Assembly (NCBI RefSeq): GCF_001663815.1
Contig: NZ_CP016027.1
Span: 496,001-560,000, forward strand
Direction: 5' to 3'
Origin: Halothiobacillus diazotrophicus
GTDB taxonomy: Bacteria; Pseudomonadota; Gammaproteobacteria; Halothiobacillales; Halothiobacillaceae
Length of the DNA: 64,000 bases
Part shown: one piece after another, positions 1 to 64,000 of the stretch
How positions within the stretch are numbered: the stretch's first letter is position 1
Layout: each line of letters begins with the position of its first letter
Program-made: the position numbers and the translations under genes
The notes under the pieces: model-generated
What the model saw: the letters and a program-made list of their open reading frames with translations, nothing else
What the model was told of the DNA's origin: nothing
Databases searched by the model: none

Positions 1-1
1 C

Positions 2-2464
2 AACCGCTTCCTCGCTGTAGGCGTCAAACTGTTTCTCAGATTCCGGCGGACCGGCGCGGTCGACGCCATGGCGCCACCACTGCTGCCGATCGTGTTTGTG
101 CTCCTTGGCCTGGTACATGGCTGCATCGGCATGCCGTATCAGGCTGTCGCCATCCTTTGCATCGAAGGGAAAGAGGGCCACGCCGAGCGTCATGCCGACT
201 TCGGCACGGGTGGTCTCGGAAAGGACGAACGGGTATTCAACGGCTTGGTGCAAGCGGTCCAGCGCCGCCTGCAACTGAGCCATGGTATTGCCCGATTCGA
301 GGTTTTCGAGCACAACAATGAATTCGTCCCCGCCCAGCCGGACAAGGAAGTCCGTTTCGCGAATCAGGGACTGCATCCTTGCGGCCAACTGATTCAGGAG
401 CTTGTCACCTGCCTCGTGCCCCCAGTTGTCATTGATGGGCTTGAAATCGTCGAGATCCAGCATGCCGACCGCCAGGATGGTATTTTGGCGATCGGCCCGG
501 GCAATGGCTTTTGGTAGATATTCATCCAATGCCCGACGGTTGGGGAGGCGGGTCAGTGCGTCGTGCAAAGACTCGAAGAGAATCTGATCCTGAGCCTGCT
601 GCTGCAGGGTGACGTCGACGATACTCCAAAGTATCCCCGGGTCTCCACTTGCCAGGGAAACCGGTGAACCCAGGATCTGCACGATGATGATGGTGCCGTC
701 TTTCCTGCGGATATTTGCCGTTTCATGAATCCATGGCTGACCATGAAGCAAAGCTGCGTGCTGTGTCGCAAAACGTTCAAAAGCGTCATGATCGACGTGA
801 AGCAGTGCCGTGCTTTTTCCGACGAGTTCATCGATGGGATAGCCGGTAATTTCGCTCAGTGAGGCATTAGCATCTTGAATGATCCTGTGTTCGTCGACCA
901 GAAACAGTCCCGCGGCATTTTTTTCGAATAGCGCGCGTTGATAGTTCTGGGACTGCAGTAGCCTCCGTTCGAGTTGTCGCTCCCGGTTACGGGCGTCAAT
1001 CTGATCCAGACCGCGGGAAATGATGTGCGCCAATTCCCCGAGCAATTGTTGAACATCTTCGTCCCACACGTTTTCCTGTGCGTGATAGACACTGAATATC
1101 GCCCATATCTGTCCATTTCGGAAAATGGGGTGTGCCGCACAGGCGTGAAGACCGAAACGACAAGCACGTGCCTGCCAGGGTTTGGCGTAATTCGAGTCCT
1201 TGCAGGACTGGTAAAAGCGGGGTTTCTGATCGCGCCAGGCGAGTCCGACCGGATCTCCCTGCTGGTTGTGTTGCGGGTGGAGCGACACGGCGAGATCCTG
1301 GAGGTAGTCGACCGCGCCGAATGCAGCGATACATCGCAATAGTTCCCGTTTGTCCGGTGTGCCGACCCAGGCAAGTTTCAGGTGACCATATTGAATGGAA
1401 AGCCTGCATATCTCCTGGAGCAATACCCCGTCATCGTCTGTAGTGGCGATGATCTGGCTGACCTGCGCCGACATCGTGTTGAATTCGTTAAGTCGTTTGA
1501 GCCGCTGTGCGTCCCGTATGCGGTGCTGAAAAAGGACGACGATGCCTGCAGCGGCCAGGCCAAGCAGAAAAAGCGTGCCGATTTCCCAGGCCCAGCGGAG
1601 GGGCGCCTGAGCCATGTACAGCTCCATTGCTCTGTTTGCTGCCCAGTTGATTTGTATCTGTAGTGGGTAACCCGGTACATCGATCGGATCGGTCTGAACT
1701 TTTCCCGGGGTACCGTTGAACAACACGCGACCATCCTGCCACTCACCGAGGACGCTACGGTCCCGAAGGTCGATAACCGTGAATCGGAAGATCCGCGATA
1801 GTAATGGTTGTTCATCATGAAGCAGTCGATCCAGGTGATAGGGGGAACCGACAAAGAAGCGGGTCTTCCCATCCGAATCGGTCACCCTGAATCGCATGGG
1901 GAGTACATGCGCGTCCACTCTCTGGGCAAACGTGGCGCGCCCCAGTAGGAAATTCCTGTTTAGCCCGAGCGCCGTGAATTCGTCGCCGTTATTGATTGGT
2001 ATGTGGGATTGGTTGGTGGTCGACCAGACAATGGTGTTGCCATCCGCCGATTGAATATTGAATGCGTAGATATTCGGGTGCAGCTCGATGAAATGACGCA
2101 TGACCCGATCGGCTTCACGGGAAGGATGGAGCGGGTCTGTGCCTGTGCTGATGAGCGTCGATGCCAGGAAATCCAGGGTCGTGAATTGGACATTAAGTCG
2201 ACTGGCAATTTGGCTGGCATAGGCGGCGGCCAGATGTTGCCCGTGATCTTTGGTTTCGTTTTCAGCCAGTCGGTATTGACTATGCTCGATCCAGAGACTG
2301 CCGGCAGCGACCGGCAGGAGTAATAATGCGAAGAAGGCAAAAAGCAGGGTCTGATGTCGTTTCCTGTTTCTGGTGCGAGGGGGCCTGCATGAACCGGTGG
2401 CCGCAGACGGGTTTTCCGCAGGCTGACTGTCCTGTTTCAGGTTGTCCCTTGCTTCTATGGTCAT
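2..2464 (-). CDS. Membrane GAF-PAS-GGDEF diguanylate cyclase (3' end outside window)
   Basis: Predicted inner-membrane sensor that makes cyclic di-GMP from two GTP. The reading frame is open to the window edge, so the C-terminus is missing (821 codons visible). From the ATG at 2464 (GGAG about 9 bases upstream) I read a short cytoplasmic tail, a first membrane helix near residues 39-59, a periplasmic sensor region of about 225 residues, a second helix near 289-307, a GAF-like region near 330-485, a PAS near 495-610 and a GGDEF domain from about 630. The catalytic motif RLGGDEF is intact at about 711-715. An RETD lies five residues before it, matching the RxxD inhibitory site. The end-of-domain motif AMYQAK is seen, followed by about 35 residues that leave the window. 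A following EAL domain cannot be excluded. Its ligand is unknown. Confidence 0.85.
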   Translation of the reverse strand, partial: MTIEARDNLKQDSQPAENPSAATGSCRPPRTRNRKRHQTLLFAFFALLLLPVAAGSLWIEHSQYRLAENETKDHGQHLAAAYASQIASRLNVQFTTLDFLASTLISTGTDPLHPSREADRVMRHFIELHPNIYAFNIQSADGNTIVWSTTNQSHIPINNGDEFTALGLNRNFLLGRATFAQRVDAHVLPMRFRVTDSDGKTRFFVGSPYHLDRLLHDEQPLLSRIFRFTVIDLRDRSVLGEWQDGRVLFNGTPGKVQTDPIDVPGYPLQIQINWAANRAMELYMAQAPLRWAWEIGTLFLLGLAAAGIVVLFQHRIRDAQRLKRLNEFNTMSAQVSQIIATTDDDGVLLQEICRLSIQYGHLKLAWVGTPDKRELLRCIAAFGAVDYLQDLAVSLHPQHNQQGDPVGLAWRDQKPRFYQSCKDSNYAKPWQARACRFGLHACAAHPIFRNGQIWAIFSVYHAQENVWDEDVQQLLGELAHIISRGLDQIDARNRERQLERRLLQSQNYQRALFEKNAAGLFLVDEHRIIQDANASLSEITGYPIDELVGKSTALLHVDHDAFERFATQHAALLHGQPWIHETANIRRKDGTIIIVQILGSPVSLASGDPGILWSIVDVTLQQQAQDQILFESLHDALTRLPNRRALDEYLPKAIARADRQNTILAVGMLDLDDFKPINDNWGHEAGDKLLNQLAARMQSLIRETDFLVRLGGDEFIVVLENLESGNTMAQLQAALDRLHQAVEYPFVLSETTRAEVGMTLGVALFPFDAKDGDSLIRHADAAMYQAKEHKHDRQQWWRHGVDRAGPPESEKQFDAYSEEAV

Positions 2465-2750
2465 TGCGCTCCATTCCCCGGTGTCCGCCGGCCGGTGACG
2501 TGATCCTTGCCACTTTGATAATCAGATTATGGGGATTGTCTGAGTGTTTTCCTAGATTTCTTGCCTATCATTTTGTTTTGTATAGGCATGTTAAAATTGA
2601 TGAATCAATGACACTCACTTTCCCTCATGCGTGGCCAGGGTTGGCCGGAACACCGGAAGGGAGTCGATTTACCAACAATCTCCCGAATGATGGGCTGAGG
2701 TGTACGCAGTGATTATTTATACCAATGAAGTGACGGGCAGCGTAATTTCG

Positions 2751-3020
2751 ATGACCGATGAAGAACTCTTCGAACGGATCATCCAGAGGCACCCGGCCAA
2801 GAGAAGCATACGTCTGATTCAGCAACGACTGGATCAGCTTTATGCGGCGGAATCGCAATCGGCGCATGAAGACGATCCCTCAGACGAGAGCAGGGTGCTT
2901 CTGGCGGAGTCACTTGATCTGGATGAACAGTACTGGGCCTTCGTGAATGACCTGCGTTGCATTTTCTTTCCGTCGGAAACGGATCCGGTGGCCCCGATCT
3001 GGAAAGACGAAATCGATTAG
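2751..3020 (+). CDS. Small hypothetical protein
   Basis: Unrecognised acidic protein of about 89 residues, starting MTDEELFERI. It has no signal peptide or membrane helix. The N-terminal third looks helical, the middle is rich in Asp, Glu and Ser, and the end contains FVNDLRCIFF. An in-frame GTG at 2700 would add 17 residues. I prefer the ATG because the extra residues look unlike a conserved N-terminus, though neither start has a strong ribosome site. It lies convergent with ssrA. It could be a chance frame; codon usage looks acceptable but no family is recognised. Confidence 0.5.
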   Translation: MTDEELFERIIQRHPAKRSIRLIQQRLDQLYAAESQSAHEDDPSDESRVLLAESLDLDEQYWAFVNDLRCIFFPSETDPVAPIWKDEID

Positions 3021-3072
3021 AAACCTTGATCGACCTGTTGCCCGATCGTCGACATAGACATCGGTCGCCATG

Positions 3073-3105
3073 AAAAACCCCCCGATCCTTGCGGACGGGG
3101 GGGTT
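3073..3105 (-). terminator. Rho-independent terminator of ssrA
   Basis: Read on the minus strand, a run of C, a short GTCC/GGAT inner stem closed by GCAA, then a run of G is followed directly by five T. It starts about ten bases after the CCA end of the tmRNA. The other strand has only a broken T run, so it mainly serves ssrA but may also slow transcription from the small plus-strand gene. Confidence 0.85.
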
Positions 3106-3113
3106 ATCTTGTT

Positions 3114-3472
3114 TGGTGGAGGTGGGGGGAATTGAACCCCCGTCCGCAAACCCTACGCTTTCGGTACTACATGTTTTTCCTGTTAACTGTTTTAGACGCC
3201 AGCTACCCAACAGGCAGGGAAAACCGACGGCGAGCCCAGTGAGTTTTTAGTCAATCCACGCTGGGCGCGCTTCATGACGATCTTGTGAGAGTCGACGCCT
3301 GGAACCTGAACGCACAAGCACGGCTTCAGTCAGACGGCACCCTACTGGTTATTAAGCAGCGAGTGCGTAGTTGTCGTCGTTGGCAACTAAATTTTTTGCA
3401 GATTTTTACGAGGCTCTACCCCTCGACATGCACCTAGAGTTTCGTGACTCGCGTCGAAGCCATGTCACCCCC
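3114..3472 (-). ncRNA. ssrA: tmRNA (ssrA)
   Basis: Transfer-messenger RNA for rescue of stalled ribosomes. The minus-strand 5' end GGGGGTG pairs with the acceptor strand CACCTCC before ACCA at the 3' end, and a T-arm like sequence (GGTTCAATTCC) lies just inside. The internal tag frame (3384 down to 3355, then TAA TAA) reads ANDDNYALAA, one residue from the E. coli tag ANDENYALAA. The total length of 359 nucleotides is normal for one-piece tmRNA. The tag, both tRNA-like ends and the downstream terminator make this certain. Confidence 0.97.
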
Positions 3473-3481
3473 TGGTTCCGT

Positions 3482-3510
3482 ATTCATGGGGGCGCGCCGT
3501 GGGTTTTCAA
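3482..3510 (-). promoter_or_regulatory. Candidate sigma-70 promoter of ssrA
   Basis: On the minus strand TTGAAA (3510-3505) is followed after 17 bases by ATGAAT (3487-3482), nine bases before the tmRNA 5' end. The -35 box and spacing are good; the -10 box is poor. A GC-rich stretch lies between the -10 box and the start. Confidence 0.4.
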
Positions 3511-3588
3511 GATCCAGCAGTTCCGTATGGCACTGGTTGGGACTTTCCCGGGCGCGTTTCCCGTGAATACGGCGTCAATTCTACGCGC

Positions 3589-4170
3589 TTAACCCGGTGG
3601 GGGAAAGCGGACGCCAGCCCTGCCGGGTGATCCCGCGCTCGTAGCGGTAGTGTGTGATGAACGAGGATCAGCCCTGAAAGCAGGTTGCTTCCCGTTTAGG
3701 ATCTGCGTTTCTGCTGCCTGGGACAGTGCCGTGACCCAGGGGGCCAACACATTGTTAGGAAGGGAAGATGTGTCCGTCTGGGGGGCATGGGGCGATTCGA
3801 TTGCGACGATATGGACCGTGGGGCCTTTGATCCGAACGGACGGGTCATCGCCAATGACCGCATCCAGTAACTGGAGTGTGGCATGCAGGTCGATGCCGTG
3901 CGAGGAAGGCGAGGCGGTCCGATTCGGCAAATCCTTTGGCGTCATTACCCGTACCGAACCGGGTGCTCCCGTTCCCAGCATGATATCGAGGAAGATCAGG
4001 GTGTCGCTTGGGCTCAGGGGATGCATGAAGAGGCCGGTGGGTTGATTCAGTTGATCGACGACGATCGACGGGTCGTCGGCGAATCGGGCGCGCAGGCGAT
4101 CCGCCGCCAGCCAGCCGATCTGATCCCAGCCAAGGGGGGATCCCAGACCGAAGACATATAGCCTGCTCAT
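3589..4170 (-). CDS. [NiFe]-hydrogenase maturation protease (HybD/HycI family)
   Basis: Endopeptidase that removes the C-terminal extension of the hydrogenase large subunit once the Ni-Fe site is assembled. The start is typical (VFGLGSPLGWDQIG). By comparison with E. coli HybD, the three nickel-sensing residues correspond to Asp in WDQIG (Glu16 in HybD), Asp in IFLDIML (Asp62) and His in SSHGIDL (His93). At 193 residues it is somewhat longer than HybD; the last 25 or so residues are a Ser/Thr/Pro-rich tail. Its ATG overlaps the stop of the large subunit gene (ATGA at 4170-4167), so it is the last gene of the hydrogenase operon and very probably acts on that subunit. Confidence 0.85.
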   Translation of the reverse strand: MSRLYVFGLGSPLGWDQIGWLAADRLRARFADDPSIVVDQLNQPTGLFMHPLSPSDTLIFLDIMLGTGAPGSVRVMTPKDLPNRTASPSSHGIDLHATLQLLDAVIGDDPSVRIKGPTVHIVAIESPHAPQTDTSSLPNNVLAPWVTALSQAAETQILNGKQPAFRADPRSSHTTATSAGSPGRAGVRFPPPG

Positions 4171-5483
4171 GATCGCTCCGCGCGAAAATCCAGAAAGTGC
4201 GTGGCGCAGGAGATGCAGGGGTCGTAATTCCGGACGACCATTTCGCCGTGGAGCCGCAGCGCGTCATCCGTCTGGTTCAGTCCGAAGCGCGTCAGGGTGG
4301 TCTTGAGGTCTTCCTCCATGCGCGCCTGATTCTGGCTGGTGGGCGGAACAATTCGTGCCGATTTGACCCACCCCTGTTCATCCAGTTCATAGCGGTGCCA
4401 GAGGATGCCCCTGGGCGCCTCCGTACAGCCGAATCCGATACCGGGCAGGGGTGATGGTTCGATGAAGGGCGTGCTACCGGCGTCGTAGTCTTCCGTGAGC
4501 CTCAAGGCTTCACTCAAGGCGTAATGGATCTCGATGGCGCGCGCCAGAATGCTGTGAAACATGTTCCGACTCGGAAATGCGATGCCCGTGGTCGCGATTA
4601 TGGCGCGCAGATCGGCAGGCAGCTGATCAAGATTGTTGTTGATGCGCGCGAGCGGACCGACCAGATAGGGACGATCATCCAGCAGGGCATGCAATGCGGT
4701 GGAATGCGGCACCTGGAATTCCCGGAAGTGTCGTTCGTAGTCGTCGATGCCGATGTCCAGCCCCTGATCCGAGATGATACGGCCACGCTCGATGGCGTAG
4801 TCGTCATGATGACGTAGGCTGACACACACAAACTCCTGGTCGTCTACGGGTATCGGTAGTGTCGCCACCCACTCGATCAACCCCGATGCGGCCTGTAGTC
4901 CGTCCTGCAGCTTTTCGCGCAGCTCGCTGATCGCGGTGGCGGTGGGGGCACGGAAGAATCCCCCTGGCCGGACGCCCACCGGATGGACGGAGCGGCCACC
5001 AAAGGTGCGGATGATCTCGTTGCCGATGCCCTGAAGATGAAGCCCTCGACGCACTTCGGCCGGGAAGCGCTTTGCCATCTCGGGCGCGCTGTCGAAACCG
5101 AGAAAATCCGGTGCGGCCAGCAGATGGATGTGCAGGCTGTGGCTTTGAATCCATTCGCCGCAATACATGACGCGCCGCATCGCCTGAACCCAGGGACTGG
5201 GCGTCAATTGGAAAATGGACTCGATGGCGGCGACGGCGCTCATCTGGTAGGCCACGGGACAGATACCGCAGATCCGTGCCACGGTATCGATGACATCCTG
5301 AGCCGGGCGACCTTCGAGGAGCTTTTCGAACAGCCGCGGCGGTTCGAAGATCCGCAATTTCAGATCGTCGATCTGCCCGTTCCGAATCCGGATATCCAGG
5401 GCGCCTTCCCCCTCGACACGTGCCAGAACGGGCACATGAATGTCTCCGGTTCTCAAGTTATTCCCGGTTCTTGAATCGCTCAT
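4167..5483 (-). CDS. hydA: Group 3b [NiFe]-hydrogenase large (alpha) subunit
   Basis: Catalytic subunit holding the Ni-Fe(CN)2CO centre. About 438 residues. The first nickel motif RICGICPVAY lies near residue 70, and the second, DPCISCATH, near the C-terminus. The nine residues after that His are the expected peptide cut off by the maturation protease. The four Cys ligands are all present. The start ATG at 5483 overlaps the stop of the small subunit gene (ATGA) and has GGAG upstream; a longer frame exists but would run into the preceding gene. The length and the hydB-hydG-hydD-hydA order match cytoplasmic bidirectional NADP(H)-linked (sulf)hydrogenases. Confidence 0.93.
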   Translation of the reverse strand: MSDSRTGNNLRTGDIHVPVLARVEGEGALDIRIRNGQIDDLKLRIFEPPRLFEKLLEGRPAQDVIDTVARICGICPVAYQMSAVAAIESIFQLTPSPWVQAMRRVMYCGEWIQSHSLHIHLLAAPDFLGFDSAPEMAKRFPAEVRRGLHLQGIGNEIIRTFGGRSVHPVGVRPGGFFRAPTATAISELREKLQDGLQAASGLIEWVATLPIPVDDQEFVCVSLRHHDDYAIERGRIISDQGLDIGIDDYERHFREFQVPHSTALHALLDDRPYLVGPLARINNNLDQLPADLRAIIATTGIAFPSRNMFHSILARAIEIHYALSEALRLTEDYDAGSTPFIEPSPLPGIGFGCTEAPRGILWHRYELDEQGWVKSARIVPPTSQNQARMEEDLKTTLTRFGLNQTDDALRLHGEMVVRNYDPCISCATHFLDFRAERS

Positions 5484-6304
5484 TGACCTGCTCCTGACAC
5501 CGGTTGCGTTTCCGATGCCGCCGCGTCGAACCACGCTTTTCCCGCATCAGCGAATGGCGACGCCTGACTATTGATGAAGAGAAAACGCTGACCAATTTCC
5601 CGGGGTGTCATGCCGGTTGCCGCGAGATGCTGGCTGAAGGCGGAGACATTGGCTTGGGCAGCGGGGCCATAGCAGGCGTAGCAGTCCCGTTGCATGCTGG
5701 GGCAGAGTGCACCGCAGCCGGTTTGGGTGACAGGACCCATGCAGGGTTTGCCCTGAGTCACCATGACGCACACGAGATTCTGGCGTTTGCAGGACATGCA
5801 GACGGCACTGTGGTCGATTCGTGGCAAGTGGCCGGCCAGAAGCGACTTGGTGACGCCGAGCACCTGTGCGCCGTTGACGGGGCAGCCCCAGAGCTCCAGA
5901 TCGACCTTGATTACGGCCGCGATGGGCTTCGATTCAGGCAGGAGATCGAGAAACTCGGGCTGGGCATAGATGCCAGCCATCCATTCGCCGGCATCGTGGA
6001 GATTGCGTAGTGCCTGAATGCCGCCTGCCGTCGCGCAGGCGCCGATGGTGACGACGTAACGGCTGTTTTCCCGAATCTTCGCCAGGCGCTCCGCATCCTT
6101 CGAGGTGGCGATGCTGCCCTCGACGAAGGCGATGTCCACGACGGCGTCCTCGTCGATAGGCCCTGCTTCGGCAAAATGCAGGATGTCCACGGTTTCCGCG
6201 AGGACCAGGAGGGGCTCGCCGAGATTCAGGAACGCCAGCTGGCAACCGTCACAGGAGCTGAACTTGTGTACGGCCACGCGGGGGCGGGATGATGCACCGT
6301 GCAT
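5480..6304 (-). CDS. hydD: Group 3b [NiFe]-hydrogenase small (delta) subunit
   Basis: Iron-sulfur electron-transfer subunit that pairs with the large subunit. 274 residues with no twin-arginine signal, so cytoplasmic. The proximal-cluster Cys occur in SSCDGCQLAF, IGACATAGG and LWGCPVNG. A Cys-rich C-terminal part (CMSC, LVC, KPCMG, TGCGALCP, CYACYG) supplies further clusters. The gene starts 48 bases after hydG and overlaps hydA by ATGA, in line with one transcript. The lack of an export signal and the flavin and ferredoxin-like partners separate it from membrane uptake hydrogenases. Confidence 0.92.
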   Translation of the reverse strand: MHGASSRPRVAVHKFSSCDGCQLAFLNLGEPLLVLAETVDILHFAEAGPIDEDAVVDIAFVEGSIATSKDAERLAKIRENSRYVVTIGACATAGGIQALRNLHDAGEWMAGIYAQPEFLDLLPESKPIAAVIKVDLELWGCPVNGAQVLGVTKSLLAGHLPRIDHSAVCMSCKRQNLVCVMVTQGKPCMGPVTQTGCGALCPSMQRDCYACYGPAAQANVSAFSQHLAATGMTPREIGQRFLFINSQASPFADAGKAWFDAAASETQPVSGAGQ

Positions 6305-6351
6305 ATGGGGTCCTCCGAGTCAGGCGGTGTTGCCAGTGTGGATGAGGTTGT

Positions 6352-7185
6352 TCATACGCCTTTGTGACCCCAGTACGGCGCCAACTCCGCGAAGTTGAAC
6401 ACGGGTCCGTCGCGACAGACGAATTTTGCACCCAGTTGGCAGCGGCCGCAGGAGCCGATGGCACAGTGCATGTTCCGTTCCATGCTCAACCAGATCTGCG
6501 TGTCGGGGACGTTGCGCTGACGCATATCGCGAACGACGGCATTCATCATGCCCTCCGGCCCGCACATGATGACCGAGGTGCGTTGGGGGGCGATGCTCAG
6601 TTGATCGAAGAATTGCGTGACCGGGCCGACCTTGCCCGGCCACAGCGTATCGCCCGTATCCGCCGTCAACCAGACATCAACATCGGGATAGGTACGCCAG
6701 AGTTCGTAGCGTTCGCGCCAGATGAAATCGTGGGCGTGCTTGACGCCCTGGATGATATGAATATGGCCATACCGCGACTGACGTCGCAGGGCATATTCGA
6801 TGAAGGAAACCGAGGGTGCACAGCCCAGGCCGCCGGTCACGACCACGAGATCGGTCCCTTCCGCCGCGTCGATCGGCCAGCCCCGTCCGTAAGGCCCGCG
6901 GAGTCCCAGCCGGTCACCCACCTGCAGCTTGCCCAGATTGTCGGTTACCGATCCGACCTTGCGGATGGTGTGATTGATGACGTGTCGATCTTCGGGATCG
7001 GACACGATGGAAATCGGCACCTCCCCCATGCCGGGCAGATAGAGCATGTTGAATTGACCCGGAACGAAACGGTATTGGGCCTGGCGTGTCGCGTCGGTGA
7101 GACGCAATTGAAGACTGAAGAGATCGGGCGTTTCGTCATGACGCTCGATGACTTCCGCCTCGAAGGGGGTTAGGGCGTAACTCAT
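6352..7185 (-). CDS. hydG: Group 3b hydrogenase FAD/NAD(P)-binding (gamma) subunit
   Basis: Ferredoxin-NADP reductase-type diaphorase subunit, 277 residues. An FAD-binding barrel comes first ([21 protein letters not shown]), then a nucleotide-binding domain with [10 protein letters not shown] and MCGPEGMM. The C-terminus has a [2Fe-2S] motif ([17 protein letters not shown]), as in dihydroorotate dehydrogenase electron-transfer subunits and P. furiosus HydG. It moves electrons between the Fe-S chain and NAD(P)(H). Its start overlaps the hydB stop (ATGA). Choice between NADP and NAD cannot be read from the sequence with confidence. Confidence 0.9.
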
Positions 7186-8315
7186 GACGGAGATCCTCCG
7201 GAGTCAGCGGTGAGGGTGGGCGGGGAACAGACGGCGGCCAGTTCCTCCGTGACATCGATGCCGACCGGGCACCAGGCGATGCAGCGGCCGCATCCCGTGC
7301 AACCGCCACGGCCGAATTGTTCTTCCCAGGTGCCGAACTTGTGGGTCAACCACTGTCGGTAGCGTTGCGGCCGTTCGGCTCGGATCACGATGCCATGGAT
7401 GTAGCTGTGATCGGGGTTGAAGCAGCTCTCCCATTGTCGATCATGGCGGGTTTCCTGGCCGTTCAGGGAGATCTCCTCGACATGGCTCTGGCAGAAGCAG
7501 GTCGGACATACCGCTGTACAATTGCCGCAGGTCAGGCAGCGGTCATTGAGGGTTTGCCAGTGCGGATGGTCGACTGCTCCGACGAGTTTCTCCTGAAGCG
7601 GTCCCGCGGGGAGGCTTCGTCGTTGGTTGTCTGCCGCCTGCTTGATTCCGGTTTCGGCTCTGTCGAGCTGTTCATCATCGGCCGGTCCGATCGATAGCGA
7701 CGCCAGGATCTCACGAGCCTGCCCGGTATGGGCTTCCAGGATAAATCCTTCATCCAGCTCCGAGAGCGAGAGGTCCTGTCCGGTATGCACTTTGGGGCCA
7801 TCGCCGGTGGCCGCGCAGAAGCAGGTATCTGACGAACGCATGCAGTTCACGGCAACCAGAAACAGGCGTTCGCGACGCTGGACATAGTAGGGATCGCTCT
7901 GTGGACCATGCATGAAATGCCGGTCCTGGATGGCGAGTGCCGCGAGGTCACAGGCCCGAATGCCGATGACGGCGGTCTGTGGCATGTCGGCATGCTCCGC
8001 CGAGAATTCGAGCTGTCCGTCAGGCTGGCGGACGCTGCGCCAGAGGGTTTCCCGAGGGACGAAGGTCATGGGCTTGAGCGCCTGAGGGCCGGTGGTCCAA
8101 TCGAAATAGCGATTCGTATCCGATGCATGCAGGCGGTAGCGTCCGGGCGATTGCTCGTCGACGATGCCGATCGGTAATTGCGCGGCGTGGTTCAACGCGT
8201 CGAAGACAATAGCCTGATCGTGGACCTGTGGCCCGACAATGGGATAACCCGCGGCACGGAGTGCCTCGATCAGGTCGTCGAAGCGTTCCCTGGGTAAAAA
8301 CCTGCTTATATACAT
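7182..8315 (-). CDS. hydB: Group 3b hydrogenase 4Fe-4S (beta) subunit
   Basis: Iron-sulfur subunit bridging the diaphorase and the hydrogenase dimer, similar to anaerobic sulfite reductase subunit A. About 377 residues. Two [4Fe-4S] ferredoxin motifs lie in the C-terminal half: [14 protein letters not shown] and [13 protein letters not shown]. Further Cys occur in RACDLAAL and SSDTCFC. I chose the ATG at 8315, preceded by AAGGAAAAGG, over a TTG at 8351 that overlaps the hypE stop. The gap to hypE is about 32 bases. It is the first structural gene; the maturation genes precede it. Confidence 0.9.
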
Positions 8316-8347
8316 CGTGTTGCGACCTTTTCCTTTGTTTTGGGTTG

Positions 8348-9385
8348 TCAACAGATCCTGGGAAGGGGGTCGTTCTCAAGGGGTTGAAGCACGCGTTTAC
8401 CACCCCAGGCGTTGCGGACGACGATCTGATCGTGATCCGGGACGACGACGCCGATACGGCTGGCTTCCTGCCCCTGAGGCAAGGCGCGCCAGCGGCGCAA
8501 GACGTCGTCCACGTCATGAATCGAAACCACCGCAACGACGCGCCCCTCGCAGGCCATGAACAGGGGGTCGTACCCCAGCATGTCACAGGCGCTGCGCACG
8601 GCGGGCCGGATCGGGATTTGCCCCTCGTCAAGCTGAATACCCTGTCCAGTCGCTTCGGCGATTTCATGAAGCACGGTGGCCAGGCCCCCGCGGGTGGGAT
8701 CGCGCATCAGGCGCAAGCCGGGCAGGTCGAGTATGGATTGGGTCAGGGGCAGGACGCTGGCGCTGTCCGAGGCCAGCGAGCCACTCAGTCCGAAGGCCTC
8801 GCGGGCCAGTAGGACGGCGATGCCATGATCCCCAACCGGTCCACTGACCAGAATGGCGTCACCGGCATGAATCCGTTCCGCGCCCAAGAGGAGGCCCCGG
8901 GGTCGGACACCGATGCCGGATACGCCCAGATAGACGCCATCGCATAAGCCCTGGGGCAGCACCTTGGTGTCTCCGGCAACGATGTGCACGTTGTTTGCCC
9001 GCGCGGCTGTGGCCAGACTGCCTACAATGCGGTCCAGCTGCTCGATGGGTAGTCCTTCCTCGAGAAAGGCGTTGATGCTGAGATAGAGCGGGGTCGCGCC
9101 GGACACCGCAAGATCGTTGACCGTGCCATGTACGGCCAGGCTGCCGATATCGCCACCTGGGAAGAACAGAGGTTGTACGGTCACGCCATCACTGGCAAAG
9201 GCCAGGTCGTGATCCGGAGGGAGTCGATGAGGGAGAATGGCCGCATCGGTGAGTGGCGTGAGCCAGGGATTGCCCAGGTGACGCAGGAAGAGGGATTGGA
9301 TCAGCTCGCGCATCCGACGGCCGCCGTTCCCATGCGCCATGGTGATCCGGGCGACTTCGCCATTTTTCTCGTTCGGATCGGTCAT
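8348..9385 (-). CDS. hypE: Hydrogenase maturation protein HypE (carbamoyl dehydratase)
   Basis: Converts the thiocarbamoylated C-terminal Cys made by HypF into thiocyanate, the source of the CN ligands of the Ni-Fe site. 345 residues of the PurM/SelD-like ATP-binding fold. The diagnostic C-terminus PRIC ends in the modified Cys. Other motifs are AHGNGGRRM near the start, PLFFPGGDIG, GTVNDLAVSGA and DPTRGGLAT. The start overlaps the hypF stop (ATGA). Normal length, nothing missing. Confidence 0.95.
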   Translation of the reverse strand: MTDPNEKNGEVARITMAHGNGGRRMRELIQSLFLRHLGNPWLTPLTDAAILPHRLPPDHDLAFASDGVTVQPLFFPGGDIGSLAVHGTVNDLAVSGATPLYLSINAFLEEGLPIEQLDRIVGSLATAARANNVHIVAGDTKVLPQGLCDGVYLGVSGIGVRPRGLLLGAERIHAGDAILVSGPVGDHGIAVLLAREAFGLSGSLASDSASVLPLTQSILDLPGLRLMRDPTRGGLATVLHEIAEATGQGIQLDEGQIPIRPAVRSACDMLGYDPLFMACEGRVVAVVSIHDVDDVLRRWRALPQGQEASRIGVVVPDHDQIVVRNAWGGKRVLQPLENDPLPRIC

Positions 9386-11778
9386 AGGATACGCCTGCCG
9401 GGATTCGTTTCAGGAACGAGTCCTTCGATGATCTGGCCGAAGCTGATGGCTGCATCGTTAGCGGGGAGTCGCTCGGGGAGCAGGACCTCGATACCGTCTG
9501 CCGCCAGGAGCGTGACTGCTGTTTCGGTGAGCAGACGATTCTGGAACACGCCGCCGCACAGCCCGACGGCCTCGATTGGGCGCGTTTGACGGAGCAGCCT
9601 GACTTGCTTGTGAATCAGATGGGCAAGTGCGTGGTGGAAATCGGCAGCCCGCTCGGCCACCGTTCGTGTTTCGTCCGTCATCATCCGGATCAGCGGGCGC
9701 CAATCGACCCGCAACAGGTCGTCCGAATCCTGTTCTATGGGCAGGTCCACCGGCAGCATCTCTCCGGCGTTGCGCGCCTCGCTACGGTACAACTTCGAGT
9801 CGGTCGTCGCTTCGGTGGCCACCGATTCCAGACGGCTGGGTGCCTGGCTTTCGTGGGTGCTGTTTTCGACCAGTCGCAACAGGGCAGCCGCTGCGTCGAA
9901 GAGCCGGCCTACTGACGAGGTCGGTGGCGAATTCAGCCCCCTTTCGAGCATGGTCTGCAGCAACTGGCGCTCCTCATTCGTCGCCGTTGTCGCACGCCAG
10001 GGCAGTCCGCATGCCCAGGCCAGCGACTGGGCCAGTCGCCAGGGGGACCGGATTGCCGCGTCGCCGCCCGGCATGAGGAACGGCGCAAACGAGGCAACGC
10101 GTCGCCAGGCGCCCGGTCGGCCATAAAACGTTTCGCCGCCCCAGAGCGTGTCATCGGAGCCCAGGCCCGTGCCATCCCAGGTAAATATCAGGGTATCGGT
10201 GTCCACCAGTCCCTTTTCGGCACATAGGGCCGAGGCATGGGCGTGGTGATGCGCGACCGCACGGCATTTGAGTCCAGAGGCCTTGGCCCAGCGGGTGCTG
10301 GCGTAGTCCGGATGACGATCGTGGCAGACCCGACGGGCAGAAATCGCGACCGACGCCGGTAATTCCGTCGTCTGCTGGATAAAGCGTTGTTGCGCGGCAA
10401 ATCCGGAGAGATCGCCCAGCTGCGGCGAGAGAAGAAGTTGATCGCGCCAGGCTAGGCTTGTGGTGTTTCGCTGCTCCGCGCCGACAGCCAGCAGGGGTGT
10501 TTCAATAGTCTGAGGCAGGTCGAAGATGAGGGGCGTAGCACCCCGACCGAGGCGAATGGGGCGCATTCTCCCCGCAATCCGGCGGTAAATGCCGTCCTCG
10601 AGCGGATGCACGATCCGGCGATCATGGTGCAGAAAGCCATCCGCGATCTCGGCAAGTTGGGCTTCGGCGTCCTCGGGGTTGATGATGATCGGTTCGCCGC
10701 TGATGTTGCCGGAGGTCGCGATCAGGGGCCGATCGAGTGCCGACAGCATCAGATGATGGATCGGGGCATAGGGCAGGATCAGTCCGACTTCATGAAGTCC
10801 CGGTGCAATCTGCGCGCTAAGCCGATGGGATGCCTGTTGCTTCGCCTTGCTGCGTAGTAGCACGATGGGCCGCTCTGGCCGGCACAAGGCTTCTGCCTCG
10901 CATTCTGTGAGTTCGGCAAGCTCGTGGACGGCATCCAGTCCGTCCTTGCCATGCCAGGGGACCATGACTGCCAGGGGTTTGTCCGGACGGCGCTTGCGAG
11001 CCCGCAGTGTTGCCACGGCCTGATCCTGGGTGGCGTCGGCCATCAGGTGGTAGCCACCGACACCGCGTACCGCGACGATGCCGCCGTCCCGTAGGCAGTC
11101 GAGCGCCGCAATCAGAGCAGCCTGCGGATTGCGGATGGTGTCACCGGATGTGGAACGGTAATGGATTTGCGGTCCACAGCTTGGGCAGCCAATTCCCTGG
11201 GCATGAAATCGCCGATTGGCCGGATCGCCATATTCGGCGGCACATTCGGCACACATGGGAAAGGCCGCAAGGGTCGTACGTTCTCGATCGTAGGGCAGAC
11301 CCGTCATGATGCTGTATCGCGGCCCGCACGCATTGCAGTGGGTGAAGGCGTACCCGTGACGCCGGTTTTCAGGATTGTTCATCTCGTTGAGACAGGCATC
11401 GCACATGGCCTGATCCAGAGGAAATCGGTGGGCTGCGCTTAAGCGTGCGTTCGTGGGACTGGGCTGGATCGTGAAGTTCGGGGCATGGGTTGGCGGAATT
11501 GCTTGGATGGCGGCAATGGTCGGTTGCGTCGGGGTCGGTGCTTCAGCGGTCAGTCGATGCGCGAATGCCTGCAGTGCGTCAATTGACCCCTCGACTTCGA
11601 TGAAGACGCGTCCATCGGCATTCCAAACGTGGCCCCAGAGGTTGAGCGTGTTGGCCAAGCGGTACACGAAGGGGCGGAAACCGACGCCCTGGACCGGGCC
11701 ATGAAGCTCATAACGTCGTGCCATCTTTCGGGCGGCTGGCGCTTCAGGGTGTTGCAGCGATTCGGTACAGATCGCCAT
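9382..11778 (-). CDS. hypF: Carbamoyltransferase HypF
   Basis: Transfers the carbamoyl group of carbamoyl phosphate to the C-terminal Cys of HypE. About 798 residues. In order: an acylphosphatase domain (GPVQGVGFRPFVYRL), two zinc-finger pairs (MCDACLNEM, HCNACGPRYS; FPMCAECAA, GIGCPSCGP), a YrdC-like domain, and a Kae1-like domain ending with VGLCGGVFQN and NDAAISFGQ. I put the start at 11778, two bases after the hypD stop. An in-frame ATG at 11724, just before the acylphosphatase domain, is an alternative because neither start has a clear ribosome site. Confidence 0.93.
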   Translation of the reverse strand: MAICTESLQHPEAPAARKMARRYELHGPVQGVGFRPFVYRLANTLNLWGHVWNADGRVFIEVEGSIDALQAFAHRLTAEAPTPTQPTIAAIQAIPPTHAPNFTIQPSPTNARLSAAHRFPLDQAMCDACLNEMNNPENRRHGYAFTHCNACGPRYSIMTGLPYDRERTTLAAFPMCAECAAEYGDPANRRFHAQGIGCPSCGPQIHYRSTSGDTIRNPQAALIAALDCLRDGGIVAVRGVGGYHLMADATQDQAVATLRARKRRPDKPLAVMVPWHGKDGLDAVHELAELTECEAEALCRPERPIVLLRSKAKQQASHRLSAQIAPGLHEVGLILPYAPIHHLMLSALDRPLIATSGNISGEPIIINPEDAEAQLAEIADGFLHHDRRIVHPLEDGIYRRIAGRMRPIRLGRGATPLIFDLPQTIETPLLAVGAEQRNTTSLAWRDQLLLSPQLGDLSGFAAQQRFIQQTTELPASVAISARRVCHDRHPDYASTRWAKASGLKCRAVAHHHAHASALCAEKGLVDTDTLIFTWDGTGLGSDDTLWGGETFYGRPGAWRRVASFAPFLMPGGDAAIRSPWRLAQSLAWACGLPWRATTATNEERQLLQTMLERGLNSPPTSSVGRLFDAAAALLRLVENSTHESQAPSRLESVATEATTDSKLYRSEARNAGEMLPVDLPIEQDSDDLLRVDWRPLIRMMTDETRTVAERAADFHHALAHLIHKQVRLLRQTRPIEAVGLCGGVFQNRLLTETAVTLLAADGIEVLLPERLPANDAAISFGQIIEGLVPETNPGRRIL

Positions 11779-11780
11779 GG

Positions 11781-12929
11781 TCAGACGGCCAATTTTTGTC
11801 GGTTCGTCGTCGGCGCACCGCTCTGCCACCAGATTCGGCAGGCGCCCTCATCGGATACCATGCAGGGGCCGACCGGATTGTCCGGGTGGCAGCCCGTGCC
11901 GAACAGACGACACGCTGACGGCGTGATGCGTCCAAGCACGACCGCTGCACAGTCGCATCCGGCGGGCATCCCCATTCGCAGGGTGGAATCATCCGAAAAC
12001 GCTTCGGGAAACCGTTCGCGCGCGTCGTGTGCTGCCAGCGCGGGACGCAATGCATAGCCGGAGCTGGTGAAAGTGCCGATACCGCGCCAGGGAGCGTCGA
12101 TCGTATCGAATACCCGATCCATCAGGTGTCGGGCGCGGGCGTTTCCCTCGTCCGTGACGCATTGGGGATAGGCGTTCACGAGTCGGGATTCCCGTGCGAT
12201 GACTTGAGCCAGCGCCGCATGAATCGCCTGCAAGAGCAGCGCCGGCGTGAATCCGGCCACGACCGTGGGCAAGTCATAGTTCTCGGCGATGAAGGCCCAT
12301 TGCCGTGCACCCATCACGGTGGCGACGTGACCGGGTGCGATCAGGGCGTCAAAGCCGGGATCCTCATCCTGAAGCAAATGGTCGATGGCTGGCCAGGTTT
12401 GACGTGCGCTGAGCAGGATCGTGAGATTGCCGGGAAGGTCGGCGCGGGTCAGGAGTGCGGCAAGCGGTGCTGCCGTGGTCTCGAACCCGGCCGCAAAGAA
12501 AACGATCTGCTTGTCCGGATATTGCCTGGCAAGTGCCAGGACATCGGCAGGAGCAGCGATGGGGGCGACATGACCGCCAACGACACGGGCATCCTGAAGC
12601 GAGCGGGGCTTGCCCTTCATGGCGTTGCCCGGAACCCGAACCATGTCGCCGAATGTGGCGAGGATCACGTCCGGTCTCAGGCTGAGCGCTACGGCGGCTT
12701 GAATGTCCGTTTCGGGACAGACGCAGACTGGACAACCGGGGCCGGGAATGAGTTGGAGATAATCCGGCAGTATCTGGCGCAATCCCGCATGGGTAATGGT
12801 GCGTTCGTGCCCGCCGCAGACATTCATGATGCGTAGGCGCGATGTTTTCGGATGAGGGAGTTCCGCGATGCGCGCCAGCCAATAGGCGGGATCGTGTGGA
12901 TGATCGGGTTGGGGCATGTGCTGTGACAT
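11781..12929 (-). CDS. hypD: Hydrogenase Fe(CN)2CO assembly protein HypD
   Basis: Scaffold on which, with HypC, the Fe(CN)2CO unit is built. About 382 residues. Conserved motifs visible: NVCGGHERTITHAGL, PGPGCPVC, FFAAGFETTAAPLA, and a C-terminal [4Fe-4S] region with GCDC, CRLFGTGCHPDNP and VGPCMVS. The start at 12929 lies just after the hypB stop (four bases between). A second ATG at 12917 would lose four residues. Longer frames would intrude into hypB. Confidence 0.94.
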   Translation of the reverse strand: MSQHMPQPDHPHDPAYWLARIAELPHPKTSRLRIMNVCGGHERTITHAGLRQILPDYLQLIPGPGCPVCVCPETDIQAAVALSLRPDVILATFGDMVRVPGNAMKGKPRSLQDARVVGGHVAPIAAPADVLALARQYPDKQIVFFAAGFETTAAPLAALLTRADLPGNLTILLSARQTWPAIDHLLQDEDPGFDALIAPGHVATVMGARQWAFIAENYDLPTVVAGFTPALLLQAIHAALAQVIARESRLVNAYPQCVTDEGNARARHLMDRVFDTIDAPWRGIGTFTSSGYALRPALAAHDARERFPEAFSDDSTLRMGMPAGCDCAAVVLGRITPSACRLFGTGCHPDNPVGPCMVSDEGACRIWWQSGAPTTNRQKLAV

Positions 12930-12933
12930 CGGC

Positions 12934-13743
12934 TCAGGTATGGCTCGCAGCGAGTGGGTTGGCCATGTTTTGGTGCGGCGCGAGTCGAGGTCGCGCACCA
13001 TCCGCCATGGGCTTGAAACCCGGGGTGCGCTGTTTCTTATGTTGGGTATCCAGCCAGTCCAGCCAGGGGGCGATGTCGTTTCGTCGGCTGCTCAAGGTGA
13101 ACACGGGTGCCGGATTTGCCAGTTGTCGAATGTGCTCGGATACTGCCGTGCAGCTGAAATCGTCCAGGACGGCGAGCAGATCGGTCTTGGTGACCAGGAT
13201 GAGATCGCAGGCACGAAACATCACAGGGTACTTCAACGGTTTGTCGTCACCTTCCGGGGTCGACAGCAAGGCGATGTTCAGATGCTGACCGAGATCGAAA
13301 CTCGCCGGGCACACGAGGTTGCCCACGTTTTCAATGAACAGGATGTCGATATCCGCCAGCGACAGTTCGTGAACGGCCCGGTGCACCATATCGGCATCGA
13401 GATGGCAGGCGCTGCCCGTACTGATCTGCACGGCAGGTACGCCCTTGGCTCGAATGCGCGCGGCATCGTTCTCCGTTTCCAGGTCGCCTTCGATCACGGC
13501 AATCCGGTAGTTGGACTTGAGCGCGTCGATGGTGGCCTCGAGCAGACTGGTCTTGCCCGCCCCTGGTGAGGACATCAGATTGATGACGAGAACGCCGGCC
13601 GTATCGAAATGATGGCGATTGTGGCTTGCCGCGCGATCATTGTGTGCCTTGAGTCCTTCCAGCACTTCCACAGTCTGCAGTTGCTGGGTATCTACCGCGT
13701 GGTGGAGGTGATCGGGAATGGCACAGCCGCAGGTTTCGCACAT
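12934..13743 (-). CDS. hypB: Hydrogenase nickel incorporation GTPase HypB
   Basis: GTPase that delivers Ni to the hydrogenase large subunit with HypA. 269 residues. The N-terminal Ni site CETCGC follows the first Met. The P-loop is SSPGAGKTS, the G-domain metal site is GSACHLD, the GTP base motif is TKTD. There is only a small His cluster (DHLHH), not a long His-rich stretch, so little Ni storage is expected. The C-terminus carries about 30 extra low-complexity residues. The start ATG at 13743 follows hypA by 27 bases. Confidence 0.95.
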   Translation of the reverse strand: MCETCGCAIPDHLHHAVDTQQLQTVEVLEGLKAHNDRAASHNRHHFDTAGVLVINLMSSPGAGKTSLLEATIDALKSNYRIAVIEGDLETENDAARIRAKGVPAVQISTGSACHLDADMVHRAVHELSLADIDILFIENVGNLVCPASFDLGQHLNIALLSTPEGDDKPLKYPVMFRACDLILVTKTDLLAVLDDFSCTAVSEHIRQLANPAPVFTLSSRRNDIAPWLDWLDTQHKKQRTPGFKPMADGARPRLAPHQNMANPLAASHT

Positions 13744-13770
13744 GGTGATTCTCCCAAGGATTTCCTTTAC

Positions 13771-14163
13771 TTAATGGGGGGATGATGTCGGGCTTTGGGC
13801 GGCTTTATGGGCGGGTTTCGGGGCATCGAGATCGATACTGGCCAGCAGCAGTTCCTCGCCGCCACTGAGCAGGGTTTGCCAATGGCCGCAGTGAGGGCAG
13901 TTGAGTCGATTGGCTGCTACCTCCGAATCGCGATTGCATTGAGGGCAATAGACGCGAACGGGACAGAGGGTCATCTCCAGGTGCGCACCTTCAGCCGGCG
14001 TGCCGCGACTGGCGAAAGGAAAGGCATGCTGCATGAGGTCGGGTTCGACACCGGAGAGCTGGCCGATATGCACTGTGATGCGACGTATGTGTCGCGCACC
14101 GTGCTCGGTGGCCACGCGACTTGCCTGTCGGACGAGGGATTGGCAGAGACTCAGTTCATGCAT
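13771..14163 (-). CDS. hypA: Hydrogenase nickel chaperone HypA
   Basis: Binds Ni through its N-terminal His and hands it to the hydrogenase precursor with HypB. 130 residues with the expected MHELSLCQSLV start (Ni-binding MHE). The zinc site has two CxxC pairs, CPQC and CPHC, 14 residues apart. The C-terminal 20 residues, rich in Ala, Pro and Ser, are a little longer than usual. The start codon lies within the end of hypC (8-base overlap), fixing the start and supporting co-transcription. Confidence 0.94.
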   Translation of the reverse strand: MHELSLCQSLVRQASRVATEHGARHIRRITVHIGQLSGVEPDLMQHAFPFASRGTPAEGAHLEMTLCPVRVYCPQCNRDSEVAANRLNCPHCGHWQTLLSGGEELLLASIDLDAPKPAHKAAQSPTSSPH

Positions 14164-14395
14164 GATCGTCACCGCCCTGCGTATCCACGCTGTCCAGCAG
14201 TTGCCATGTGGCCAGGGCCTCGTCGGTCGACAGGCGATGCAGCGCATAGCCGACATGAACGATCACGAAATCCCCGATCCCGATCTCCTGATCCTGCACC
14301 AGCATCAGATCGATATCGCGTTCGATGCCCTGGGCGGTCGCACGTGCAGTGCTGCCGTCGATGCGGGTGATCTGCATGGGCATGGCAAGACACAT
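14156..14395 (-). CDS. hypC: Hydrogenase assembly chaperone HypC
   Basis: Small chaperone that binds HypD and the large-subunit precursor and carries the Fe(CN)2CO group through its N-terminal Cys. 79 residues, starting MCLAMPMQIT with the essential Cys2. The middle shows GDFVIVHVGYALHRL, a hallmark of the family. A strong ribosome site (GGGAGGAGC) precedes the ATG at 14395. It appears to be the first gene of the eleven-gene hyp-hyd operon. Confidence 0.95.
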   Translation of the reverse strand: MCLAMPMQITRIDGSTARATAQGIERDIDLMLVQDQEIGIGDFVIVHVGYALHRLSTDEALATWQLLDSVDTQGGDDHA

Positions 14396-14937
14396 CGACA
14401 AGCTCCTCCCTGATGAGCGGCAACGCGCGGGTGATGCGGGTTGTTGTCGCGTTCGTTTCACGGCCCATGACCCTGTCTTGAGCGGTGGAATCGAACGTGC
14501 AGTGACCGGTCCAGAATTACACGATTGTCCCGGGATGACAAGGCACCGAAACTGTCTTAAATCCGATACGGTTCTGCCATCCGTCGTAACGAATTATTTG
14601 GGGAAGGGCATGATTCGACGATGATCGGGCCGTCACGCGCAGAACTACCCGACCGATAACCCCTGGCTGGCGTCCGTGGAATTTCGGTCCGGTGTGGTGC
14701 GTGGCGCAGCCTTCGTACGTGACATTCACAAAATACCCAGGGTGGCGCGATGGTTGCTGTGTCAACATGCTCTTTGTTCTTTTAACAACCTGCTGAAACA
14801 TGTTGATTAAAAAACGGATTAATCTTTCGGAAATCTTGTGCGTTCGCCTAAGATGTTCATTACAGCCCCAGGGCGAAATGATATGATGACCCGCGGTGAT
14901 TCGTTCGATTGCACCTTACCTACCGTGATGTCTATCC
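14396..14937. other. 542-base divergent intergenic region
   Basis: Separates the hyp-hyd operon (minus) from the lipoprotein gene (plus) and must hold promoters for both. I see no convincing sigma-54 pair and no clear sigma-70 pair. The only structure I noted is an 8-base inverted repeat, TCAACATG (14762-14769) and CATGTTGA (14799-14806), with 29 bases between. A 94-codon minus-strand frame in this gap (14517-14801) has no recognisable features and I do not call it. Confidence 0.5.
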
Positions 14938-15840
14938 ATGAAATTTCCGGTTTCCGCTCCGATTGTCTCCGCTGCATTATTGGCCTGTCTGCTGCCGATC
15001 CTGTCCGCGTGTTCCACGCCGTCGCGTCCGTTCTATGCCAAGGATAGTTTCGGTGGAAACAGTCCCTACCAGAAACGCGTGCCGGATGATCCGCAACTGG
15101 CCTGTGCGGCTGCCAAGCGGACGCTGCTGGGCGACGGGTATATCATCGAGGATCCCTCGGCGAAGACTTCCATCAAGGGGCGAAAGGCCTATCGGATCAA
15201 TGGGGACCGCAGTACCTTTCTAGAAATGAGCGTGGTCTGTCTCTCGGACCCCGAGGGCAGTTCGATTTTCGCCAACGGACTGATTTCGACATATGACCTG
15301 AAAAAGGCCGCGAGCTCTGCCAGTATCGGGGTGGCGGTCCTGGGTTCGGTGTCGCTACCCATAGGACAAAGCGTCGATTCACGCGTGAAGGTAGCGGATG
15401 AGACGATAACCGACCCTGAATTCTATCGGCGATTTTTCGCTTCCGTGGAGCATCGTCTGGACTGGATGCGTTCGCCGAATCAGGTGGCGGTCCCTAAGCT
15501 GGAAATGGCTCCGCCGGCAACGACGGAATCGGTCGCGCATGCCCCGACGCTACTGAATGCGCCGGTTTCTGAGCCGGCGTCGCCCACGCCAGAACACGCC
15601 GCCCTCACGGGTAAGGATCTCACCGGCCAGAACGGAACCTATGGCGCTGAAAGTCAACGGCCAAGAGCCGAAGCCGATACGCCGTCTGTCCCGTCGAAGG
15701 CATCGGAGACGCAGCCGGCGACTACGGGAGTATCTTCATCCGAGACGACGACCTCGGGGCATCAGGCGGATGGCCCGGCACCGACCGTGTCTCCCTCCGA
15801 CAATCCACCTGTCACACCAACCTCAACGAAGACGCCGTAA
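14938..15840 (+). CDS. DUF2242-like lipoprotein
   Basis: Predicted envelope lipoprotein of 300 residues with unknown function. The signal peptide ends in the lipobox LLPILSACS (Cys near residue 25). Residues about 35-185 resemble DUF2242 from memory: a short DSFGGNSPYQ-type start, then LACAAAKRTLLGDGY and a C-terminal EFYRRFFASVEHRL. The last 110 residues are a Pro/Ser/Thr/Glu-rich tail that probably spans the periplasm or is disordered. The ribosome site is weak. It stands alone between the hyp promoter region and a long gap. Confidence 0.8.
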   Translation: MKFPVSAPIVSAALLACLLPILSACSTPSRPFYAKDSFGGNSPYQKRVPDDPQLACAAAKRTLLGDGYIIEDPSAKTSIKGRKAYRINGDRSTFLEMSVVCLSDPEGSSIFANGLISTYDLKKAASSASIGVAVLGSVSLPIGQSVDSRVKVADETITDPEFYRRFFASVEHRLDWMRSPNQVAVPKLEMAPPATTESVAHAPTLLNAPVSEPASPTPEHAALTGKDLTGQNGTYGAESQRPRAEADTPSVPSKASETQPATTGVSSSETTTSGHQADGPAPTVSPSDNPPVTPTSTKTP

Positions 15841-16453
15841 TTTGTCTGATCACCGGGTGGAATCCAACGACAATCAACAAAACTTGTTCGTAACATCCTG
15901 TTATCGACGCTTGCGCGTCGTATTAGGCTGCTAATCGAAGCAGTTACACCCGCATCGAATGACGTTTTTCCCCGTCAGCCGAGATAAGTCATGATCAATT
16001 GAGTTATCTGAAACAAGTTCAGGCGCATGCCGGACATTTCTAATTTCCGGGAAACTGTCGATCTCTGAAGAGAAGGACAGGATCGCCCGTGTTGACAGGA
16101 ATCTTGAGGATAGCGAGCAGCTGAATGCGCTCGTGATTTGGGCGCTGGGCGCCGTTTAGGGTTCTTGGCCTGAATTGAAGACCGAAAAAGGGTCATGACG
16201 CAACTCGAGTGCCTCAATAAGGTCGCTTTCTTCGCTGACCCGACGAGCTGGCACAGGATTGTCGGTATCGACAACGTGTTCGCGAAACCCGTTTGCATCC
16301 TGGAAAAATACTTTGAAATAGATTGTTTTGAGGATGCATGGCTTTGGGTTTGCGAATAACATCTCCATTAATGGGGTAATTGTCCGCCATATCCAGCTCC
16401 ACGATCCCAACCCGCTGTGCATCCCATGCAGCCCATTCAGAGAGGAATCCGTC
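15841..16453. other. 613-base region with little content
   Basis: Lies between the lipoprotein gene and the KTSC gene. It is less GC-rich than its flanks. I see no terminator with a T run and no RNA gene. The only coding candidate is the minus-strand frame at 16156-16368, listed separately with low confidence. Confidence 0.4.
16156..16368 (-). CDS. Possible small hypothetical protein or gene remnant
   Basis: Minus-strand frame of about 70 codons from an ATG at 16368 (another at 16362 with GGAG directly before it). The part from TIYFKVFFQDANGF to the stop reads like real protein, mixing hydrophobic and charged residues evenly, but I do not recognise a family and the N-terminus is uncertain. 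It is antisense to the leader of the KTSC gene. It may be the tail of a decayed gene. Confidence 0.25.
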   Translation of the reverse strand: MEMLFANPKPCILKTIYFKVFFQDANGFREHVVDTDNPVPARRVSEESDLIEALELRHDPFSVFNSGQEP

Positions 16454-16681
16454 ATGGAAAAGTACGCCAATCTTTCCGGCGAGTCCCACGTTGATGCCTA
16501 TGAGATCGGAAGCGACCGGATCACGGTGCAGTTCAACGACGGAGACGCCTATCTCTATACCTACGAAAGCGCCGATGCGGCGAACGTCGAGCAGATGAAA
16601 CGCCTGGCAACCGGCGGGCGGGGCTTGAATACGTTTATCAACGATCATGTTCGCAAGCGCTACGCCGGCAAGTTGCGCTAG
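16454..16681 (+). CDS. KTSC-domain small protein
   Basis: 75-residue protein of unknown function matching the KTSC pattern: an alternating strand segment (ITVQFNDGDAYLYTY) followed by GGRGLNTFINDHVRKRYAGK. KTSC domains occur alone or next to nucleic-acid related genes, and their role is unclear. AGAGGA lies 8-9 bases before the ATG at 16454, which decides the start over a longer frame from 16328. The next gene starts 60 bases downstream. Confidence 0.75.
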   Translation: MEKYANLSGESHVDAYEIGSDRITVQFNDGDAYLYTYESADAANVEQMKRLATGGRGLNTFINDHVRKRYAGKLR

Positions 16682-16741
16682 TCACGATAGCGATTCCTAC
16701 CGACCGTTGCCCGGCCGATCATCGCCCTCCGGGGATGTCGC

Positions 16742-17164
16742 ATGATCCCGCCCGAAAAAAATGTCGCGCAGCGGTCCGGGAAAAACTGGTCCGGGAAAAA
16801 CTGGTCCGGGAAAAACTGGTCCGGGAAAAACTGGTCCGGGAAAAACTGGTCCGGGAAAAACTGGTCCGGGCATGTGACCCGAACGAGTAATGCGCTTGAT
16901 CTGGAGCCGGGCGTATTCACCTGGCAGGATCCGGTGCGGATTGCCGCTTCCCTGAAACGCTCGGCGGAGCGGAGCAAACGGCGAAAGGCGGACCCTTATC
17001 GATCCGCGATGTCCATGCTCTGTTTCTACATCAATCGTGCCGGCAGACAATTACCCACCGCACAGAAAGCACGTCTCGAGCGCGCCAAAATCGAACTGCG
17101 TCGGTTGTTCGATCGCCCCGCCGGGACAATGGATCGCCGATCGCCCGATCACATCAGGCAGTAA
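16742..17164 (+). CDS. DUF3175 protein with N-terminal SGKNW repeats
   Basis: 140-residue cytoplasmic protein of unknown function. Residues about 12-43 are six perfect copies of the pentapeptide SGKNW. The rest matches DUF3175 as I know it: [17 protein letters not shown], then [20 protein letters not shown] and [13 protein letters not shown]. In other members the domain starts with a single WS-type motif, so the repeat looks like an expansion of that segment. The strongly basic central part suggests nucleic-acid contact, but this is not known. The 3' end overlaps the convergent bestrophin gene by 16 bases. Confidence 0.8.
16773..16870 (+). repeat. Perfect 15-bp tandem repeat (6.5 copies)
   Basis: The unit GGTCCGGGAAAAACT repeats six times without a single change from 16773 to 16862, followed by a half unit to 16870. 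It lies inside the DUF3175 gene and encodes SGKNW. Because the unit is a multiple of three, copy-number change alters protein length but not frame. Complete identity points to recent slippage or recombination. Confidence 0.98.
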
Positions 17165-18102
17165 TGCTCCGGCAATGGCGGGGCCGGGAGATTCCTTTCG
17201 CCCTGCGCGGTACGCAGGTTGTACTCGATCGTACGGCTCAGGGCATCGAGGGGCAGGTCGTTGTCCTTGAGGCCAAAGGGTTCCTCGATCTCGTCACCGA
17301 GCGCGTCCAGGCCGAAGAAGGTGTAGGCCACCACGGCCACGACGAACGGTGTCATGAATCCGATGCTGTCCACCAGTCCGAACGGCAGCAGGAAACAGTA
17401 CAGATAGGCCGTGCGGTGCAGGAGCAGCGTGTAGGAAAACGGAATCGGCGTGTTCTTGATGCGCTCGCAACCTGCCGCCACGGAAACCATGCCTGACAGC
17501 GTGGTATCGATATTTGCCGCCAGACAGGGATCGATGCGTTTTTCTCGAATGCACTGGCCGAGATCGGCACCCAGCTCGTCGAGGAGGAATACCGTTGGTG
17601 TCGGGTGGTCGGCGAAACGGGTCCTTTCCGAAGCGCTGAGCAGGCCATCCAGATCCGTGTCCGCCTGCGTGCCCCGCAGCTGGTGTTTCAGCGCATGGGC
17701 AAAGGCAATCGTCTTCAGGATCATGCGTTTCGGGCGGTCGGTCGGGTCGTCGTTCGATCCCGAGGGTGTCGCTGGCGGATTCGGGGCCTGGATAAGATGC
17801 GCGCACTGACGCGCCATCGTCCGCGCATCGGCCAATAGCTGGCCCCACAGTTTTCGGGCCTCCCAGTAGCGGTCGTAGGCCGCGTTGTTACGGAACCCCA
17901 GAAAGATCGCCAGCGGCAATCCCAGCAGGGTGAAGGGGATTGCGGTGAGCGTGATCTTGATCGAGAACAGGTCCCCATGGAAGATCGTGACCAGGATCGC
18001 CAGGACGATATTCACCAGGAGAACGATCCAGATGCGCGAGAGTATCGACCCCTTGAGCACGAAAAAAAGGCGGAGACCGGAAGGGCGATCCCGGACGATC
18101 AT
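17149..18102 (-). CDS. Bestrophin-family (UPF0187/YneE-like) membrane protein
   Basis: Predicted inner-membrane ion channel of the bestrophin homologue family, 317 residues. Characteristic features are FTLLGLPLAIFLGFRNNAAYDRYWEA (positions about 55-80, shown in part), the ARxW-like region GQLLADARTMARQ, IPFSYTLLLHRTAYLY, and a C-terminal FGLDALGDEIEEPFG. Membrane helices fall near residues 20-40, 45-65, 215-235 and 240-260. GAGGT precedes the ATG at 18102; the frame continues upstream but that part does not look coding and is antisense to tag. Bacterial homologues are sodium channels; physiological role here unknown. Confidence 0.85.
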   Translation of the reverse strand: MIVRDRPSGLRLFFVLKGSILSRIWIVLLVNIVLAILVTIFHGDLFSIKITLTAIPFTLLGLPLAIFLGFRNNAAYDRYWEARKLWGQLLADARTMARQCAHLIQAPNPPATPSGSNDDPTDRPKRMILKTIAFAHALKHQLRGTQADTDLDGLLSASERTRFADHPTPTVFLLDELGADLGQCIREKRIDPCLAANIDTTLSGMVSVAAGCERIKNTPIPFSYTLLLHRTAYLYCFLLPFGLVDSIGFMTPFVVAVVAYTFFGLDALGDEIEEPFGLKDNDLPLDALSRTIEYNLRTAQGERNLPAPPLPEHYCLM

Positions 18103-18279
18103 GGGTGACCTCGAAAGAAAACGATTGGTGGGCGAGTATACAAATCGGGCGGCGGGGAGGGCGTCACCGCGTTCCCGTTCAATACTAGCATAACGATCGG
18201 TATGCTCCGGTCGCGCGGGGCGTTCCGGTGCGCGCGACTGAGCTATGATGGTCCGATTTCCAGTAAAGGGGCACATGCC

Positions 18280-18912
18280 ATGACAACCGGCTTGACCTAC
18301 GACCATGATGGCCTGCCACGGTGTGGGTGGTGTGCCGGTGTGGCCGCATATCCGGCTTACCACGATCAAGAATGGGGATTCCCGGTTGACGACGATACCC
18401 GTCTGTTCGAGAAGCTCTGTCTCGAAGGTTTCCAATCCGGATTGAGCTGGCGCACGATCCTGACCAAACGACCCGCCTTCCGCGCGGCTTTTGCCCATTT
18501 CGATATTGAACGCGTGGCCGCATTCACGGAATCGGATGTCCTTCGTTTGCTTGCTGATGCCGGTATCGTTCGTCACCGTGGCAAAATCGAGGCCGTCATC
18601 AACAATGCGCGGCGTGCTCTGGAGATGCGTGCCCGGCATGGATCGTTGGGGGCATTTTTTTGGCAGTACGAGCCGGATCCAGTCCATTCGCCACCGCCGC
18701 AAACCGTCTCGACCTGTGCGGAATCGGTCGCTCTGTCGAAGGCCCTCAAGAAGCTTGGCTGGAAATTCGTGGGGCCGACGACCGTCTACGCATTCATGCA
18801 GGCGATGGGGATGATCAACGATCATGTGCCGGGTTGTATCGCCAGGGAACCGGTTGACTCGGCGCGTGCGCAGTTTGTCCGGCCGCAGGGATCGGGTGCA
18901 CATGATTGTTGA
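18280..18912 (+). CDS. tag: DNA-3-methyladenine glycosylase I (Tag)
   Basis: Base-excision repair enzyme that removes 3-methyladenine. 210 residues. The zinc ligands known for E. coli Tag have counterparts: Cys in RCGWC, His in YHDQEW, and His and Cys in NDHVPGC. The active Glu sits in CLEGFQSGLSW, and IVRHRGKI and SKALKKLGWKFVGPT are conserved. AAAGGGG precedes the ATG at 18280. The C-terminus has about 20 extra residues. The stop overlaps the start of ogt by 11 bases, giving a two-gene alkylation repair operon. Confidence 0.95.
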   Translation: MTTGLTYDHDGLPRCGWCAGVAAYPAYHDQEWGFPVDDDTRLFEKLCLEGFQSGLSWRTILTKRPAFRAAFAHFDIERVAAFTESDVLRLLADAGIVRHRGKIEAVINNARRALEMRARHGSLGAFFWQYEPDPVHSPPPQTVSTCAESVALSKALKKLGWKFVGPTTVYAFMQAMGMINDHVPGCIAREPVDSARAQFVRPQGSGAHDC

Positions 18913-19531
18913 GTCCGATGATTGGCTTGCCGAAGCGTTCGATCGCGGGGAAGATTCGACTGCCAACGTGCGCAATTCGGCGCAGGCAATGTGCTTCGAT
19001 ACCGCACTTGGTCCCTGCGGGATTGCCTGGCGCTGCGTCAGTCTTGGGGGCGCCCCATTCGGAATCGAACGTCTGCAGTTACCCGAGGCCTCGGCGGATC
19101 TGACCAAACAGCGCCTGATATCGGGTTGGTCGGGGCGCTGGGTAGACTGTCCACCCCATGAAATCGCTTGTCTGATCCGACGAATCCAGCAGCATCTGCT
19201 CGGCGTGGTTCTGGATGACTTTCAGGATGTGGTCTTGTCGCTGCCTGGCGCCTCGATGTTTGCCCGCCAGGTGTACGCCGCAGCCCGCACGATTCCGCCA
19301 GGGGAATCGCTCAGTTATGGTTCCCTCGCCAGGCGCATTGCTCGACCCGGTGCGGCGCGTGCCGTCGGGCAGGTTCTTGGCAAAAACCCCGTTGGCCTGA
19401 TCATTCCCTGTCATCGCGTGCTGGCGGCAGGGCAACGTATCGGTGGGTTTTCGGCGCATGGCGGCGTTGAGACGAAAATGCGTCTGCTGGCGATCGAAGG
19501 GGGTGGGTTCTCATCCGCGAGGCATTGCTGA
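18902..19531 (+). CDS. ogt: Methylated-DNA-[protein]-cysteine S-methyltransferase (Ogt)
   Basis: Transfers the alkyl group from O6-alkylguanine (and O4-alkylthymine) to its own Cys. 209 residues. An N-terminal RNase H-like domain (to about 115) is followed by the HTH domain with IPPGESLSYGSLA, the Arg-finger region GAARAVGQVLGKNP and the active site IIPCHRV. The ATG at 18902 lies inside the end of tag. No Ada-type zinc or AraC domain, so this is the constitutive type of enzyme. Confidence 0.93.
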   Translation: MIVESDDWLAEAFDRGEDSTANVRNSAQAMCFDTALGPCGIAWRCVSLGGAPFGIERLQLPEASADLTKQRLISGWSGRWVDCPPHEIACLIRRIQQHLLGVVLDDFQDVVLSLPGASMFARQVYAAARTIPPGESLSYGSLARRIARPGAARAVGQVLGKNPVGLIIPCHRVLAAGQRIGGFSAHGGVETKMRLLAIEGGGFSSARHC

Positions 19532-19620
19532 TGCGTCAAATGCCCGCTTTACCTCGCTTGGGGGCAGAAGCTGCGGTACAGTTGCGGGCCTTCCATTCAT
19601 ACCCCTTCATGTAGCACATC

Positions 19621-20184
19621 ATGGCCGGTTCCCTATTCGATCAACTCAAGAACGTCGGACTGATCGACGAGCAGAAAGCCAGAAAGGCCAAGAAGGACAA
19701 GCATCAGCAGGCCAAGCAAAACAAGAGTCAGAAGGGCGGTAAGCATGCCGATCCCGCGCTGAGTGATACGGCGCGTCAGGCCGCTGAAGTAGCGCGTCAA
19801 AAAGCCGATCGGGATCGTCAGTTGAACCTCGAGCGCCAGCAGCAACAGGAAAAAAAGGCGGCCCAGGCAGAGATCCGGCAGATCATTGCCGCCAATAGGC
19901 TTCAAGATATTACGGGTAATCGCATCTTCTGGTTTGCGGATGGTCAGTGGCTGAAATCCCTGAGTGTCAGGCCGGAAATTCAGCAGCGCCTGGCAACAGG
20001 CAGTCTGCGCATTGCTTCGTTCGAACGGGGTTATGTCGTCATACCGCAAGTTGCGGCAGAAAAGATTCTGCAACGTGATCCGTCTGCCCTGATCCCGCCG
20101 GGTTGTGATGATGCGTCGAAGATCCCGGAAGGGGATCGAGATTATTATGCCGGGTTTCCCGTACCGGACGATCTTGGCTGGTAG
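19621..20184 (+). CDS. DUF2058 (YaiL-like) protein
   Basis: 187-residue protein of the DUF2058 family, reported to associate with nucleoprotein or ribosomal fractions in E. coli but of unclear role. It starts with the family hallmark MAGSLFDQLKNVGL. The next 80 residues are a strongly charged, Lys- and Gln-rich helix, likely coiled coil. The C-terminal half is a compact domain with FWFADGQWLKSL and YYAGFPVPDDLGW at the end. The ribosome site is weak. Follows ogt by about 90 bases. Confidence 0.85.
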   Translation: MAGSLFDQLKNVGLIDEQKARKAKKDKHQQAKQNKSQKGGKHADPALSDTARQAAEVARQKADRDRQLNLERQQQQEKKAAQAEIRQIIAANRLQDITGNRIFWFADGQWLKSLSVRPEIQQRLATGSLRIASFERGYVVIPQVAAEKILQRDPSALIPPGCDDASKIPEGDRDYYAGFPVPDDLGW

Positions 20185-20293
20185 TGCTGTCCTGCCGTTT
20201 TAGCGTGGGACCTCGGGACTGAGTGCCACAACCGGACGAGCGCCAAGCGATCGAAACAACCGGTGGTTTTCGACCGATTGCGCGTCTCGTTGT

Positions 20294-20632
20294 TTAGCGA
20301 AGTCGGATCTCCGTTTCTCCCGTGTGACGATCAATCAGCAGTTCGGTCTCGCAGTATTCCGGAAGAATGTTGAGCGGGGACGGATCATCCGTGCAACTGC
20401 AGCCGGTCACGATGCTGGTGTACTGGATGCCGAGCGTTACCTGGAGTTGCTCTTCCGATTCCGCCACAGTCAGTACCCGTACTAGCATATCGTCGTCGAG
20501 GGCGACATTGCCCTGACTCAAGCCTTTCTGCAGCGGCAGCCCACGTGCGCCCAGCTGTTTGACCGCGGCACAAAGGCGTGGCGCGAATTCATCTGAGGGC
20601 CACAAGTTCAGGATGATTGAGAAATTGGGCAT
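20294..20632 (-). CDS. Hypothetical protein
   Basis: 112 residues, no recognised family. Starts MPNFSIILNLWPSDEFA; includes a TGCSCTDD motif and ends EIRLR. Two nearby Cys could bind metal but that is speculation. The layout (long hydrophobic strands at both ends) suggests a small alpha/beta fold. GGGAGC about 6 bases before the ATG at 20632 supports the start. It converges with the DUF2058 gene and lies downstream of the terminator of the tRNA transcript. Confidence 0.65.
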   Translation of the reverse strand: MPNFSIILNLWPSDEFAPRLCAAVKQLGARGLPLQKGLSQGNVALDDDMLVRVLTVAESEEQLQVTLGIQYTSIVTGCSCTDDPSPLNILPEYCETELLIDRHTGETEIRLR

Positions 20633-20770
20633 GTCGGTGCTCCCGTGCGAATGGCTGACTTGATGAATACGACTTCATGCAGGAAACGGTTTCATGACTT
20701 CAGCCATCCTTGTCGCGCCGGGGTGCTCATCCTTTTCCCTTCAAGCTACCGCACCGTACACGAGGCCATG

Positions 20771-20805
20771 AAAAAAAGGCCGCGAGTGCTGCTCCGACGG
20801 CCTTT
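20771..20805 (-). terminator. Rho-independent terminator downstream of tRNA-Thr
   Basis: On the minus strand AAAGGCCG is followed by a 13-base loop region and CGGCCTTTTTTT. The stem and the T run of seven make a good terminator for the tRNA-Thr transcript, about 45 bases after its CCA end. Confidence 0.85.
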
Positions 20806-20850
20806 CAATCGTTTTTCTTGCCTTTGTCCACCAATGGCAATGTTGTGAGA

Positions 20851-20926
20851 TGGTGCCGGCAAGAGGAGTCGAACCCCCGACCTTCGCATTACGAATGCGC
20901 TGCTCTACCAACTGAGCTATGCCGGC
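20851..20926 (-). tRNA. tRNA-Thr (anticodon CGU)
   Basis: Minus-strand cloverleaf of 76 bases with encoded CCA. Acceptor GCCGGCA pairs with TGCCGGC. The D-arm contains GCTCAGTTGGTAGAGC. The anticodon loop TTCGTAA gives CGT, reading ACG. The T-arm contains GGTTCGACTCC. Discriminator A. It lies downstream of the thaumatin-like gene and is followed by a terminator. Confidence 0.95.
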
Positions 20927-20998
20927 ATCGAGCGGCGAATTTTCCTGATCTCGCGGCGAATGTCAACGGACGCGCCGCCTGCCATGCTTATGACGACA

Positions 20999-23575
20999 TC
21001 AGTTGAACGTGTCCGACGTGTTGGAAATACGAATGGTGTAGTTCTGGTTGTTGCTGCCGTCCTGGATCAGATCTTTCTCGCAGGTGAAGGTTGAGGACAT
21101 GTCGTCAAAGGGGTAGGTGTAACAGGTCGGGCAGGCCTGTTTGAGCCAGGTGATGGTCGGCAGGACATCTTTAACCCAAGCGGGGCCTTGGGTCGTGTAA
21201 GTCACGGCGGGGGTTGTGATGCCGGCCCAGTTCGTACCGCCGCAGGCCATGACGGCCGGCTGGCCCGTCGGGGCCGGATCGGTATAGGCACTGAAGCTGT
21301 TGTTGATGCAGAGCTGAAGATCGCTGACGGCAATACTGGATTGGCCGTTGAATGGCGGGCTGATGGCATTCTGTGTCGTGAAATCGAACGGCGCCTGATT
21401 CAGATATTGCGTGTTCTGATTGCCGTTCCAGCCCCAGATTTGATCTGCCGTGGCCCAGGAAACGAAGTTGCCACAGACACGTTCGGCAGCGGCAAAGGTG
21501 AATTGGCCGCTTAGGACCTTGCTCTTGTTCCAGCCACAGACCGGGCCACTGCTTCCCGTTGTGGACGTACAGATCGACTGCGTGGTGCAAGGGGTCGGTG
21601 TTGGCGCGGTGCCCGGGTCCACGATGGCGAAATAGGAGCTGGGGCTGTCTGACACCGCGGTTGTCTGGCCCGGTGGGAAACTGGCCGTGGTCGGTGCGAA
21701 GGCCCAACTGCTGTTCGGCAGCGTCGCCGAAACACCCATGGGTGGAACGCGTTCGCCCGGTGTACCGCAAGCATAGTTCTTGGCAGTCGAAACGGGATCC
21801 GTCGGACCGAACGCGAGGCCATAGTTCGCGCCATTGATGATCGAGACGTCGTAATAGTCGACGGTATTGTGCTGATAGGTCACTTCTGCCAACGAATTGG
21901 CCGCATAGGCCGGGCCGGTGCCGGGTGTCTCGATGCTAGCCGGGCAGTTGCCGCCGGGGCATTGCTGTACGTAGTAGTTGCCGGACCACTGGATCTGTTG
22001 CGGTCCCGTGGTGATTCCCGACCATTGCGGGATGAACAGGGTGGTCGATGCGCCGGGCTGACCGGCGGGCGGGAGGATGCCCGTGCCGTTGGCGAAGGCG
22101 GGTTTGTCCCAGAAGCACATATAGGGCGTCTTGCCTTTCGCGACGCCGGCACCGCCCTGTACGCAGGTCGAACCGATTGGGCAGGCGTTCTTGCCGTTCG
22201 AGGTCGGTCCGCAATACGACTGTGCGCCTGCCTTGGTTCGTGCCGGGTTGGTCGGGTCCACGCCCGGGGCCACGGCATTGGGGGCGGTATAGGCATTGGC
22301 GGAGCCTGCATTGACGCCAATGGCGACCGTATCCGTCGAATCGTTGGCGAATGTGATGGTTCTACCCGTGGTCAATGCACTGTTGTCCATCAACTTCAGG
22401 TTGACCGTCTTTGGAAAGTTGGGCATCGCCAGAAGCAGTCCCACCTGATTGTTGGATTGGGACGGAGGAACCAGGGTGACGGCCACGGAAAGCGAGGCAT
22501 CCAGACCAGCCGCTGTGCCTTTAAGTGGCAGCAGACCATAGCCGCAGGATGTGACGGAACTTGCGTAGGAAGCGGGGCTGGTATTGTCCAGCGCCAAGGC
22601 ACAGGTCACCGATGGCATTGTCTGCATGGATGACGGACTGTTTGAACCGTCGGGATAGGCGTAGAAGACCAGCGCGGATGGATCCTGACTGGTAACGGTC
22701 ACCCAGTACGCGGATTGCGCCAGGGTGTCGTCTTTCAGGTACACGAACAGCGGGGCCTTCATGCCCAGATAGATCTGGCCGGAACCGTTTTGCGAGGCAA
22801 CGTGGATCGTGCCGGGCGATTGGTCGGGATTGCCATTCCAGGTGATGGTGACGTTATCCTGCGGACCGAAGGGGGCGTTGACACCGGCGACCCAGCTGCC
22901 GGTTGGCTGGATGGTCGTGGTGAAGCTTTTCTTCGAGGTGACCAGCGTTGCATCAATGGTTCCGCTGAGCGTGCAGGTCGGTGCATCGGTGGTCAGGGCG
23001 CACTGCTGAACACCGCCGTTGGCGTAGGAGATGCCCGGGACCGGATTCATCAGAACGGTCAGCGGGTTGTCGTTGGGGATCTTCTTGCTGGTTGTACCGG
23101 TGGCCGGGGTCAGCTGGACCGTGATGGAGAAGGGATAGCCGATGCTGGCGCCGGAATAGAAGGACTGCGTTGCCGACGTGACGGAAATCGTGCCATAGGG
23201 GTTCGTGGGCGGGGTGACCGACGTGGCTACCTGACTGCGGGCATACCCGTCGGCCTCGGCCAGCAGCACGGTCGATCCGGCCTGTTTGCCGAAGACGGTC
23301 ACCGTGCACGGGTCCGCGCCCGACGACAGCACGCAGCTGTTCGGGGCGACGTATGCGATCGTGGGATCCGCCACGCTCAGGGTGATTTTTCGATTGATCC
23401 CCCCATTGTTGCCGGACAGTGTGACCGGAACGGTTCGTGCTTCGCCGGCGCGTACTTCAACGCTATCTGAGCCGATCTGAATCGTACCCGTGGAATTCGA
23501 CGTACCGCTACCCTGGCAGCCGGTGAGGAAGATTACTGCCGTCACCAGCAGTGCGCGCGTCATTGCTCCAGTCAT
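20999..23575 (-). CDS. Large lipoprotein with Ig-like repeats and a thaumatin-like domain
   Basis: 858-residue surface or periplasmic lipoprotein. The signal peptide ends in the lipobox FLTGC (Cys near residue 20). Residues about 30-370 form at least three beta-rich segments that look Ig-like, each opening with a G-T-I-x-V/I strand (GTIQIGSD, GTISVTSA, GTIHVASQ). From about residue 403 I see a thaumatin-family domain: a TITFANDSTDTVAI strand at its start, GGNCPAS, SLAEVTY, DYYDVSIINGANYGL, and the Cys-rich C-terminal CPTCYTYPFDDMSSTFTC. Many Cys pairs agree with an exported disulfide-bonded fold. Thaumatin-like proteins in eukaryotes are defence proteins, some binding or cutting beta-glucan; the bacterial role is unknown. 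The preceding gene is a DUF455 protein. Confidence 0.8.
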   Translation of the reverse strand: MTGAMTRALLVTAVIFLTGCQGSGTSNSTGTIQIGSDSVEVRAGEARTVPVTLSGNNGGINRKITLSVADPTIAYVAPNSCVLSSGADPCTVTVFGKQAGSTVLLAEADGYARSQVATSVTPPTNPYGTISVTSATQSFYSGASIGYPFSITVQLTPATGTTSKKIPNDNPLTVLMNPVPGISYANGGVQQCALTTDAPTCTLSGTIDATLVTSKKSFTTTIQPTGSWVAGVNAPFGPQDNVTITWNGNPDQSPGTIHVASQNGSGQIYLGMKAPLFVYLKDDTLAQSAYWVTVTSQDPSALVFYAYPDGSNSPSSMQTMPSVTCALALDNTSPASYASSVTSCGYGLLPLKGTAAGLDASLSVAVTLVPPSQSNNQVGLLLAMPNFPKTVNLKLMDNSALTTGRTITFANDSTDTVAIGVNAGSANAYTAPNAVAPGVDPTNPARTKAGAQSYCGPTSNGKNACPIGSTCVQGGAGVAKGKTPYMCFWDKPAFANGTGILPPAGQPGASTTLFIPQWSGITTGPQQIQWSGNYYVQQCPGGNCPASIETPGTGPAYAANSLAEVTYQHNTVDYYDVSIINGANYGLAFGPTDPVSTAKNYACGTPGERVPPMGVSATLPNSSWAFAPTTASFPPGQTTAVSDSPSSYFAIVDPGTAPTPTPCTTQSICTSTTGSSGPVCGWNKSKVLSGQFTFAAAERVCGNFVSWATADQIWGWNGNQNTQYLNQAPFDFTTQNAISPPFNGQSSIAVSDLQLCINNSFSAYTDPAPTGQPAVMACGGTNWAGITTPAVTYTTQGPAWVKDVLPTITWLKQACPTCYTYPFDDMSSTFTCEKDLIQDGSNNQNYTIRISNTSDTFN

Positions 23576-23737
23576 GGCCTGTCCCTGTTTTTACGTTATG
23601 TGTGTGGGGTTATTTTGGCGGCTCGCTTCACTCATGCTAGCAGTGCCCTAATTGCCGGGCAATCAAGGGTTTTCATGGGCAGGCTATGCAATCGTGCGGG
23701 CTGCTACGGCCCGGGGCGGGTGGATGGGGGCCGGGTG

Positions 23738-24589
23738 TCAGGTCAGTCGTGCCAGGGTTTCCGCTTCCATCGCTTTCAGATCCGCCATTTCCTCGGGTGA
23801 AAAGCCGGCGGCCAGACGCCCCGGCTCGTCGTAGGGACCGCGAATGCGCCCCTGCATGTATTCGTTCAGAAGATCGCGGAACGTGGTACGCGGGTCCACG
23901 CCGCGGGCCTCGGCACAATGCCGGAACCATCGGGTACCGATTTCCACGTGTCCGATTTCATCGCGGTAAATGACGTCGAGGATGGCAACGAGCGCCGTGT
24001 CGCCGGCGGCTTGCAACTTTTCAGATATGGCCGGCGTGACGTCCAATCCTCGGGCCTCGAGGACACGCGGGACGAGGGCCATGCGCACCATGACGTCGTG
24101 ATCCGTGGCACATACGGTCTCCCACAGGCTGTTGTGGGCGGGGAAATCGCCATAGGCGCAGCCGTGGACAGCGAGGTAGTCGGCCAGAAGCAGAAAGTGA
24201 CGACCTTCCTCCGCAGCCACCTGCAGCCAGTCCCGGTAGTAGCCCGGTGGCATGTCGTCGAAGCGATAGACGGCATCCAGCGCAATATTGATCGCGTTGA
24301 ACTCAATATGGGCAAAGGCATGCGCCATGGCATTTCGGCCAGCCTGGGTGTGCGTGATGCGTCGGGGGAGGTCTCGGGGCGGGACGAGTTCCGGGCGAGC
24401 CGGACGGCCGGGATCGGGAATGTGTTGCACCGGTTCGGTTCGAAGCGCGATTTGACCCTGGTGAAAGTCTGCCAATCCACATTCCCGATACAACAGCCCG
24501 GCTTCCGTCGCCTTGGCGAACGGATCGGTCATCATGAGCAGATCGCGGGCACGATCGCGAACATAACGAGGTATGGCGTCTTCCATCAT
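23738..24589 (-). CDS. DUF455 ferritin-like protein
   Basis: About 283 residues, DUF455 family, a ferritin-like four-helix protein whose reaction is not established. Likely di-iron ligands appear as Glu and His in AFAHIEFNAINIALDA, EEGRHFLLLADYL and RDEIGHVEIGTRWF, the usual ExxH pattern. The C-terminus (GPYDEPGRLAAGF) is also typical. Start at one of two adjacent ATG (24589 or 24586), 19 bases after the ModE-like gene, so the two probably share a transcript. Confidence 0.85.
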   Translation of the reverse strand: MMEDAIPRYVRDRARDLLMMTDPFAKATEAGLLYRECGLADFHQGQIALRTEPVQHIPDPGRPARPELVPPRDLPRRITHTQAGRNAMAHAFAHIEFNAINIALDAVYRFDDMPPGYYRDWLQVAAEEGRHFLLLADYLAVHGCAYGDFPAHNSLWETVCATDHDVMVRMALVPRVLEARGLDVTPAISEKLQAAGDTALVAILDVIYRDEIGHVEIGTRWFRHCAEARGVDPRTTFRDLLNEYMQGRIRGPYDEPGRLAAGFSPEEMADLKAMEAETLARLT

Positions 24590-24608
24590 CGGATGCGGTT
24601 TGTTCGTT

Positions 24609-24989
24609 TCAGAGAGTGATGGCCTGCGTGCGTTGCGCGACGAAAGCCTGCAGATCACGCTCGAAGGCGCGGTACTGTTCAATGGCGGCCCGGCCGGCTT
24701 CCGTCAGCGTGGCATGCCCGCCGCCAGCGCCGCCGACTTCCTTGGTGACATAGGGCAGGGGGCCGAGCTGATTCACTTCCTCAATGAGGGTCCAGGCACG
24801 CTTATAGGACATGTTCAGGGTTTTGGCCGCCTGGCTGATGGAGCCGAGTTCGTCGATCAATTCCATCAGGCGCACCTTGCCGATCCCGAGATAATTCTGC
24901 TGATCGTCGGCGATCAGCCAGAATCGGGCATGCACTTGGGGGCTGTAGGCGTCGCCCGGCAGGCGGTCTCGGCGGGATTTTTTCGGCAT
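24609..24989 (-). CDS. ModE-type winged-helix regulator without Mo-binding domain
   Basis: 126-residue DNA-binding protein like the N-terminal domain of ModE. The helix-turn-helix lies around LGSISQAAKTLNMSYKRAW, followed by a wing with GGAGGGHATLTEAGR. The C-terminal molybdate-binding (MOP) domains of full ModE are missing. No molybdate transport genes are seen nearby, so metal sensing is uncertain. AAGGA precedes the ATG at 24989. It is divergent from roxA and may regulate the DUF455 operon. Confidence 0.85.
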   Translation of the reverse strand: MPKKSRRDRLPGDAYSPQVHARFWLIADDQQNYLGIGKVRLMELIDELGSISQAAKTLNMSYKRAWTLIEEVNQLGPLPYVTKEVGGAGGGHATLTEAGRAAIEQYRAFERDLQAFVAQRTQAITL

Positions 24990-25118
24990 GGTGTGATCCT
25001 TGGACGCAGAGCGGCATCATAACCGACTCGAAGGCCTTCCATGAACCATGCCGGTCGTCGCGCTGGGCTGGTACACTGCGCCCTGATTTTCATTTCCAGC
25101 AACGGCGGGACAGGTCAA

Positions 25119-26300
25119 ATGGCACAGATTCTGGGTAAATTTTCGCCGGAAGACTTCTTGCGACACTACTGGCAGAAGAAGCCGCTTCTGATCCGGCAGG
25201 CGATTCCGGATTTCGTCTCGCCGCTGAGCCCCGAGGAACTCGCGGGTTTGGCCTGCGAAGAGGACGTTCCGGCGCGCCTGATTCTCGAATCGGCCGGAGA
25301 GCGTCCCTGGATGCTGCGCCATGGTCCGTTCGTCGAATCCGATTTCACCAGCCTCCCGGAATCCGGATACTCCCTGCTGGTCACCGATTGTGAAAAACTG
25401 ATTCCCGACCTGATGAACCTGGTCGAGCGATTCCGGTTCATTCCCGACTGGCGCATCGACGACCTGATGATTTCGTACGCACCGGCCGGCGGCTCGGTGG
25501 GCGCCCATATCGACGAATATGATGTGTTCCTGCTTCAGGCTCATGGTACACGCCGCTGGATGATCGAATATCCGCCCAGGAATACGGATTTCGTCCCCGA
25601 TCTCGATATTCGTCTCCTTGAATGTTTCGAACCGACCGAGGAGTGGATCCTGGAGCCAGGAGACATGTTGTATCTGCCGCCAGGCGTGCCGCACCATGGT
25701 GTGGCTGTCGATGACTGCATGACGTTTTCCATCGGTTTCCGTGCGCCGCTGCTTCAGGAACTCGCCAGTGGCGTCACGGATCGGCTCATTACCCGTATGG
25801 ATGCAACCGCCCGCTTTTCCGATCCCGACTTGAAGGTTGCCGCCAATCCCGGTGCGCTGGCCGCCCCGACACGGACGAAGCTGCGTGCATTGCTGCATGA
25901 GGTGCTCAACCAGGAGGATGCGGTGCTGGATCAACTGATTGCCGAAACCTTGAGCGAGCGGCCCATCGATCATGCGGGTTTCTATCCAGAAAATGAGGCT
26001 CTTACCGCATCCGAATTGCGGGCCATCCTCGAGGACGGTGAAGAAACGCTGATGCGTACGCCGGCCGCACGTATGATTCTTCTGGATGGTCCGGCCGGCG
26101 CCGGTGTGCTGGCCTATGATGGGCAGAGCCTGTCCCTGCACGCCGATGCATTGCCGTTGGCACAGATTCTGACGCGCAAGGTGTTTTATGATTCGGCAGA
26201 GATTCTTGCCGCGACAGAATCGGAATCCGCCGCGATCCTGCTTTCACGCCTGTTTGAGGCCGGTATCGTGCAATGGCATCCGCATCTGCTCGAAGACTGA
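25119..26300 (+). CDS. roxA: Ribosomal protein L16 arginine hydroxylase RoxA (YcfD)
   Basis: Fe(II)/2-oxoglutarate dioxygenase of the cupin JmjC type that hydroxylates an Arg of ribosomal protein uL16. 393 residues. The N-terminal pattern FLRHYWQKKPLLIR is diagnostic. Iron ligands fall in GAHIDEYDVF (HxD) and the distal His in PPGVPHHGVAV. The C-terminal winged-helix dimer domain follows. The ATG at 25119 is preceded by GGCGGGACAGG; a longer frame from 25041 is not supported. Divergent from the ModE-like gene. Confidence 0.92.
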   Translation: MAQILGKFSPEDFLRHYWQKKPLLIRQAIPDFVSPLSPEELAGLACEEDVPARLILESAGERPWMLRHGPFVESDFTSLPESGYSLLVTDCEKLIPDLMNLVERFRFIPDWRIDDLMISYAPAGGSVGAHIDEYDVFLLQAHGTRRWMIEYPPRNTDFVPDLDIRLLECFEPTEEWILEPGDMLYLPPGVPHHGVAVDDCMTFSIGFRAPLLQELASGVTDRLITRMDATARFSDPDLKVAANPGALAAPTRTKLRALLHEVLNQEDAVLDQLIAETLSERPIDHAGFYPENEALTASELRAILEDGEETLMRTPAARMILLDGPAGAGVLAYDGQSLSLHADALPLAQILTRKVFYDSAEILAATESESAAILLSRLFEAGIVQWHPHLLED

Positions 26301-26384
26301 ACGTGTTGTGCCCGTATGCGCCATCACGTGATCTGGCACCGATTATTGACCTGATATCGAACTATTTCGGGAGGTAGCTTCGCC

Positions 26385-27176
26385 ATGGAACAGCCATCTA
26401 GACTCAGCGCGCCTGTCGTGATCGTCGGCCTGGGAGAAATCGGTCTGGTGTTTGCGCAGGGATTGTTGAAAAACGGTCATCCGGTGCTGCCGGTCACCCG
26501 GGAGCAGTCCTTGCCGAAAATCCTGGCGAGTGTGCCCGATGCGCTGGCGCTGCTCGTATCGGTTGCGGAAAAGGATCTGGATGCGGTGCTCGCGCAGGTG
26601 CCGGCAGACTGGCACGAGCGGCTGATTCTCATTCAGAACGAGTTGTTGCCCAAGGATTGGAAGCGTTTCGGCATCGAGCATCCTACCGTGGCCTCCATCT
26701 GGTTCGAGAAGAAACCCGGGAAGCTCGTAAAGCAACTCATGCCCAGTCCGGTCTGGGGACCGAAGGCGGGACTCGTCGAGATGGCGTTGAGCGGGGTCGG
26801 TCTCGAGGCACGGATCGTCGATACCTCCGAAGAGATGCTGGAAGAGCTGGTGATCAAGAACGTGTACATACTCACCACCAATATCGCCGGACTTCAGGTT
26901 GGCGGCGATGTATCCGGCCTCTGGCAGGATCATGAAGATCTTGCCCGGGGCATTGCCGATGAAGTTATCGATATCCAGGAGCGACTGGTCGGAATGGCGC
27001 TCACGCCGGAACCGCTGATCGAGGGCATGTTGGCCGGTTTTGAGGGGGATCCCGAACACCCCTGCAAGGGACGCACGGCCGAAGCGCGTCTGCGTCGGGC
27101 CCTGGAACAGGCACGTTCGCTGAACGTACCCACGCCTCGGATGGATGCGATTGCCGCCTCCTGTCTGTCGGGATGA
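26385..27176 (+). CDS. PanE/ApbA-like Rossmann-fold protein
   Basis: 263-residue protein resembling ketopantoate reductase. The N-terminus has the dinucleotide motif VIVGLGEIGLVFAQGL (GxGxxG). The rest is helical as in the PanE family, ending with VPTPRMDAIAASC, where PanE has TPxxD near the substrate helix. Catalytic Lys and Glu are not certain from reading alone. GGGAGGT precedes the ATG. It overlaps the chorismatase gene by ATGA, so it may act on a related metabolite rather than ketopantoate. Confidence 0.7.
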   Translation: MEQPSRLSAPVVIVGLGEIGLVFAQGLLKNGHPVLPVTREQSLPKILASVPDALALLVSVAEKDLDAVLAQVPADWHERLILIQNELLPKDWKRFGIEHPTVASIWFEKKPGKLVKQLMPSPVWGPKAGLVEMALSGVGLEARIVDTSEEMLEELVIKNVYILTTNIAGLQVGGDVSGLWQDHEDLARGIADEVIDIQERLVGMALTPEPLIEGMLAGFEGDPEHPCKGRTAEARLRRALEQARSLNVPTPRMDAIAASCLSG

Positions 27177-28270
27177 GTGCCTACCTCCTGGATTGCCGAC
27201 ACGGCGATTGTCTCCCCACGAAAGCGGGTTCAACCAGCGCCGAAACGGGTCTACTGGGTGTGATCCGTTTTTCGGATCGCCCTTCGGTAACCGATCCGGC
27301 GCACACGGCCACGGCGGGTAACCCCGGGACGGGGATCCCGGAAATGGTGGTTCCCATGCCGGTCATAGGCCTATCCCAAGCTCAGGAGCTCGCGATCGCG
27401 TCGTCGGAGGCAAGCTGTTGCGAGATATTACGTACCAATGGGGCGATCACCCACGGCCAGCTCGGCGCTATTCGGTATGCGCACACCCAGGACCTGTTGT
27501 TTGGCGTGGTCACCCTGACTGAACGGGAGGCGGCGGGATTACACGCCCTTCAGGCGGCTACCGACGCGGCCTATCGACAGATCTTCACGTTACAGCACCA
27601 TTTGGGCTTTCCTCACGTCTGGCGATTCTGGAACTACATGGCAGCCATCAACGATGTCGTGGATGAGCTGGAACGCTATCGCCAATTCAATCTGGGCCGT
27701 CAGGCCGCTTTCGAATCCACGAATCGATACCGTGCCGAATTCGCCACGGCTGCCTGTGCCCTGGGTTTCGGCTCCGCAGCGCCATCTACCGGTTTGTGTA
27801 TCGCCTTCATCGCCGGCAAGACAGCCCCGATCCCGATCGAGAACCCGAGACAGGTGCGCGCCATCGACTATCCCGAGAAATACGGTCCTCGGAGTCCGAT
27901 CTTTTCCCGGGCGGCGCTGGCGCCACTGGGCGATCGGTTCGTGCTGTTCATTTCCGGTACGGCCAGCATCGTCGGGCACGAGACGCTTCATGCGGGTGAC
28001 GTGCTGGCGCAGACCCGCGAGACATTGACGAATATCGAAACCATCGTTGGCGAGGCCAACCGCTATCTGCGTACGCGCGGTCGCTCTGTGGAATTTTCCT
28101 GTGCGGAACTGGCTTATCGGGTCTACCTCCGACATCCGGTGGACGCACCCCGGGTTCATGCTGAAATGGTGCGCTGGTTGGGACAGCCCATCGACGCCTT
28201 ATTCCTGAAGGCGGATGTCTGCCGTCAGGATCTACTGGTCGAAATCGAGTCCTGTCCAATGATCCTCTGA
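27173..28270 (+). CDS. Chorismatase (FkbO/Hyg5/XanB2-like)
   Basis: Predicted chorismate-hydrolysing or isomerising enzyme with the RidA-like fold, releasing pyruvate to give 3- and/or 4-hydroxybenzoate or a dihydroxy product. 365 residues. Family signatures visible: LGFPHVWRFWNYMAAIND, ERYRQFNLGRQAAF, GLCIAFIAGK, FISGTASIVGHETLHAGD and a C-terminal CAELAYRVYLRHP. The subclass cannot be set by eye. In Xanthomonas the relative XanB2 supplies 3-hydroxybenzoate for xanthomonadin and 4-hydroxybenzoate for ubiquinone. Translationally coupled to the PanE-like gene. Confidence 0.8.
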   Translation: MSAYLLDCRHGDCLPTKAGSTSAETGLLGVIRFSDRPSVTDPAHTATAGNPGTGIPEMVVPMPVIGLSQAQELAIASSEASCCEILRTNGAITHGQLGAIRYAHTQDLLFGVVTLTEREAAGLHALQAATDAAYRQIFTLQHHLGFPHVWRFWNYMAAINDVVDELERYRQFNLGRQAAFESTNRYRAEFATAACALGFGSAAPSTGLCIAFIAGKTAPIPIENPRQVRAIDYPEKYGPRSPIFSRAALAPLGDRFVLFISGTASIVGHETLHAGDVLAQTRETLTNIETIVGEANRYLRTRGRSVEFSCAELAYRVYLRHPVDAPRVHAEMVRWLGQPIDALFLKADVCRQDLLVEIESCPMIL

Positions 28271-28435
28271 TCGCTCGATCCGGTGATCGGGTTCGCCCCT
28301 TTCCCGTTCAGGAAATTCGCTGTCATCGGCTGAAAATGACGTGGGCATATGCTAGACCTATTCACGGCATTGCGATGGCGGCAGTCATCGCGTTCCGCTT
28401 CCGCCCATCCACAGTCATTCTCCGGAGATCGCCCC

Positions 28436-29185
28436 ATGACCGATTCACAGGCAACCATTCAGACTCGCACCATTCCGTACACCATCGATGGCGTCACCAT
28501 GGAAGGGGTATTTGCGGCCGATACGGCACAAACCGGCAAACGTCCCGCCGTGCTCGTGGTGCACGAGTGGTGGGGACGTACGCCGTTTGTCATTGATCGT
28601 GCCCAGGCACTGGCGAAACTGGGCTATGCGGCATTCGCGCTGGATCTGTATGGCAATGCGAAACAGGTGGACAATCCTGCCGATGCGGGGGCCATGGCGC
28701 AGAGCGTGGGCGGCAATCTTCAACTGCTGACCCAGCGATTCGTCGCGGCACTTCATGCGCTCAAGGATCAACCCGAAGTCGATTCCGAAAAGATCGCCTT
28801 CATCGGCTATTGCTTCGGGGGAACGGTTGCGCTGAGCATGGTTCGGCAGGGCATCAATGCCTCGGCACTGGCGACTTTCCACGCGGGCGTTTCCGGTCTG
28901 GCACCTATCGGCCACGAGCCGATCACCACCCCCATCCACATGTTCACCGGCGGCGACGATCCGTTCGTGCCGACCGATGCCGTTCAGGCCGTCAAGGATG
29001 AAATGAAGCAGGCCGGTGCCGATATCGAGGTCACGATCTATCCGGCGGGCCGGCATGGATTCACCAACCCGGTAGCAACGGAGAACGGCAAGAAGTTCGA
29101 TATCCCGCTGGCTTACGATGATGTGTTGGCCAAGGATTCCTGGAATCAGATGCACGAATTCTTTCGGGAGAAATTCGGCGTCTGA
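28436..29185 (+). CDS. Dienelactone hydrolase family protein
   Basis: Alpha/beta hydrolase of 249 residues. The catalytic triad is seen as Cys in GYCFGGTVAL, Asp in TGGDDPFVP and His in AGRHGFTNP, as in dienelactone hydrolase. VVHEWWG near the N-terminus is the conserved oxyanion region. No signal peptide. GGAG lies 10 bases before the ATG at 28436. There are no aromatic degradation genes around it, so the real substrate is unknown. It ends at a strong terminator. Confidence 0.88.
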   Translation: MTDSQATIQTRTIPYTIDGVTMEGVFAADTAQTGKRPAVLVVHEWWGRTPFVIDRAQALAKLGYAAFALDLYGNAKQVDNPADAGAMAQSVGGNLQLLTQRFVAALHALKDQPEVDSEKIAFIGYCFGGTVALSMVRQGINASALATFHAGVSGLAPIGHEPITTPIHMFTGGDDPFVPTDAVQAVKDEMKQAGADIEVTIYPAGRHGFTNPVATENGKKFDIPLAYDDVLAKDSWNQMHEFFREKFGV

Positions 29186-29210
29186 TCGGGTGGTTTCGAT
29201 GAGTTGAAAT

Positions 29211-29246
29211 GAAACGAGGCGCAGAATCTGCGCCTCGTTTGTTTTT
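29211..29246. terminator. Strong, likely bidirectional terminator
   Basis: Perfect 14-base stem AAACGAGGCGCAGA / TCTGCGCCTCGTTT with a single A between, followed by GTTTTT on the plus strand. On the minus strand the stem is preceded by A-rich sequence and ends in TTT. It lies between the convergent dienelactone hydrolase and CopZ-like genes. Confidence 0.9.
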
Positions 29247-29267
29247 GGACGTCCACCTTGGGCCGTC

Positions 29268-29462
29268 TCATGCGGAAGGTGGGTACCCGGCCTCCGTGAG
29301 GATCGCGATCACGTCCGACAGCGACAGCGCCGTTTCGATGCGCACGATATGCTTCGGCAGATCGAAGGTCAGCCGGGCAGCGGGATCGGCCTGTTTCACT
29401 GCCTGTTCGACGCGCTTTTCGCAATGCCCGCAGGTCATGTCTTTCAATACCAGCTCAATCAT
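29268..29462 (-). CDS. CopZ-like heavy-metal-associated (HMA) domain protein
   Basis: 64-residue stand-alone HMA domain, probably a cytoplasmic Cu(I) chaperone. The metal motif MTCGHCEKRV sits after the first strand (MIELVLKD), and the last helix ends AILTEAGYPP. AGGAG eight bases before the ATG at 29462 fixes the start. No copper ATPase or CueR gene is seen in the window, so its partner lies elsewhere. It follows greB by about 80 bases. Confidence 0.9.
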   Translation of the reverse strand: MIELVLKDMTCGHCEKRVEQAVKQADPAARLTFDLPKHIVRIETALSLSDVIAILTEAGYPPSA

Positions 29463-29544
29463 TTTGTTGCTCCTGATGTCATGGCTTGCCGGCATCCATG
29501 CGTCACTTCCACGCCCAGGGATTCGATCAAACCGGGTTTCGGGT

Positions 29545-30051
29545 TCATGAGTCGGCTGACTGGTGAATCCGGTATTCGATGGCGATGATTTCGGCCTGAA
29601 CGTGCCGCGTGCCGCCGTCTTCTGCGGGCAGGCGCAGCAGGATTTCGGCATCCAGCGGCTTGCCGAGCACGGCGCGGGCGAGCGGGGAATCGATGCTGAT
29701 CAGTCCTTGTGCAGGTTCGATTTCGTCGGGACCGACGAGACAGACGGTCTGCTCGCGGTCATCCGTGTAGAGCAGGGTGACGTGCGCCCCGAAAAATACC
29801 CGGTTGGTATCGCTGGGCGGTTCACGAACCACCTTGAGATCTGGCAGACGCTTGGTGAGATAGCGAATTCGCCGATCGATCTCGCGCAGACGCTTCTTGC
29901 CATAAATGTATTCGGCATTTTCAGAACGATCGCCCAGTGCCGCGGCGTCGGCCACGGCCTGCACGACCGTTCGTCGCTCGACGCGCCACAGATGGTCGAG
30001 TTCGGCCTGAAGGCGTGCGTAACCGGCGGCGGTAATGACAGCGGTACTCAT
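29545..30051 (-). CDS. greB: Transcription elongation factor GreB
   Basis: Stimulates RNA cleavage by backtracked RNA polymerase. 168 residues. The N-terminal coiled coil includes the acidic tip (AALGDRSENAEYIYGKKRL), and the C-terminal domain has GAHVTLLYTD and ISIDSPLARAVLGK. RRIRYLTKRL is typical of GreB rather than GreA. It follows the DHH gene by 57 bases. Confidence 0.93.
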   Translation of the reverse strand: MSTAVITAAGYARLQAELDHLWRVERRTVVQAVADAAALGDRSENAEYIYGKKRLREIDRRIRYLTKRLPDLKVVREPPSDTNRVFFGAHVTLLYTDDREQTVCLVGPDEIEPAQGLISIDSPLARAVLGKPLDAEILLRLPAEDGGTRHVQAEIIAIEYRIHQSADS

Positions 30052-30108
30052 CGCTCGAATTCGACCCGTCCTACCATGGATTCGATTTTCACGAATGGGC
30101 GCCCCGGA

Positions 30109-31266
30109 TCATTGCGGTGCCTGGTTTTTCTTCTTCTGCGCCCCGGCGCGCGGCGGCTGGATGGTGATCATGCTGCCGAGCTTGGCCGTGGCGACGGGCG
30201 GGGCCGGATTGATCGTCTGCTTGATGCAGCTCACGGCATGATCGAGGTCGCGCAACCGATTGTCCTTCAGTTCGCCGCCGGCGGCACCGGGATGTCCCCC
30301 GCCCCGGAAGTACTTGGCGGATATCGCGCCGACGTCCACACCGGGATTGGCGCGCAGCGACAGCTTGCCGTTGCCGCGCACGCTGATGGCAATGTCCATC
30401 TTCTGGCGGGTTTCCATCATGTCCATGATCACGCCGCGCCAGACATCGTGGGGCCAGTTGAAGAAGATGCCGGCACGGAAGCCGTCGATGTCCACCATCG
30501 GCACGGTGTCTTCATCTAGGACAGCGGCGGAAAGCAGATGAAACTTGTCGTTGAGGGGCAGCTCGGGATCGTTGAAGTCCTTCTTGTCGATCCTGCCGGC
30601 CAGGAATTGCTTGCGAAGGTCGTACAGTCCACGCTCGATGGTCTCCAGATTGTCGCCACGTTCGTGGGCGAGGAAGAACTGCTCGATGAGATGGAAACGG
30701 TAGGTCCGCTTGAGGTCGCGCAGGGGCGGGGCGAGGTGGTCGTCCTGCATCACGAGGCCAAGGAGATACAGGGCCTTGCGGAATTGCGGTTCGTCCTTGA
30801 GCCAGCGGTCGGCCCGGTCCACGAAATCGGCGCGTTCTGCATACAGGGCGCGTTGGTCGTCCGGCAGGAGATGGGCAACGGCCTCGAAGGCGAGCTTGGT
30901 CGCGCAACGCTCCGTATCCAGATGGTACCAGTCGAATTTCGCGGCGCAGTCGGCCCCGGTCGCATGGTGATCCAGCAGTTGAAGGGTGGTCGGCACCTTG
31001 AGCTTGCGCAGGCGCTTGTCGATCTGTTCCGCCTGATCCAGGGACAGATTGAGGTCGGTGATCAGCAGGGCGGCCGGTTCGCCTTTTTCGAGTATCTGTT
31101 CGACGATCTGGTCGACCGCCAGCGGGATGTCCCGATAGTCGGCATTGAAGAAAAACGCCTTCTGCCCGGATGCCTTGAGCATGAACTGGGCGCCATAGCC
31201 GTCCAGATCGGTGTGGGACAGATGGTAGATCCAGCCTTCGGGTTGGATGAGTTGCGGTGTCGTCAT
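30109..31266 (-). CDS. DHH/DHHA1 family phosphoesterase
   Basis: 385-residue protein with DHH phosphatase motifs in order: HLSHTDLDGYGA (motif I), LITDLNLS (II), LLDHHATG (III, the DHH) and DRADRW (IV). The C-terminal DHHA1 has FRGGGHPGAAGG for nucleic-acid or nucleotide binding. Candidate substrates are short oligonucleotides or cyclic dinucleotides; the family does not decide. The C-terminus ends with a Lys-rich tail. It lies downstream of cysS by about 90 bases. Confidence 0.85.
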   Translation of the reverse strand: MTTPQLIQPEGWIYHLSHTDLDGYGAQFMLKASGQKAFFFNADYRDIPLAVDQIVEQILEKGEPAALLITDLNLSLDQAEQIDKRLRKLKVPTTLQLLDHHATGADCAAKFDWYHLDTERCATKLAFEAVAHLLPDDQRALYAERADFVDRADRWLKDEPQFRKALYLLGLVMQDDHLAPPLRDLKRTYRFHLIEQFFLAHERGDNLETIERGLYDLRKQFLAGRIDKKDFNDPELPLNDKFHLLSAAVLDEDTVPMVDIDGFRAGIFFNWPHDVWRGVIMDMMETRQKMDIAISVRGNGKLSLRANPGVDVGAISAKYFRGGGHPGAAGGELKDNRLRDLDHAVSCIKQTINPAPPVATAKLGSMITIQPPRAGAQKKKNQAPQ

Positions 31267-31353
31267 GGTGTGATGCCAGAAATAATGAAATCGGTGTATA
31301 GGTCAGGATATGGGATCGCGCGTGCCCAGGCCATGATTTGGGCCTCGTCGGCG

Positions 31354-32754
31354 CTAGCCGCGACGCCAGGTGGTGACGCCGGCACTGTCCTCGAGAATGA
31401 CGCCAGCGGCCTGCAGTTCGTCGCGAATGCGGTCCGATGTTGCGAAATCCTTGTTCTTGCGGGCAGCCGTGCGCTCGGCGATCTTCTGTTCGATGGCCGC
31501 GTCGTCCAACCCATTCCCGGCAGCTGACTCCGGGGCCCAGCGCAGGAACGCTTCGGCATCCCCCTGACCGAGATTCAGGATCCGGCCCATGGCCTGCAGG
31601 GTCGCGGCATGATCGGCTGCGCGGGCGCGCTCGTCGGCCTGTTCACTCGTCTTGAGCCGGTTGAGCTCGGTGATCTGTTCGAACACCAGCGCCAAGGCTT
31701 CGGGCGTGTTGAAGTCGTCGCACATCACTTCATGGAAGTTCGACAGTACAGCTTCGATCGGCTGCCCCCCGACAGGCGCATCCTTGAGGGCCGTGTACCA
31801 GCGTGTCAGGCTCGTCCGTGCTGCGTCCAGGTTCTGTTCGGAATAGTTCAGCGGACTGCGGTAGTGACTGTTCAGAATGAAGAAGCGGATGACTTCGGGA
31901 TGATAGCGGGCCATCACCTCGGCGACGGTGAAGAAGTTGCCCAGGGATTTGGACATCTTCTCCTCGTTGATGCGCACGAAACCGTTGTGCATCCAGTAAT
32001 TCACGTAGTGGCATCCGGTCGCGCATTCGCTCTGGGCGATCTCGTTCTCGTGATGCGGGAATTGCAGATCCTGCCCGCCGCCGTGGATGTCGAAGTGATT
32101 GCCAAGGGCACGCGTCGACATGGCCGAGCACTCGATGTGCCAGCCCGGTCGGCCTGAACCGAATGGGGCGGGCCAACTCGGATCGCCGGGTTTGGCCGCT
32201 TTCCAGAGTACGAAATCCAGGGGGTCGCTCTTGGCTTCGTCCACTTCGACGCGCGCTCCGGCGCGCAGATCCTCGAGATGACGGCCGGACAGTTCACCGT
32301 ACCGATCGAAGGTGGATACGTCGAAATACACGTCGCCGTTATCGGCGCGGTAGGCATGCCCGCGGTCGATGAGGGTCTGGATCATGGTCACCATGTCGTC
32401 CACCGATTCGGTGGCGCGTGGTTCGAGATCGGGTGGCTGGCAGCCCAGCGCCGCCGCATCGTCGTGCATGGCTGTGATGAAACGCTCGGTCAGCGCCTGG
32501 ATGGATTCCTTGTTCTGGGCGGCTCGAGCGATGATCTTGTCGTCGATGTCGGTGATGTTGCGTACGTAGGTCACCTGATAACCCCGTTCGCGCAGATAGC
32601 GTGTCACCATGTCGAACACCACCATGACCCGGGCATGACCGATGTGACAGCGGTCGTAGACCGTCATGCCGCAGACGTACATGCGGACTTCGTTGGGGTT
32701 CAGCGGGACAAATTCACGCTTCTGGCGGGCGTGGGTGTCATAAATAACCAGCAT
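31354..32754 (-). CDS. cysS: Cysteinyl-tRNA synthetase
   Basis: Class I aminoacyl-tRNA synthetase charging tRNA-Cys. 466 residues, full length. HIGH motif is [13 protein letters not shown] motif is EKMSKSLGN. Zinc ligands are Cys in YVCGMTVYD, Cys in HIECSAM, and His and Glu in [10 protein letters not shown]. The start MLVIYDT is standard. The gene is divergent from ppiB. Confidence 0.97.
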
Positions 32755-32920
32755 AATGGTTCGATTCCGAGCGATAAGGCCGTTATGATTGCGGCTTTAT
32801 GGCCGAATCTCAACCGGCGCGTCGTCGAAAATTTTCTGCCGGGTCAACCGACCCGCTGGCGGCATGATTCCGGTTGAGATCATTACCCGTTATAAACCAT
32901 CGACTTGAAGAGTGTTTGCA

Positions 32921-33445
32921 ATGACTGACAACAATCAGACGAATCCGCGTGTCGCCCTGACAACCCGTTTGGGTACCATCGAAATCGAACTGGATGCGGC
33001 TAAGGCTCCGGAAACCGTGGCGAACTTTCTAGCCTATGTGGATAACGGGCATTACGTGGGCACGCTCTTCCATCGCGTCATTCCAGGCTTCATGGCTCAG
33101 GGTGGCGGTCTGACCCCAGACATGGAGCCAAAGAAGACGATGCCGCCGATCCGCAATGAAGCGGACAACGGCTTGAAGAACGCGCGCGGAACCATCGCCA
33201 TGGCGCGTACCGGCGATCCGCATTCCGCCACTAGCCAGTTCTTCATCAACTTCAAGGACAACAGCTTCCTGAATTTCACGGCGCCCAACCCGCAAGGTTA
33301 CGGTTATGCCGTATTCGGCCATGTCGTGAAGGGCATGGACGTCGTCGATGCCATGGCGACGTTGCCCACCGGCCGCCGCAGCGGTCACAGTGACGTACCT
33401 GCCGAAGACATCGTCATCACCCAAGCTGCCCGTGTGACCGAATAA
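32921..33445 (+). CDS. ppiB: Cytoplasmic peptidyl-prolyl cis-trans isomerase B
   Basis: Cyclophilin-type isomerase of proline peptide bonds. 174 residues, no signal peptide. Active-site pieces: [34 protein letters not shown] and [12 protein letters not shown]. The ATG at 32921 has GAAGAG upstream; an ATG three codons earlier (32912) is less likely. Followed after a few bases by lpxH, a common gammaproteobacterial order. Confidence 0.93.
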
Positions 33446-33451
33446 ATCGTG

Positions 33452-34222
33452 ATGCGCGAGTCTCTGATCATTGCGGACCTGCATCTGTCGCCAACCAATG
33501 TGGCCGCGCTAGGTCCGTTCAAGGCCTTCCTGGCACGTGCCGAACAGGCCGATGCGGTGTACATCCTGGGTGATTTGTTCGATTACTGGGTCGGTGACGA
33601 CCAGCCGGTCGACCCGGGGACTTCGGCGGCGCTTGACGGTCTGGCGGCGTTGCCGTGCCGTAAGTATCTTCAGACCGGCAACCGGGATTTCCTGATCGGT
33701 CAGGCTTTGCTGGACCGCATCGGGGCCGAGCTGCTGCCTGAGGTGCAAGAGTTGGAAAGCGGTGGTCAGCGGATGGTGCTGTGCCATGGCGACAGCCTCT
33801 GTACCGATGACGTCGCCTATCAGGCGATGCGCCAGCAACTGCGCTCGACAGCATTTCAGTGCGATTTTCTGGCTCGCCCGCTGGAAGAGCGCATCGCGAC
33901 GGCCCAGGCGCTGCGTGCACGGAGTCGCTCCGAATCCAGTTCGAAGCCGGAAGATATCATGGACGTCAATGCCGACGCCGTCGATGTGCTGATGGCCGAA
34001 CACCTGGCCACCTTCCTCATCCACGGCCACACCCATCGTCCGGCGATCCACCGCTTGCCAAAGGGCCGCGGTCGTATCGTAACGGGCGACTGGGGCGCAT
34101 ACGGCTGGCTCGTCGCGATCGGATCGGAGTCCATCACCCTCGAGCGGTTCGACGAGTCCACTTGCGACATCGTCGACCGAGTGGCTCTGGATGCTTCGAG
34201 GGCCAAGGACATGCCGGCATGA
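33452..34222 (+). CDS. lpxH: UDP-2,3-diacylglucosamine diphosphatase LpxH
   Basis: Lipid A pathway hydrolase forming lipid X. 256 residues. Metallophosphatase motifs in order: ADLHLS, GDLFDYWVGDD, GNRDFL, CHGDSLCTDD and HGHTHRP. A GTG one codon upstream could also start. Overlaps pgsA by ATGA. The region between the fourth and fifth motifs has a short Ser-rich insert. Confidence 0.93.
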   Translation: MRESLIIADLHLSPTNVAALGPFKAFLARAEQADAVYILGDLFDYWVGDDQPVDPGTSAALDGLAALPCRKYLQTGNRDFLIGQALLDRIGAELLPEVQELESGGQRMVLCHGDSLCTDDVAYQAMRQQLRSTAFQCDFLARPLEERIATAQALRARSRSESSSKPEDIMDVNADAVDVLMAEHLATFLIHGHTHRPAIHRLPKGRGRIVTGDWGAYGWLVAIGSESITLERFDESTCDIVDRVALDASRAKDMPA

Positions 34223-34791
34223 ATCTTCCGCTGTTCCTGACCTGGCTGCGGATTGCCGCCATCCCGTTGTTGGTCCTGGTGTTTCTCTTTGCGCCAGAAA
34301 GCGCCGCCCGGCCTTTGTCTGCCTGGATTTTCGGTCTGGCTGCCGCCACGGACTTCCTCGACGGGTATCTGGCCCGTCGCTGGAATCAGCAGAGTTCGTT
34401 CGGCGCCTTCCTCGATCCGGTAGCGGACAAGCTGATCGTGGCCGCCGCCCTGATCCTGCTCGTGTATGCGAATGGTGACATCTGGATCGTGCTTGCGGCG
34501 ATCATCATCATCGGGCGGGAGATCCTGATCTCCGCCTTGCGCGAATGGATGGCAGAAACCGGTAATCGGGCGGCCGTCGCGGTTTCCCAGCTCGGCAAAT
34601 GGAAAACCATCGCGCAGATGTTCGCCATCATGTTCATGCTGAACTGGTTCCCGCTGTGGGACGTGATTCCTGTCTACCAGATCGGCTACTGGCTGCTGAT
34701 GGTGTCTGCCGTGCTGACGCTCGCCTCCGGCGCCTTGTATGGCATGGCTGCCTGGCGGGCCGTGCGTGCGCAACGCGCCGCCGGGGACTGA
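34219..34791 (+). CDS. pgsA: CDP-diacylglycerol-glycerol-3-phosphate 3-phosphatidyltransferase
   Basis: Inner-membrane enzyme making phosphatidylglycerol phosphate. 190 residues with about five membrane helices. The CDP-alcohol transferase motif is complete: D-G-x2-A-R-x8-G-x3-D-x3-D, within DFLDGYLARRWNQQ and GAFLDPVADK. The ATG overlaps the lpxH stop, making lpxH-pgsA a coupled pair of envelope lipid genes. Confidence 0.94.
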   Translation: MNLPLFLTWLRIAAIPLLVLVFLFAPESAARPLSAWIFGLAAATDFLDGYLARRWNQQSSFGAFLDPVADKLIVAAALILLVYANGDIWIVLAAIIIIGREILISALREWMAETGNRAAVAVSQLGKWKTIAQMFAIMFMLNWFPLWDVIPVYQIGYWLLMVSAVLTLASGALYGMAAWRAVRAQRAAGD

Positions 34792-34797
34792 TTGTTC

Positions 34798-35580
34798 ATG
34801 TGGCGGGTTCCCGTACGTATCGTTCGTCTGGGTTATCACCTGCTGCGCGGCATCACGCTGAGTCACTTGCCGCACCCCCCCATGCAACGGCGGCGCATCG
34901 CCCAACAGTGGCTGGCCGATCTCAATCGCGTGCTGGCCGTGGATATCTCTATCCACGGTTCGCCGCCCGATCCCGACGCTGCGGCCCTGTGGTTGCCCAA
35001 TCATGTCAGCTGGCTGGATATTCCGCTACTGGGCGGCATGCGTCCGGCGCCCGTATTTCTGTCCAAAAGCGAGGTAGGGGACTGGCCGGTCGTCGGCAGG
35101 CTGGCGCGTGCCGCGGGTACCCTGTTCATGAGACGGGGCAGTGGTGCGGATTCTGCCCGAGATGCGCTGGCCGAAGGGCTGACTTCCGGTCGACACGTCG
35201 TGATCTTTGCCGAGGGGACCACCAGCGATGGTGCGGATGTACGTCGGTTGCACCCCCGCCTGATCCAGCCCGCGATCGACGCTGACGTGCCAATCCAGCC
35301 GGTTGCCCTGCGTTTCACGACCGAGACGGGCGCACTGGATCGGCGGGCCGCCTTTATCGATGACGACCATTTGGTTGGGTCGCTCTGGCGGGTTCTGCGT
35401 GCCCGGCGGCTGCAGGTGGCGGTGCATTTTCTCGATCCGATTTTGCCCGGCGAAGCGGCCGTCACCCGCGACCAGATCGCGCGCCTCGCGGAACAGCGCA
35501 TCCGCCATGTCCTGAAAAACGCGGCATCGGACACATCGTTCCCCGCAAATCCCGTTTCCTCGTCTATCCTACGTTCATAA
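34798..35580 (+). CDS. 1-acyl-sn-glycerol-3-phosphate acyltransferase-like (PlsC family)
   Basis: Lysophospholipid acyltransferase of about 260 residues. The HX4D motif is NHVSWLDIP, the glycerophosphate-binding block is FAEGTTSDG, and FLSKSEVGDWPVVG is also conserved. One hydrophobic N-terminal segment may anchor it. I use the ATG at 34798; a TTG at 34792 right after the pgsA stop is possible. It could act on ornithine lipids or phosphatidate; the position after pgsA suggests phospholipid work. Confidence 0.85.
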   Translation: MWRVPVRIVRLGYHLLRGITLSHLPHPPMQRRRIAQQWLADLNRVLAVDISIHGSPPDPDAAALWLPNHVSWLDIPLLGGMRPAPVFLSKSEVGDWPVVGRLARAAGTLFMRRGSGADSARDALAEGLTSGRHVVIFAEGTTSDGADVRRLHPRLIQPAIDADVPIQPVALRFTTETGALDRRAAFIDDDHLVGSLWRVLRARRLQVAVHFLDPILPGEAAVTRDQIARLAEQRIRHVLKNAASDTSFPANPVSSSILRS

Positions 35581-35634
35581 AAATTTCCGGGATCCGTCCC
35601 GGGACCTGAAGAACAACCGGAGAGAGGGCGCCTT

Positions 35635-37761
35635 TTGAGCCAGTTCATGCCCATGCCCGCGCTGTCAGGGTCGGACCCTGAAGCCAAGCGGGCTGAGATA
35701 CGCACTTACTATCACCAGACCTCGGACCTGTTCGAACGCCTGTTTGACCTGCTCGCCACGGACGAAGCCTTTTATCTCCGGCCTGAGTCCTTGCGCCATC
35801 CGCATATCTTCTACTTCGGTCATACGGCCGTGTTTTTCGTGAACAAGCTGGTGCTGGCCAAACTCCTGCCCGAGCGGATCGATTCCAAGCTGGAGTCGAT
35901 ATTCGCGGTGGGCGTGGATGAAATGAGCTGGGACGACCTGAACGATGCCCATTACGACTGGCCAACGGTCGAAGCCACGCGCGCCTATCGGCGGAAGGTT
36001 CGCGCGGCCGTCGATACGCTGATTCAGAGCCTGCCCCTGCAACTACCGATCACCTGGGAATCGCCATTCTGGCCCATCCTGATGGGGATCGAGCACGAGC
36101 GCATCCATCTGGAAACCTCTTCGGTGCTGATCCGTCAGACGCCGCTTCACTACCTGGACGCCGAACAGCGCCACCACTGGCCCATCTACCCCGAATCGGG
36201 TTCCGCGCCGATCAACGCGTTGCTGCCCGTCCCCGGCGGCCCGGTGAACCTGGGCAAGCGCGACGATTTCTACGGTTGGGACAACGAGTATGGTCGCCAT
36301 GAGGTCATCATCCCCGATTTCACCGCCAGCCGGTATCTCGTGAGCAATGGCGAGTATCTTGCCTTCGTCGATGATCGCGGCTACGAAACCGACAGCTGGT
36401 GGGACGAGGAGGGGCTTGCCTGGCGGAACTATCGGCGCGCGATGCATCCCGTATTCTGGATCGCGGACAACAACCAGCCGCACGGATTCCGATATCGCGC
36501 GCTGGCCGAGGAAATTCCGTTGCCGCTGGATTGGCCGGTGGACGTGAATCAGTTGGAGGCGGCAGCTTTCTGTCGCTGGCTTTCCGCGAAGAGCGGGATG
36601 CCGGTGCGATTACCCTACGAGGACGAGTGGTATCGTCTGGCCGATGTCGCTGCCGTACCGGATCACGACCAATGGCCGCTTTCTGCGTCTGAGGGATTGC
36701 CCGGTGCCAATATTGCGCTGGCGCATTTTGCTTCGGCCTGTCCCGTCGATCGGTTCGCCCATGGCCCGTTCCATGACGTGGTCGGTAACGTCTGGCAATG
36801 GACCGGCACCCCGATCTATCCCTTCGACGGATTCAAGGTGCATCCCTTGTACGACGACTTCACCACGCCAACCTACGACGGTCGCCACAACCTGATCAAG
36901 GGCGGCTCGTTCATCAGCACGGGTGACGAAGCGCAGTTGTCTGCACGCTACGCATTCCGGCGGCATTTCTTCCAGCATGCCGGTTTCCGCTATGTGCAGA
37001 GCGATTACAGCGAGCATCTGCCCACGGGCGTGTACGAGACGGACAGTCTCGTCAGCCAGTATGCGGAATTCGGTTGGGGGGACCGGTATTTCGGCATCGA
37101 GAATTACCCGGCGGTTTGCGCGCGCAAATGCATTGAAGCCATGGGTGACCGACCCAGGGGGCGCGCGCTTGACGTGGGTTGCGCGACAGGGCGCAGTACC
37201 TTCGAGTTGGCGACGGCTTTCGAAACCGTCACCGGTCTGGACTTCTCCGCCCGATTCATCCGCGTGGCCGAGCAGATGCGTGGAGAAGGGCGAATTCGCT
37301 ATGTCGTGCCGACCGAAGGGGCGCTTGTCGACTTCCGTGAGGTGCCCATCCCGGAAGCGCTGGCGGCTTATGCGGACAGGATCGGTTTCTGGCAGGCCGA
37401 CGCCTGCAACCTCAAGCCGCAGTTCACGGGCTACGATCTGATCTTTGCGGGCAATCTGATCGACCGTCTGTACGATCCCGCCAAATTTCTTCGCGAAGCC
37501 GTGGCACGGCTCAACCCCGGCGGCTTGCTGGTGTTGAGTTCCCCCTATACCTGGCTGGAGGAACATACCCCGAAGGGGCAGTGGCTCGGCGGCTACAAGG
37601 AGGATGGCGAACCCGTCACCACGATGGCCGGCCTCACCGCGTGCCTAACGCCTACCCTGCGGCTCGTCTCGCGTGAGGACGTGCCGTTTGTCATCCGTGA
37701 AACGGCGCGCAAGTTCCAGCACAGCATCGCCGAACTCAGCATCTGGGAAAAGACGCCATGA
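35635..37761 (+). CDS. ovoA: 5-histidylcysteine sulfoxide synthase / methyltransferase OvoA
   Basis: First enzyme of ovothiol A synthesis: an iron enzyme joining Cys to His with O2, fused to a methyltransferase for the last step. 708 residues. The N-terminal DinB-like part supplies iron ligands (His in FGHTAVF, and HERIHLE). The FGE-sulfatase-like middle contains GRHEVIIPDF, VGNVWQWTGTPIYPF and IKGGSFISTG. The C-terminal SAM domain (from about 510) has ALDVGCATGRSTFELA and DLIFAGNLIDRL. I choose the TTG start at 35635 because AGAGAGGG lies at ideal spacing; an ATG at 35647 is too far away. Translationally coupled to the next gene, a C-S lyase. Confidence 0.92.
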   Translation: MSQFMPMPALSGSDPEAKRAEIRTYYHQTSDLFERLFDLLATDEAFYLRPESLRHPHIFYFGHTAVFFVNKLVLAKLLPERIDSKLESIFAVGVDEMSWDDLNDAHYDWPTVEATRAYRRKVRAAVDTLIQSLPLQLPITWESPFWPILMGIEHERIHLETSSVLIRQTPLHYLDAEQRHHWPIYPESGSAPINALLPVPGGPVNLGKRDDFYGWDNEYGRHEVIIPDFTASRYLVSNGEYLAFVDDRGYETDSWWDEEGLAWRNYRRAMHPVFWIADNNQPHGFRYRALAEEIPLPLDWPVDVNQLEAAAFCRWLSAKSGMPVRLPYEDEWYRLADVAAVPDHDQWPLSASEGLPGANIALAHFASACPVDRFAHGPFHDVVGNVWQWTGTPIYPFDGFKVHPLYDDFTTPTYDGRHNLIKGGSFISTGDEAQLSARYAFRRHFFQHAGFRYVQSDYSEHLPTGVYETDSLVSQYAEFGWGDRYFGIENYPAVCARKCIEAMGDRPRGRALDVGCATGRSTFELATAFETVTGLDFSARFIRVAEQMRGEGRIRYVVPTEGALVDFREVPIPEALAAYADRIGFWQADACNLKPQFTGYDLIFAGNLIDRLYDPAKFLREAVARLNPGGLLVLSSPYTWLEEHTPKGQWLGGYKEDGEPVTTMAGLTACLTPTLRLVSREDVPFVIRETARKFQHSIAELSIWEKTP

Positions 37762-38990
37762 CAGGCCCCAGCGAATCGGGCAGCGCGCCAATCGATTTCG
37801 ATCATCCGATCGATCGGGCGGGAAGCGACTGCGTCAAATTCGACGCGCGCGCCGCCGTGTTCGGCAAGTCGGACGTCCAGCCATTGTGGGTGGCGGACAT
37901 GGATTTTCCGGCACCCGCCTGCGTTCAAGACGCGCTTCGGGCCCGCGCGGCCCATCCGATCTACGGCTACACGGTCTATCCCCCGGCCTTCTACGCCGCG
38001 ATCGCCGGATGGTTGGCCCGTCGTCATGACTGGGTGGTTGATGTGGCATCGATCGTGGCGCTGCCCGGCGTCGTGCCGGCCATGAACCTGATCGTGGGGG
38101 CGTTGAGCGAGCCCGACGACGCCATCCTCGTCCAAACGCCCGTTTATCCACCGATTCATCAATTGGCCGGGAATCAGAACCGCCTTGCCCTGGAAAGCGC
38201 GCTGGTGTGGACCGATCAGGGCTACGAGATCGACTGGTCGGACTTAGAGACCAAGCTGGCGCAAGCACGGCTCTTCGTGCTGTGTGCGCCGCACAATCCG
38301 GTCGGCCGAGTCTGGCGACGGGACGAACTGGCACGCATGGCCGAATTGTGCGTCCGATATGACGTCTGGATTCTGGCCGACGAGATTCATGCGGACCTCG
38401 TGCATGCACCCCATCGTCATGTCCCCATTGCCAGTCTGTCGCCGGAGATCGCCGAACGGTGCATCACCTTGCATGCCCCGTCCAAGACCTTCAACGTGGC
38501 CGGCCTCAATACCTCGTTTGCCATCGTCGAGAACACCGATCTGCGTGCGCGTTTGACGTCGGCCCTGAATCGAAGCGGCCTCACCTCGGGCAATGTGTTC
38601 GGAATCACCGCGTTGATCGCCGCCTATTCGAACGGCGAACCGTGGCTTGAGCAATTGCTGAGGCAATTGCAGCGCAATATCGACTTCGTGGTCGACTTCA
38701 TCGAACGGCACATCCCTGCCATTCGCGTCCAGCGCCCGGAGGCCACCTTTCTGCTCTGGTTGGATTGCCGCGAATTGTGCCGGACATTTCGACTGGACGA
38801 TCGGGCCTTGAACCGATTCTTTATCGAGCAGGCGGGTTTGGGACTGAATGCGGGAATCAGTTTTGGCGCACCGGGCAGCGGGTTCATGCGGTTGAACATC
38901 GCTTGCCCGCAACCGCAACTGGCAACCGCCATGCGTGCCTTGCAGGCTGCCGTCGCCAACCTGTCCTTCCGATCGCATTCAACCTGCTGA
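37758..38990 (+). CDS. ovoB: PLP-dependent C-S beta-lyase (MalY/PatB type), likely OvoB
   Basis: Fold-type I PLP enzyme, 410 residues. The family start with FDARAAVFGKSDVQPLWVADMDF is like MalY/PatB (shown in pieces: PLWVADMDF), and the PLP-Lys lies in APSKTFNVAGL; also APHNPVGRVW and LADEIHADL. Alone it would be called cystathionine beta-lyase. Its ATG overlaps the ovoA stop (ATGA), and the ovothiol pathway needs a PLP sulfoxide lyase to cleave the histidylcysteine sulfoxide to 4-mercaptohistidine, so OvoB is the better call. This rests on context. Confidence 0.85.
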   Translation: MTGPSESGSAPIDFDHPIDRAGSDCVKFDARAAVFGKSDVQPLWVADMDFPAPACVQDALRARAAHPIYGYTVYPPAFYAAIAGWLARRHDWVVDVASIVALPGVVPAMNLIVGALSEPDDAILVQTPVYPPIHQLAGNQNRLALESALVWTDQGYEIDWSDLETKLAQARLFVLCAPHNPVGRVWRRDELARMAELCVRYDVWILADEIHADLVHAPHRHVPIASLSPEIAERCITLHAPSKTFNVAGLNTSFAIVENTDLRARLTSALNRSGLTSGNVFGITALIAAYSNGEPWLEQLLRQLQRNIDFVVDFIERHIPAIRVQRPEATFLLWLDCRELCRTFRLDDRALNRFFIEQAGLGLNAGISFGAPGSGFMRLNIACPQPQLATAMRALQAAVANLSFRSHSTC

Positions 38991-39016
38991 TATTTCAGAA
39001 ACTATGGAGGATATCC

Positions 39017-39601
39017 GTGTCAGAGCGAATTTCCGAGATCACGGGATTCCTACTTCAACTGGATGCTTTGAAGTCGGTCAATCGACGCACCTACATCAAC
39101 GGCGGTGAGCGGGTCGAGAATTCCGCGGAGCACTCCTGGCATCTGGCGATGGCCTGCTGGGCCTTCGCGGAACTGCTTCAGGAAGACTATGACGTCGCCA
39201 GGTTGATCAAACTCGCCTTGATCCACGATCTCGGGGAAATCGAAGCGGGGGATACGTTTTTGTACAGCGCGAATAGGCGCGATGCCCCTATCGAAGAACG
39301 CAAAGGCGTGGAAAAAATCGCTGCCCACCCCGGCAATCCCATCAAGAATATTCTTCCGCTATGGGACGAACAGGAACTGGGACAATCGCGGGAAGCGAAT
39401 CTACTGAAGGTGATCGACCGACTGCTGCCGTTCCTGCACAACATCACCAGCGAAGGGCGTGCCTGGCGAGACAATGGCATCCGCAAGGAGCAGGTACTCA
39501 AGATGCATCAGTTCATAGAGACGGAAAATCCAGAAATTTATGAGTGGTTTCTGTCGAAGCTTGACGATGCCGTCGAGCAGGGTTGGTTGGCCGACACCTG
39601 A
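39017..39601 (+). CDS. HD-domain hydrolase (YfbR/COG1896-like)
   Basis: 194-residue metal-dependent phosphohydrolase, probably acting on nucleoside monophosphates. HD motifs: His in ENSAEHSWHLA, HD in LALIHDLGEIEAGD, and Asp in KVIDRLLPF. GGAGG lies six bases before the GTG at 39017, which I take as start since no ATG fits. The stop codon falls inside an 18-base inverted repeat. Placed 26 bases after ovoB, possibly co-transcribed, but no functional link to ovothiol is known. Confidence 0.85.
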   Translation: MSERISEITGFLLQLDALKSVNRRTYINGGERVENSAEHSWHLAMACWAFAELLQEDYDVARLIKLALIHDLGEIEAGDTFLYSANRRDAPIEERKGVEKIAAHPGNPIKNILPLWDEQELGQSREANLLKVIDRLLPFLHNITSEGRAWRDNGIRKEQVLKMHQFIETENPEIYEWFLSKLDDAVEQGWLADT

Positions 39602-39611
39602 CATCAGGTGT
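39594..39611. repeat. Inverted repeat over a stop codon
   Basis: ACACCTGA and TCAGGTGT, a perfect 8-base arm pair with CA between, covering the TGA stop of the HD gene. No T run follows on either strand, so I do not call an intrinsic terminator. It lies between convergent transcripts and could stabilise the 3' end. Confidence 0.7.
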
Positions 39612-39673
39612 TACGGGAATTTGGTGGAATATTATTTATATTCAGTTGGATATTGCATGCACCCAAAGTGATT

Positions 39674-40039
39674 TCAGGTCTGTAATCCAGTCCTCAAAAA
39701 AGCCTTGAATTCCTTCATTATTGGCTTTGGAATGGATTTCTCAGCATGTACCCGCAACAGGTGGATGGAGTGGCACACTGTCGCATCCGGGCCTGTCCGT
39801 GCCGCTTCGATGATTCGGTGGACCGAGGCATCAAACAACTCCTCGGGCCGATGGCGCACCGCATCGTAGACTATCATCAGGGCTGCCTGCTCGCTGGCCG
39901 TCATCTTGCATTTCTGATCAAGGATTTTCAGGGCGACTGCTGTGGTGCAATCGACTTGTTGCGGGGTAAACGCCGCCGCTGTTGCCCAGCGAGCTGCAGG
40001 ATGTATGGCGCTTTCGTCGATCTCGGTTGATGCTTCCAT
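39674..40039 (-). CDS. Hypothetical protein, partner of BolA-like gene
   Basis: 121 residues, no recognised family. All-helical by eye, with Cys in VDCTTA, QKCKM and ATVCHS. The C-terminus KEFKAFLRTGLQT is basic. There is no signal or membrane segment. The start ATG at 40039 is 15 bases after the BolA-like stop, so they likely form one operon; the ribosome site is weak. Local base composition is lower in GC than the lpxH-ovo genes, suggesting different origin. Confidence 0.6.
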   Translation of the reverse strand: MEASTEIDESAIHPAARWATAAAFTPQQVDCTTAVALKILDQKCKMTASEQAALMIVYDAVRHRPEELFDASVHRIIEAARTGPDATVCHSIHLLRVHAEKSIPKPIMKEFKAFLRTGLQT

Positions 40040-40054
40040 CGCGTTACCGTTCCG

Positions 40055-40324
40055 TTACCCAGCTTGCCAGCATGTTTCACCCAGAGCCATTCCGAAGGCG
40101 CATTCGTCGGGCGTATAGGCATTGATCGACAGGGTGCCGATACGGCCGGAGAAAAGGTCGCCGCTGAACATGGCCTTGATCGGTCGTTGCCGCTCCTGAG
40201 TCGATTTCCCCGCGAATCGCGCACTGACAACATGCATGTCGATAGCATTGCCCAGAGCCAGAATATTGATCTGGGCATCGGGCATCAGGATCTGCATTCG
40301 TTCTCGGATCTCGTTTTCGTTCAT
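40055..40324 (-). CDS. Degenerate BolA-family protein
   Basis: 89 residues with a BolA-like pattern: MHVVSARFAGKSTQERQRPI, then GTLSINAYTPDE. Normal BolA proteins have a RHR motif and an invariant His in IHALSI that helps hold an Fe-S cluster with a monothiol glutaredoxin. Here these read RQRP and IGTLSI, so the key His is gone. I start at the ATG 40324 because the upstream frame is Lys/His/Ser-rich and does not look like protein. No glutaredoxin gene is near. The role is unknown; Fe-S transfer seems unlikely. Confidence 0.65.
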   Translation of the reverse strand: MNENEIRERMQILMPDAQINILALGNAIDMHVVSARFAGKSTQERQRPIKAMFSGDLFSGRIGTLSINAYTPDECAFGMALGETCWQAG

Positions 40325-40664
40325 CTTGGCCGGGGAGTGAAATTGTTCTGGTGGCGTACCGGGTTCGTTTTCCCAAATGTCTGGTTTCAATCTTTCTGAC
40401 GCCGGTGCGTGATTCTGTCCTCGGGTCGATGCAGGACCATTGCCATTGAAAAAGCAATCTTGATGCCAATGTCTATCCTTATGATTTTTCGTGCGGTTCT
40501 GTGATGCTGGCGTTTCATCAATGTCAGACTGGCGACATTTTGTTCGTTTTGAACAGGGCTTGTGCGCATTCGACAAAACGCAAGCGCACATAGAGATTCG
40601 CTTTTTGCTTCAAATGATCAGGATCAAGAACCCGGAATGATGGTCGTCGAAGCGGATAGGTCGC
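40325..40664. other. 340-base intergenic stretch
   Basis: Lies between the lipoprotein gene (ending at 40665) and the BolA-like gene, both on the minus strand. It must contain the BolA operon promoter. The reading frame upstream of the BolA ATG stays open to 40591 but the residues look non-coding. No terminator, RNA or repeat was recognised. Confidence 0.4.
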
Positions 40665-41558
40665 TCAATTCGTGAGGGGCGTGGCGGGTGCATCGCAGCG
40701 AATGGTGCGGCTGCCTTGTGTGTGATTGAAATATTTTGGTTCGGGTGTTTTGATCCGACAGACTGCCTGAGAAATTGGCCCTGTCGATCGAGGTGCTTCG
40801 TTGGAACCTGCTATGGCTTCCAGGTAATCGCCAGGCCGAACGATCAGATTTGGCGGGAGCCGAACCTTCCAATGCATCCAGGAATCCGTGCCGGGCGAGC
40901 ATTCGCCGATGGCTATTCTGCCTTGGCGCAATTCGTTGTCGGTTATGAAGCTGTTGCGATTTTCCTCCGCCTTGGCTGCATCGTAATCCCAGGTGTGTAG
41001 CAGGGAAAAGGCTTCTACCCGCATATCACCGTTCGCGGTAATCGGCCCGCATCGGAAGAGATGTTTCCAGCTCCCGTGATCAAAGTATTCGTCTGCATTG
41101 CTAGGGCTGATACGACGTGCCAGTCCGAAAAATCGACGGTAGGACATAGATCCGCCCACTGCCTGCCTGGCATTAATCTCGAGCACTGTGTCCGGTTTTA
41201 TGCGCATGCCGATGGGGAGGAGGATAAAACCGAACCGTCGGTCCGATAGGGGGTGGGGACCAGCCGAGTAACAATGGGCGAACCATACGCGTTCGTCCTC
41301 GACGGCCGTACGGGTTACCCCTTGCAGCAGTCCCAGTGAGAGACCTGGACGGTATTGCAGCTGGGTACGTTCCGTGGGAATTGATGTGACGTGCATCACG
41401 AAGCGTCCGCCGGTTGCCGGATAGGTTTCGCAGGCGGATAGAAGCGTTGAGAAACTGCTGATAATGAGCAGTTTCACAATATACGTGTTCAGATTTGTGG
41501 GGAGAGACAGAATACGCCCCATATTACTCGGTAGCGTTGTCTGTTTACTCATGCTCAT
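40665..41558 (-). CDS. Hypothetical lipoprotein next to SPRY protein
   Basis: 297 residues of unknown function. After about 28 residues a hydrophobic segment leads to the lipobox LLSACE (Cys near residue 43), so it is probably lipid-anchored. A shorter start at the second or third Met (MGRILS) would give a more usual signal length. The mature part is mixed alpha/beta with several Cys (FAHCYSAG, LFRCGPI, IGECSPG, AVCRIK, TIRCDAP). The C-terminal half contains WKVRLPPNLIVRPGDYLEAI, which reads like a beta-sandwich strand pair. It begins 10 bases after the SPRY gene. Confidence 0.65.
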   Translation of the reverse strand: MSMSKQTTLPSNMGRILSLPTNLNTYIVKLLIISSFSTLLSACETYPATGGRFVMHVTSIPTERTQLQYRPGLSLGLLQGVTRTAVEDERVWFAHCYSAGPHPLSDRRFGFILLPIGMRIKPDTVLEINARQAVGGSMSYRRFFGLARRISPSNADEYFDHGSWKHLFRCGPITANGDMRVEAFSLLHTWDYDAAKAEENRNSFITDNELRQGRIAIGECSPGTDSWMHWKVRLPPNLIVRPGDYLEAIAGSNEAPRSTGPISQAVCRIKTPEPKYFNHTQGSRTIRCDAPATPLTN

Positions 41559-41568
41559 TTGGGGTTTA

Positions 41569-44289
41569 TTAGAATGCGCCGTAGCCAGCAGGTGGCTTCA
41601 TCACAAAGGGTTGGGCACCGAAATTGACCTCCCATGAGGTATACGAAGGTGGTGCGCCTTTACGGGATGAGCCGCTGGCGAACACACAGGCCCTGTAAAG
41701 TTTGCCCGCGGCCAGAGGAATGCCGTTCCCGCTGTCTGGTTGGCCAGTCAGCCAAGCCCCATTGATATGTGCATACATCTGATGCTGGTCGAGGTCGGCA
41801 GCGATGCCGAAGACGTCTCCATCCTTGACCTGATAGGTTCGACCGTAACCCATGGCCAGCACCGCGCCTGGCAATCCTGCTGATTTCCCATCTCGAGACA
41901 GACACAGGCCGATGTTTGAGAAGGCATGCCGAGTCGCGGCGCCATGGATGTCGATGGTGCCTTCGAAATAGAGCTTGCCGGCGGTGTAGGCATGGTTTGA
42001 CCAGCCGTCATTCATGGCGCCGTAGTTTTGACGGATCAATCGATTGCCGGCGTTGCCCCGGTTCAGACTCTGCAGGATGGCGAGGGGTGCATCGTTCGAC
42101 GGTTTCTGTGGTCCGGGCGGAATGAACCGACTGGTTTGGTTGTCGATTCGGAACCCGGCCGAAGGCGCCTCGTATGATGTCTGGAAGCCGTCTGGTTTCG
42201 CCCCGGTCAACTTTTCGCTGAGCTGGGCGATGTCGATTCGGGCTTCCTCGGTAGGTTTTGTCGGCGTTTTCGGCACGGAGATCTTCCATTTCAGCGGCAG
42301 TTCGCTCGTGCGCGCGATGGTGGTCGGCACCTTTCTCGATCCGGAGAACGTGACGCGGGAATCGTAATACCCGAAGACCAGGACCTGCTTGGGTTGCGCA
42401 TTGTTCGCGGCATGTATCTGCCAGTCCACAGGTTCATAGGAAAGCAGGATGAGGAGGGTGTTTGGCTTGCTGACAGTAATCCGCACCGGATACATCGCGT
42501 GCTGATTGGCGCGGTGGGTTGCGCCATAGGTTGCTCCCTGATAAACCGAGATTACATGGACTGCAGCTCCCTGGGCGGGAAAGGGTGGCTGATCGGGCGT
42601 AACGACTGTGACAACCTGATTGGAATTTCGCGGGAATCCGGCAATGGAAACCTGTGGGTCGAGGGTGACGACTTTGGGCGGAATCACTTTCGGTGTGCCG
42701 CTGATTGGGGCGCGAATGGCGGGATTTGGCGCGGCGGCCGTTGATTTGGGCAAGAACGGCCGTAGTTGGTCGGGAATGTCGCTATAGGCGATTTCTGGAT
42801 AGAGCGGTGAAAATTGCACGACGCGCCAGGCTTTGTCGGCATCACTGCCGCGTTTCAGGTACATCATGCCGATATTTACCGGGACACCTTCTTCACGCAG
42901 CGCCTGCATGGCCGGAAGGTGCGTTGCAATCTGTTCCGTCCAGGGCGGTGCTTCCGACAAGGTGGCTTTTTCGTACACCATGACGCGGCCGGATTCCTGA
43001 TCAACGCCCATGAACTGCAGTTTCATGCGACCGGCGGGGATACAACCGCCGCCATATTGCTGCAATTTGAGCATATCCATGAAAGCGGCCGGAATCCGAT
43101 AGCGTATACCGGCCGGGTTCTGTGTGTTTTCAAGCGGTGAGGTGGGAATATCGACGGGCGTTGTGTCCGATGTGCTGACGGATTTTGGCTGTTCGGTGAC
43201 CAGTATCTCCCTGCTTGCCAATCCCGCCTGTTCCAAGGCAAAGAGGATGTGGAGGTTTCTGGCCATTCGCGTGTATTCATAGCCTTTCCGCCCATCCCGA
43301 TCCATGTAGGTAACGACAAACTCCTTCGTTGTCGTCGTGGCGCTTCCCGCCAGGGTACGGTCATCGCTTGACCGTTCCAGACGAAGGGGCAAGCAGGCAA
43401 TCTGATCGTTTCGACGCACACGATTGTCGTTCATCCACGCCTCAAGCAACTGGTCTGTCTCCGCCCCGGTCGGGAGGGGGGGATTTTCCCGATCGGACGC
43501 CCCTGACGTCGATGACCGTGCTTTCATGGTGTTTGCGGCCGTTGCCAGTTCCTGTTGGAGTTCCCATGGGGCGCGCCATCCTTCCTGGGTGCGGAGCACC
43601 AGTACGGTATCCAGTTTGTCCTCGGTCAGTTCAGCCAATTTTGGGAAGAGTTGTTTCGCTTCGGCGGTAGCGGTCCAGGCGGGTCTGTCCAGCACACGAT
43701 TGCGATAGGTGACAGCAAAAACTTCGTGGTCGAGCATGCGCTCTTCCCGTGGTTCAATCCGTTCGATGCCGGCATATTCCCGTTTGCCGGTGCTCAGGCA
43801 GAGTGAACTTGCATTTTTCTGCTGACTGGCCGCATAGCCTGCCCAGGTCATTCGATAGTTTCGGGCGGATCGTGGCCCTTCGTCGGTATCGATTGTGACA
43901 TCAGATGCAGCAAGAAGCCCCTGTTTCGCAAGATAATTCAGCTGTGTGATCTGCTCGTCGCGTTGGGTCTGATATGGGTAATCAGTCTTGAGTAGCAGGG
44001 TAATATCAAAACTGTTCGGTGTGGTACGCAGCGCGATGCCCGGACGGCCATTGATTTCCGGTTTGGGCAGGCGGAGGTTGATGGGCAGACACTGTGTCCG
44101 GTTCAGACGATTTCGCGCCGTCCGTTTAGCCTGAATCAGGACGGCCGGCTCCATGGCCTCGGCAACGGGGGCGCGCGGATTATGGCCGACGAGGCCCTGA
44201 TTCCATGCGTACCATAGTCCATAAGTGGCGATTGCCAGTAGGGTGACGGCCAAGAGAATGCCGGCGGATTTGGCATTGGACGTGTTCAT
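41569..44289 (-). CDS. Membrane-anchored protein with duplicated modules and C-terminal SPRY-like domain
   Basis: 906 residues. One N-terminal membrane helix (about 10-28), the rest probably periplasmic. Residues about 65-260 and 290-500 look like two copies of one module: each starts CLPINLRL / CLPLRLER, continues with a strand, then an N-Y/L-H-x-L-F/A helix (QLNYLAKQGLLAASDV; NLHILFALEQAGLASREI), and then a long second half with a xxFAVTYRN / VMVYEKAT strand. A Pro/Thr-rich linker follows. Residues about 760-906 match SPRY: MGYGRTYQ, KDGDVFGIAADLDQHQM, VNFGAQPFVMKPPAGYG. SPRY domains usually bind proteins. No homologue is known to me with this layout. Confidence 0.7.
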   Translation of the reverse strand: MNTSNAKSAGILLAVTLLAIATYGLWYAWNQGLVGHNPRAPVAEAMEPAVLIQAKRTARNRLNRTQCLPINLRLPKPEINGRPGIALRTTPNSFDITLLLKTDYPYQTQRDEQITQLNYLAKQGLLAASDVTIDTDEGPRSARNYRMTWAGYAASQQKNASSLCLSTGKREYAGIERIEPREERMLDHEVFAVTYRNRVLDRPAWTATAEAKQLFPKLAELTEDKLDTVLVLRTQEGWRAPWELQQELATAANTMKARSSTSGASDRENPPLPTGAETDQLLEAWMNDNRVRRNDQIACLPLRLERSSDDRTLAGSATTTTKEFVVTYMDRDGRKGYEYTRMARNLHILFALEQAGLASREILVTEQPKSVSTSDTTPVDIPTSPLENTQNPAGIRYRIPAAFMDMLKLQQYGGGCIPAGRMKLQFMGVDQESGRVMVYEKATLSEAPPWTEQIATHLPAMQALREEGVPVNIGMMYLKRGSDADKAWRVVQFSPLYPEIAYSDIPDQLRPFLPKSTAAAPNPAIRAPISGTPKVIPPKVVTLDPQVSIAGFPRNSNQVVTVVTPDQPPFPAQGAAVHVISVYQGATYGATHRANQHAMYPVRITVSKPNTLLILLSYEPVDWQIHAANNAQPKQVLVFGYYDSRVTFSGSRKVPTTIARTSELPLKWKISVPKTPTKPTEEARIDIAQLSEKLTGAKPDGFQTSYEAPSAGFRIDNQTSRFIPPGPQKPSNDAPLAILQSLNRGNAGNRLIRQNYGAMNDGWSNHAYTAGKLYFEGTIDIHGAATRHAFSNIGLCLSRDGKSAGLPGAVLAMGYGRTYQVKDGDVFGIAADLDQHQMYAHINGAWLTGQPDSGNGIPLAAGKLYRACVFASGSSRKGAPPSYTSWEVNFGAQPFVMKPPAGYGAF

Positions 44290-44469
44290 GGAGCCTCCTG
44301 CAGTTACCGAATGCCGTGCCCTTTACTTTCCATCTAAGGGGTTCGCGCCTGTTGCGGGCTATCAACTCGGCGATGGCGCTGGCCGCATCAATGCGTTGAG
44401 ATCGTTTACTTATCAGGCAGGTTAGCCGCTCATAGGCTTGTTGAACAAGTATTTGTGCTGTTTTCGACT

Positions 44470-46146
44470 TCAATTCACCTGTTCGTTGGATGACTCGTGG
44501 TCGACCTGGGCCAGGGCATCATGCATCGAGAGATAGAGGTTCTCGGCACCGATGACGGCAGTGATGCCATGGCGGTCCATGTCGCCGCGAAGCCCCGGTG
44601 TGACACGTGCAAACATCATCTGGACGCCGCCTTGTCGAAGTTCCGCGAAGAGCTCGAGCACGGAACGTGCTGCCGAGTAATCGATATCCGTGATGGCGCT
44701 TGCATCGAAGATGAGCCAACGGACGGGATGGGGCGCCTTATCAACCAGTTTTCGAACTTCGTCCGTGAAGTGGTAGTCGTTGGCATAGAACAGATCCGCT
44801 CCGAATCGGTATACCAGCAGCCCCGGTTGGGTTTCCGCCCCCGGCCTGGCGGGGATGGGCAGCCAGTGGCCAGCGGCATCGGGCAACAGGATGGCGGTAT
44901 GCGGTCGGTAGCTGTGATAGACGTGACGGAGGAGGGAAAGCACGGCGGCGAGGAGGATGCCTTCCATGACGCCTGCCGCGACGACCGTCGTGGCCGTAAC
45001 GAGTGCGAGCAGGAATTCCCCGGTACTTTCGTGGCGCATGCTCCGCAGACTAGGAATGTCGATCATGCTTACAGCCACCAGCAGGACAATGGCGCCGAGC
45101 ACGGCATTGGGCAGGTAGGCGATCGGCGCGGTCAGGAACAGAAGAACGACGGCCACTACGGCCGCAAATACGAGTTGAGTCCATTGGCTGCGTCCGCCCA
45201 GGGCGTCTGCGAGGGCTGTTTGCGTGGGACTCCCATTGACGACGAAGGTCCCGCTCAACCCCGCGACGGCCTTGGCTGCGGACAGCCCCAGGATATCGGC
45301 ATTTTCGTCGAGACGATCCTGGTGCTTTACCGCGAATCCCCGGGCCGAGGCGGCACTCTGGGCAATGATGATGACCACGCAGGACAGGGCGATCGGCAGG
45401 ACTTCCATGAACTCATGAATCGAGACCTGCGGTAACCCCAACGTGGGCAACCCGCCGGGAATGGGCCCGACGGTCGCGATGCCATATTTCGTGAAGTTCA
45501 GAAAATAGCTTGCGCCGATACTGCCCAGCACGACGATGAGCGGCACGGGTAGCGCGGGAAGACGGGCTCGTCCCCAACCGATGCCGATGAGGACGAAAAG
45601 GGAGACGAGGACGGTGGGCAGATTGATCTGGCCCAGGTGATGGAAGACCTGGATGATTTGCTGAATGCTGTCCTGTGCCGTGACCTTGATGCCCAGAAGA
45701 TCCCCAAGCATGGCGATGGCGACCTGAATGCCGACCCCGGCGAGAAAGCCGATCAGGACCGTACGGGACAGAAAATCCGCCAGAAAGCCCAGTTTGAAGA
45801 GACGGGCGAGCAGCAGGATTCCGGCAGAAAGCAAGGCGACCGTGCCGACGAGGGCCACGTATTTCGCGCTCTCCGGCGTGGCGAGGGGACTGATTCCGCT
45901 GGCGAGAATGGCGGCGGTGGCCGAGTCGGCCGCGACGACCAGCTGTCGGGACGAACCGAAGATGGCAAAGGCGAGGAGGGGCAGGAAGATCGTGTACAGG
46001 CCGGTCACGATGGGCATGGCGGCAATGTGGGTGTAACCCAGGACCTTGGGGATGTCCATCGCGGCCAGGGAGAGTCCGGCGGCCGTGTCCCGCCGGATGG
46101 ATTGCCGAGACAGCGGCAGCAGGCCGGAAAAGAAGCGGATCGTCAT
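44470..46146 (-). CDS. SulP-family anion transporter with STAS domain
   Basis: 558-residue inner-membrane transporter, with about 12 helices in the first 420 residues and a C-terminal STAS domain (from about 440, with DASAITDIDYSAARSVLEL). The SulP signature is seen in VLGYTHIAAMPIVTGLYTIF (compressed from position 36) and SQLVV-type FGSSRQLVVAADSAT. The ion is not certain: sulfate, bicarbonate or another. In a sulfur autotroph both are plausible. The preceding PPK2 gene is 39 bases away. Confidence 0.88.
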   Translation of the reverse strand: MTIRFFSGLLPLSRQSIRRDTAAGLSLAAMDIPKVLGYTHIAAMPIVTGLYTIFLPLLAFAIFGSSRQLVVAADSATAAILASGISPLATPESAKYVALVGTVALLSAGILLLARLFKLGFLADFLSRTVLIGFLAGVGIQVAIAMLGDLLGIKVTAQDSIQQIIQVFHHLGQINLPTVLVSLFVLIGIGWGRARLPALPVPLIVVLGSIGASYFLNFTKYGIATVGPIPGGLPTLGLPQVSIHEFMEVLPIALSCVVIIIAQSAASARGFAVKHQDRLDENADILGLSAAKAVAGLSGTFVVNGSPTQTALADALGGRSQWTQLVFAAVVAVVLLFLTAPIAYLPNAVLGAIVLLVAVSMIDIPSLRSMRHESTGEFLLALVTATTVVAAGVMEGILLAAVLSLLRHVYHSYRPHTAILLPDAAGHWLPIPARPGAETQPGLLVYRFGADLFYANDYHFTDEVRKLVDKAPHPVRWLIFDASAITDIDYSAARSVLELFAELRQGGVQMMFARVTPGLRGDMDRHGITAVIGAENLYLSMHDALAQVDHESSNEQVN

Positions 46147-46185
46147 CGTCCGCGCCCTTGATCCTCAATGCAGACAGGCATCCGC

Positions 46186-47103
46186 CTAATCTTTTTTGTT
46201 CTTCTTACCGTTGCCGTTTTTGCCACGTTTGCCGTCCTTTCCATTGTTTTCGCCGTTTCCGTTGAGTTCGTCGGCGGCCTTGACTGCGGCGTGATACCGA
46301 AGTCGGATGTCTTTGATGTCCACGCGCGTCGGCGGCAGATTGAGATTCATTTCATTCAGCGTGTTGGAGATGATCTGGGAAATGGCGAGATTCCGGAACC
46401 ATTTCCGATTCGCCGGGATGACGTACCACGGCGCGTGGGATGTGCTGGTTCTGACGAGCGCCTCTTCGTAGGCCTGGGTATATTGAGGCCAGAACTCCCG
46501 CTCGCTGTAATCCGATTCGCTGATTTTCCAGTGTCGTGTGGGATCGTCCAGCCGATCCTTGAAGCGTTCCAGTTGTTCATCCGGGCTGATGTGCAGAAAG
46601 AATTTCAGGATCTTGGTGCCGTTCTGCGTCAGTAGGCGCTCGAACTCGTTGATCATGTCATAGCGCTCGGACCAGACCGATTCCGGAACAAGGTTGTGGA
46701 CGCGAACGACCAGTACGTCCTCGTAATGGGAGCGATTGAAGATCACGACTTCGCCTTTTGCCGGTACATGCTGGTGCACCCGCCAGAGAAAGTCATGGGC
46801 AGCCTCCTGCGGTGTCGGCTGCTTGAAGCCATGAACCCGGGTTCCCTGGGGGTTCATAGCCTTGAAGACATGGCGAATCACGCCATCCTTGCCGGCTGCA
46901 TCGAGTGCCTGCAACACGACCAGCAGGGATTGACGGCCATCGGCAAACAGGAGGAACTGCCGTTGTTCCATCTCGTTGCGGTAGGCTTCGGTTTCCGCTT
47001 CCGCCTTGTCCCGCTTGTCGTGATCACCCGTGCTGCCCGGGTCGATGTCCGCCAGAATCAGGGGTTTTTCGGGATCGACAAGGAATTGTTCGCGGTAATC
47101 CAT
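46186..47103 (-). CDS. ppk2: Polyphosphate kinase 2 family protein
   Basis: Nucleotide-phosphorylating enzyme using polyphosphate. 305 residues. Walker A is LQALDAAGKDG, Walker B is FNRSHYEDVLVVRVH, and the lid has FKDRLDDPTRHWKIS. This looks like class I or III PPK2 (AMP or ADP). GGAG lies seven bases before the ATG at 47103. The last 25 residues are an Asn/Gly/Lys-rich tail. Together with SulP it forms a minus-strand pair. Confidence 0.92.
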   Translation of the reverse strand: MDYREQFLVDPEKPLILADIDPGSTGDHDKRDKAEAETEAYRNEMEQRQFLLFADGRQSLLVVLQALDAAGKDGVIRHVFKAMNPQGTRVHGFKQPTPQEAAHDFLWRVHQHVPAKGEVVIFNRSHYEDVLVVRVHNLVPESVWSERYDMINEFERLLTQNGTKILKFFLHISPDEQLERFKDRLDDPTRHWKISESDYSEREFWPQYTQAYEEALVRTSTSHAPWYVIPANRKWFRNLAISQIISNTLNEMNLNLPPTRVDIKDIRLRYHAAVKAADELNGNGENNGKDGKRGKNGNGKKNKKD

Positions 47104-47222
47104 CGGTGCGCTCCGGAAGGTGGGTACGAACCTTGAATATACGGTCTGGATGCACCGCTGTCGCGCCAAATTTCAGTTTGATGACAAACCCTGCACGTGG
47201 ACATGCCTCTGAAACGGACCGT

Positions 47223-48059
47223 TCAGATCGGGATCGTGCGGGGCCTGAGGTGACGCATCAGTCGTTGCAGACCGACATAGCCGATATAGGTGGTACAAGC
47301 CACGGCGATGATGCTCGCCCCGGAACTGAGATCGAACAGGTAGGCGAAGATCAGCCCGCCGAGACAGAACAGAAAGCTCCACAACCCGGCGGCAAGCATC
47401 AGGCCGGCAAGCGTGCGCGTATGGCGTTCCGCCAGGGAGGGCGGCAGTGTCAGCAGGGCGATGACCAGGATGAGACCGACGACCTGGATCATCATGACCA
47501 CGGCTTCCGCCACCATGATCAGCAGCAGGTAGTAGAGCCAGCGAACGGGAATCCCGCGGGACTGGGCGAAATCCGGGTCGAAGGAGAAGGACAGGATATC
47601 CCGGTAGTAGTACAGGACGAGGCCGAGGATCACGGCGTCCATGCCGAACATGATCCACAGATCGTAGACGGGCACGGTGAGAATACTGCCGAACAGGTAA
47701 CTCATGAGGCCCACGTTGTAGCCGGGCGTCAGGTTGATCATGATGATCCCGAATGCCATGCCGGCGGCCCAGATCACGCCGATCAGGGTGTCGGTTCGTT
47801 CCCGACGCTTTTGCGTCAGCGCGCCCAGCAGGGTGGCGGCGCCTGCTGTGAACAGTCCCGCAGTCGGCAGAACCGGTGCACCGAGGAAAACGGCGAGACC
47901 GACCCCGCCGTAGGCCGTATGGGCAATGCCGCCAGCCATGAACGTCAGTCGATTCACCACGACGAGTGCACCGATGATGCCGCAGGCCAGGCTGACGAGC
48001 AGGGCGGCCAGCAGGGCATGTTGCATGAAGGTCTGCTGCAGGAGATCAGTGATGTGCAT
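47223..48059 (-). CDS. znuB: Zinc/manganese-type ABC transporter permease (ZnuB-like)
   Basis: ABC-3 family permease, 278 residues with about eight membrane helices. Conserved parts include GIAHTAYGGVGLAVFLG, GVIWAAGMAFGI, and SFDPDFAQSRGIP before a VVGLILVIALLTLPP stretch. The start lies inside the end of the ATPase gene (14-base overlap). It is the last gene of the znuACB-type operon. The metal is assigned from the candidate Zur operator upstream. Confidence 0.85.
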   Translation of the reverse strand: MHITDLLQQTFMQHALLAALLVSLACGIIGALVVVNRLTFMAGGIAHTAYGGVGLAVFLGAPVLPTAGLFTAGAATLLGALTQKRRERTDTLIGVIWAAGMAFGIIMINLTPGYNVGLMSYLFGSILTVPVYDLWIMFGMDAVILGLVLYYYRDILSFSFDPDFAQSRGIPVRWLYYLLLIMVAEAVVMMIQVVGLILVIALLTLPPSLAERHTRTLAGLMLAAGLWSFLFCLGGLIFAYLFDLSSGASIIAVACTTYIGYVGLQRLMRHLRPRTIPI

Positions 48060-48903
48060 GCTGGCACGCCTGAGTGGTGTTTTGGGTGGTGTTCTGAGTG
48101 GCGGTCTGCGCTTCCATCAGTTGCTGGAGCTGGGAATGGACAGGACATCCGGCTTCGTGGACGCCGTACATCAATGCCAGCATGTCGGGTGTGAGTTGGG
48201 GGGAATCGCTGGCCAGCGCGTAACGGTTCACGGCAATGATGTCGGTGACCGCGTTGGCGGTGATGCCCAGATCGTGGCTCACCATCACCACGGTGGTGCC
48301 TGTGTCGAGACCTATCAGGGTTTCGAGGATGCATTGCCGTCCGTAGGGATCGATATTGGATAGTGGCTCATCGAGGATCAGCAGGTCCGGGGCCGTGATG
48401 AGGGCACGGGCGATGAGCGTTCGCTGGCGCTGGCCCCCGGATAGTTCGTTCATGCGTCGATGCGCGAGTGCATGCACCCCGGCGCGCTCCATGGCACGCG
48501 CTGCTCGTGCCCGTTCTTCGGCCGTGTAGCGGAAACCCCGTCGCTTGCCTTGGGCAAGCCCCATGAGCACGACCTGTTCGACCGTGGCGGGAAACCCCGA
48601 GGCAATGTTGGTATGTTGCGGCACGTAGCCGATCCGGTCCGGTTGTTGTCCCGGCAATTGGCCGAAAACGTGGATCGTTCCTTGCTGGGGTGACAGTAAA
48701 CCCAGGATCAGGCGCATGAGCGTTGTCTTGCCGCCGCCGTTGGGACCGACCACCGCGACGAAATCGCCGGGTTGGACATCGAAATTGATCTCCGCGAGAA
48801 CGGGTTCGTCGTCATAGCGGAATCCGAGATTCCGAACCTGGATGATGGGCGGGTTCCTGGTATTCGGGTTCTTGGCGTTCGGGCTTATGGGGTTCGGGTT
48901 CAT
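48046..48903 (-). CDS. znuC: Zinc ABC transporter ATP-binding protein (ZnuC-like)
   Basis: 285-residue ATPase. Walker A GPNGGGKTTL, signature LSGGQRQR, Walker B LLILDEPLSNID, switch His in VSHDLG. The N-terminus before the domain is Asn/Pro-rich (NPNPISPNAKNPNTRNPP) and encoded by imperfect AACCCGAA repeats. The C-terminus is Gln/Asn/Thr-rich and ends QHAHH, a possible metal site. The ATG overlaps the stop of the binding-protein gene. Confidence 0.9.
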   Translation of the reverse strand: MNPNPISPNAKNPNTRNPPIIQVRNLGFRYDDEPVLAEINFDVQPGDFVAVVGPNGGGKTTLMRLILGLLSPQQGTIHVFGQLPGQQPDRIGYVPQHTNIASGFPATVEQVVLMGLAQGKRRGFRYTAEERARAARAMERAGVHALAHRRMNELSGGQRQRTLIARALITAPDLLILDEPLSNIDPYGRQCILETLIGLDTGTTVVMVSHDLGITANAVTDIIAVNRYALASDSPQLTPDMLALMYGVHEAGCPVHSQLQQLMEAQTATQNTTQNTTQACQHAHH

Positions 48904-49784
48904 GGGGTAGATGACCCGGGCGCACGTAGCACCTTGCCCAATGCCTGTGCAATGGCTTCCATGCCGCGCGGCCAATCGGCGTCCAGCGGGTCGATCGGGA
49001 CAACCTGCCCGCCGATTTCCGTCGCAATGGTACGCGCCGCCTTCTGTGCGAATTGCGGTTCTACGAAGACGACCTTGATTCCATGGGTACGGGCGTAATT
49101 GATGACATCGTTCATCTGTCGGGGGCCTGCTTCCTTGCCTTCCGCCTCGATGGGAATCTGGGTCAGGCCGTAGGCGTCCGCGAAATAGCCGAAGGCCGGA
49201 TGGAACACGATGAAAGCCGACTGGGCGAGATGTGCCCCTGTCAGTGCCTTGAGAATGTCGGTATCGACCTGATTGATCTTCAACGCCAGCCTTTCGTAGC
49301 CCTGACGGTAGTCCTGCGCATGAGCGGGGTCGATCCGTATGAGGGCATCCCGGATATTCATGGCCTGGATACGCACGAGGACCGGTGACAGCCAGATATG
49401 GGGATCCAGTCCGGTTTCGTGGGTGGGGGCGCCGACGTGGTCGGCCATGGGTACGCGTTGAATGCCGCGTGCCGTATCTACGATGGTCAGCCCGGGATTC
49501 ACGCTGCGAAATCGTGAGATCCAGCTCTGCTCGATGGGAATGCCGAGGCCAAAGTAGAGAGATGCCTTGGCGAGGCCCATCAACTGACGGGGCGTCGGTT
49601 CGTAGGTTTCGGGTTCGGCCGTGGGCGGCACGAGCACGTCCACATGGACATGATCCCCTCCGATGGTGTCCACGAAGTATTTCTGGGGCGGAATGCTGAC
49701 CGCGACGGTCAGCGGGGCACCGGCTTGACCAAGCAGCGGCAGGGTCAGACCACAGAACAGAATAAGCACGGTCAAAAAACGCAT
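48900..49784 (-). CDS. znuA: Zinc ABC transporter substrate-binding protein (ZnuA-like)
   Basis: Periplasmic cluster A-I metal-binding protein, 294 residues, with a signal peptide ending near GQAGA. Metal ligands likely are His in GGDHVHVDVLV, His in LDPHIWLSP, His in FHPAFGYFA and Asp in DPLDADWP. The His-rich acidic loop of E. coli ZnuA is replaced by a short ADHVGAPTHETG. GAGGTG precedes the ATG at 49784; the longer frame upstream is not needed. First gene of the operon. Confidence 0.88.
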   Translation of the reverse strand: MRFLTVLILFCGLTLPLLGQAGAPLTVAVSIPPQKYFVDTIGGDHVHVDVLVPPTAEPETYEPTPRQLMGLAKASLYFGLGIPIEQSWISRFRSVNPGLTIVDTARGIQRVPMADHVGAPTHETGLDPHIWLSPVLVRIQAMNIRDALIRIDPAHAQDYRQGYERLALKINQVDTDILKALTGAHLAQSAFIVFHPAFGYFADAYGLTQIPIEAEGKEAGPRQMNDVINYARTHGIKVVFVEPQFAQKAARTIATEIGGQVVPIDPLDADWPRGMEAIAQALGKVLRAPGSSTP

Positions 49785-49903
49785 CGGGCGAACACCTCGT
49801 GGGCAGTTTAGATCGGAGCCGGATGAAATACGGAACGGTTGAACCGTTTGTCGGGCACGGTACATGGGATAAAACAGCCGGCATACGGCGTCGAAACGCA
49901 ACT

Positions 49904-49916
49904 GTTACAGTATAAC
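49904..49916. promoter_or_regulatory. Candidate Zur operator
   Basis: GTTACAGTATAAC, with outer GTTA and TAAC arms like the enterobacterial Zur box GTTATANTATAAC. It lies about 120 bases upstream of the znuA start and between it and the two-component kinase gene. The distance is a little long for direct blocking unless the promoter is upstream. It supports zinc over manganese as substrate. Confidence 0.55.
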
Positions 49917-49988
49917 GTTTTGCGTGAAATCCGTACCAGTTTTGCGTGTGATGCACGGTTGCGATTGTGCCGAATGGTCCGTGGCTAC

Positions 49989-51332
49989 CTAGGGATGCTC
50001 ATCCGGGTTCGACGTGCCGGGCAAAGCCAACCAGGCGGTCACCCCACCATTGGCGCGTGGGGTTAGCCCGGCACGCCAACCCTGGGTATTGGCCAGATCG
50101 CGGACAATGGCCAACCCCAGACCGGCACCGGATTGATGCGGACTGCGGGCGGAATCTAGTCTGATGAAGGGATCGAAGGCCTGTTGACAGGCTTCTTCGG
50201 TCAAAATCGGTCCGCCGTTGTCGATCTCGATGCGCAGTTCGTTGTATCCCATCTTATTGGTCGAGCGTCGTTGTCGAACGGCAAAGGGTGGCGTGCCATG
50301 CTTGGTGGCGTTGTCCAGAAAGTTGGTCAGGATGCGGGTCAGAGCGAGTCGATTGAGGTGGAGTTCGGGGTCCGCCTGGATTTCCTGGGTGAGCGTTGCC
50401 GCCAGATTCGGCCTTTGCTGGATCAACGATTGCAGAATCTCTGCGGGATGACAGGGCTCGTTCCCCCCGCGCACGTTGATCTGGGCGTAGGAAATGAAGC
50501 TGTCGATCAGCTGCCGCATGTCCTCGAGATACCCCGACATCCGCTCGAAGCGAACCGTCTGAGGATTCTCCCGGGCCAATTCCAGTGCCAGCCCCATCCG
50601 CGTCAATGGGGTGCGTAGATCATGGGATACGCCGGCAAGGAGCAGACTGCGCTGTTCATGCAGGCGAAGGATCTGTTGCTGCATGGTATTCAGGGTTTCG
50701 GCCAGTTCGTCCAGCTCACGTACACCCGTATTCGTCGCCACGCGGGACTTGGGATCCCGACCGAGTTCGCTCGCGCCCCGTCGCAGGGTTTCGATGGGGC
50801 GGGCGAGTCGGCGCGCCAGGAGCAGTGCCCCCAGTGTCGCGAGAAATAGGGTGATGGCAGCCATCGCAGCGAGGGTCAGGACGGGTGCCGTTCCGATGCG
50901 TTCATGGCTGAAACCGAGGTGAATCGGTCCTGATTCCGTGTGCAGGGTGAAGGCATAACCCGCCACGGGTTGGTTGATGGCCGTGATGGCGGATGTCTGG
51001 GGAAAACGGTTATCCAGTGCGACCTGAAGGTAGAACAGATAGGGCAGAAAATTCATGTGACGCGGCGAATCGGGCAGGGTTTGCAGCACGTACAGTCCAT
51101 GCTCGCTCGCCATCAGAGCCCGATAGGCGTCCCGATCCTCCGCGGGCAGTGATTGCAGATTCTCGACGTCGTCGTGGATCAGGGTGGCGAAATCGCTGGT
51201 TGCCGAATGAAGAATCGGGATCCAGACCAGCCAGGCACCCAAGATGAGGAGCGCCGGTACCAGCGCCAGGGTCATCCCCAGATGCGAGCGAAGCAGCCGG
51301 CTGCGCAGACTGCGTGCCGGTGTTCTGCTCAT
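49989..51332 (-). CDS. EnvZ-type sensor histidine kinase
   Basis: 447-residue inner-membrane kinase. Membrane helices near residues 18-38 and 160-182 flank a periplasmic sensor of about 120 residues. A HAMP (ALLLARRLARPIETLRR) leads to the H box AGVSHDLRTPLTRM. N box NFLDNATKHG, G box SGAGLGLAIV. The sensor resembles EnvZ in length but not clearly in sequence, so osmotic sensing is not established. Start overlaps the regulator stop (ATGA). Confidence 0.9.
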   Translation of the reverse strand: MSRTPARSLRSRLLRSHLGMTLALVPALLILGAWLVWIPILHSATSDFATLIHDDVENLQSLPAEDRDAYRALMASEHGLYVLQTLPDSPRHMNFLPYLFYLQVALDNRFPQTSAITAINQPVAGYAFTLHTESGPIHLGFSHERIGTAPVLTLAAMAAITLFLATLGALLLARRLARPIETLRRGASELGRDPKSRVATNTGVRELDELAETLNTMQQQILRLHEQRSLLLAGVSHDLRTPLTRMGLALELARENPQTVRFERMSGYLEDMRQLIDSFISYAQINVRGGNEPCHPAEILQSLIQQRPNLAATLTQEIQADPELHLNRLALTRILTNFLDNATKHGTPPFAVRQRRSTNKMGYNELRIEIDNGGPILTEEACQQAFDPFIRLDSARSPHQSGAGLGLAIVRDLANTQGWRAGLTPRANGGVTAWLALPGTSNPDEHP

Positions 51333-52039
51333 GGCGTTTCGCTGCCGCTGGGATCGAACAGGTACCCCTGACCGCGAACCGTGCGCACGAAGCGAGGCTC
51401 GGCAGGGTTTGATTCAATCTTGCGGCGTAGGCGCGCTATCCGCGCGTCGATGGAGCGATCGAACGGCAATGCCTCATCAAGATCCTGCGCGAGATCGAGC
51501 AGGCGATCACGACTCAGTACGCGGTAGGGATGACTCGCAAGGACGCGCAGCAGGGAGAACTCCGCGGCGGTCAGCGCGACGGGCCGACCGTCGTGAAACA
51601 GAACCCGGCGTTGGGGATCCAGGAGATAGGCGCCAAATCGGTAGTCGGAGAGTGAATCGGCGCCCGGTCTGCCTCTGCGCAGGACGACGCGAATTCGTGC
51701 GAGCAGTTCGCGCGGGTTGAAGGGCTTGACGACGAAATCCTCGGCGCCCAGTTCGAGACCGGCTATCCGATCGGCATCCTCGGCGCGGGCGGACATCATC
51801 ACGATCGGGATCCGTGTGCCGAGGCGTCGTGCGATGGACAGGCCATCCTCGCCGGGCAGCATCATGTCCAGAAGAATCAGATCCGGTACTCGGGTTGTGA
51901 GCAGGCTATCCAACGCCTTCCCATGGCGCGCATGGATCACATCAAACCCATGATGGGCAAGGTATTCCGTGAGCATTTCCGCCTGCTCGGCATCGTCCTC
52001 AACCAGGCAGAGCAACGGGGATGTCATCGTGTCGGTCAT
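51329..52039 (-). CDS. OmpR-type response regulator
   Basis: 236-residue response regulator: receiver (phosphoacceptor Asp in DLILLDMMLPGEDG, Lys in FVVKPFNPRE) and a winged-helix with SIDARIARLRRKIESNP and VRGQGYLF. I take the ATG at 52039; a TTG one codon earlier and an ATG four codons later are alternatives, and no strong ribosome site decides. It is divergent from a small secreted protein gene, which is a likely target. Confidence 0.9.
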   Translation of the reverse strand: MTDTMTSPLLCLVEDDAEQAEMLTEYLAHHGFDVIHARHGKALDSLLTTRVPDLILLDMMLPGEDGLSIARRLGTRIPIVMMSARAEDADRIAGLELGAEDFVVKPFNPRELLARIRVVLRRGRPGADSLSDYRFGAYLLDPQRRVLFHDGRPVALTAAEFSLLRVLASHPYRVLSRDRLLDLAQDLDEALPFDRSIDARIARLRRKIESNPAEPRFVRTVRGQGYLFDPSGSETP

Positions 52040-52161
52040 CAATTGTCACACAAAGTCATCAGAGATCACGGTGCGGGCATCAGCGGCAAGCTGGGGACGA
52101 CGAAGATGGCCTCGTCAGCCCGCGACGGCTGACGAACCGTCAACACCCAGAGGAGCGTGTC

Positions 52162-52446
52162 ATGAAATCCAAATCCATCCATACCGTTGCTGCCGTCGTC
52201 CTGTCATCTGCCATGGCATTGCCTGTACTGGCTGCCGATTCGACGGAGACTACGCGGTCTTTCGAACAGGCGCAATCCAGGGCGAAGGCATTCAAGGCCA
52301 TGACCCCTGAAGAACGGAAACTCAAGATGCAGGCTGCGCGCGAACGCATGAAGAAATTCCGCTCGGAACATCAAGCTGGCCAGATGAACGGTCAGATTAT
52401 TGGCCAGATGCAGCGTCGGATGTCGGCTACGCAGGCTGATCAATAA
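52162..52446 (+). CDS. Small secreted protein
   Basis: 94 residues with a clear signal peptide (cleavage near VLAADS, about residue 25). The mature 70 residues are helical, Lys/Arg/Gln/Met-rich (MTPEERKLKMQAARERMKKF), loosely like the periplasmic Spy/CpxP type but without a clear LTxxQ motif. AGGAG lies seven bases before the ATG. It sits right next to the divergent OmpR-type regulator gene, so it may be an output or feedback partner of that system. Confidence 0.75.
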   Translation: MKSKSIHTVAAVVLSSAMALPVLAADSTETTRSFEQAQSRAKAFKAMTPEERKLKMQAARERMKKFRSEHQAGQMNGQIIGQMQRRMSATQADQ

Positions 52447-52479
52447 CCCATTTACCTGTCGTATAGGGAGGAAAGAATC

Positions 52480-53697
52480 ATGGGAATTCTAAAATGGGTC
52501 ATGCGTGCGGCTATCAATGCTTCTTCATCAAGTAGGACTGGACGATTGATAGGTCTCTCCGGCGTCGGTTTGTGCCTGCTCGCGCTGGCTGGCTGTGGGG
52601 GCGGTACCGCTGCGGCCGTTACACAAGCGGTCGTTCAGCCGATACGCGTCACTTCAACCCCCAATCCCTCGGTGCTGCCGTTGCTCCTGGCCATGGCCCA
52701 GGATCCGAGTCTCCCGGTAACCCTGTTGCCCGTGTCCAATGGTTCGGAAATCGACCAGGCATTCGCCAATCAGGATGCGGAAGCCTTGCTGGCGATGACC
52801 TGGGTTGAAGCGGGCAAGGTGCTGAGCGGTGCCGAACCGGATCTGAGATTGGTCTCCGTGAATTTCTGGCGCGGATTTTTCGAATTGGCGGCCCAAAGCC
52901 TGGGTGTAACGAATTTCACCGACCTGACCGGCCGCAACATTCTGCTGAGTGGTCCGGTCGGTGGCGGGCGCAATGGCGGTCCCGATACGCTATTCCAGGG
53001 GGCACTGAAACGCGCGGGATTCGATCCGACGACCTATGAGGAGAATACGGTCACCGTCGACGTGAATGGCACCCCCTTATCCGTGGTGAGACGTCATTAC
53101 GATAGCGGCGATTTTCGGGTGTACTACCTGCCCGTCACGGCAGCGGTATCGGTACTGAACAGCGGGCAACTGCTGGATGACGGCGATGGCAATTCGCAGA
53201 ACGATATGCCGGCGAGCGCCTCGTTCATGGTGGATCCGGCGGCTACCGGTATCGTGATGCAGGGGATGATGTCCAATATCACCTACGGCAAGGCGATCGA
53301 TATCCAAACGCTCTTCACGGGATACCTGAGTTGGCCGCCCAGCGAGCTGCCCTTGGGTGGTTTGAGCATTCGTGCCAGCGTACTTGATGATCCGAGCCGT
53401 GCAGCCGCCGTCGCGCGTCTTCGTGCGGCCTATGAAAAGGCAGCCAACGATCTCATGGCCGCTCGGGGTTATCCCATGCAGATGCGCGATCTGACCACCC
53501 AGATTGCCGACCAGGTGAACCGATACTACGGCCAGTATGGACTCAGTCTGCCTGCACCAGTCATTGCTGCCGCCCTGACCAATGGCTCTCTGGTGTATCG
53601 CACCGACTTGAGCGTGAACGCTATTCTGCCGGACCTGGTTGCCTTCCATACGGAACTGCTGGGCAAGGCGCCACCCACTTCCTTCTACGGGCCCTGA
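52480..53697 (+). CDS. Substrate-binding-like lipoprotein
   Basis: 405-residue lipoprotein (lipobox LALAGCGGG, Cys near residue 39) with a two-lobe periplasmic binding-protein look similar to NMT1/SsuA proteins: a first segment with VTLLPVSNGSEIDQAFAN, then LTGRNILLSGPVGGG and VRRHYDSGDFRVYYLP. No permease or ATPase gene follows, so the ligand is unknown and it may be a sensor. The N-terminus before the hydrophobic core is long (about 22 residues). Preceded by AGGGAGGAAAG at 52466-52476. A terminator follows. Confidence 0.75.
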   Translation: MGILKWVMRAAINASSSSRTGRLIGLSGVGLCLLALAGCGGGTAAAVTQAVVQPIRVTSTPNPSVLPLLLAMAQDPSLPVTLLPVSNGSEIDQAFANQDAEALLAMTWVEAGKVLSGAEPDLRLVSVNFWRGFFELAAQSLGVTNFTDLTGRNILLSGPVGGGRNGGPDTLFQGALKRAGFDPTTYEENTVTVDVNGTPLSVVRRHYDSGDFRVYYLPVTAAVSVLNSGQLLDDGDGNSQNDMPASASFMVDPAATGIVMQGMMSNITYGKAIDIQTLFTGYLSWPPSELPLGGLSIRASVLDDPSRAAAVARLRAAYEKAANDLMAARGYPMQMRDLTTQIADQVNRYYGQYGLSLPAPVIAAALTNGSLVYRTDLSVNAILPDLVAFHTELLGKAPPTSFYGP

Positions 53698-53736
53698 CGG
53701 TCCCGGCGGCGCTTCCGACTACGCGGATTCAACCGT

Positions 53737-53762
53737 ATCCGGCCCAGGTGGCCGGATTTTTC
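53737..53762 (+). terminator. Rho-independent terminator
   Basis: ATCCGGCC and GGCCGGAT arms with a five-base loop, followed by TTTTT, 40 bases after the binding-protein-like gene. It separates this from the convergent transglutaminase gene. Confidence 0.88.
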
Positions 53763-53794
53763 AGTGTGAACGCCGTGAAGGGAAGCGGGTGGTA

Positions 53795-55858
53795 TCAGCG
53801 CAGTCGGCCCGCGCCGAACCATCCCCGCAAGCGCCGAAGGAAATAGAGCAGGGTGAGTTGCCTTATGGCATGACGGGCGGTTACTTCGGCAAGTTTCTGA
53901 CTGCGTTGACTGAAATTGGCGGAAAAGAGCCAGGCACTGAACAGCTTGTGCAGCTGGTCGATGAGGGCCGATTGCGATGGGAGGGCGCGACTGGCGCGTT
54001 GACAGTAGGTTTGAAGCGTTTCCTCGGGCGTGCGCGGGATGCCGAGCCGAGTCAGCGCGCGTTCCACAGGATACCAGGCCCGTTGGGCGGCTCCGAGATG
54101 GGCGAGGTTGGGGCGTGAAAGAAGTCGCCAGAACATCAGAACGATCAGCCATACGACGCCCGCGACAATGGCGGCGACGAGGAATCGACCACCCAGTCCC
54201 TGGGCAGCCAGTCCCAGTCTTGCCAGCAGATCGCTTTGCGTGTCACCACCATAGCCGAGCACATACTGATTCCAGCCGTTCTGCAGGCGGTCTCCGATGA
54301 GCGCGAACTGTCGGTCCAGCCCGGCTTCACGCCGCAGGGTAGCCGGGAGGGCGGCATCATCACGGGCCGCGTTGGCCACGCCCGAGGCGATTCGTTCGGG
54401 CGCGACGACCGCCGTCGGGTCAACGCGAACCCAACCGCGATTCTTGACCCAGATTTCACTCCAGGCATGGGCATCCGCCTGACGGACGAGGAGATAGTCG
54501 CCGACCACTTCGCCCCCCTGATACCCGGTGACAATCCGTGCGGGCACACCGGCTGCGCGCATCAGCAGGGTGAATGCGCTCGCATAGTGCTCGCAGTAAC
54601 CCCGTTTCGTGGTGAACAGGAAGTCGTCCATGCGATTGTGCTCGGGCAATTTGCCCGGGGTCAGCGTGTACCGAAACCCCTGCGCACGGAAGTAATCCAG
54701 TGCCTTGTCTCGTGCGTCGAGTGGCGAGAGATGGCGCCAGGACCGACCCAGCGCCTTCAGGCGGGGATCATCCTGCGGGAGTTCGAGATCCCGGGCACGC
54801 GTGGCGGGGTCGAGGTGGTTCGGATCGAGTCGGTAGTCGATATTCGAGGTGACCGTATATCGGTAGCGATCGACCAGTGCATGCAAGGCGAACAGGGTGG
54901 CCGTGGGGCTGATGATGCTCCGGGATGGCCGTTCGATGGCCAGTGCCAGCGCGGGCAACCAGCGATGTTCGGCCGGTTCGAGGGTGATGGTGTAGGTGAC
55001 CGCGCTTTGAGCCGTCCAATCCGCAGAGAGTTTGGCGGAGGTCGGACCGAAGCCTGGACCGTCCGCTTGCCAGATGCCGTCGTCCTCGCTGCTCATCACC
55101 AGAACCCGCCAATAACGCTCGGCCGGTGGAATCATCGGTCCGGCAAACGATACGCGAAAAGCGGGGGCGGGATCGCTCGCCAATTGCTCGAAGGATCCGG
55201 GGTTCAGCGTATCGGATAATCCTGTTCGTGCCTGCTGGATCGTCGGTTGCTGCGCGCCCCAGGGCGCGCCCGGGGGGCGGGGAAAGAGCACGAACAGGGC
55301 AAAGGTGACCGGCAGTCCGGCGATCATCAAAACCCCGGCCGGTTTGAGTCTGGGCTTGATGGCCGTCATGCCCGGGTTGCTGATGCCGATCCACGCAACG
55401 ACAAGTCCCCAGAAAAGACTCAGCGCGATCAGTGCGAACAGGACACCCTGATCGTAAAGCAGAAGCGCCACGATCAGGAAAAATCCCAGCAGCAGCAGGA
55501 CATACTGGTCTCGCTGCTGTCGACTTTCCAGCAGCTTGAGCATTGCAGCCAACGTCAGTAGCGTCACACCGGCATCGCGACCCCAAAGACTGTGATAGGT
55601 GAACAGGACCAGAAAACCGCTGATGAAGCCCAGAAGGATTACCAGCAGGGCCGGGGGTAAGGGCCATTTGCGCCACTCATGAAGCAGGCGCCAGCCGATA
55701 CCGGCCGCGAGCAAGGGCCAGGCGAACAGGGGCAGGTGCGGCAGATGGCAGAGCAGGGCGATTAGGGTGACGGCGATGAGCGGTCGATCGAGCGTCACGA
55801 CGACTGGCCCGGCGTGTGTGTCGGATCGGTTGGGCTGGGTCCGGGCGGCGCGGCTCAT
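53795..55858 (-). CDS. tgpA: TgpA-like transglutaminase membrane protein (DUF3488)
   Basis: 687 residues. About six membrane helices in the first 200 residues, then a large periplasmic part with a transglutaminase core (Cys in RGYCEHYASAF, His in DAHAWSEIW, Asp in VDPTA), another membrane helix near 555 and a C-terminal cytoplasmic DUF4129-like part. Last gene of the MoxR-DUF58-TgpA unit, a common triad. Substrate unknown; P. aeruginosa TgpA is essential. Confidence 0.9.
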   Translation of the reverse strand: MSRAARTQPNRSDTHAGPVVVTLDRPLIAVTLIALLCHLPHLPLFAWPLLAAGIGWRLLHEWRKWPLPPALLVILLGFISGFLVLFTYHSLWGRDAGVTLLTLAAMLKLLESRQQRDQYVLLLLGFFLIVALLLYDQGVLFALIALSLFWGLVVAWIGISNPGMTAIKPRLKPAGVLMIAGLPVTFALFVLFPRPPGAPWGAQQPTIQQARTGLSDTLNPGSFEQLASDPAPAFRVSFAGPMIPPAERYWRVLVMSSEDDGIWQADGPGFGPTSAKLSADWTAQSAVTYTITLEPAEHRWLPALALAIERPSRSIISPTATLFALHALVDRYRYTVTSNIDYRLDPNHLDPATRARDLELPQDDPRLKALGRSWRHLSPLDARDKALDYFRAQGFRYTLTPGKLPEHNRMDDFLFTTKRGYCEHYASAFTLLMRAAGVPARIVTGYQGGEVVGDYLLVRQADAHAWSEIWVKNRGWVRVDPTAVVAPERIASGVANAARDDAALPATLRREAGLDRQFALIGDRLQNGWNQYVLGYGGDTQSDLLARLGLAAQGLGGRFLVAAIVAGVVWLIVLMFWRLLSRPNLAHLGAAQRAWYPVERALTRLGIPRTPEETLQTYCQRASRALPSQSALIDQLHKLFSAWLFSANFSQRSQKLAEVTARHAIRQLTLLYFLRRLRGWFGAGRLR

Positions 55859-56784
55859 GATCCCTCACCCTGGGTATATGGGTGCTGCGCCAGCCGAAAT
55901 CGGGTCAGTACCTCAAGGGTGCGCCGCTGATGTTCAGCCCCAAGTCCGGGGTGGTCCGGTTGCCCCGGCAATCGCAGGATATAGGGTGCCTGATGCACGC
56001 TTAGCTCTACGATCCAGGCGGCGAGCTGTTCCAGTCGTTGCTCCGTTTGACCGGGTATCTGATTGAAATCCAGCACATATTCCCGGCCGATGCCCGATTC
56101 GGCCGCATGCTGCCGGGTCACGAGGTTGCCTGTTTTGGCCCATTGCTTGAAGGCCACGTGGGCCAGGGGGTCTCCCGGTACATACGCTCTGAGATGATCG
56201 AACTCCGTCTGAGTGAGCGGCGCAGGGTTGGGGTGCTCGGGCGATTTGTTTTCTCCGGCAGTTCCCGGCAATGGCAGTGAGCCGTGTAGTCTCGGGTAGA
56301 CCCACTGCATCACGCCGGATGGAGAGAAACGGCAACGTGCCGTCCACAGCCCGATCGGGTAGTTTGTGGCTATCTCGACATCCGGGGCGGAATGGTAGCC
56401 CCGTGAACGACTCGCCAGGGTCAATGAACAGGGACAGGGTACCCCGGCTTGGACATTCCGGATCAGCGTCGGTGCCGGCGTATCATCGAGCGGGCGAATC
56501 GTCAGCGCGGGATTCGTCATCGATGATTCGATTCTGATGGACCAGGAGCCACTGTCCCCGGCATGGCGCGGCGGGATATCACCGAGATGCAGGGTACATG
56601 CGCGAAGCTGGCGGCGAGTCTGCCAGGCACTGTTGCCCATAAGGGCGATCAGCAGGAAGCTGATGAAGAACACAAGATTATTGCCGTAATTGATGGCAGC
56701 CAGCAGCATCACGATGGCGAGCGCGATGAAGGCCAGGCCAATGCGATTGGGTTTCAGCGTACAGACACGCCCTGACGCTTGCAT
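55855..56784 (-). CDS. DUF58 protein
   Basis: 309 residues. Two membrane helices at the start (about 17-50), then a beta domain and a C-terminal DUF58/vWA-like segment with RAYVPGDPLAHVAFKQWAKTG, the typical motif. Probably partners the MoxR ATPase as in other bacteria. ATGA overlap with tgpA. Confidence 0.88.
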   Translation of the reverse strand: MQASGRVCTLKPNRIGLAFIALAIVMLLAAINYGNNLVFFISFLLIALMGNSAWQTRRQLRACTLHLGDIPPRHAGDSGSWSIRIESSMTNPALTIRPLDDTPAPTLIRNVQAGVPCPCSLTLASRSRGYHSAPDVEIATNYPIGLWTARCRFSPSGVMQWVYPRLHGSLPLPGTAGENKSPEHPNPAPLTQTEFDHLRAYVPGDPLAHVAFKQWAKTGNLVTRQHAAESGIGREYVLDFNQIPGQTEQRLEQLAAWIVELSVHQAPYILRLPGQPDHPGLGAEHQRRTLEVLTRFRLAQHPYTQGEGS

Positions 56785-56790
56785 GCCTGC

Positions 56791-57780
56791 TTACGGCGCC
56801 TTGACGGCCTGCAACAGTCGTTGTGCGGTTGCCTGACCGGTGGCGGGTGAACCACCAGCGCCGCCAGACAGGCGATGCGCTACCACACCGGGCAGGACGG
56901 CCTGGACATCATCGGGCAAAACGTGACTGCGTTGATCGACATAGGCCCAGGCGCGCGCCAGACGCAACAGCAGCAAGCCGGCCCGGGGAGACAGGCCATC
57001 CCCGTAACTTGCCTCGTTGCGACTCGTTTGCAGCAGCTGTTGCACGTAATCAATCACTGCTTCACCGGCATGAATTCGGGTAACGGCCTGACGCATGGCG
57101 ACGAGTTGTCGGGCATCGATGACGGGTTTCAGTTCGCCCAGATGCTGACGGCCGCCCACGCCCTGTAACATCGCCCGTTCGACTGCGGGGTCGGGATAGC
57201 CCATCCCGATCACGAGCGCAAATCGATCCAGTTGGGATTCGGGGAGCGGGTAGGTGCCCTGCTGATGGGTCGGATTCTGGGTGGCAATCACGAAAAACGC
57301 TTCCGGCAACGGATAGCGTTTGCCGTCGATGGTCACCTGCCGCTCCTCCATGGCTTCGAGCAAGGCGCTCTGTACCTTGGGTGGCGCACGGTTGATCTCG
57401 TCGGCAAGCAGCACTTCCGTAAAGATCGGGCCGGGATGAAAGCGGAATGCCTTCGAATTCGGCTCGAATACCGAAATGCCCAGGATATCGGACGGCAGCA
57501 TGTCCGCCGTGAACTGCAATCGGCGAAAGCGCAGGCCAAGGCTAATCGCCAGCGCATGCGCGAGCGTGGTCTTGCCCAACCCGGGCAGATCTTCCAGCAG
57601 GAGATGTCCACCGGCCAGCACGCTGCAAAGTGCCTGACGGACCACGTCGGCTTTTCCGAGCACGATCCCGGACGTATTTTCTATGATTTCCAGTGATTTG
57701 AGTTGCAATCCTGTGACACTGTCGAGCACGGAATCCGGATTGGTGGCTAGAGATTCCGATAGTGGCTGCGGTGCGGTCAT
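56791..57780 (-). CDS. MoxR-family AAA+ ATPase
   Basis: 329 residues. Walker A DLPGLGKTTLA, Walker B VLLADEINRAPP, sensor region ATQNPTHQQGTYPLPE, all diagnostic. MoxR ATPases act as chaperone-like activators for vWA proteins; the DUF58 neighbour six bases downstream is the likely partner. I take the ATG at 57780 because residues upstream do not align with the family start. Confidence 0.92.
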   Translation of the reverse strand: MTAPQPLSESLATNPDSVLDSVTGLQLKSLEIIENTSGIVLGKADVVRQALCSVLAGGHLLLEDLPGLGKTTLAHALAISLGLRFRRLQFTADMLPSDILGISVFEPNSKAFRFHPGPIFTEVLLADEINRAPPKVQSALLEAMEERQVTIDGKRYPLPEAFFVIATQNPTHQQGTYPLPESQLDRFALVIGMGYPDPAVERAMLQGVGGRQHLGELKPVIDARQLVAMRQAVTRIHAGEAVIDYVQQLLQTSRNEASYGDGLSPRAGLLLLRLARAWAYVDQRSHVLPDDVQAVLPGVVAHRLSGGAGGSPATGQATAQRLLQAVKAP

Positions 57781-57968
57781 GGTGACAATCCATTCAGTGA
57801 TGACACAGAAAAACCCGTCATTGACGTCATCACAGCGTAGCACGCGGTTCTCGCTTTTCGTCCTTAGGGATGCGAGAGGACGCTACACGTCGTCATCAGG
57901 GTGGGCGCCGAACATCGCATCGCACTGAAGAATGCGCAACCCGTGTTGGCATTGCGCTACAGGCGCAT

Positions 57969-58853
57969 TCAATGTGGCCGAACGGGGTGGGGCGTCTGTT
58001 CTGGGTTCCCCTTGCCGGAGCCGGTAGCATGGCCATTGGGTTTCGGCCGGTTCATGTAGGCGGGCAGCACGGACAGCATGCGCAGCCCTTTTTGAACCTG
58101 CTTGTCGCGCAGCAGATGCATCAATCCGCCGATGCCGCCGAGATGCGCTTCGTCCTTTTCCGCATCCTGCATGGCTTCCTCGGCACTGTGCACGAGATGC
58201 ATCATCTGATCGATTCGAGGATGCGATGACTGCTGAAGCAGACGTTCGGCAAATGAATCCAGTGTCATGCCTTCGTCGAGCCCGGCCAGATAGTCGGTCA
58301 GATCACCGACGCGGTCCAGGGTGCCGTTTCGGTGCAGTCTGCCCAGCAGTTCCAGCAAACCGATCAACGCCTTGTCGGTGTCATTCCGGGTGACGAATGC
58401 GCTGCCCTGTGCAACGCCGCTCGTCAACGTACCGGCCAGCTGGTGCTCGACGAAATCGCCAATCAATCGGAGTCGATGCAACGTCTTCAGCAGGCTTTCC
58501 GCATCGGCCCTCAGTTCATCGATCGGCATCTGCCGGAGCGTGACGATCCATTGTCCGAGGGTCGGACCGAGCGACTCGAGGGTCGTCACCGTCCACTCGG
58601 CATTTTCCGCCAAAAGTCGTAAGACGCCGGCGCGGTCCAGAACATGGAAGGTCCGCAGCAGATGACTCGCCAGCGCCGGCACATCGTATTCCGCCGTTGC
58701 GTTTCCCATCCGGTTGAGTGTATCCGTGACGACGCAAGCCATCGGGCCATCCAGGAACTGGGACAACTGATTGCCCAGGTCCCCGAGACGGGCCAGACCT
58801 TGCCACTGTTCAGCGGTTAGCGACATGGATTCGTTATCGGTTCGTGGATTCAT
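57969..58853 (-). CDS. DUF1641 protein, likely SQR partner
   Basis: 294 residues, helical. The C-terminal DUF1641 pattern is GGIGGLMHLLRDKQVQKGLRML. DUF1641 genes often follow sulfide:quinone oxidoreductase genes in sulfur oxidisers, and here it lies 102 bases after one; the biochemical role is not settled. AAGGAG lies six bases before the ATG at 58853. The C-terminal tail is Gly/Pro/His-rich. Confidence 0.85.
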   Translation of the reverse strand: MNPRTDNESMSLTAEQWQGLARLGDLGNQLSQFLDGPMACVVTDTLNRMGNATAEYDVPALASHLLRTFHVLDRAGVLRLLAENAEWTVTTLESLGPTLGQWIVTLRQMPIDELRADAESLLKTLHRLRLIGDFVEHQLAGTLTSGVAQGSAFVTRNDTDKALIGLLELLGRLHRNGTLDRVGDLTDYLAGLDEGMTLDSFAERLLQQSSHPRIDQMMHLVHSAEEAMQDAEKDEAHLGGIGGLMHLLRDKQVQKGLRMLSVLPAYMNRPKPNGHATGSGKGNPEQTPHPVRPH

Positions 58854-58955
58854 GACGAACTCCTTTGAAACTTGCCATGGGGTGGCCGGGGCGCATTCCC
58901 CTTGAAGGAAATGCACCTCCGTCGTTCGACGGGTACTCTGCCCAGACGTGCGGCT

Positions 58956-60248
58956 TCAAGCCGAGAGCTTTTCCGCCATCAGCTTGGAGAAATCCAGCCC
59001 CCAATCCGGCACCTTCCCCTGCGTTCGGAAGAACAGGTTCTTGTATTGCATCTTCAGCAGGAACGGGATGTGCCCCATCTTGAGTACCTGCTCGGATCCG
59101 CCGTACCAGCTGTTGGAGCGGATATAGAAGGCCTGGTTATCCCCCATGTCCCCGATGCAGTTGACGACCGGCTGCAGGGGCGTGTTGGCCGCTTTCTCGC
59201 TCATGCGGCCGACGGCGAGCGCGATCTGGCGACCGACGATTTCGCATTCCTGATGCCCGATGGCGCCCAACTTGGGCACCGTGACCGCTGCGGCATCGCC
59301 CGCGGCGAAGATTTCCGGGTACTTGGGGTTCTTCATCAAGAGATCGGTCACGACGAAGCCCTCGCTATCCGTGATCGGCAGATCGCGCATGAAATCGTGC
59401 GCGACCCAATCCGGAAAGATGATCTTGAGTTCGGCCTCAATCGTCTGTCCATTCGCCAGTTCGACCCCTTCGGCCGTGATGCGGCGAATGTCCTCGGCAT
59501 TATTGACGTAGTTGAATCCCATCCCGGAAGCGATGTCGAGCAACTGGCCCACGACCTGCTCGCCGGCATCCTCCGCAATCAGTTCACCAGGCGTGAACAC
59601 GGTGATCTTTTCCGGACCGCCCTGACCGGTCTTCTTGAGATAGGTGGCGGCCGAGAGCATCACTTCCACCGGCGGTCCCTCGCAGGCGGCGACGGCATTG
59701 GGAATGCTGCCGCCCGGATAGGGTTCCAGGCCTTCGGCACCGTCCCCCTGGTGGAATCGGGCGGAGCCGATGGCGATGGGACCGCCCTGATAGCCGCCGT
59801 TCCAGAGTTTCTCGCGCAGACGGTTGCCAAGATAGAGATCGCTGACGCTGTCGCCGTACTCGGCAAACCCTTCGATTTTCTCGAAGGCCAGTCGATTGCC
59901 CAGGGCAATCACGAGATAATCGTAATCGAGCTTGCCCGGAGCGCCGCCGGGGCGCTCGCTGGGCGTGAAGTGTACGCTGCGGTTGTCGACGTCGATGCCG
60001 GTGACGTCACCTTGAACGAATTGAATATGATCCTTGGCCAGTACCGGAATCAGGTCCATTCGCTGGCTGGAGGCCGGGTCGCTGTTCTCGAAGACATCCG
60101 CGGGGATGTTCGGAATGAACAGCAGATAGTTTTTCCGGTCGACCACCGTGATATCGACGCTGTCGCCGGCGAACTGACGGATTTTCTGAGCAGTGCCCAG
60201 ACCGGCAAAATTGCCGCCGAGCACGAGAACCTTGGGTTTGCTGGACAT
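58956..60248 (-). CDS. sqr: Sulfide:quinone oxidoreductase
   Basis: Membrane-associated flavoprotein that oxidises sulfide to sulfur and reduces quinone. 430 residues. N-terminal FAD motif VLVLGGNFAGLGTAQ, second dinucleotide site and C-terminal FAAGDAAAVTVPKLG. The two redox Cys of A. ferrooxidans SQR align with Cys in AVAACEGPPVE and VVNCIGDMGD, which separates it from NADH dehydrogenase II. No signal peptide; C-terminal amphipathic helix (DWGLDFSKLMAEKL) likely contacts the membrane. Subtype not assigned. Follows sor by 89 bases. Confidence 0.87.
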   Translation of the reverse strand: MSSKPKVLVLGGNFAGLGTAQKIRQFAGDSVDITVVDRKNYLLFIPNIPADVFENSDPASSQRMDLIPVLAKDHIQFVQGDVTGIDVDNRSVHFTPSERPGGAPGKLDYDYLVIALGNRLAFEKIEGFAEYGDSVSDLYLGNRLREKLWNGGYQGGPIAIGSARFHQGDGAEGLEPYPGGSIPNAVAACEGPPVEVMLSAATYLKKTGQGGPEKITVFTPGELIAEDAGEQVVGQLLDIASGMGFNYVNNAEDIRRITAEGVELANGQTIEAELKIIFPDWVAHDFMRDLPITDSEGFVVTDLLMKNPKYPEIFAAGDAAAVTVPKLGAIGHQECEIVGRQIALAVGRMSEKAANTPLQPVVNCIGDMGDNQAFYIRSNSWYGGSEQVLKMGHIPFLLKMQYKNLFFRTQGKVPDWGLDFSKLMAEKLSA

Positions 60249-60337
60249 GATGCTGTCCTCCTCTGCGTTGCAACAGGGTTGTGATTGCCTTGACGACGCG
60301 AACGGTCGTCAGCATGACGATCGCGCGAATGCGGGTG

Positions 60338-61282
60338 TCAGTGCTTGAGGTGCTTGCGCCACACGCCTTGCTCCATCATCGGTGCAAAGATCATGTAGTA
60401 CGGGCCCTTGTCGAGATGGGCGAGGACGCCGTTGTTGTGGATCTGGCGGAGCTCGTAGTCGACCATGGCGTGCCCCAGACCCATGTGCGCATGATCGGGG
60501 GATTCCCATTCGATGTGCACGAGATACTGCACGGGGGTCTGTCCGGGAATCGGCGGCTTGTCGTGGATTTCGTTGCCGTAGTTGGTGTTGTATTCGGGTG
60601 GGTTGGCGCCCAGGGTGGACACGGCCTTCATGGCGCCTTCCGGATCGAGCTGGAATGAGCCGATGGCGGATACGCCGAATTGCTTCATCACCATCCAGCC
60701 GATCATGCCGGGTACGTTTTCCTTCATCCATTGGAGGGTTTCCACGGCGCCCTTTTCAAAGTCCTCTTCATGGCCGTGCATCACCCAGTGATCGCCAATC
60801 ACGACCGCCCGCTGACTCGCCAGCGCGACCTTGGGCACCTGCTTCTGTTGTGCGAACGAATCCCCGAGAACCTGGGGGACATCCGTGATGCTCATGATTT
60901 GCGGCAAATCGGATTGAATGACCTCGAAATAGGGCTCCCAGGGGCCTTCAATTACCATGTCGAGGCAACTACCGCACAATTCGAAAATTTCCTTGAAGTT
61001 GTCATGGTGCATTTCTTCGTGCGCACGCACATCCTTCCAGACCGTGTACTGGAACATGCCCATCGGATTCAGGGTTTCCCGCATGTCGATGGCACCGCCA
61101 CCGTAGCGACCGGCCATGGGGTGGATACCCGTCTGAAGCATTTGCTCGAAACCGAGAAAACCGGGATGGGAGGCGGTGGTGATACAGACTTTCGGACCAA
61201 CCTTCATCATGGTTTCGTAGCTGTCCGGCCGATTGGCAATTTTCGTCATGTTGATGGCGATAATGGGATTTTCATTTGACAT
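60338..61282 (-). CDS. sor: Sulfur oxygenase reductase
   Basis: Cytoplasmic iron enzyme that converts elemental sulfur and O2 to sulfite, thiosulfate and sulfide. 314 residues. Counting from the ATG at 61282, the residues match Acidianus SOR with an offset of two: Cys33 (Cys31), His88 and His92 (His86, His90), Glu116 (Glu114), Cys103 and Cys106 (Cys101, Cys104). Other matches: KVGPKVC, HPGFLGF and EIGVSPLG-like FGVSAIGSFQL. AGGAG eight bases before the ATG. Forms a large hollow oligomer in studied enzymes. Confidence 0.96.
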   Translation of the reverse strand: MSNENPIIAINMTKIANRPDSYETMMKVGPKVCITTASHPGFLGFEQMLQTGIHPMAGRYGGGAIDMRETLNPMGMFQYTVWKDVRAHEEMHHDNFKEIFELCGSCLDMVIEGPWEPYFEVIQSDLPQIMSITDVPQVLGDSFAQQKQVPKVALASQRAVVIGDHWVMHGHEEDFEKGAVETLQWMKENVPGMIGWMVMKQFGVSAIGSFQLDPEGAMKAVSTLGANPPEYNTNYGNEIHDKPPIPGQTPVQYLVHIEWESPDHAHMGLGHAMVDYELRQIHNNGVLAHLDKGPYYMIFAPMMEQGVWRKHLKH

Positions 61283-61686
61283 GATCGCTTCTCCTGCAAG
61301 TGAATTGAGGTTGGCTGTCAATGTTTGATTTTTTTTATATCTCAAAGACTAGACGCCTTTTTTCCGACTTCAAATAGCCTTTGTTTATCGCAAGATAGCG
61401 ATGATTGATTTAATTGGACTATTGAATTGGATTTTGTTCTCCTCGATGGCGGCCCGATAGGAATCAGAGCAATATGATGCGAAATGGGTGTATCGGGCTA
61501 TTATTCTGTTTTATTAAATATTTTTATTGATTGATTTTGATAAATGACGATTTATTTATAATGAAGAATTTCGATCGCCGTAGCCGCTCACTGGTGTTCG
61601 ACGCTTATTTGGGTGCGAATACCGCTATTTATTCCCCGCATGATTCCAGTCAGGCAAGCGGGGACGGAATGTACGGCTTTGGTCGA
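61283..61686. other. 404-base AT-rich region upstream of sor
   Basis: Markedly AT-rich compared with the rest of the window, with T and A runs. It holds the sor promoter, which I cannot place confidently; TATAAAA on the minus strand near 61337 is one -10 candidate. A short inverted repeat ATCGC-N6-GCGAT lies at 61388-61403. A plus-strand frame 61561-61785 runs into the ycaO 3' end and looks spurious. Confidence 0.5.
61388..61403. repeat. Short inverted repeat in sor upstream region
   Basis: ATCGC and GCGAT with six bases between, about 105-120 bases upstream of the sor start. It could be an operator half-site pair or chance. Confidence 0.35.
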
Positions 61687-63453
61687 TCAGGACTCGGATC
61701 GTGGATTCTTGGCGGCGAAGGCGCGTTCGTAGGCGGCGATGAGTGCCTGATGGCGCTGACTGTTCGAATAGTTCGTGCCCAGTGAGGGAATGTCGAGGAA
61801 TCCGGCCTGTCCGGCCAGCAGGCGTTCGGCGCTGTTCAGTGTCTCCGCCGTGAACATCACGGTGAGCGTGGACTGCAGCGTTTGCCGTGTTCTTGCGATA
61901 CCGAAGGCATCATGAAGCTGGTTGAGGGCAACCGCTGCCCGATAAACAGATTTTCGATCTTCCGGGAGGGGCGGAACGGTCGCCAGCCAATCAAGAATGG
62001 CTTCACGTTCGTCTTCATCCTTGCGTGCATCCGTCTGCATGAGCGTCAGCGCGCGCAGTTCGCCGAGCCGAAGGCTGGACCAGGCAGAACCGGGATCCGC
62101 CGCTAACCCGATCACGTCCGTGACCGGCATCAGCCAGTCGAGATCCAGGCCGTCGATTTCGTCCAGTAGTGCCGCGCAATCGGTTTCATCAAGCGCTCCA
62201 AGACGTTCAACGAAAGGAACCAGGGCCAGTCCGATATTGTTATTGCGGTCGTACAATTCGTCGACAGGGTAGATTTCCGACATGCCGGGCACGAGGATCC
62301 GGCAGGCATACAGGCCGATATGGGTGTAGTCGGCCACATAGACGTCATAACCTTCGTCCGTGACGATCGCACAGAGTCGGGCGAAGCACGCGTGATTGTC
62401 CTCGGCGGTAAAATCCCAGTCCACGAAGGGATAGTCCGGTGTATCGCGGAAGAAGCGCCAGTCGATCCATCCGGATGAATCGATGAAATGCAGTTCGAGG
62501 TTCTGCGGGTCGGACACCAGTTCGCGGTCGGTCGTCGGTGGGTGGAAGCCGTGCAGATCGTCCAGTGCTCGGCCCTGAAGCAGTTCGGTGACGGTGCGCT
62601 CGAAGGCGACTTCGAAATTCGGGTGCGCACCGAAGGACGCGAACACGCCGCCGGATTGCGGATCGATCAGGGTCACGCAGATCACGGGGTAGCGGCCGCC
62701 CAGAGAGGCATCCATGAGGCGAAGACCGAAACCATGTTCCCGCAGGGCATGCACGGCTGTGGCGATGGTCGGAAAGCGGTTGAGGACGGCATCGGGGATC
62801 TGAGGCAGGGCGATGCCTTCGGCGATGATACGGTTCTTCACATAACGCTCGAACACCTCGGACAGTCCCTGGGTTCGCGCCTCATACGGGGTGTTGCCGG
62901 CGGTCAGACCGTTGCTGACATAGAGGTTGCCGACGATGTTGGCGGGGAAATACACCGTCTCATCGTCGCTGATGCGGGTGTAGGGCAGGGCACAGACGGC
63001 ATCCGATACGGCGCTGTTGAAATCGATCCAGTCCTCCGTCGTGACGCGCATTTCGTCGGCAAGATAATGCCGCCACAGGGCATCGTCGAGCAGCCCTTCG
63101 GGGCGAATACCCGGCTGCTCGATCGTGAACCAGCGTTCGCGCGGGTCATGGACACCGGCTTCCGTTCTTTCGCGGTGCCAGTGGAAGTCGCCGAAGAAAT
63201 ATTGCGAACCGAGTCGCTCCACGAACTCCCCCAGCGCAGAGGCCAGTGCCGCCTTGCGGCTGGCGCCCTTGCCGTTGGTGAACAGGATCGGGCAGTTGCG
63301 GTCCCGAATGTGTACCGACCAGCAGTTGGGCACCGGATTCAACCAGCGGGTTTCCTCGATATCGAATCCCAATTGCGCCAATTGCTTCTGCACCTGCGCG
63401 ATGGTTTCTTCCAATGCGGCGTCCTTGCCGGTGATGTAGGTCTGTTCGGTCAT
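61687..63453 (-). CDS. ycaO: YcaO-domain protein
   Basis: 588 residues, like E. coli YcaO, which is linked to RimO-dependent methylthiolation of ribosomal protein S12 but whose own reaction is not settled. The YcaO ATP-binding residues lie in the Glu motifs ALASALGEFVERLGS and TQGLSEVFERYVKN. A C-terminal helical TPR-like part follows (from about 410). The ATG at 63453 has AGGATC upstream. There is no thiazole/oxazole precursor or dehydrogenase gene near, so it is the stand-alone type. Confidence 0.9.
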   Translation of the reverse strand: MTEQTYITGKDAALEETIAQVQKQLAQLGFDIEETRWLNPVPNCWSVHIRDRNCPILFTNGKGASRKAALASALGEFVERLGSQYFFGDFHWHRERTEAGVHDPRERWFTIEQPGIRPEGLLDDALWRHYLADEMRVTTEDWIDFNSAVSDAVCALPYTRISDDETVYFPANIVGNLYVSNGLTAGNTPYEARTQGLSEVFERYVKNRIIAEGIALPQIPDAVLNRFPTIATAVHALREHGFGLRLMDASLGGRYPVICVTLIDPQSGGVFASFGAHPNFEVAFERTVTELLQGRALDDLHGFHPPTTDRELVSDPQNLELHFIDSSGWIDWRFFRDTPDYPFVDWDFTAEDNHACFARLCAIVTDEGYDVYVADYTHIGLYACRILVPGMSEIYPVDELYDRNNNIGLALVPFVERLGALDETDCAALLDEIDGLDLDWLMPVTDVIGLAADPGSAWSSLRLGELRALTLMQTDARKDEDEREAILDWLATVPPLPEDRKSVYRAAVALNQLHDAFGIARTRQTLQSTLTVMFTAETLNSAERLLAGQAGFLDIPSLGTNYSNSQRHQALIAAYERAFAAKNPRSES

Positions 63454-63487
63454 GGGGAGATCCTGAAGATCGGATGGATAGGGGGTG

Positions 63488-63868
63488 TCAGTGCTGCGCC
63501 GGCAGGAAAACCAGCAGGGAAACACGGCGCAGTTCGCTGGCCAGTACGGTGAAGGTGCGGCAGGCCGCGCCGGTATCCATGAATTCCAGACCGATGCCTC
63601 GGCGCAGGATCTGTGCCTGGAATTCCGCGCTGCCGCGCAGTGTACGGGTGCCGGTACCAATGATCAGTACTTCCGGATCGTCGATACAGAGTTCATCCAC
63701 ATGATCGGGCGTAAGATCGCTGACCGAGGTCAGGGCGATGTCGCCCTGAATCTGCTCGGGTGTCATCAGAAAGCTCCGGGTGAGTTCCTCATTGTTGATT
63801 CGCACGAGGGTGTCGGTAAATCCGCGGATGACAAAGCGTTGTCCGGAATCATCGAGTGAAAGTCGCAT
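63488..63868 (-). CDS. Mth938-like (DUF498/NDUFAF3) protein
   Basis: 126 residues, Mth938 fold, short alpha/beta protein of unclear function in bacteria; the human relative NDUFAF3 helps complex I assembly. Motifs: EVLIIGTGTR and GIGLEFMDTGAACRTFTVLASE. AGGAG precedes the ATG by seven bases. It precedes ycaO by 34 bases, probably in the same operon. Confidence 0.85.
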   Translation of the reverse strand: MRLSLDDSGQRFVIRGFTDTLVRINNEELTRSFLMTPEQIQGDIALTSVSDLTPDHVDELCIDDPEVLIIGTGTRTLRGSAEFQAQILRRGIGLEFMDTGAACRTFTVLASELRRVSLLVFLPAQH

Positions 63869-64000
63869 CAGGGCTCCTGACTGTCTGGAATGGGGCGGTA
63901 GCTTCGAGAACGATGATGGAATCGAGGGGATCGAAACGATCGTCGTCGTCCGGCAACCGATTTTTTCGTTAAGTTTAGCGTGGAATCGGGGTGGTGGGGA

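Follow-up and report, generated by a model that had tools for sequence, protein, structure and literature searches.

The window analyzed here is a stretch of 64,000 nucleotides from Halothiobacillus diazotrophicus, whose genome forms a single contig of 2,908,964 bases. On its reverse strand, at positions 20999–23575, an open reading frame of 858 amino acids with an ATG start was identified as the gene for a lipoprotein with a thaumatin domain, using Pfam and the comparison with a congener (G009) that carries a thaumatin lipoprotein gene 68% identical to it. The gene lies between that for a DUF455 protein directly upstream (23738–24682, reverse strand; profile match) and tRNA-Thr(cgt) directly downstream (20851–20926, reverse strand; tRNA detection). 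Over the 853 codons aligned with G009, differences were found at 24%, 17%, and 53% of the first, second, and third codon positions, respectively, and the reading frame is therefore intact and under selection. The GC3 of the gene is 0.749, and six compared genes of the window span 0.596–0.777. The base composition gives no sign of a recent foreign origin, and a donor of like composition may be possible. Elsewhere in the window, positions 4167–13001 hold genes resembling the alpha subunit of a NiFe hydrogenase or sulfhydrogenase (under the cutoff of the model) and HypF and HypD (over theirs). Positions 35635–37761 encode a protein of the OvoA type, in which the two domains for ovothiol synthesis both score over cutoff, and open reading frames of 906 and 687 amino acids, at 41569–44289 and 53795–55858, have no NCBIfam match at 1e-15.

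Residues 1–20 (23516–23575, reverse strand) form the predicted lipoprotein signal peptide, in which a hydrophobic N-terminus is followed by the lipobox FLTG-C20 and by Gln at the +2 position. The initial annotation of a bacterial lipoprotein was borne out by this lipobox, which ends at C20 and was located with the pattern of PROSITE PS51257. When the first 120 residues were scanned, the lipobox was found in all six members of the lipoprotein branch and in none of the five other bacterial relatives, one of which (L038) may lack its true N-terminus. The residue at +2 is Asp in the protein from G009; in Escherichia coli, Asp at this position keeps lipoproteins in the inner membrane.

The region from residue 28 to 392 was divided, at boundaries that are our own cuts, into repeat 1 (residues 28–121; 23213–23494), repeat 2 (residues 122–250; 22826–23212), and repeat 3 (residues 251–392; 22400–22825), all on the reverse strand. 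Each of these beta-rich repeats starts with a GTI strand and holds a pair of Cys residues 9–19 residues apart. Profiles built from the six members were compared, giving probabilities of 74% for repeats 1 and 3, 34% for repeats 1 and 2, and 7% for repeats 2 and 3; the maxima in ten column-shuffled controls per pair were 0.67%, 0.15%, and 1.12%, respectively. A probable kinship of repeats 1 and 3 is thus supported, that of repeats 1 and 2 weakly supported, and that of repeats 2 and 3 poorly supported. The structural model of the N-terminal portion has a mean pLDDT of 49.8, and its sole sound part is repeat 1, where ten-residue blocks stand at 73–89. The model of repeat 1 resembles the Ig domains of the S-layer protein SbsC (Z 11.9, rmsd 2.9, 94 residues aligned) and the Big_2 part of the Big_2-CBM56 protein 7quz (Z 10.8, rmsd 2.8, 84 residues aligned), but the folds of the pilus chaperone FimC score nearly as high (Z 10.2–10.9) and the window protein has no match to Pfam Big_2 at E up to 1. 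The 50 Foldseek matches listed for the N-terminal model consist largely of antibodies and other proteins with Ig folds; SbsC ranks fourth, and TM-scores by query length are 0.17–0.32. Judged from the model, the assignment of repeat 1 as Ig-like is firm and its assignment to the Big_2 kind is likely; the shared fold does not show a function. Of the three Ig-like repeats that had been proposed at the outset, the Ig-like character of repeat 1 was supported by the model and the structure search, and the presence of three repeats was borne out more weakly by the profile comparison.

The remainder of the protein, residues 393–858 (21002–22399, reverse strand), was assigned as a thaumatin domain with inserts from Pfam and a profile search of the PDB. 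The match to PF00314 (Thaumatin; E 5.7e-12) is best over residues 506–598 and includes a second stretch, and at 46.2 bits against a cutoff of 27.4 it is beyond chance. This result upheld the initial annotation of a thaumatin-like domain. Plant thaumatin-like proteins (TLPs) were found in the PDB with phmmer, the best being PR-5D at 3.5e-9 with an alignment that includes the C-terminal residues 780–833, and a profile of 11 bacterial domains, that of the window included, found TLPs at 1.4e-18. Each of the 11 bacterial domains in the alignment is matched by PF00314 (E up to 0.001), a result that is only partly independent, some of them having been found with PF00314 itself. Left out of this alignment were sequences from G121 (L036, an open reading frame of 159 amino acids), G094 (L039, below cutoff), G670 (L040), and G419 (L041, below cutoff). 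When the thaumatin domain was modeled with AlphaFold2 from two sequences (the window protein and its relative L008), the mean pLDDT was 35, too low for a fold or a binding surface to be read from the model.

Two core blocks, delimited from the PDB alignments and the tree core, can be recognized within the domain. Block 1 (residues 530–603; 21767–21988, reverse strand) contains E564, D576, and N581 together with the motifs LAEVTY (residues 562–567) and DYYDVSI (residues 573–579). Block 2 (residues 810–832; 21080–21148, reverse strand) contains D824, CPTCYTYPFDD, and the C-terminal motif CPTCYTYPFDDMSSTFTC (residues 815–832). The three motifs quoted in the initial annotation are thus all present. 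The LAE and CPxxY blocks lie 253 residues apart in the window protein versus 93 in PR-5D, so that about 160 residues are inserted relative to PR-5D, and the stretch between the blocks (residues 604–809; 21149–21766, reverse strand) is longer in the alignments than that of plant TLPs. The same distance is 229–275 in 7 of the 11 aligned proteins, the window protein included, in which both motifs were found. About 80 further residues are inserted before block 1, including a stretch with four Cys (residues 455–487; 22115–22213, reverse strand).

In the acidic cleft of the window protein, three of the five REDDD residues are kept (E564, D576, and D824). No Arg is found at residues 530–553, and N581 stands in place of an Asp. 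The REDDD residues follow Petre et al. (PMC3048497). The alignment columns at residues 413, 851, 763, and 777 of the window protein hold Cys in all five non-lipoprotein relatives and in none of the six lipoproteins, whereas C818 is present in all six lipoproteins and in none of the other five. The missing Cys fit the canonical TLP disulfides 9–204 and 149–158, and the absence of these Cys residues as pairs supports the alignment. A canonical PR-5 TLP has the full REDDD cleft and 16 conserved Cys; the window protein lacks the full cleft and the Cys at 413, 763, 777, and 851, and it has 16 Cys within residues 393–858. On these sequence grounds it is not a plain eukaryotic TLP. The description of the domain as close to the eukaryotic signature holds best for the C-terminal block and less well elsewhere, given the incomplete cleft, the four absent Cys, and the inserts that split the core.

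Relatives in bacteria are known, but they are thinly spread. With a threshold of E up to 0.001, PF00314 was found in 5 of 27 genomes of the Halothiobacillaceae (all five over cutoff), in 7 of 369 genomes of the class sample (six over cutoff), and in 3 of 398 genomes of the phylum sample (two over cutoff), where each count includes the genome of the window and the samples overlap. At that threshold there was no match in 7 of the 10 genomes of the genus or in any of 14 named control genomes. Named genomes were also scanned with a pattern, a method that picks up only close relatives, and the single true one obtained is in a Geobacter MAG (L008; 41%). A second candidate (L009) was rejected as a false positive, since the match consists of 33 residues in a protein of 209 amino acids, presumably one resembling COQ9. 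Pattern matches in viral contigs numbered 2 and 35, of which no relative could be confirmed, and the window protein had no match among PLSDB plasmids, phages, or PHROGs.

The site of the gene was compared among congeners. The CbbL (RuBisCO large subunit) of G009 is identical over 473 residues to PDB 1svd, that of Halothiobacillus neapolitanus. In the window and in G009 the thaumatin gene lies between DUF455 and tRNA-Thr, whereas in G005 and G001 DUF455 adjoins tRNA-Thr and the gene is absent there. The G002 contig ends at DUF455, and no tRNA was detected after DUF455 in G003 or G007. In a tree of three neighboring proteins (a JmjC_2 protein, a ModE-like protein, and DUF455), G005, which does not have the gene, falls beside the genome of the window, and G001 and G002, also without it, fall beside G009. 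Because of these groupings, either one ancestral gain with losses or separate gains at one site would account for the distribution. Cotransfer of the end of DUF455 with the gene, an idea drawn from protein identities, was rejected because G009 and G005 hardly differ in nucleotide identity over that end.

Several further observations were made at these sites. The DUF455 gene of G009 (L029:6381–7276) matches in two overlapping frames, of which only the later part is well conserved, as would result from a frameshift or sequencing error. In G003 and G007 (L054 and L057) the sequence after DUF455 looks like the start of a tmRNA; the tmRNA of the window is at 3114–3472. The thaumatin gene of G015 runs into a contig end and that of G011 ends about 670 bases from one (L031 and L032), perhaps through a repeat that breaks the assembly. 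G007 has another type of thaumatin lipoprotein gene about 970 bases from tRNA-Arg (L030:8637–8713); the genus thus contains two types, both near tRNA genes.

In a full-length tree of the six lipoproteins, the Geobacter protein groups with those of the window and G009, and the protein of the congener G007 groups with those of G011 and G015, which belong to another genus. Holding the three lipoproteins of the window's genus together was rejected (p-AU 0.000115) in a test chosen after a 16-row core tree had been inspected. The rejection of this grouping implies either transfer or an old duplication with loss. The core tree (130 columns, 11 bacterial and five plant proteins) places the lipoproteins (99/96) and the plant proteins (96/93) each on one side of a branch, and the other bacterial proteins likewise, but weakly (81/79). 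The proposed comparison of bacterial and eukaryotic members was made with five plant TLPs, from which the lipoproteins stand apart. Being unrooted and lacking TLPs of fungi and animals, this tree bears solely on a recent acquisition from plants of the kind included, against which it argues. We regard it as doubtful, though conceivable, that an old bacterial thaumatin branch, marked by inserts of its own and by changed disulfides and carried on lipid-anchored Ig stalks in some Halothiobacillaceae and a Geobacter, has been passed from one phylum to another as an exchangeable head for binding at the surface.

Besides the Ig domains matched by repeat 1, three groups of known proteins can be set beside the window protein. 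With the plant PR-5 TLPs (PR-5D, zeamatin, osmotin, and NP24) it has in common the core blocks LAE..DYYDVSI and CP..Y.Y..DD..STFTC, but it differs in the inserted residues, the cleft, the missing canonical Cys, and the fusion to a stalk and lipobox. In Legionella, thaumatin domains were published as eukaryotic motifs in PMC4256840, and legT appears in a table of substrates in PMC2824747. The NCBIfam model NF045527, which names LegT a Dot/Icm effector, covers nearly the whole domain of L008 and G007 (54.4 and 64.0 bits) and aligns with the thaumatin part of the window protein at 49.6 bits, but the window protein is far under the cutoff of 1200 and carries a lipobox in addition to its Ig-like stalk. 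The GH64-TLP superfamily and the fungal SUN domains use a thaumatin-like fold on beta-1,3-glucan (PMC13251364), whereas at E up to 1 no glycoside hydrolase model in Pfam, including GH64, and no sushi model matches the window protein. Literature searches found no paper on Halothiobacillus and thaumatin, and for bacterial thaumatin proteins only the Legionella work was noticed.

Our tentative preference, held at not quite an even chance, is for a lipid-anchored surface protein in which a thaumatin head on an Ig-like stalk acts as a lectin-like adhesin for a glycan or other ligand. The lipid anchor would probably sit at the external side of the outer membrane, the three Ig-like domains would hold the head off the cell, and the head would bind a glycan or another extracellular ligand. 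Surface binding is suggested because the head is tethered on an Ig stalk and is better kept than the stalk (74% versus 61% identity to G009); lipidation, surface exposure, glycan binding, and adhesion are all inferred. A glycan would be the likeliest class of ligand because thaumatin folds bind beta-glucan, as eukaryotic TLPs can (PMC3048497), and as yeast SUN domains can, ScSun4 even without REDDD (PMC13251364). A beta-glucan target is not obvious for an organism that is probably an autotrophic sulfur oxidizer. Against a surface adhesin stand the +2 Asp of G009, the closeness of the FimC folds to repeat 1, and the three-of-five REDDD cleft. A structural role in the periplasm or envelope, in which nothing outside the cell is bound, can be argued for since the location is read from the lipobox and Ig-like domains only; the better conservation of the head suggests a binding task, however, and we consider such a role improbable, ranking it below the two discussed next.

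If the head is a binding module, its Cys-rich character (16 Cys) and the adhesin-like architecture, in a genus identified by CbbL, would also suit attachment to mineral, elemental sulfur, or the cell's own biofilm matrix in a sulfur-oxidizing lifestyle. This is unlikely, and the seven congeneric genomes without a PF00314 match argue against any general need of the genus. Defense against eukaryotes, in which the head would harm or repel grazers such as amoebae, or fungi, the latter being the target of plant PR-5 proteins, is quite unlikely. It draws on the homology of the domain, on the same domain in the Legionella LegT family, and on a survey in PMC3048497 in which 21 of 26 eukaryotic TLPs were antifungal, but the lipobox implies a protein that is likely tethered rather than released, and it lacks part of the cleft with which antifungal activity is associated. 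The incomplete cleft also makes an enzymatic role less likely. GH64 enzymes and TLPs are placed in one superfamily in PMC13251364, yet with the cleft Arg and one Asp lost and no glycoside hydrolase model in Pfam matching at E up to 1, activity as a glycoside hydrolase of this superfamily, such as a beta-1,3-glucanase, is very improbable.

The thaumatin family is best known from plant defense proteins, and to our knowledge TLPs have been studied mainly as eukaryotic defense proteins. Bacterial TLPs were already known, and what differs here is the lipoprotein-stalk form. With a tethered form in a bacterial genus that includes a laboratory model, the part this fold plays in binding could be tested beyond plants and fungi. 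The bacterial branch is also relevant to the question of where the thaumatin family began.
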